NCBI GenBank assembly: GCA_020629995.1
Contig: JAHDCH010000024.1
Span: forward strand, 1 to 17,356
Direction: 5' to 3'
Source of the DNA: Pseudaestuariivita sp.
GTDB taxonomy: Bacteria; Pseudomonadota; Alphaproteobacteria; Rhodobacterales; Rhodobacteraceae
DNA length: 17,356 nucleotides
Shown in pieces: positions 1 through 17,356 of this stretch. The translations under genes and the position numbers were made by a program. The first letter of the stretch is position 1; the number at the start of each line of letters is the position of its first letter. The notes beneath the pieces were generated by a model. That model saw only the letters and a list, made by a program, of their open reading frames with translations, did not search any database and was not told the origin of the DNA.

Positions 1-194
1 TCGACCGGGCCCAGCTCTTCGTCCACCGCCGCGTCAGCGGCCTTGTCGATCACCGTGCTGCCCGTGCCAGCCTCATAGCGCGATCCATAGTCCAGCGTGT
101 GCACCGGCTGCGGCACCTCGCAGGCGGCGGCCACTGCCGGACCCGCGAGCGTAGCGAGCCCCCCCGCCAAAGCAAGCGCCAGCGCGCGGATCAT
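1..194 (-). CDS. algL: AlgL-like alginate lyase (PL5), N-terminal part, cut by window edge
   Basis: Only the first 64 codons lie in the window. They begin with a signal peptide (MIRALALALAGGLATLAGPAVA, cleavage near AxA). The mature start has a Cys followed by VPQP, a hydrophobic residue, then the segment LDYGSRYEAG and a later run around IDKAADAAVDEELGPV. This resembles the mature N-terminus of Pseudomonas AlgL (Cys, VPPP, a short gap, SKYEGS, then KAEKTF and a hydrophobic helix). AlgL is a periplasmic lyase that cleaves polymannuronate by beta-elimination and clears misdirected polymer. The ATG overlaps the stop of the preceding repeat-protein gene as ATGA, so it is the last visible member of the operon. 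The catalytic part lies outside the window, so activity cannot be judged. The identification leans on a short N-terminal resemblance plus context. Confidence 0.62.
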   Translation of the reverse strand, partial: MIRALALALAGGLATLAGPAVAAACEVPQPVHTLDYGSRYEAGTGSTVIDKAADAAVDEELGPV

Positions 195-2914
195 GTCCCG
201 CTCAGCCGCAACAGCCTTGCCAGACGTTCGGCCGGGCGGTCGCCCGCCGCCGCCGCCTGATCCAGCCAGACCAGCGCCCCCGGCACGTCGCGCACCACGC
301 CCAGACCATAGCCCAGCATCTCGCCATAGGCGCTCATGCCCTGCACGTGCCCGCCTTCGGCCGCCGACAGCAGCCAGCGTGCTGCCTCGGCCAGCTCGCC
401 CTTGGTGGTGGCCCGGTCGCGCAGCAACAGCCCGTATTCGGTGCGGGCGGCCACGTCTCCGCCCTGCCCCAGCTGGCGGTACAGGGTGCCCATGTCGAAC
501 CGCGACATCACGCTGTCCTGCACCGCGCGCTCGGCGCGGCGGAACTGGCCCAGCACCCAGGTCTGGTCCTGCGCCCCGCCCCGCGTCACCAGCGCCAGCA
601 GGTGATCTGCGGCAAGGCTGGGATCATAATCCTCCAGATCGGGGTTCGACGTCAGCTGATACAGCGTGCGCAGCGCGGTCAGGTCCCCGTCGGCCAGCGC
701 CCGGTCCTTGACGCCCTTGCGGTCGGGCGCCGCGCCCGTGTCATAGGCGGTCAGCTGGATGTCGCTCAGGCGCAGCTTCGACAGCACGTGCTTGCCGTGG
801 ATGGTCAGCCCGATCTGCTTCCAGCGGAACGCCTCCGCCGGATCACCCAGGATGGTGTGCGCGTCGGCCATCTCTTCGACATCCTTGGTCGAACAGTTCA
901 TCTGCTGCGCCGCGCGGTCAAAGTAATCGCCCCGCTTGTCGGGGCTGACATGCGGCAGCGCGAACATCATGGCCAGAAAGTCGCCCCGGTCCTCGATCTC
1001 CTGCTTGTATTCCTCGTAGACCGAGCGTTCGGACCTTTCTCGCGCCAGCAGGCGCGACATCAGCCGGATCGCCGCGCCCTCGCCCCGGTGCGCCGCCTGA
1101 TCCAGCAGGCGCAGGATCTCGTCGGCCACCTCGGGCACGCGGCTGTTGTCCTCGGTCAGCGCGATGGCAAGGTCCAGCGCCGTGGTCACCCCGTTGTTGA
1201 GGTAGACGCGGCGGAACAGCTCGATCGCGCGGGTCCGCTCGGCGGGGTTCGTGGCCAGCTCGAACTCCAGCTCGGCAAAGACCTCCAGCGCCTTGTCCGA
1301 CCGGTCAAGCCGTCGGGCCCAGATGCGCTGTGCCCGTTCGCTGGCGAAGGGGTCGATCTGCACCCGCTGCACGTGGCGCGCAAGGCTCTCGATCCGGCCA
1401 TCCAGCGCCTGAGACTGGATGCGCGCGATGGTCCACGGCTCCTTGTAGGGGTCCAGCGCGATCAGGTCGGTGGCCGAGATCGGCACCGTGCGGTGCTGGG
1501 TGGCCTTGTAGGCGCGCGCCCATGGGTCCGCTTCGGCCAGACGCGGCGCATTGGGCGCCTTGCAGCGATACAGGCCATCCAGCTGACCCAGCGACCCTTC
1601 CATGCCATAGCGGCTGACCGTGTCGGCCCACAGATCGGCGGCGCGGTTCAGCTGCACCGGATCGTCGCGATACCGCACCAGAATGCTGGCCAGCTCGTAC
1701 TGTCCCTCTCCATCGCCCCGGCGTGCGGCCTCCTCGAACTTTTCGCGCGCTTCGGCCTCGCCCTTCCAGCGGCCCGACTTGACCAGGATCTCCTTGCCCA
1801 GCTTGGTAAAGGCCCGGCCCGGCGCATTCGGCAGCTCGGTCACCTCTCGCAGATAGTCGAGGTACAGCCCGTCCTCGTCCGCCTCCTGCCCGTCGATGTT
1901 GACCGACAGGCGGAACAGGGGCGAGATCTGCGGCCGCTTGCTGCCCGCATCCTCTGAATGGTTGAACCCGAGGATCTCGCGCACCGCCTCGACGTCTGCG
2001 CCCGACATCTCGACCGCGGCAACCTGCCCTTCGTCCAGCGTGATGCCCCGCGCCACCGCCATCTCGAGATAGCGCAGCATCTCGGCATTGTCCTTTTCGG
2101 CGGCCGGGGCGCTCAGGTGCTGCTCCACCATGCGCCACGCCCCCCGGGCCGAGCCCATGTCGGCCGAAAAGCGCAGCCAGGCCCGCGCCACATCGCGGTT
2201 GATCGAGACGACCCCTCCGCTGAGGTATTCCTGCGCGATGCGTTCGGCCCTGCGGCACACGCCCCGGTCCATCTGGCCCAGCAGGCCGCCAAAGGCCATG
2301 GTCACGGTCAGGTCCAGCGGTGCGTCCCAGCCGGGCAGCGGCGTGCCCTGCACGTCCATCCGCACGATATCCAGCAGCGCGTTGGCATGGCCCGCAAAGG
2401 CCGCCTGACGGATCAGCTCCTGCGCGTAGGGCACATCAACCTCGACGCCTGTGCCTTCGAGGTACAGCTGCGCCAGCTGCATCTTCTGGTTGTTCAGCAG
2501 CCCCTCGGCCTGCGCGCGCAGCTGCGGCACCAGCCCCTCTGCCGTCAGCGCCTCCAGACGGCCCGCCGCGATATGCAGGTCAATCCGCGCCAGCGTCTCT
2601 TCCACGCCGGCAAACTCCGGATCGATCCGCGCCCGCCACGCGATCAGGTCACCGATAAAGGCGAACCACTGCTCGGGGCTTTCGCGGTAGAGGCGCTTGA
2701 TGTGCCGGTCGATGTACCGGATGCGCTGACGGTCGGTCAGCTCTTCGTCTCCGCCCTCGGTCTGCAGCTCATCGGGCTTGTCCTCGCCCGTGGGCGTGCA
2801 GACATTGCGCGGCTCCAGCGTGGGCGGCAAAAAGACGATGTCGATCGTCTTGGCCTGCGCCGTCAGGGGCAGCATCGCGGCCAGCGCCGCTGCGATGATA
2901 CGTTTCAGACCCAT
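191..2914 (-). CDS. Exported Sel1/TPR-repeat protein, 907 aa, AlgK-like by position
   Basis: The protein starts with a clear Sec signal (MGLKRIIAAALAAMLPLTAQA, cleavage before KTID). There is no lipobox Cys, unlike Pseudomonas AlgK, which is an outer-membrane lipoprotein of about 475 residues. Sel1-like repeats are visible at about residues 143-183 (QLAQLYLEGTGVEVD, then a helix rich in Ala), about 216-266, and most clearly in the last 88 residues (AARWLLSAAEGGHVQGM, GYGLGVVRDVPGALVWLDQA). The middle is helical and of degenerate repeat type. In alginate systems the repeat protein scaffolds the periplasmic machinery and the outer-membrane porin, so this is probably the AlgK counterpart, but orthology is not shown. 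Two in-frame ATGs lie side by side at the algX stop; I chose the second because the AGGAGG is then 7 bases away instead of 4. The 3' end overlaps algL by 4 bases. Confidence 0.85.
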   Translation of the reverse strand: MGLKRIIAAALAAMLPLTAQAKTIDIVFLPPTLEPRNVCTPTGEDKPDELQTEGGDEELTDRQRIRYIDRHIKRLYRESPEQWFAFIGDLIAWRARIDPEFAGVEETLARIDLHIAAGRLEALTAEGLVPQLRAQAEGLLNNQKMQLAQLYLEGTGVEVDVPYAQELIRQAAFAGHANALLDIVRMDVQGTPLPGWDAPLDLTVTMAFGGLLGQMDRGVCRRAERIAQEYLSGGVVSINRDVARAWLRFSADMGSARGAWRMVEQHLSAPAAEKDNAEMLRYLEMAVARGITLDEGQVAAVEMSGADVEAVREILGFNHSEDAGSKRPQISPLFRLSVNIDGQEADEDGLYLDYLREVTELPNAPGRAFTKLGKEILVKSGRWKGEAEAREKFEEAARRGDGEGQYELASILVRYRDDPVQLNRAADLWADTVSRYGMEGSLGQLDGLYRCKAPNAPRLAEADPWARAYKATQHRTVPISATDLIALDPYKEPWTIARIQSQALDGRIESLARHVQRVQIDPFASERAQRIWARRLDRSDKALEVFAELEFELATNPAERTRAIELFRRVYLNNGVTTALDLAIALTEDNSRVPEVADEILRLLDQAAHRGEGAAIRLMSRLLARERSERSVYEEYKQEIEDRGDFLAMMFALPHVSPDKRGDYFDRAAQQMNCSTKDVEEMADAHTILGDPAEAFRWKQIGLTIHGKHVLSKLRLSDIQLTAYDTGAAPDRKGVKDRALADGDLTALRTLYQLTSNPDLEDYDPSLAADHLLALVTRGGAQDQTWVLGQFRRAERAVQDSVMSRFDMGTLYRQLGQGGDVAARTEYGLLLRDRATTKGELAEAARWLLSAAEGGHVQGMSAYGEMLGYGLGVVRDVPGALVWLDQAAAAGDRPAERLARLLRLSGT

Positions 2915-4257
2915 CATGCGCCCTCCTGGCTGAGGCAGGCGATCACGCGGGGCGTGCCGCCGAACCCCTGATCGGTGCGGATGTCCACATGCGCCGCCCC
3001 TTCGCGCCACAGACCCGTCATGGGCAGATAGAACCGGCCCGTGGGCTGCTGGGCGTCGTGGCGGACCACCGTGCGTGTGCGGGTCAGCCCCGCGCGGCTG
3101 GTGAAGGTAAAGCGCGCCTCGGTCGCGGGCACCTCGCCCGCATCAAGGTACAGCGTATAGGTCTCGCCCGGGATCAGCGGGCCAAGGTCCACGCGGATGT
3201 CGCCATTGCCCGCCGTAAAGGCGGTCAGCGGTGTCCTGCACGCCGCCGGACCCTGCGCCGCCGCGACCAGCTCGGCCATGGGCTGATCTCCGAACTGCGC
3301 CAGGTTGGCCTCGATCGGCACCTCCCACACCAGAACGGCCGGACGTGCCGTCTGGAACGCGGTCGACGTCAGGTAAGACGAGATCGCCGCAAAGGCTCCG
3401 CCCCTCGGCACGGCGTAATGCTGAGTCTCGATGCCGGTGAATTCCGCCACGAACCCCGCGAAATTGGCCTCGGGGATCGAGGTCATGCTGCTGCCAACCG
3501 ATGCGATCCGGGCAAGCCGTACTCCGCCCGTGGTGGCACCTCCGAACAGCGATGTATCGGTGTTGCTGCTGCCCGCCGCGCGCTGGCTCAGGATGGTGTC
3601 CATCGCGATGACTTCGGGCCGGGGCAGATCGCTGAGGCAGGCGCGCTGGATGCGTGCGTGATCCGTGGACACGACCGGCACGGCCCCGCGCGGCGCCGAG
3701 GTGTAGACGTTGCGCGGCAGATCAGCCAGCTCGGGCACCTCCCTCAGCGCCATCGCCACGGCCTGCGCCACGCGCCGCGTGCCTTCCGTGGTCAGCCTGC
3801 GGTCGGTTGCCAGAAAGGTGGGCACCTGCGACTGGATCAGCTGTGCCCTCGCGTCTGCGGTGACCACGCCCGCTTCGCGCAGCCTGCGCACCGCATCGGT
3901 ATAGACGGTGGTGGCGATGTCGATGTCGAACCCGTAGTCCAGCGCCCCCGGCCCCAGGGCCCCCGGCATGCCCAGCGCCTTGGTCGGCACCGGCACAAAG
4001 ACCAGCGTTGTGCCCTGTGCGGCCAGTGCTTCGCTCAGCTCGGCCACATCCTCGACCGCCTGTTCGGAAATGTTGTGGAACGCGTCCAGATCGGGCTGAA
4101 TCCGGTAGAACACTCCGCCCGTGCCCTCGTGCGCGCTGGCAAAGCCTCCGTCGTCAAGATCGGTGCAGCCATAGGCCGATTGTGCCGCCGCCGGCCCCGC
4201 AACGCCAAACACCGCCCCAAAGGCGGCTGCTGCGATCCCTGCAAGATGTCGTCTCAT
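2914..4257 (-). CDS. algX: AlgX-like alginate acetylation/export protein (SGNH domain plus C-terminal CBM)
   Basis: At 447 aa with a signal peptide ending AAAQ, it is close to Pseudomonas AlgX (474 aa). The N-terminal SGNH-hydrolase-like domain shows the family pattern GVFYRIQPDLDAF, a helix, then TTLVFVPVPTKALG (about 48-96). The nucleophile motif is VGSSMTSIPEANFAGF (Ser257). The C-terminal part from about 335 resembles the AlgX carbohydrate-binding module (YTLYLDAG), and Cys pairs C31/C207 and C340/C441 are spaced like the two disulfides of AlgX. AlgX binds polymer in the periplasm and moves acetyl groups onto mannuronate. The usual Asp-x-His of the catalytic triad reads D152-R153-R154 here, so acetyl transfer may be lost. 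It follows the 256-residue exported protein by 18 bases and overlaps the next gene. AlgJ is a less likely name because of the C-terminal module. Confidence 0.85.
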   Translation of the reverse strand: MRRHLAGIAAAAFGAVFGVAGPAAAQSAYGCTDLDDGGFASAHEGTGGVFYRIQPDLDAFHNISEQAVEDVAELSEALAAQGTTLVFVPVPTKALGMPGALGPGALDYGFDIDIATTVYTDAVRRLREAGVVTADARAQLIQSQVPTFLATDRRLTTEGTRRVAQAVAMALREVPELADLPRNVYTSAPRGAVPVVSTDHARIQRACLSDLPRPEVIAMDTILSQRAAGSSNTDTSLFGGATTGGVRLARIASVGSSMTSIPEANFAGFVAEFTGIETQHYAVPRGGAFAAISSYLTSTAFQTARPAVLVWEVPIEANLAQFGDQPMAELVAAAQGPAACRTPLTAFTAGNGDIRVDLGPLIPGETYTLYLDAGEVPATEARFTFTSRAGLTRTRTVVRHDAQQPTGRFYLPMTGLWREGAAHVDIRTDQGFGGTPRVIACLSQEGA

Positions 4258-4275
4258 CGAGATGTGCCCTCACCT

Positions 4276-5046
4276 CTAGTTCGTGACCGCTCCTTCCCCG
4301 GCCTGCCAGGACCCGACCAATGCGATCAGGTTCAGCGCCGTGGTCTGAACGGACAATCTGCTCGAATTTTGCGCCCGCTCCAGAAGCCGAAGTGCCTCGG
4401 CCTCGTCGTCGCGCGTTCTTGTATCGTTTTTCAAAAGGTTGACCGCGAGGCGCAGTTCCGTGCGCCCGTCGCCCCCTTCGGCCTGCGCCAGGATGCGCGA
4501 CCTTGTCTTTTGCGACAGCGCGCCAAACAGGCGGCCTTCGCCGTTAAAGTCCACCAGCGCGTCCAGCGCCACCGCGTTGCCGCCCCATGCATAGGGGTAC
4601 AGCACGCGCATCAGCTGCCTCTTGCGCCCCGCCGGTTCGGTCTTGGGGTCCAGGTGGTGCATCGCGCGCACCATCTTGTGAAACGCCGACACGCGCCCCG
4701 CCGCGGCCGCGATCGACCCGTAATAGGCGATGTCCGAGGCGTTTTCTTTGACGCCGCGCTGCCACAGGATCTGCTGGTATTTCAGCGCGGCAAGGCTGTC
4801 CTTTCGGTCGGCCAGCGCGCGCAGGTCTTCTTCGCTGACCGGTTCCTTGGCCAGCATGGCGCGGCGTGCGTTGCGCAGGGCGCGGCTGCGCAGGTATTTC
4901 GTCTTGGTCAGGCCCCGGTCCACGACCACGGCGACATCGCGAGCCTCTTCAGCCGCGGGAATGGGGATGTTGAGGCCCTGTGCCTCGGCCCATGCGGCCA
5001 CCGGCGCGCCCATAAGGGCCGCGATCAGGATCAGGCGGCGGATCAT
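4276..5046 (-). CDS. Small exported helical-repeat (Sel1-like) protein of unknown role
   Basis: This is a 256-residue protein with an N-terminal signal (MIRRLILIAALMGAPVAAWA). No standard alginate protein matches it. The body is almost wholly helical, with short segments of degenerate Sel1/TPR character (SLAALKYQQILWQRG, DIAYYGSIAAAAGRVSAF, AWGGNAVALDALVDFNGEG). It has basic patches and no Cys, so a soluble periplasmic protein is likely. Its ATG overlaps the algG stop as ATGA and algX follows after 18 bases, which places it inside the coupled periplasmic part of the operon. By position it could be a second scaffold protein, a partner of AlgX or AlgG, or a spin-off of the larger repeat protein. 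No function is assigned. Confidence 0.85.
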   Translation of the reverse strand: MIRRLILIAALMGAPVAAWAEAQGLNIPIPAAEEARDVAVVVDRGLTKTKYLRSRALRNARRAMLAKEPVSEEDLRALADRKDSLAALKYQQILWQRGVKENASDIAYYGSIAAAAGRVSAFHKMVRAMHHLDPKTEPAGRKRQLMRVLYPYAWGGNAVALDALVDFNGEGRLFGALSQKTRSRILAQAEGGDGRTELRLAVNLLKNDTRTRDDEAEALRLLERAQNSSRLSVQTTALNLIALVGSWQAGEGAVTN

Positions 5047-6545
5047 CGGCTTGCCCCTTCGGCACAGCCCGCCTCGGGCACTGCGTCCCGTGCCACTCCG
5101 GCCGCCGTCAGAACCAGCGCATCCGCGCCCGCCGATTGCGCGAAGGCTGCGTTCTGCGGTGCCACATCGCCCGACAGGAACCGCGGCACCTGCCCGGAAA
5201 AGTCATTGCCCGCCAGCACCAGCTGCGCCGCCGTTGCGGTGGTCAGGCCTGCGCGGTTCTGGCTCAGCACGTTTCCGGCCAGCCGTGTAACCACGTCAGA
5301 TCTCTGGGCGCTGACCCAGATGCCGGTGTTGCGGTTCAGCGCGACGCGGTTGCCCTCGACGATGGCACCGCGTGCTGTGCGCACCTCGATGCCCTTCTGC
5401 CGGTTCTGGATCACCCAATTGTCCGCGATCACGCCGCAGTTGGACTTGGCAAAGATGATGCCGGTGCCGTCACGCTTCCACACCACGTTGCTCCGGATCT
5501 GCGCGCGGTGGCTGTCGAACTTGACGACAATGCCCGCACGGGTGCCGCCGAGGATCACGTTGTCCTCGATCCGCGCCCCAAAGGACCCGCGCAGCACCTG
5601 CACCGCGTTGAACTCTCCGCCCCCGAAAAACAGGTTGCCCGCGATGACGGGGCGGCCCGCGTTGGTGACGACCAGCGCCGCCTTGCGTGCGCTCCGGAAC
5701 CGGTTGTCGCGGATCTGCACATCCTGCGCCGTGTCGATCCAGACCGACCCGATCCCGTCAAACAGGTTGCCGATCAGATGCGACGTCCCGCGCCCCAGCA
5801 TCAGCCCGTTCCGGGCAATGGCGACGCCGGCGAATTTCTCGGTATGGCCAAAGCCGAGCCCGGCAAAGGTGCTCGTCTCCAGCTTGAGCTGCCCGCCGCT
5901 GCCCGCCACCACGAAGGGGCGAAAGTTGGCGTCATGCGCGTTTTCTTCTTCGGTGCCCTCGATCCGCGCGCCGGTTGTGCGCAGCGCGCCCAGCACCAGC
6001 ACAAAGGCGCCCTCGGACCGGTCCAGCCGCACGGTCTCTCCGGGCATCAGCGTCAGCTCTGCGGTATCCCAGACCACCAGCGGGCGGCTAAGCACCAGCG
6101 CGCCATCCTCGCCGATCCGCCCCGCGCCCGCCTCGAGCGCGGCGCGCGTCAGATCGGGCGCATTTGCGTGGCCCTCGCGCAGCACCAGCGCCTGCGGCAC
6201 GCCCTCGCCCTGCGCGCGCAGCACCGCCTGGTTGTCGCCCTGCCCGTGACTTTGCGAGATCATCGCCAGCGGCAACCGCATGTCCAGCATCTGGAACCTC
6301 GGCGTGCCGGTCACCGGCGCTACGGGCGCGGCGGCCGCCGTTTGCTCCTCGGGCGCTTCGGGACGCGCCAGCTGCGGCAGGTCAACCTTGGCCCATGGAT
6401 CGGTTTGCAGCTGTTTCACCAGGGCGTCCAGCGACCGTGCGAGGGCAAATGCCTCGCGGTCGGGCGCCGACAGCGCGGCCCCCGCCAACCCGGCAAACAG
6501 CGCCAGGGACGTCACGAAACACAAGGTGGACAGCGCCTTACGCAT
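5043..6545 (-). CDS. algG: AlgG-like right-handed beta-helix protein (mannuronan C5-epimerase family)
   Basis: From the ATG overlapping the algA stop by 8 bases the protein has 500 residues (Pseudomonas AlgG about 543). It starts with a signal peptide (LCFVTSLALFAGLAGAALSA). After an Ala/Pro-rich stretch (about 60-80), residues about 150-450 form a parallel beta-helix with repeated turns such as HLIGNLFDG, VQIRDNRF, PVIAGNLFFGG, ARIEDNVILGG, AQIRSNVVW, GVIADNWVIQN and AIVEGNRVALN. AlgG converts mannuronate to guluronate in the periplasm and also shields polymer from AlgL. The DPHD catalytic motif of AlgG is not present: the equivalent coil reads LVVTNAGRPVIAGN, and the nearest similar string is FDSHR at 343-347. 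Family and location are secure, while epimerase activity is doubtful. An upstream in-frame ATG at 6596 would bury the signal peptide. Confidence 0.82.
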   Translation of the reverse strand: MRKALSTLCFVTSLALFAGLAGAALSAPDREAFALARSLDALVKQLQTDPWAKVDLPQLARPEAPEEQTAAAAPVAPVTGTPRFQMLDMRLPLAMISQSHGQGDNQAVLRAQGEGVPQALVLREGHANAPDLTRAALEAGAGRIGEDGALVLSRPLVVWDTAELTLMPGETVRLDRSEGAFVLVLGALRTTGARIEGTEEENAHDANFRPFVVAGSGGQLKLETSTFAGLGFGHTEKFAGVAIARNGLMLGRGTSHLIGNLFDGIGSVWIDTAQDVQIRDNRFRSARKAALVVTNAGRPVIAGNLFFGGGEFNAVQVLRGSFGARIEDNVILGGTRAGIVVKFDSHRAQIRSNVVWKRDGTGIIFAKSNCGVIADNWVIQNRQKGIEVRTARGAIVEGNRVALNRNTGIWVSAQRSDVVTRLAGNVLSQNRAGLTTATAAQLVLAGNDFSGQVPRFLSGDVAPQNAAFAQSAGADALVLTAAGVARDAVPEAGCAEGASR

Positions 6546-7938
6546 ACTTGCTGAGATCCTCCAGCGCCGCTTCGCCCGTGACGGGCAGCGTGACAAAGAT
6601 CAGCTCGGCGTGGCCGGTGCCGCGGTTGGCGATGCGCACGTCGCGTGCTGGCGGCAGCAGATGCCTCGCGCCCGCCTCCAGCGCGGTTGTCGCGCTGCCG
6701 TCGTCCACCACCACATCGCCCGAGGCGACGATCACCTCGCGGCCCGGCTTGGCCTCGACCTTGACGATCGCGCCCGGCTTGATGTTCAGCGCCGACAGGT
6801 CCAGCCCGTCGCTTTTGACGATCTTGCGCAGGTGGCCCCACTCGTGCTCGGTGCCGGCGTGCTTTTCAGCCTCGACGCGTTCGGTCTTTTTCAGGTGCTC
6901 CGCGACCTTCTTGACCGATTGGCAATGGCCCACCTTGGTGACCAGCAGCGCGTCGTCAGTGTCGACGATGATCACGTCCGTCAGGCCCACGACCGTCACC
7001 AGCCGGTTGTCGGACCGCACCATGGTGTTCTGTGTCTCGACCGCGATCACGTCGCCCTGCAACACGTTGCCCTGCGGATCGCTCTCGCTGATGCCGTACA
7101 TCGCCGTCCACGACCCCACGTCCGACCAATCCACGTCCAGCGGTGCCAGCGCGATCTTGTCGGTTTTTTCGAACACAAGGCTCTCGGTCGGGTGGTTGTT
7201 GCACTCGGCAAAGCTGTCACCATCCAGGAACAGGCCCTCTTCGGTCTGCTCTCCTCGCTCGATCGCCTTGCGCACGTGGCCCACCGTGTCGGGGTCGACC
7301 TTGCGGTATTCCTCGATGATCGTGTCGGCTCGGAACATCGAAATGCCCGACGCCCAGTAGGCGATGTCGCTTTCCACCAGCAGGCGTGCCTTGCGGGTGG
7401 GCGGCTTTTCGACAAAACGCTCGACCGCGTGCAGCCCGTTCATCCCCACGATGGGGCCCGCGTCGGTGATGTAGCCAAAGCCCGTTTCGGCATAGCGCGG
7501 CTTGATCCCGAAGGTGATGATATAGCCCGCGTCGGCGGCCTGTTTCATCGCGCGGATCGTGGCGTTGATGTCTCCGTCGATCACGTGGTCGGACGGGACC
7601 ACCAGCATGACCGCTCCGGGGTCTTCCTCGGCCAGTACCAGCGCTGCGGCCAGCACTGCGGGACCCGTGTTGCGCCCCATGGGTTCGAGGATGATGCGCG
7701 CATCCGTGTCGATGTCGTCCAGCTGGCCCTGCAGCGTCCGGCGATGCCGGGCCGAAGACACGACGACGGGCTGGGCAAAGCCGTGCCCGGTGTGCCGCCC
7801 GATGGCCGACTGGAAAAAGCTGGGCGTGCCCGCTCCGCCAACCCGCTGGAACTGCTTGGGGCTTTGCGTGCGCGACACGGGCCACAGGCGCGTGCCGTTG
7901 CCGCCACAGATGACAAGCGGATGGATCAAAGCGCTCAT
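6538..7938 (-). CDS. algA: Mannose-1-phosphate guanylyltransferase (AlgA-type) with degenerate isomerase domain
   Basis: The 466-residue length matches AlgA/XanB-type bifunctional enzymes. The nucleotidyltransferase domain has the signature GGNGTRLWPVSR (12-23) followed by SPKQF, ILEPMGRNTGPA (83-94) and FVEKP (175-179). It makes GDP-mannose from mannose-1-phosphate and GTP in the cytoplasm, the substrate of AlgD. The C-terminal cupin (about 365-455) begins like the isomerase half (EWGHLRKI, then IKPGA) but lacks the QxHxxRxEHW ligand motif; the run after PGA is IVKVEAKPGREVIVASGDV, and the second His position is Val. Fructose-6-phosphate isomerisation must therefore come from another enzyme. 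The ATG overlaps the alg44 stop as ATGA. The gene sits mid-operon, unlike the terminal algA of Pseudomonas. Confidence 0.93.
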   Translation of the reverse strand: MSALIHPLVICGGNGTRLWPVSRTQSPKQFQRVGGAGTPSFFQSAIGRHTGHGFAQPVVVSSARHRRTLQGQLDDIDTDARIILEPMGRNTGPAVLAAALVLAEEDPGAVMLVVPSDHVIDGDINATIRAMKQAADAGYIITFGIKPRYAETGFGYITDAGPIVGMNGLHAVERFVEKPPTRKARLLVESDIAYWASGISMFRADTIIEEYRKVDPDTVGHVRKAIERGEQTEEGLFLDGDSFAECNNHPTESLVFEKTDKIALAPLDVDWSDVGSWTAMYGISESDPQGNVLQGDVIAVETQNTMVRSDNRLVTVVGLTDVIIVDTDDALLVTKVGHCQSVKKVAEHLKKTERVEAEKHAGTEHEWGHLRKIVKSDGLDLSALNIKPGAIVKVEAKPGREVIVASGDVVVDDGSATTALEAGARHLLPPARDVRIANRGTGHAELIFVTLPVTGEAALEDLSKYA

Positions 7939-9296
7939 GACCGAGCCCCCTCTTTAAAGAACTTCAGGAATGGCAGCGTGCGCGTCAGACGCACGCGGGC
8001 CGGTTTGCCAATGTCAGCCGCCGTCAGCACGCCTTGGGGCGCTTCCAGCGAAACCGGCAGATATATGTCACCCTTCTGGGCCGCGGCATTGGTGGCCGAG
8101 GATTGCACCACCGTCACCGGCACCACGCGCCCGTCCGACAGGACGATGGCGACGTTCTCGCCATTCACCGCGCGGCTCAGGCCTTCGACCGACAGCATTG
8201 CCTCGACCTGCACGCGCGTCTCGCCCTTCTGGTGGAAGGTCAGCACCGGGTCCGACGGCAACACCGTCGCGCCCTCGTAGACGCCAGCGGCCAGCGTGAC
8301 CGAGCAATCGCACGGCAGTGAAAAGTTCAGGATGTCGCCCGAATTGGCGCTGATCGAATAGATCACCTCGCCCATCCCCGCTTCGGTGTTCAGATAGGTG
8401 ATCTGCCCCGGCGAGGTCGACCGCATCTCTTGCCCCGCCTGTGCGATGAACACCGGGCGCGGCTCGTAGGCGTGGATATAGCGCTGGGTCACGATGTTCA
8501 GCGCCACCGCGATCAGCAGCAGCGACACGGCAATGACGCCCGCGCTCTTGAGATAGCTGCGCTTGGCCTCGCCCGCCTTGGCCTTGGGGCTTTTGGGCGT
8601 CACCGGGCCGGTATAGCTGAGGAACGAGCCCAGCGTGACAAAATCCCCGGCGATAAAGCTGTTGATGACATAGCGCAGCTGCGGCAGGTGCGGACCGGTC
8701 GGGTCGGCAAATTCCAGCGCCACCTCGGTGTGGTCGCGACCTCGGGCGATCAGCACCTCGGGGGTCAGGTCGATCTGGAACCCGTCAAAGACAAACTGGA
8801 TATGCGCCAGATGCTTGGTGCCCAGCATGCTGTCGTCGGGCGTGACCGGCACGCGCACATAGGCGTGGGTCAGCGACAGGCCCGCGCCTTCCAGCGTGTC
8901 CTCACCGATCTTGACGGTGAAGGGCATCGGGCAGACGGGATGTTCCTTCTCGGTCACAAAATCCGTCGCGATAGACGGCTTGGGCTGCGGCTCGGCGGGC
9001 TGTTGCGGCGCGGCAAAGGCAGGCGTGGGTTGGGCCTGCGGCTGCGGCTGTGCCGGCTGAGGCTGCGCTTGCGCTTGCACGGGTTGTGGTTGGGCCTGCG
9101 GTTGGGCCTGCGGTTGCGTGTAGCTCTGCGGTTGCGGCTGCGCGGGCGGTTGCGCTTGCGGTTGCTGCGCCGCGCCTCCGAACTGCGCGCCATAGTGGCG
9201 CACGGCCGGTGCCGCGCCTTGCCCAGGCTCGGGATCCGTCCGCGTCGCGGCAAGCGCGCGCTTCATGTCATCGGTCAGTTTCAGCTCGCCAGGCAT
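7935..9296 (-). CDS. alg44: Alg44-like alginate copolymerase, degenerate PilZ domain
   Basis: The 453-residue protein has a Pro/Gln-rich cytoplasmic N-terminus (about 44-106), a PilZ-like beta domain (about 118-230), a single membrane helix (SAGVIAVSLLLIAVALNIV, about 251-269) and a periplasmic membrane-fusion-like part to the C-terminus. This is the Alg44 layout, and the gene follows alg8 by 14 bases, as it does in known alginate operons. Alg44 activates Alg8 on binding c-di-GMP through RxxxR and D/NxSxxG. Here the RxxxR site reads around TEKEHPVCPMPF without any Arg, and the second motif reads GAGLSLTHAYV. Direct c-di-GMP control is thus doubtful. AAAGGG lies 6 bases upstream of the ATG. 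The family call rests on order, topology and fold pattern, because sequence identity looks low. Confidence 0.82.
   Translation of the reverse strand: MPGELKLTDDMKRALAATRTDPEPGQGAAPAVRHYGAQFGGAAQQPQAQPPAQPQPQSYTQPQAQPQAQPQPVQAQAQPQPAQPQPQAQPTPAFAAPQQPAEPQPKPSIATDFVTEKEHPVCPMPFTVKIGEDTLEGAGLSLTHAYVRVPVTPDDSMLGTKHLAHIQFVFDGFQIDLTPEVLIARGRDHTEVALEFADPTGPHLPQLRYVINSFIAGDFVTLGSFLSYTGPVTPKSPKAKAGEAKRSYLKSAGVIAVSLLLIAVALNIVTQRYIHAYEPRPVFIAQAGQEMRSTSPGQITYLNTEAGMGEVIYSISANSGDILNFSLPCDCSVTLAAGVYEGATVLPSDPVLTFHQKGETRVQVEAMLSVEGLSRAVNGENVAIVLSDGRVVPVTVVQSSATNAAAQKGDIYLPVSLEAPQGVLTAADIGKPARVRLTRTLPFLKFFKEGARS
8619..8945 (-). other. Degenerate PilZ-like domain of Alg44
   Basis: Residues 118-226 of the Alg44 protein align in pattern with PilZ (PFTVKIG strand, then GLSLTHAYVRV, then a hydrophobic strand AHIQFVFDGFQIDL, then TEVALEFADP). 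The Arg pair and the Asp/Asn of the c-di-GMP site are missing. The match is by eye. Confidence 0.55.
8976..9167 (-). repeat. Pro/Gln low-complexity tract in Alg44 N-terminus
   Basis: The DNA is a degenerate array of 6-base units coding QP and QA pairs, giving about 63 residues made almost only of Gln, Pro and Ala (residues 44-106, for example QPQAQPQAQPQP). It sits between a short N-terminal acidic/basic segment and the PilZ-like domain. It is probably a disordered linker, and its length probably varies between strains through slippage. Confidence 0.85.
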
Positions 9297-9310
9297 GGCA
9301 AACCCTTTCC

Positions 9311-10789
9311 CTAAAAGTTACCCACTAACGCGACCGCGATGGTCAGGAACACAAGTGCAATGATGTGGTGCGCGGTGTTATCCAGCGCCTTGATACGATC
9401 CGACATGGCCACTGCCGCGGCACCGCCGCCGCTGCCCTGCCGGGTCCATTTCTGCTTGTCCAAACGGAACAGGACGAAGGTCTTGACCATGGCTCCGGCG
9501 ATCTGCCCAAAGTACAGCAGGAACGGATAGGTCACCTTGAACCATTCGTCGTTGAACAGGCTGATGATCACGCAGAACATGTACCGGGTGGCCATGACCC
9601 AGGCGATGTACAGCGGGATGATCTCCCACGTGCCGCCCAGCGCCGTCAGCGTCACCGTGATCGGCCCCACCAGCGTGGTCCAGGCCGACACGCGCTGATC
9701 CAGGATCGACCACCAGGTGAACTTGCCGATCAGCCGTGTCTCCAGCCCCAGCGCGCGCCCGTTGGTGCGCATCATGTTGCCAAACCAGCGCACCATCAGC
9801 GTCTTGGCTGAATCAAAGAACGTCGGGCGCGGCTGGTCCTCGTAGGACCGGCTCTGCACGTCGGGCAGATAGCGCATCTCGTAGCCGTTCTTCAGCAGCC
9901 AGAACCACGTGCTCTTGTCGTCCCCGGTCAGGAAATTGACCCGGCCCAGACGCCAGTGATCCAGAAAATCGCTGCCCACCTGTTCGATGAACGTCGGGTC
10001 GGTCGCCAGCGTTGCTCGGAACACGCTCATCCGGCCCGTCAGCGTCAGCACCCGGTTGCCCAGCCCCATCGAGCACATCATCACCTGCCGCTGGTTAAAG
10101 CGCATGATGAACCAGTCCCGGAACAGGCTGTCTTCGGGGATCACCACCGCTTCGTCCGTGGTCAGCGCGCCGACCTTGGAATTGGTGAACACGGGCGCCG
10201 AGGCCTCCCAGATGTTGGCGGGCACTTCTGTGTCGCCATCCACAAAGACCAGAATATCCCGATCGGTCGGGCAAAATCCTCTCAGGATGTTCAGCGTCTT
10301 GCGCAGCGCGTCTCGCTTGCCGTTCGCCTTGATCCGGTCGATCACCAGCTTCACGGTGCTCATGTCGCGCGGCATGGTGTCGTAGATCTGCTGGATCAGC
10401 CGCTCGTCGGCTCCGTCCACGACCGAGGCCACGATGGTCGCCCCGTCTCGCGCATTGGCCGCTGCGTCAAACACCGTGCGGTAGACCGGCAGCGTCACTT
10501 CGGGCGGCACCATGTAGCTGGTCACCAGCATGTAGCAATGCGACCCGCCAGCCTGTTTGGCAAACCTGCGCTGCCCCCTCCGTTTGCGCCGCGGGTAGCT
10601 GACGCGCCGGAAATAGATCGCGCGGGTAAAGTTGATGGCCGCCCAGCTGTAGCGCCAGGTCCCCAGCACGCCCAGAATAAAGATCGACGTCTCCGCACCA
10701 TCGAGGTCCCCAAGGAAGCCCTTGGGAACCACCGACGCCAAAATCACGATCACCGCGAAATAGGCCATATGGGTGAGGAACATCGTCAT
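9311..10789 (-). CDS. alg8: Alg8-type mannuronan synthase glycosyltransferase (GT2)
   Basis: At 492 residues the protein is almost the length of Pseudomonas Alg8 (494). It has membrane segments near 8-24 and 33-52, then a cytosolic GT2 domain with the metal-binding DGDT (184-187), the acceptor-site segment LTLTGRMSVFRA (248-259), the catalytic-base motif LTGDDKSTWF (287-296) and MVRWFGNMMRTNGRA (332-346, matching the RW-type motif). Several more membrane helices follow (WWSILDQ to the C-terminus). It polymerises mannuronate from GDP-mannuronate across the inner membrane together with Alg44. It lies 57 bases after algD and 14 before alg44. No good Shine-Dalgarno is seen near its ATG (AAAAGG is 14 bases away), so translation may depend on algD or on the hairpin between the genes. 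Confidence 0.95.
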   Translation of the reverse strand: MTMFLTHMAYFAVIVILASVVPKGFLGDLDGAETSIFILGVLGTWRYSWAAINFTRAIYFRRVSYPRRKRRGQRRFAKQAGGSHCYMLVTSYMVPPEVTLPVYRTVFDAAANARDGATIVASVVDGADERLIQQIYDTMPRDMSTVKLVIDRIKANGKRDALRKTLNILRGFCPTDRDILVFVDGDTEVPANIWEASAPVFTNSKVGALTTDEAVVIPEDSLFRDWFIMRFNQRQVMMCSMGLGNRVLTLTGRMSVFRATLATDPTFIEQVGSDFLDHWRLGRVNFLTGDDKSTWFWLLKNGYEMRYLPDVQSRSYEDQPRPTFFDSAKTLMVRWFGNMMRTNGRALGLETRLIGKFTWWSILDQRVSAWTTLVGPITVTLTALGGTWEIIPLYIAWVMATRYMFCVIISLFNDEWFKVTYPFLLYFGQIAGAMVKTFVLFRLDKQKWTRQGSGGGAAAVAMSDRIKALDNTAHHIIALVFLTIAVALVGNF

Positions 10790-10838
10790 TGCGACTAAGC
10801 GTACCTTTTCAATGGGTTGCCTGGTGTGTTGCCCGAGG

Positions 10839-10860
10839 GCACCTGCTTACCAGCAGATGC
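10839..10860 (-). other. Hairpin spanning the algD stop codon
   Basis: On the minus strand GCATCTGCT pairs with AGCAGGTGC around a GGTA loop: 9 base pairs with one G-U. The stop TAA begins inside the loop. A second short palindrome, TGCCCTCGGGCA (10830-10841), follows directly. No T-run follows, so it is not a standard intrinsic terminator; it may be an attenuating, processing or mRNA-stabilising element between algD and alg8. Confidence 0.5.
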
Positions 10861-12160
10861 CTTCGTACGTGCCGTTCGACACCTTCTTGCGGTTCATCCG
10901 CGTCAGGTCGATCATCGGCTTCTTGACCGCTTCCAGGCGCTCGACCGTGTCGCGGTAGAAATTGCCCACCAGCACCGTGTCACTGCCTTCGATCACTGCG
11001 CTCAGGTCGTCGTTCAGACGCCCGGCCAGATCCGGCACCACATCGTTGCCCCGGCCCGCGGTCGAGTTTTCGTTGGCAAAGGCTTCGTGGACGTAGGGGT
11101 CAAAGATCTCGACCTCCACGCCGCTGCGGATCAGCCGCCCGGCCAGCTCGGCCAGCGGGCTTTCGCGCAGATCATCTGTGCCCGGCTTGAACGAGATGCC
11201 GACAAAGCCAACCTTCTTGGCGCCCGACTTCTCGACCATCTCTTCGGCGCGTGCGATCTGGGCCTCGTTGGCCTCCATCACGGCCTCGAGCATATGCGCG
11301 GTCACGTCCTTTTCGCGCGCCAGATGGCGCAGGGCGCGGACGTCCTTGGGCAGGCACGATCCGCCAAAGGCAAAGCCGGGCCGCATGAAATAGGACGAGA
11401 TGTTCACCTTGTCGTCCGAACACAGGATCTCCATGACCGTCTGACCATCGAGGCCGCAGGCCTTGGCGATGTTGCCGATCTCGTTGGCAAAGGTCACTTT
11501 GACCGCGCGCCATGTGTTCGAGGTGTACTTGACCATCTCCGCCGTGCGCAGGTCCACCACGTGGATCTTGCAGGGCAGCTTTTCGTTGATCTCGGTCAGG
11601 ATGCTGGCGGTGCCGTTGTCCATCGCGCCAAACACGATCAGGCCGGGATCATAGTAATCCTCGATCGCCGTGCTCTCGCGCAGGAACTCGGGGTAGTAGC
11701 CGACGCCAAATTCCTTGCCCGCCGTCTTGCCGCTCGCCTTTTCCAGCACCGGGATGCAGGTGCCTTCGCACGAACCCGGCACGATTGTGCTGCGGATCAC
11801 GACGCTGTGGAACGCGTCCTTGTTCTTCAGCGCCTTGCCGATGTTCTCGCAGACGATCTCGACATATTTCAGCCCGACCGACCCGTCCGGGGCCGAGGGC
11901 GTGCCCACGGCGATGAACGACACGTCCGAATTGTCGATGGCGTATTGCACGTCATCCGTTGCCAGGATGCGGCCCGCTGCGTGCTGCTCTGCAATCAGCT
12001 CGTCCAGACCGTTTTCCACGATCGGCGACAGGCCGTTGTTGATTGCTTCGATTTTGCCGGGGTCGACATCGACCGCGATCACGTCGTGTCCGTCCTTGGC
12101 GAGACACGCCGCCGACACAACACCCACATACCCAATGCCGAAGACACTGATTCTTGCCAT
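10847..12160 (-). CDS. algD: GDP-mannose 6-dehydrogenase
   Basis: The 437-residue length fits AlgD (436 in Pseudomonas). The N-terminal NAD-binding Rossmann domain starts MARISVFGIGYVGVVSAACL. The catalytic region carries YYPEFLRESTA (155-165), EMVKYTSNTWRAVKVTFANE (a substrate-side Lys and Asn, 208-227) and the nucleophile motif FGGSCLPKD with Cys269. The C-terminal domain has GISFKPGTDDLRESP (321-335), and the protein ends GICW like other AlgDs. It oxidises GDP-mannose to GDP-mannuronate in the cytoplasm, the committed step. Frames extend upstream to 12295, but the start at 12160 is the one with GAGG 6 bases before it and with the Rossmann strand at the N-terminus. It is the first gene of the operon and faces the 348-bp control region. 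Confidence 0.96.
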   Translation of the reverse strand: MARISVFGIGYVGVVSAACLAKDGHDVIAVDVDPGKIEAINNGLSPIVENGLDELIAEQHAAGRILATDDVQYAIDNSDVSFIAVGTPSAPDGSVGLKYVEIVCENIGKALKNKDAFHSVVIRSTIVPGSCEGTCIPVLEKASGKTAGKEFGVGYYPEFLRESTAIEDYYDPGLIVFGAMDNGTASILTEINEKLPCKIHVVDLRTAEMVKYTSNTWRAVKVTFANEIGNIAKACGLDGQTVMEILCSDDKVNISSYFMRPGFAFGGSCLPKDVRALRHLAREKDVTAHMLEAVMEANEAQIARAEEMVEKSGAKKVGFVGISFKPGTDDLRESPLAELAGRLIRSGVEVEIFDPYVHEAFANENSTAGRGNDVVPDLAGRLNDDLSAVIEGSDTVLVGNFYRDTVERLEAVKKPMIDLTRMNRKKVSNGTYEGICW

Positions 12161-12185
12161 AACTGCCTCATATGTTTTTTGGTCG

Positions 12186-12199
12186 CGGGGTTTTCCCCG
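12186..12199 (-). promoter_or_regulatory. Short hairpin in the algD leader
   Basis: A perfect 5-bp stem (CGGGG/CCCCG) encloses a 4-base loop, 26-39 bases before the algD ATG. It would fall in the 5' untranslated RNA if the candidate promoter just upstream is right. It is too short to be a terminator on its own. Confidence 0.3.
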
Positions 12200-12210
12200 T
12201 CGTTGACACA

Positions 12211-12239
12211 AAAGTAAGGCGCGGCCCCCCACCGGTAAA
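12211..12239 (-). promoter_or_regulatory. Candidate algD promoter
   Basis: On the minus strand TTTACC and TACTTT are separated by 17 bases, 4 of 6 and 3 of 6 matches to a sigma-70 promoter. Transcription would begin about 44 bases before the ATG. The match is weak and alphaproteobacterial -10 boxes are variable. Confidence 0.25.
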
Positions 12240-12241
12240 CA

Positions 12242-12256
12242 TTTATGAAAGGTTAA
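12242..12256. promoter_or_regulatory. CtrA-like site upstream of algD
   Basis: TTTA, 7 bases, TTAA (then C) is one base off the CtrA consensus TTAA-N7-TTAA. It lies about 82-96 bases upstream of algD in an AT-rich patch, next to the candidate -35 box. Confidence 0.3.
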
Positions 12257-12274
12257 CGTGGGGCGATCCGGCGT

Positions 12275-12295
12275 TTGGTGACAATTCGGCACCAA
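12275..12295. promoter_or_regulatory. 21-bp dyad, candidate operator
   Basis: TTGGTG and CACCAA form a perfect 6-bp inverted repeat around 9 bases (acaattcgg). A dyad of this size suits a dimeric regulator. It lies 115-135 bases before algD and over 200 before the lyase gene, closer to algD. Confidence 0.4.
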
Positions 12296-12428
12296 TCCCT
12301 CTCAGACTGTGGCGATTGGCCCTACATCTTGGGGAAACCTTGTTCGAACGGCCCAAGGCGCGCCACATTTCCGCCCAACTTCCCTTGATTTCGCCCCACC
12401 CGGGCTTGGCCTGACGCTGCCTTGTGGC

Positions 12429-12457
12429 TTGACCTGACCTGCCCCGGGGCCGAAAAT
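12429..12457 (+). promoter_or_regulatory. Candidate promoter of the lyase gene
   Basis: TTGACC and GAAAAT are 17 bases apart, matching sigma-70 boxes at 5 of 6 and 4 of 6. Transcription would begin near 12464, about 45 bases before the start codon. Confidence 0.45.
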
Positions 12458-12508
12458 ACACGTCAAACGAGCAAACGAAACAGCACGCCCGCCACACCCG
12501 GAGCAGTG

Positions 12509-13402
12509 ATGAAACAGGTTCTGACGTCCCTCGCGCTTGCGGCCTTTCTGGCCGTGCCCGCCGCCCATGCAACCGATGCGCCGCGTGGCTATGACGCGCC
12601 GCTCAGCCCCATGGCGCATAACTTCCGCGCCACCAGGTTCCCCGAACCCACGCGCTGGGGCGCGCGCGCCGAACGGTTCGAACTGCGCAGCGGCGATTGC
12701 GGTGGATCAGACTGCGGCAACCCCCGCTACCGGGCCGAAATTCAGGAACGCAAGCGCCGTTATACCGCGCGGATCAACAAGGACATCTGGATCGGCTATT
12801 CCTATCTGGCCCCCGGCATTGCGCCGACCCGCCGCGCCGATGCTTTGCGGCTGGTGCTGGGCCAGTGGCGGCTCAATCCCGACACGCCTCCCGCCATGCG
12901 CCTGATTCAGCTGGGCCGGGACGAAGGCAATTTCAAATCCTGCCCCGCCTCGCTCTGCACGCCCTCGCCCGATGCCTCGCGCGATGTCGTGCTGCACCTT
13001 GACGACATGGCCTCGACCTTCAAATGGGGCAAGGACCGCAACAACGGCTACATCTGCCGGCTGTTTTCCTCCCGGGCCGCGCAGACCCAGTGGCAGGACA
13101 TTGTGATCAACACCAACTTTGCCAGCGACGCCAGCGGCTATCTGCGGATCTGGGTGAACGAAGAGCTGGTCTGCGATTATCGCGGGCGCATCGCCGCCCA
13201 TGCCAGCACCAACACCCGCCGCAACTGGCTGCAGCACCGGCGTGGCATCTTTTCCAGCTTTACCAAGCGCTGGGAAAAGGTGCACGGGCTGAAGCCCAAG
13301 CCCACCCTGGTGGCCTATTACGATGAATTCCTGACCGGCAGCAGCCGCTCTGCGGTCGACACCCGCCTGCGCGAACAATCCGGCGCCCGCCCCAAGGACT
13401 GA
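12509..13402 (+). CDS. Exported polysaccharide lyase, heparin-lyase-I-like fold (PF14099 type)
   Basis: The 297-residue protein has a signal peptide (MKQVLTSLALAAFLAVPAAHA). Its body shows the concanavalin-like jelly-roll pattern of the PF14099 lyases: ERFELRSGDCG (55-65), RYRAEI (73-78), IWIGYSYLAP (93-102), LGQW (117-120), then WQDIVINTNFASDASGYLR and IWVNEELVCDYRG (195-226). A conserved-looking VAYYDEF (268-274) is near the C-terminus. Such enzymes cut uronate-containing polysaccharides by beta-elimination outside the cytoplasm. An upstream frame from 12422 exists, but GGAG sits 5 bases before the chosen ATG and the signal peptide starts there. It is divergent from algD, so it may trim or recycle the polymer made next door. 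The true substrate is unknown. Confidence 0.78.
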   Translation: MKQVLTSLALAAFLAVPAAHATDAPRGYDAPLSPMAHNFRATRFPEPTRWGARAERFELRSGDCGGSDCGNPRYRAEIQERKRRYTARINKDIWIGYSYLAPGIAPTRRADALRLVLGQWRLNPDTPPAMRLIQLGRDEGNFKSCPASLCTPSPDASRDVVLHLDDMASTFKWGKDRNNGYICRLFSSRAAQTQWQDIVINTNFASDASGYLRIWVNEELVCDYRGRIAAHASTNTRRNWLQHRRGIFSSFTKRWEKVHGLKPKPTLVAYYDEFLTGSSRSAVDTRLREQSGARPKD

Positions 13403-13410
13403 CGCGTCAG
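13399..13410. other. Palindrome holding both convergent stop codons
   Basis: CTGACGCGTCAG is a perfect 12-bp palindrome in which TGA of the plus-strand lyase and TGA of the minus-strand ABM gene are mirror images, with 4 bases between the stops. No T-rich terminator is seen on either side, so transcripts may read into each other. Confidence 0.7.
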
Positions 13411-13709
13411 GCCGCGTCCTGCTGCGACGGCGCCCAGTGGGTCGTGTAGGTGCTCACATCCTTGCGGTCGATCATGCCTTGCACTGCACTGTCAAAGCTG
13501 CGGAAATGCGCCTCTTGCAGATGCCGGTCAAAGGCCGCCCTGTCGGTGTACAGCTCGTACAGGAACACCACGTCCCCCTCCCGGCACACGTCAAACTGGT
13601 GACAATCGTCCTCCAGCCTCAGCGACGCCGCCGCGTTTGCCTTCATCAGCGGCCAGAACCTGTCCATCTGGCCCTCGGCCAGTTCAAACGTCACGCAAAC
13701 TGCAAACAT
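13407..13709 (-). CDS. Antibiotic biosynthesis monooxygenase (ABM) domain protein
   Basis: This is a complete 100-residue protein of the dimeric alpha/beta-barrel ABM family: it opens MFAVCVTFEL, then has a helix and LEDDCHQFDVCREGDVVFLYELYTDRAAFDRHLQEAHF, the typical ABM core (EGC-like turn, strand, ...Y...AF..H....HF). Members include quinol monooxygenases and LsrG-type isomerases; in sugar clusters such small barrels may act as accessory isomerases. The start shares one base with the stop of the oxidoreductase gene (TGATG) and has GGGAGG 7 bases upstream. The same frame stays open to 14477, but that extension lies antisense within the oxidoreductase and is not real. The substrate is unknown. 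Confidence 0.85.
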   Translation of the reverse strand: MFAVCVTFELAEGQMDRFWPLMKANAAASLRLEDDCHQFDVCREGDVVFLYELYTDRAAFDRHLQEAHFRSFDSAVQGMIDRKDVSTYTTHWAPSQQDAA

Positions 13710-14752
13710 CAGCTGTCCTCCCTTGCTAAGGAAATATTCCGCCCCTCGGCGGCCGAGCGATAGGCGGCCTCGGTCACCTGCATCACGTGCAGATACGCCT
13801 CGGCCTCGTTTTCCAGTGGGGTGCCTTCGGCCAGATGGTCGATGACATGTCCGATCAAAAAGGCCACGCAGCCCCCACCAAAAGTCGCGGCAAAGGCGTG
13901 GCTCTGCTCTGGCAGCGGCCCGGGCTCCAGCTCTCCGGGGCGGCGCAGGCTCCACTGGCCCCGCCCGTCCAGGCGCAGCACGCCGCCTTCCGCTTCGATC
14001 TCCATCTCGCCCATGGTCAGGCGGGTGTTTTCGGCTGCGTGATCCACCAGGCGGTTGCCGTCGAAAACACTGCGCACCCCACCTTCGTGGATCATGGTCA
14101 GCACGCCCGCATCCTCGCCACGGATCGCCGGGTTCAACTGGCGCAGATCGGCATAAACCTCTGTGATATCGCCAAAAAGCCATCGGAACGTGTCGATGAA
14201 ATGCACGCCGGTTTCGTGGATCAGAAACCGCTGCATCTGCTGGAACGCGGGCTGGCGATCCAGATAGGCCCGGGGGCCCCGCCCGTCGCCGGGCCGCAGC
14301 GCGAACCGCGCCTGCCAGACCTGCCCCAGCTCGCCCCCATCCAGCAGCGCCTTCAGATCGCGATACCAGGGCTGAAAGCGAAAGTTCTCGTGGATGGCGA
14401 TGCGTGTTCCGGCCTGTCTGGCCTCTCGCATGATGGTTTCGGCCTCGGGAATGCCCGTGCAGAACGGCTTTTGACACACGATCAGCGGCACCCGGCCCAG
14501 CGCCTGCCGGATCAGCCCTGCGTGGGCCGGCGGCGGTGCTATGATGTCCAGCACGTCGGGCCTCGTCTCTTCGATCATGCGCCCTGCGTCGTCAAAGGCC
14601 TGTGCTCCGGTTTCGGCTCCGGCCTGTGCCCTGCGCTCTGCGTCCGGGTCGCACAGCCCCACGATGCGGGTCCTCGGGTCTCCGGCCCAGGCAGACAGGT
14701 GGAACTGGCTGAAATAGCCAAGCCCCGCCACCGCGACCCGCAGATCCGTCAT
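13709..14752 (-). CDS. Gfo/Idh/MocA family oxidoreductase
   Basis: The 347-residue protein has the family layout. An N-terminal dinucleotide-binding fold carries VAVAGLGYFSQFHL (6-19) and CDPDAERRAQA. The catalytic Lys sits in CQKPF (93-97, the EKP motif). The C-terminal substrate domain has HETGVHFIDTFRWLFGD (179-195), where His and Asp act in family members. These enzymes oxidise or reduce sugars, inositols or uronates with NAD(P). The start overlaps the dehydrogenase stop as ATGA, and the 3' end shares a base with the ABM gene, so the three are translationally coupled. The neighbours suggest a catabolic oxidation step. The substrate cannot be named. Confidence 0.92.
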   Translation of the reverse strand: MTDLRVAVAGLGYFSQFHLSAWAGDPRTRIVGLCDPDAERRAQAGAETGAQAFDDAGRMIEETRPDVLDIIAPPPAHAGLIRQALGRVPLIVCQKPFCTGIPEAETIMREARQAGTRIAIHENFRFQPWYRDLKALLDGGELGQVWQARFALRPGDGRGPRAYLDRQPAFQQMQRFLIHETGVHFIDTFRWLFGDITEVYADLRQLNPAIRGEDAGVLTMIHEGGVRSVFDGNRLVDHAAENTRLTMGEMEIEAEGGVLRLDGRGQWSLRRPGELEPGPLPEQSHAFAATFGGGCVAFLIGHVIDHLAEGTPLENEAEAYLHVMQVTEAAYRSAAEGRNISLAREDS

Positions 14753-15852
14753 GCGGGCACCTCGTCCACCAGCCGTGACAGCGTGCGTGTCATGTCCGTC
14801 AGGCCCATGTCTCCGCCAAATTCCATCGGCCTCAGCGCGCCCTGGCGAAAGCCTTCGTCCACCGCGCCCTCGATCAGCCTTGCTGCGTCTTCATAGGCGC
14901 TCTGGCCTCTGCGCTCGCCCAGCCACTCCAGCATCATCGCCCCCGACAACACCGCGGCCAGCGGATTGGCCTTGTCCTGACCCATGATGTCGGGCGCGCT
15001 TCCGTGGGCGGGCTGGAACAGGGCGTGATCGTCTCCGTACTCTCCGCAGGCGGCCATGCCCATGCCTCCGACCAGACCGCCCGCCAGGTCCGACAGGATG
15101 TCGCCAAAGATGTTCTCCATCACCAGCACATCCGCCTCCCAGGGCTTGCGCACCAGATCCAGCGCCATGGCGTCCACGTAGGAATACGCCCTGTCCACGT
15201 CGGGAAAGTCCCGCGCGATCTCGTCATAGATCGACCGAAAGAAAGCCTGGCTCTGGAACACGTTGGCCTTGTCCACGCAGGTCAGCCGGCCTTTGCCTCC
15301 GCGGGCCTTGCGCTTTTGCGCCAGACGAAATCCAAACCTGTGCAGCCGCTCGGACACGTCGCGTGTGATGCGCATGATGTCGTCCACGCCAGCCTCGTGC
15401 ACCACCGCGCGCCCGTGCACCGCCGCGCTGTAAAACAGCCCCTCGGTGGATTCCCGCAGGATGATCAGGTCGATCCCCTGTGCCCTCGGGTCGGCCAGCC
15501 GCTGTGGCGCGTTCGGATAGGCCTTGACCGGCCTCACCCCTGCGTACAGCTCGAACCGGTCGCGCAGGCGCAGATGCGGGCTGATTTCCGTTCCGTCCTC
15601 GTGGCGCACGGACGGCAGGCCGATCGCCCCCAGAAAGATCGCCTCGGCCCCGCCCGCGCGGTCTTCTCCTCCCGGCTCTATGTCCAGCCCGTGTTCCTTG
15701 AAAAAGCCCGCGCCTGCGTGGATCGTGTCGCGCCGGGGTTTGGGCAGGCCGACCCTTGCGCATGCCTGATCCACCAGCGCCAGCGTGGCGTCCGTGACCT
15801 CTACGCCGATCCCGTCCCCGGGGATCACTGCGATATGTGCGGCTTCGGCCAT
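14749..15852 (-). CDS. Isocitrate/isopropylmalate dehydrogenase family protein
   Basis: The 367-residue protein shows the beta-decarboxylating dehydrogenase motifs in order: IPGDGIG (10-16), LRESTEGLF (132-140), CVDKANVF (192-199), [10 protein letters not shown] (225-234), [14 protein letters not shown] (246-259) and [16 protein letters not shown] (282-297). The family oxidises 2-hydroxy acids with a 3-carboxylate using NAD(P) and a divalent metal, then decarboxylates. Isocitrate, isopropylmalate, malate and tartrate are known substrates. Being in a GntR-controlled cluster and far from leu genes, it is more likely a tartrate/malate-type or sugar-acid enzyme than LeuB. It begins 23 bases after the regulator with AGGAG 5 bases before the ATG. 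Confidence 0.92.
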
Positions 15853-15875
15853 GTCGGCTCCTTTGGTCGGCGTCT

Positions 15876-16583
15876 TCAGAATTGCGGCAGGCCCAGACGT
15901 TCAAGCAGCTGCAACAGCTCTCTTGCCGCCCGCTCTCGGTGCGTCTGGAAAATGCGGCGTACGCGCTCGGCGTCGCCGTCGCGCAGGGCCTGCAGGATGT
16001 CCCTGTGCTCGGCCGTGGATCGGTGCGGCACCTCTCTCAGGCGCAGCGTGATCATCCGCGCCCTGTGCGCCTGATCGAACAGCGCGCCGGCTATGGCCGT
16101 CAGCCTTGCGTTTCCGTGCAGCTCCAGCAGCGCTCGGTGAAACCGGTCGTCCGCTTCGGCCCAGGCTTCCAGGTCAGGGCGCTCCAGCGCGCGCTCCATG
16201 TCTTCGGTCGCGCGCACCAGCGGGGCCAGCACCTCGAGGCCCGGACGGCGCAGCGCCAGCTCGGCCGCCGCGTGCGGCTCCAGCGCTGTCAGGATTTCAT
16301 AAATGTCGTTCATGTCCTCGGCGCTGACCGGCAACACCCGCATGCCCCTGCGCGGGATCAGCTCGACCAGGCCATCGGCCTGCAGCCGGATCAACGCCTC
16401 GCGGACCGGTGTGCGCGACATGCCCAGGCGGTCGGCCACCTCGGGCTCGGTGGCGCGAAAGCCGGGCAGCATCCGCGTCGACAGGATTTCGTCCTTCAGG
16501 GCCGCATAGGCGATGTCGACCATGCTGCCCCGGCCCGTGCGGGCCGCGTGCGATCGGGAGGTATCGGCACTGGGGTCAGTCAT
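15876..16583 (-). CDS. GntR family transcriptional regulator, FadR/FCD subfamily
   Basis: The 235-residue protein has a winged helix-turn-helix at about 22-88 (AYAALKDEILSTRMLPG, then EPEVADRLGMSRTPVREALIRLQADGLVELIPRRG) and an all-helical FCD effector domain at about 95-225. The FCD metal ligands seem present: the Asp/His pair in DDRFHRAL (145-152), His193 in AEHRDIL and His215. Such proteins usually repress catabolic operons until an organic acid binds. It heads the operon with the dehydrogenase and oxidoreductase, and divergent palindromic repeats upstream are likely its operators, so autoregulation is expected. GGAG lies 5 bases before the ATG at 16583; a second Met at residue 21 is less likely. 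Confidence 0.95.
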   Translation of the reverse strand: MTDPSADTSRSHAARTGRGSMVDIAYAALKDEILSTRMLPGFRATEPEVADRLGMSRTPVREALIRLQADGLVELIPRRGMRVLPVSAEDMNDIYEILTALEPHAAAELALRRPGLEVLAPLVRATEDMERALERPDLEAWAEADDRFHRALLELHGNARLTAIAGALFDQAHRARMITLRLREVPHRSTAEHRDILQALRDGDAERVRRIFQTHRERAARELLQLLERLGLPQF

Positions 16584-16623
16584 GGCAGCTCCACACCGGA
16601 CTTGCCGGATGACGAATCTATGG

Positions 16624-16637
16624 ATACATTAATGTAT
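16624..16637. promoter_or_regulatory. Palindromic operator candidate for the GntR regulator
   Basis: ATACATTAATGTAT is a perfect 14-bp palindrome in the 93-bp gap between the regulator and the divergent lactonase-like gene. It lies 41 bases before the regulator start, a natural place for an FCD-type GntR operator. Confidence 0.6.
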
Positions 16638-16652
16638 GCGTTAATGTATGCA
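16629..16652. repeat. Tandem 12-bp direct repeat, second operator half
   Basis: TTAATGTATGC occurs twice with a 12-base period (16629-16639 and 16641-16651). The first copy shares its left part with the palindrome, so bound dimers would lie about one helical turn apart and could bind cooperatively. Confidence 0.6.
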
Positions 16653-16676
16653 CTAAAGCAAGGGCGGATTTCCTCT

Positions 16677-17356
16677 ATGAACGGCAATGACTTATGGTCG
16701 GTCTATGCTTTGAAATACGCGGACCGAAATGCCCGTACCCGGGCCGACTCGTTCCTCGATGACGATCACCCGTCGGCTCCGCATGGCATGGATTACTTTG
16801 TCTGGGTGCTGGACAATGGCGCGCGTCAGATCGTGGTCGACACCGGCTATGACGCCGCCGAGGCTGCGCGCCGTGCCCGCCCGATCCTGCGTGATCCGGC
16901 CTCGGCCCTGTCGGCTCTGTCTCTGGATGCCGAGACGGTCGATACCGTCATCATCACCCACCTGCATTACGACCATGCCGGTGGGCTGGGCCGCTATCCC
17001 TCGGCCCGGTTCCACCTTCAGGCCGCCGAGATGGCCTTTGCCACCGGCCCCTGCATGTGCGACCCGGACCTTCAGGCGCCATTCACCGCCGACCATGTGT
17101 GCGACATGGTGCGTCACGTCTATTCAGGCCGCGTGGTCTTTCACCAGGGCGATGCGCAGGTCGCTCCGGGGGTCACGGTGCACCGCGTTGGCGGGCATTC
17201 CAGTGGCCTGCAGGCCGTGCGTGTGATGACTTCGGACGGGCCGATCTGCCTCGCGTCAGATGCGGCCCACTACTACGAGAATTTCGAGGCGGGAAAGCTC
17301 TTTCCCATCGTGTTTGACCGCGCCGAGATGCTGCGCGGCTTTGACCTGATCCAGAC
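16677..17356 (+). CDS. Metallo-beta-lactamase-fold hydrolase, AHL-lactonase-like, C-terminus outside window
   Basis: The visible 226 codons start MNGNDLWSVYALKYADRNARTR, an opening common in N-acyl-homoserine-lactonase-like proteins. Then come VVDTGYD (53-59), the metal motif HLHYDH (95-100, HxHxDH), the next metal His in GGHSSG (172-177) and the bridging Asp in ASDAAHYYEN (193-202). All zinc ligands expected in this part are present. The family opens lactones by hydrolysis. Next to dehydrogenases and under a GntR operator, a sugar lactone or similar ester is as likely a substrate as a quorum-sensing signal. The Shine-Dalgarno is weak (GGCGGA 8 bases before the ATG), but the family N-terminus supports this start. 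The coding frame runs past the window end. Confidence 0.88.
   Translation, partial: MNGNDLWSVYALKYADRNARTRADSFLDDDHPSAPHGMDYFVWVLDNGARQIVVDTGYDAAEAARRARPILRDPASALSALSLDAETVDTVIITHLHYDHAGGLGRYPSARFHLQAAEMAFATGPCMCDPDLQAPFTADHVCDMVRHVYSGRVVFHQGDAQVAPGVTVHRVGGHSSGLQAVRVMTSDGPICLASDAAHYYENFEAGKLFPIVFDRAEMLRGFDLIQ

Follow-up and report, generated by a model that had tools for sequence, protein, structure and literature searches.

A conserved alginate-type operon of Alphaproteobacteria that lacks known epimerase and c-di-GMP motifs may encode a polymannuronate export machine

The window considered here, a 17,356-nucleotide stretch of Pseudaestuariivita sp. DNA, is the entire contig C364 in a genome that is 70% complete (G000), and its sequence ends at base 1, inside the last gene of an alginate-type operon (Table 1). 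The genes run algD-alg8-alg44-algA-algG-kS-algX-kL-algL, all on the minus strand, with overlaps or gaps of at most 57 bp between them, and none of the eight complete genes contains an internal stop. This is the gene order of the original prediction, whose assignment of the DNA to the Rhodobacterales also holds. In Pseudaestuariivita atlantica 22II-S11-z3 (G001, same genus, 99% complete) the operon has the same order, with a complete algL last, and the genes that follow it look unrelated by sequence. As proposed, no open reading frame of the window, up to the contig end, was recognised as algE, algI, algJ or algF; for the genus, the proposal fails for algI, algJ and algF, which occur there unlinked to the operon.

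Table 1. Features of the window, with the evidence for each assignment.
Feature	Coordinates	Strand	Evidence
algD, GDP-mannose 6-dehydrogenase	10847..12160	-	PDB 1mfz
alg8, GT2 mannuronan synthase	9311..10789	-	PF13641; DGD and TGDDK present
alg44: Q/P-rich linker, PilZ-fold domain without RxxxR, TM helix, periplasmic membrane-fusion domain	7935..9296	-	
algA, mannose-1-phosphate guanylyltransferase, C-terminal isomerase motif gone	6538..7938	-	TIGR01479, PF00483
algG-like right-handed beta-helix without DPHD epimerase motif	5043..6545	-	NF038177, AlgG structures
kS, 256 aa, small Sel1-like helical-repeat periplasmic protein, distant AlgK relative	4276..5046	-	
algX, SGNH domain, Arg in place of the catalytic His, Asp and Ser present	2914..4257	-	PF16822, 4knc
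kL, 908-aa Sel1-repeat periplasmic solenoid, long AlgK-like scaffold	191..2917	-	PF08238, AlphaFold
algL, first 64 codons, truncated by contig end	1..194	-	ATG overlaps kL stop
divergent PF14099 polysaccharide lyase, next to algD	12509..13402	+	PF14099 E 3e-15

An Alg8-alignment scan of the GTDB species genomes returned 167 relatives, and the best 80 of these were taken; the window, L017 and L133 were added, L063 (the same as L062) and L133 (the same as L046) were removed as duplicates, and the set then held 81 distinct loci with an Alg8 of at least 300 aa. Their carriers are Rhodobacterales, Rhizobiaceae/Rhizobiales and Roseibium. The order algD-8-44-A-G is found in 72 of these 81 loci; six of the other nine end before algG, and three (L064, L065 and L072) lack algD and algA. 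To describe the locus as rearranged, as had been done, is thus misleading, since this order is the usual one. Two forms can be told apart, for which we have coined the names type A and type B: the window's own, type A, runs D-8-44-A-G-kS-X-kL-L with no algI, algJ or algF in the operon, and type B runs D-8-44-A-G-I-J-kS-X-F-kL-L. Among the 81 loci, the type A label covers 24, 23 of which have algX with no preceding algI, the remaining one, L038, ending after algA and being assigned from its position in the tree; type B is the default label for the other 57, and AlgI was found in 51 of them. Where a type A locus has algX, the kS profile finds a match as well in 20 cases of 23, the exceptions being L050, L051 and L052.

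In the Alg8 tree, type A forms one clade with a support of 100/100, recovered in 100% of 200 bootstrap trees; the final tree was built without the GT2 proteins of the window's own genome, whose branches are very long, and without L131, L106, L086 and the duplicates L063 and L133. Because type A is a single clade, its losses belong to one shared history and do not count as independent events. The alginate-type system is also patchy in the window's family, since an Alg44 profile matches only 31 of 394 genomes. The locus is no one-off rearrangement, and the alginate-type system to which it belongs is widespread in the alphaproteobacteria. Judged from annotation and gene lengths, complete operons also lie on plasmids, one of type A in Jannaschia sp. 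M317 and one of type B in Loktanella salsilacus; on both, Alg44, kS, AlgX and kL are annotated as 'hypothetical'. The three loci without algD and algA are type B operons, and each of their genomes has a type A operon too; it looks as though one supply of GDP-mannuronate served two polymers. For comparison we used five reference operons of the Pseudomonas type (L127-L130 and L135, from another class and, we infer, gammaproteobacterial; in L135 algL sits behind algF), two loci with another gene order (L132 and L134), and L131 of G166, an alphaproteobacterium of another family.

The first genes of the operon would supply GDP-mannuronate and polymerise it. The best PDB match of AlgD is the GDP-mannose dehydrogenase 1mfz, at full length and E 1e-126, against E 1e-74 or weaker for UDP-glucose dehydrogenases. 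Alg8 carries the active-site motifs TGDDK and DGD in 81 of 81 distinct loci. The window's Alg8 is 38-42% identical to Alg8 of the five Pseudomonas-type operons, in keeping with the alginate-type assignment, and 42.5% identical to that of G166. It does not group with unrelated GT2 proteins, in a comparison that covered the GT2s of the window's genome and a tree without named cellulose or hyaluronan synthases: of five other GT2 proteins of that genome, three give no match, one matches at 23% over 198 aa and one, on C34, at 34% over 425 aa. The last is an Alg8-like paralogue that adjoins an HlyD-domain protein (L160, G000:C34, 108-3162, minus strand), and the pair is possibly another synthase/co-polymerase system, for which a mixed-linkage glucan system is, we presume, one candidate kind. 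AlgA scores 365 bits against TIGR01479, just below the cut-off of 373, and matches PF00483 at E 8e-42. The sequence QxHxHRxEHW, which we take to be its isomerase motif, is absent from AlgA in 72 of 72 distinct loci (best 80 of 167), and no type I phosphomannose isomerase (PF20511) was found in the three genomes G000, G001 and G007, which would leave mannose-6-phosphate without an evident source and counts against the reading favored below.

The window's Alg44 has no Pfam match, and its assignment comes from structure: its model aligns with the Alg44 PilZ structures 4rt0, 4rt1 and 4xrn at a TM of 0.73-0.80 by target length, and also matches membrane-fusion structures. The arginine pair R17/R21 of the RxxxR c-di-GMP motif is absent in 77 of 77 alphaproteobacterial loci from the best 80 of 167, and present in all five Pseudomonas-type operons and in G166. 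A match to the pattern RxxxR...DxSxxG in Alg44 of L044 was set aside; it starts near residue 297, outside the PilZ domain. From these sequences, direct c-di-GMP control of Alg44 would seem to have been lost. Alg44 of the window and of P. atlantica share a Q/P-rich, low-complexity N-terminal linker at residues about 20-115; the three more distant relatives in the first alignment lack it. A weak match to Alg44 on C47 of the window's own genome covers query residues 44-146, including the Q/P-rich linker, and is taken as low-complexity; inspection of the surrounding ORFs of C47 by eye showed no alg gene.

AlgG of the window scores 59 bits (E 3e-16) against NF038177, whose cut-off is 700, and matches AlgG structures at E 4e-13 to 9e-13. 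In AlgG, the histidine of the DPHD motif probably takes the proton (PMC4444821). The motif is absent from all 74 distinct loci examined among the best 80 of 167, and from all 31 listed AlgG homologues, the proteins of the window and of P. atlantica included; it is present in the five Pseudomonas-type operons and in G166. Indeed, DPHD, DxHD, DPH and PHD occur nowhere in the 76 alphaproteobacterial AlgG rows (duplicates included). At such divergence the register of the beta-helix is uncertain, and in these rows no His, Tyr, Arg, Lys or Glu is conserved at 85% or more; an aspartate, D465 in the numbering of the window's ORF, is conserved in 70 of the 76. The protein could hold an active site of an unrecognised kind. 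A DNA pattern for DPHD was found in four of four positive genomes and in one of 23 type A/B genomes, that of Rhizobium tibeticum, at a different locus. That locus, L154 (G494:C76), encodes a second AlgG-like protein with DPHD intact, and both protein and locus are like those of G166; some rhizobia may carry DPHD-bearing and DPHD-less systems together. AlgG of L132 and L134 also lacks DPHD, and since these come from another class, the loss is not peculiar to alphaproteobacteria.

AlgX of the window matches PF16822 at E 9e-33 and the AlgX structure 4knc at E 1.5e-24, and it has DRRL and GSS, that is Asp, Arg and Ser, at the triad positions. In P. aeruginosa AlgX, D174, H176 and S269 are needed for acetylation (PMC4148444). 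Among the loci from the best 80 of 167, type A AlgX has lost the histidine in 23 of 23 cases and the serine in 21; the window and one other locus retain the serine. Type B has the whole triad in 48 of 48. A list of 77 AlgX homologues, scored from the best 8000 candidates and including the window and some proteins already surveyed, has 76 without the histidine and 75 without the serine.

An AlgI alignment search of 23 type A genomes (that of L038 excluded) gave no match at E 1e-20 or better in 17, Marinovum algicola FF3 (G462) among them; some of the 17 are metagenome-assembled and perhaps incomplete. In three others AlgI belongs to a type B operon that the genome carries besides its type A one. 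The last three are P. atlantica, the window's genome and a Marinovum MAG, where algI stands in a separate module with algF, algJ and an AlgX-like gene (algX2). In P. atlantica the module (L027, 6473-12126, on G001:C53) encodes an AlgX-like protein that keeps DTHW, an AlgJ-like protein, AlgI, an AlgF-like protein (34.1 bits against a Pfam cut-off of 34.4) and a 358-aa protein without Pfam match; in the window's genome it is a fragment on C232, in which algI, algJ and the AlgX-like gene are seen and algF is not. Because the AlgX-like protein of the module keeps DTHW in P. atlantica, the window's genus may acetylate its polymer.

The remaining periplasmic genes point to a helical-repeat scaffold. 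The window's kS has no Pfam match, and its family profile finds Sel1 structures at E 2e-9 and, at E 3e-6, the L135 protein that occupies the place of AlgK. The AlphaFold model of kL is an all-helical solenoid with a mean pLDDT of 85 and no beta-barrel, and the idea of a pore inside it was rejected on that ground; the kL family profile matches AlgK (7ula_B) at E 8e-4. Both proteins look like distant relatives of AlgK, and an AlgK-like helical-repeat scaffold is present in the operon. A distinctive AlgK fold for kL was considered and dropped, the searches giving generic Sel1/TPR matches with AlgK at rank 24 of the second.

Over 58 aa, the algL fragment of the window shares 55% identity with the P. 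atlantica AlgL, itself a match to PF05426 at E 3e-18. AlgL was read in 24 distinct loci, 22 of type A and two of type B (L019 and L030), one being unreadable at Y259: H202 is replaced by Leu and K66 by Arg throughout; wherever the positions can be read, Y259 is replaced by His, and R249 and Y256 are kept. These changes could mean another substrate. In P. aeruginosa, the H202A variant is inactive in vitro and its strain shows wild-type growth, and Y256 has been proposed as the acid/base (PMC8829089); since H202A grows normally and Y256 is kept, AlgL of types A and B may still cleave mannuronate.

The route through the outer membrane is a separate matter. The AlgE-family porin PF13372 was found in five of five genomes of the other class with alginate loci and was not found in 31 of the 32 alphaproteobacterial genomes with a locus; G000, G022 and G023 have none. 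A match in G495 is partial, with no alg gene by profile in the surrounding 3.5 kb, and was not retained. The polymer may leave through an outer-membrane barrel other than those of the AlgE family.

Set beside the alginate operons of Pseudomonas and Azotobacter, whose order algD-8-44-K-E-G-X-L-I-J-F-A is seen in L127, the window's operon shares AlgD, Alg8, Alg44, AlgA, the AlgG and AlgX folds, AlgL and AlgK-like repeats. It differs in having algA beside alg44, two AlgK-like proteins and no AlgE-family protein, in lacking the AlgG DPHD, the Alg44 RxxxR and the AlgA isomerase motif, and, as a type A operon, in the absence of algI, algJ and algF and in its incomplete AlgX triad. It had been called a full locus, and in this the original prediction was wrong: algI, algJ and algF are missing from the operon, no AlgE-family porin was found, and the modifying and regulatory motifs are gone. 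Type B operons, as in Loktanella salsilacus and Rhizobium, are like type A in order, families and the AlgG, Alg44 and AlgA motif losses, but unlike it they retain algI, algJ and algF, and their AlgX triad is intact. L131 of G166 likewise starts algD-8-44-algG, has AlgL-like and long repeat proteins and no AlgE-family match; unlike the window, it keeps the PilZ RxxxR and the AlgG DPHD, in an AlgG ORF of 1256 aa.

In the literature, atypical alginate operons from the deep sea have been described, with no mention of catalytic-site loss or of 'alphaproteobacter' in the available text (PMC7112194). A kelp-associated Micavibrionaceae MAG shows that alginate biosynthesis genes occur in an alphaproteobacterium; that case concerns five genes, algE included, in another family, and the available text has no gene-order or active-site analysis (PMC9238374). 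A Yangia 'exo-polysaccharide biosynthesis protein' is tabulated with the note 'alginate biosynthesis' (PMC7892980). In the portions of the open-access literature that were covered, we found nothing that joins alg44, alg8 and Rhodobacterales, and no description of this locus.

From gene content, motif losses and the single type A clade, all read directly from the DNA, we infer the chemistry of the polymer, the architecture of the complex and the loss of c-di-GMP control. On balance we favor, as the probable reading, a mannuronan machine that uses AlgG and AlgX as scaffold and exports a non-epimerised polymannuronate without direct c-di-GMP control. AlgA and AlgD would make GDP-mannuronate, Alg8 would polymerise it, and Alg44 would bridge the inner membrane; AlgG, AlgX, kS and kL would form a periplasmic conduit that leaves the chain unmodified, with AlgL removing stray polymer. 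Published models, as far as their accessible text goes, place AlgG and AlgX in the secretion complex. The predicted product is a secreted beta-1,4-polymannuronate with little or no guluronate, presumably unacetylated in type A genomes without AlgI and, in the window's genus, open to acetylation by the separate algF-algI-algJ-algX2 module. We hold more tentatively to a broader proposal, whose odds we put at a little under even: that the clade naturally secretes pure polymannuronate, that its epimerase, acetylase and c-di-GMP receptor are only structural, and that exit is not through AlgE.

The product might instead be an ordinary alginate of mannuronate and guluronate, with AlgG epimerising through a different active site and acetylation supplied in trans. 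The AlgG fold, its position and the segment surrounding FRPFV are kept, the window's genus has its unlinked acetylation module, some of these AlgG proteins are labelled mannuronan 5-epimerase in one source, and every alginate-producing bacterium is reported to encode AlgG and to secrete alginate with some guluronate (PMC4444821). We consider this reading unlikely, however, with DPHD gone from 74 of 74 loci and 31 of 31 listed homologues and with His, Tyr, Arg, Lys and Glu all below 85% conservation at every position in the family. A polymer that is not mannuronan at all, made by an Alg8 that uses another nucleotide sugar or alternates residues, with AlgL, AlgG and AlgX adapted to it, is less probable again. 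Three AlgL residues that contact substrate or intermediate have changed together, and the window's Alg8 is only 38-42% identical to the Pseudomonas type; but GDP-mannose dehydrogenase is a far better match for AlgD than UDP-glucose dehydrogenases are, algA and algD lie inside the operon, and R249 and Y256 of AlgL are kept in all readable rows.

One might also suppose that the operon is decaying and non-functional, given that several active-site motifs are gone and no AlgE-family porin was found. We regard this as very improbable: the eight complete genes are open and free of stops, the Alg8 motifs are intact in 81 of 81 loci, the gene order is conserved across Rhodobacterales and Rhizobiaceae, and a well-supported clade of 24 type A loci retains these genes.

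No natural producer of polymannuronate was known according to a 2015 review, and these loci supply many candidates, among them Pseudaestuariivita atlantica, Marinovum algicola, Oceaniglobus ichthyenteri and Jannaschia pagri. They also offer a natural experiment in which the structural and the catalytic roles of AlgG and AlgX are told apart, and they raise the question of how the polymer exits without AlgE. For annotation, the analysis suggests that, taken as claims about activity, the public labels 'alginate O-acetyltransferase AlgX-related protein' and 'mannuronan 5-epimerase' on these proteins are wrong.

On the other side of algD, the PF14099 lyase often stands in type A loci: it adjoins algD in 14 of the 24 distinct type A loci, the window included, and in not one of the 51 type B rows that leave 1.5 kb or more of space there, a few duplicate fetches among them (L015 duplicates the lyase-bearing type A locus L031 and is not type B). 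Past the lyase, and with no evident tie to the alginate operon, the window holds a catabolic-looking cluster (13407-17354) of an ABM-domain protein, a Gfo/Idh oxidoreductase, an Iso_dh-family dehydrogenase, a GntR/FCD regulator and a metallo-beta-lactamase-fold protein.
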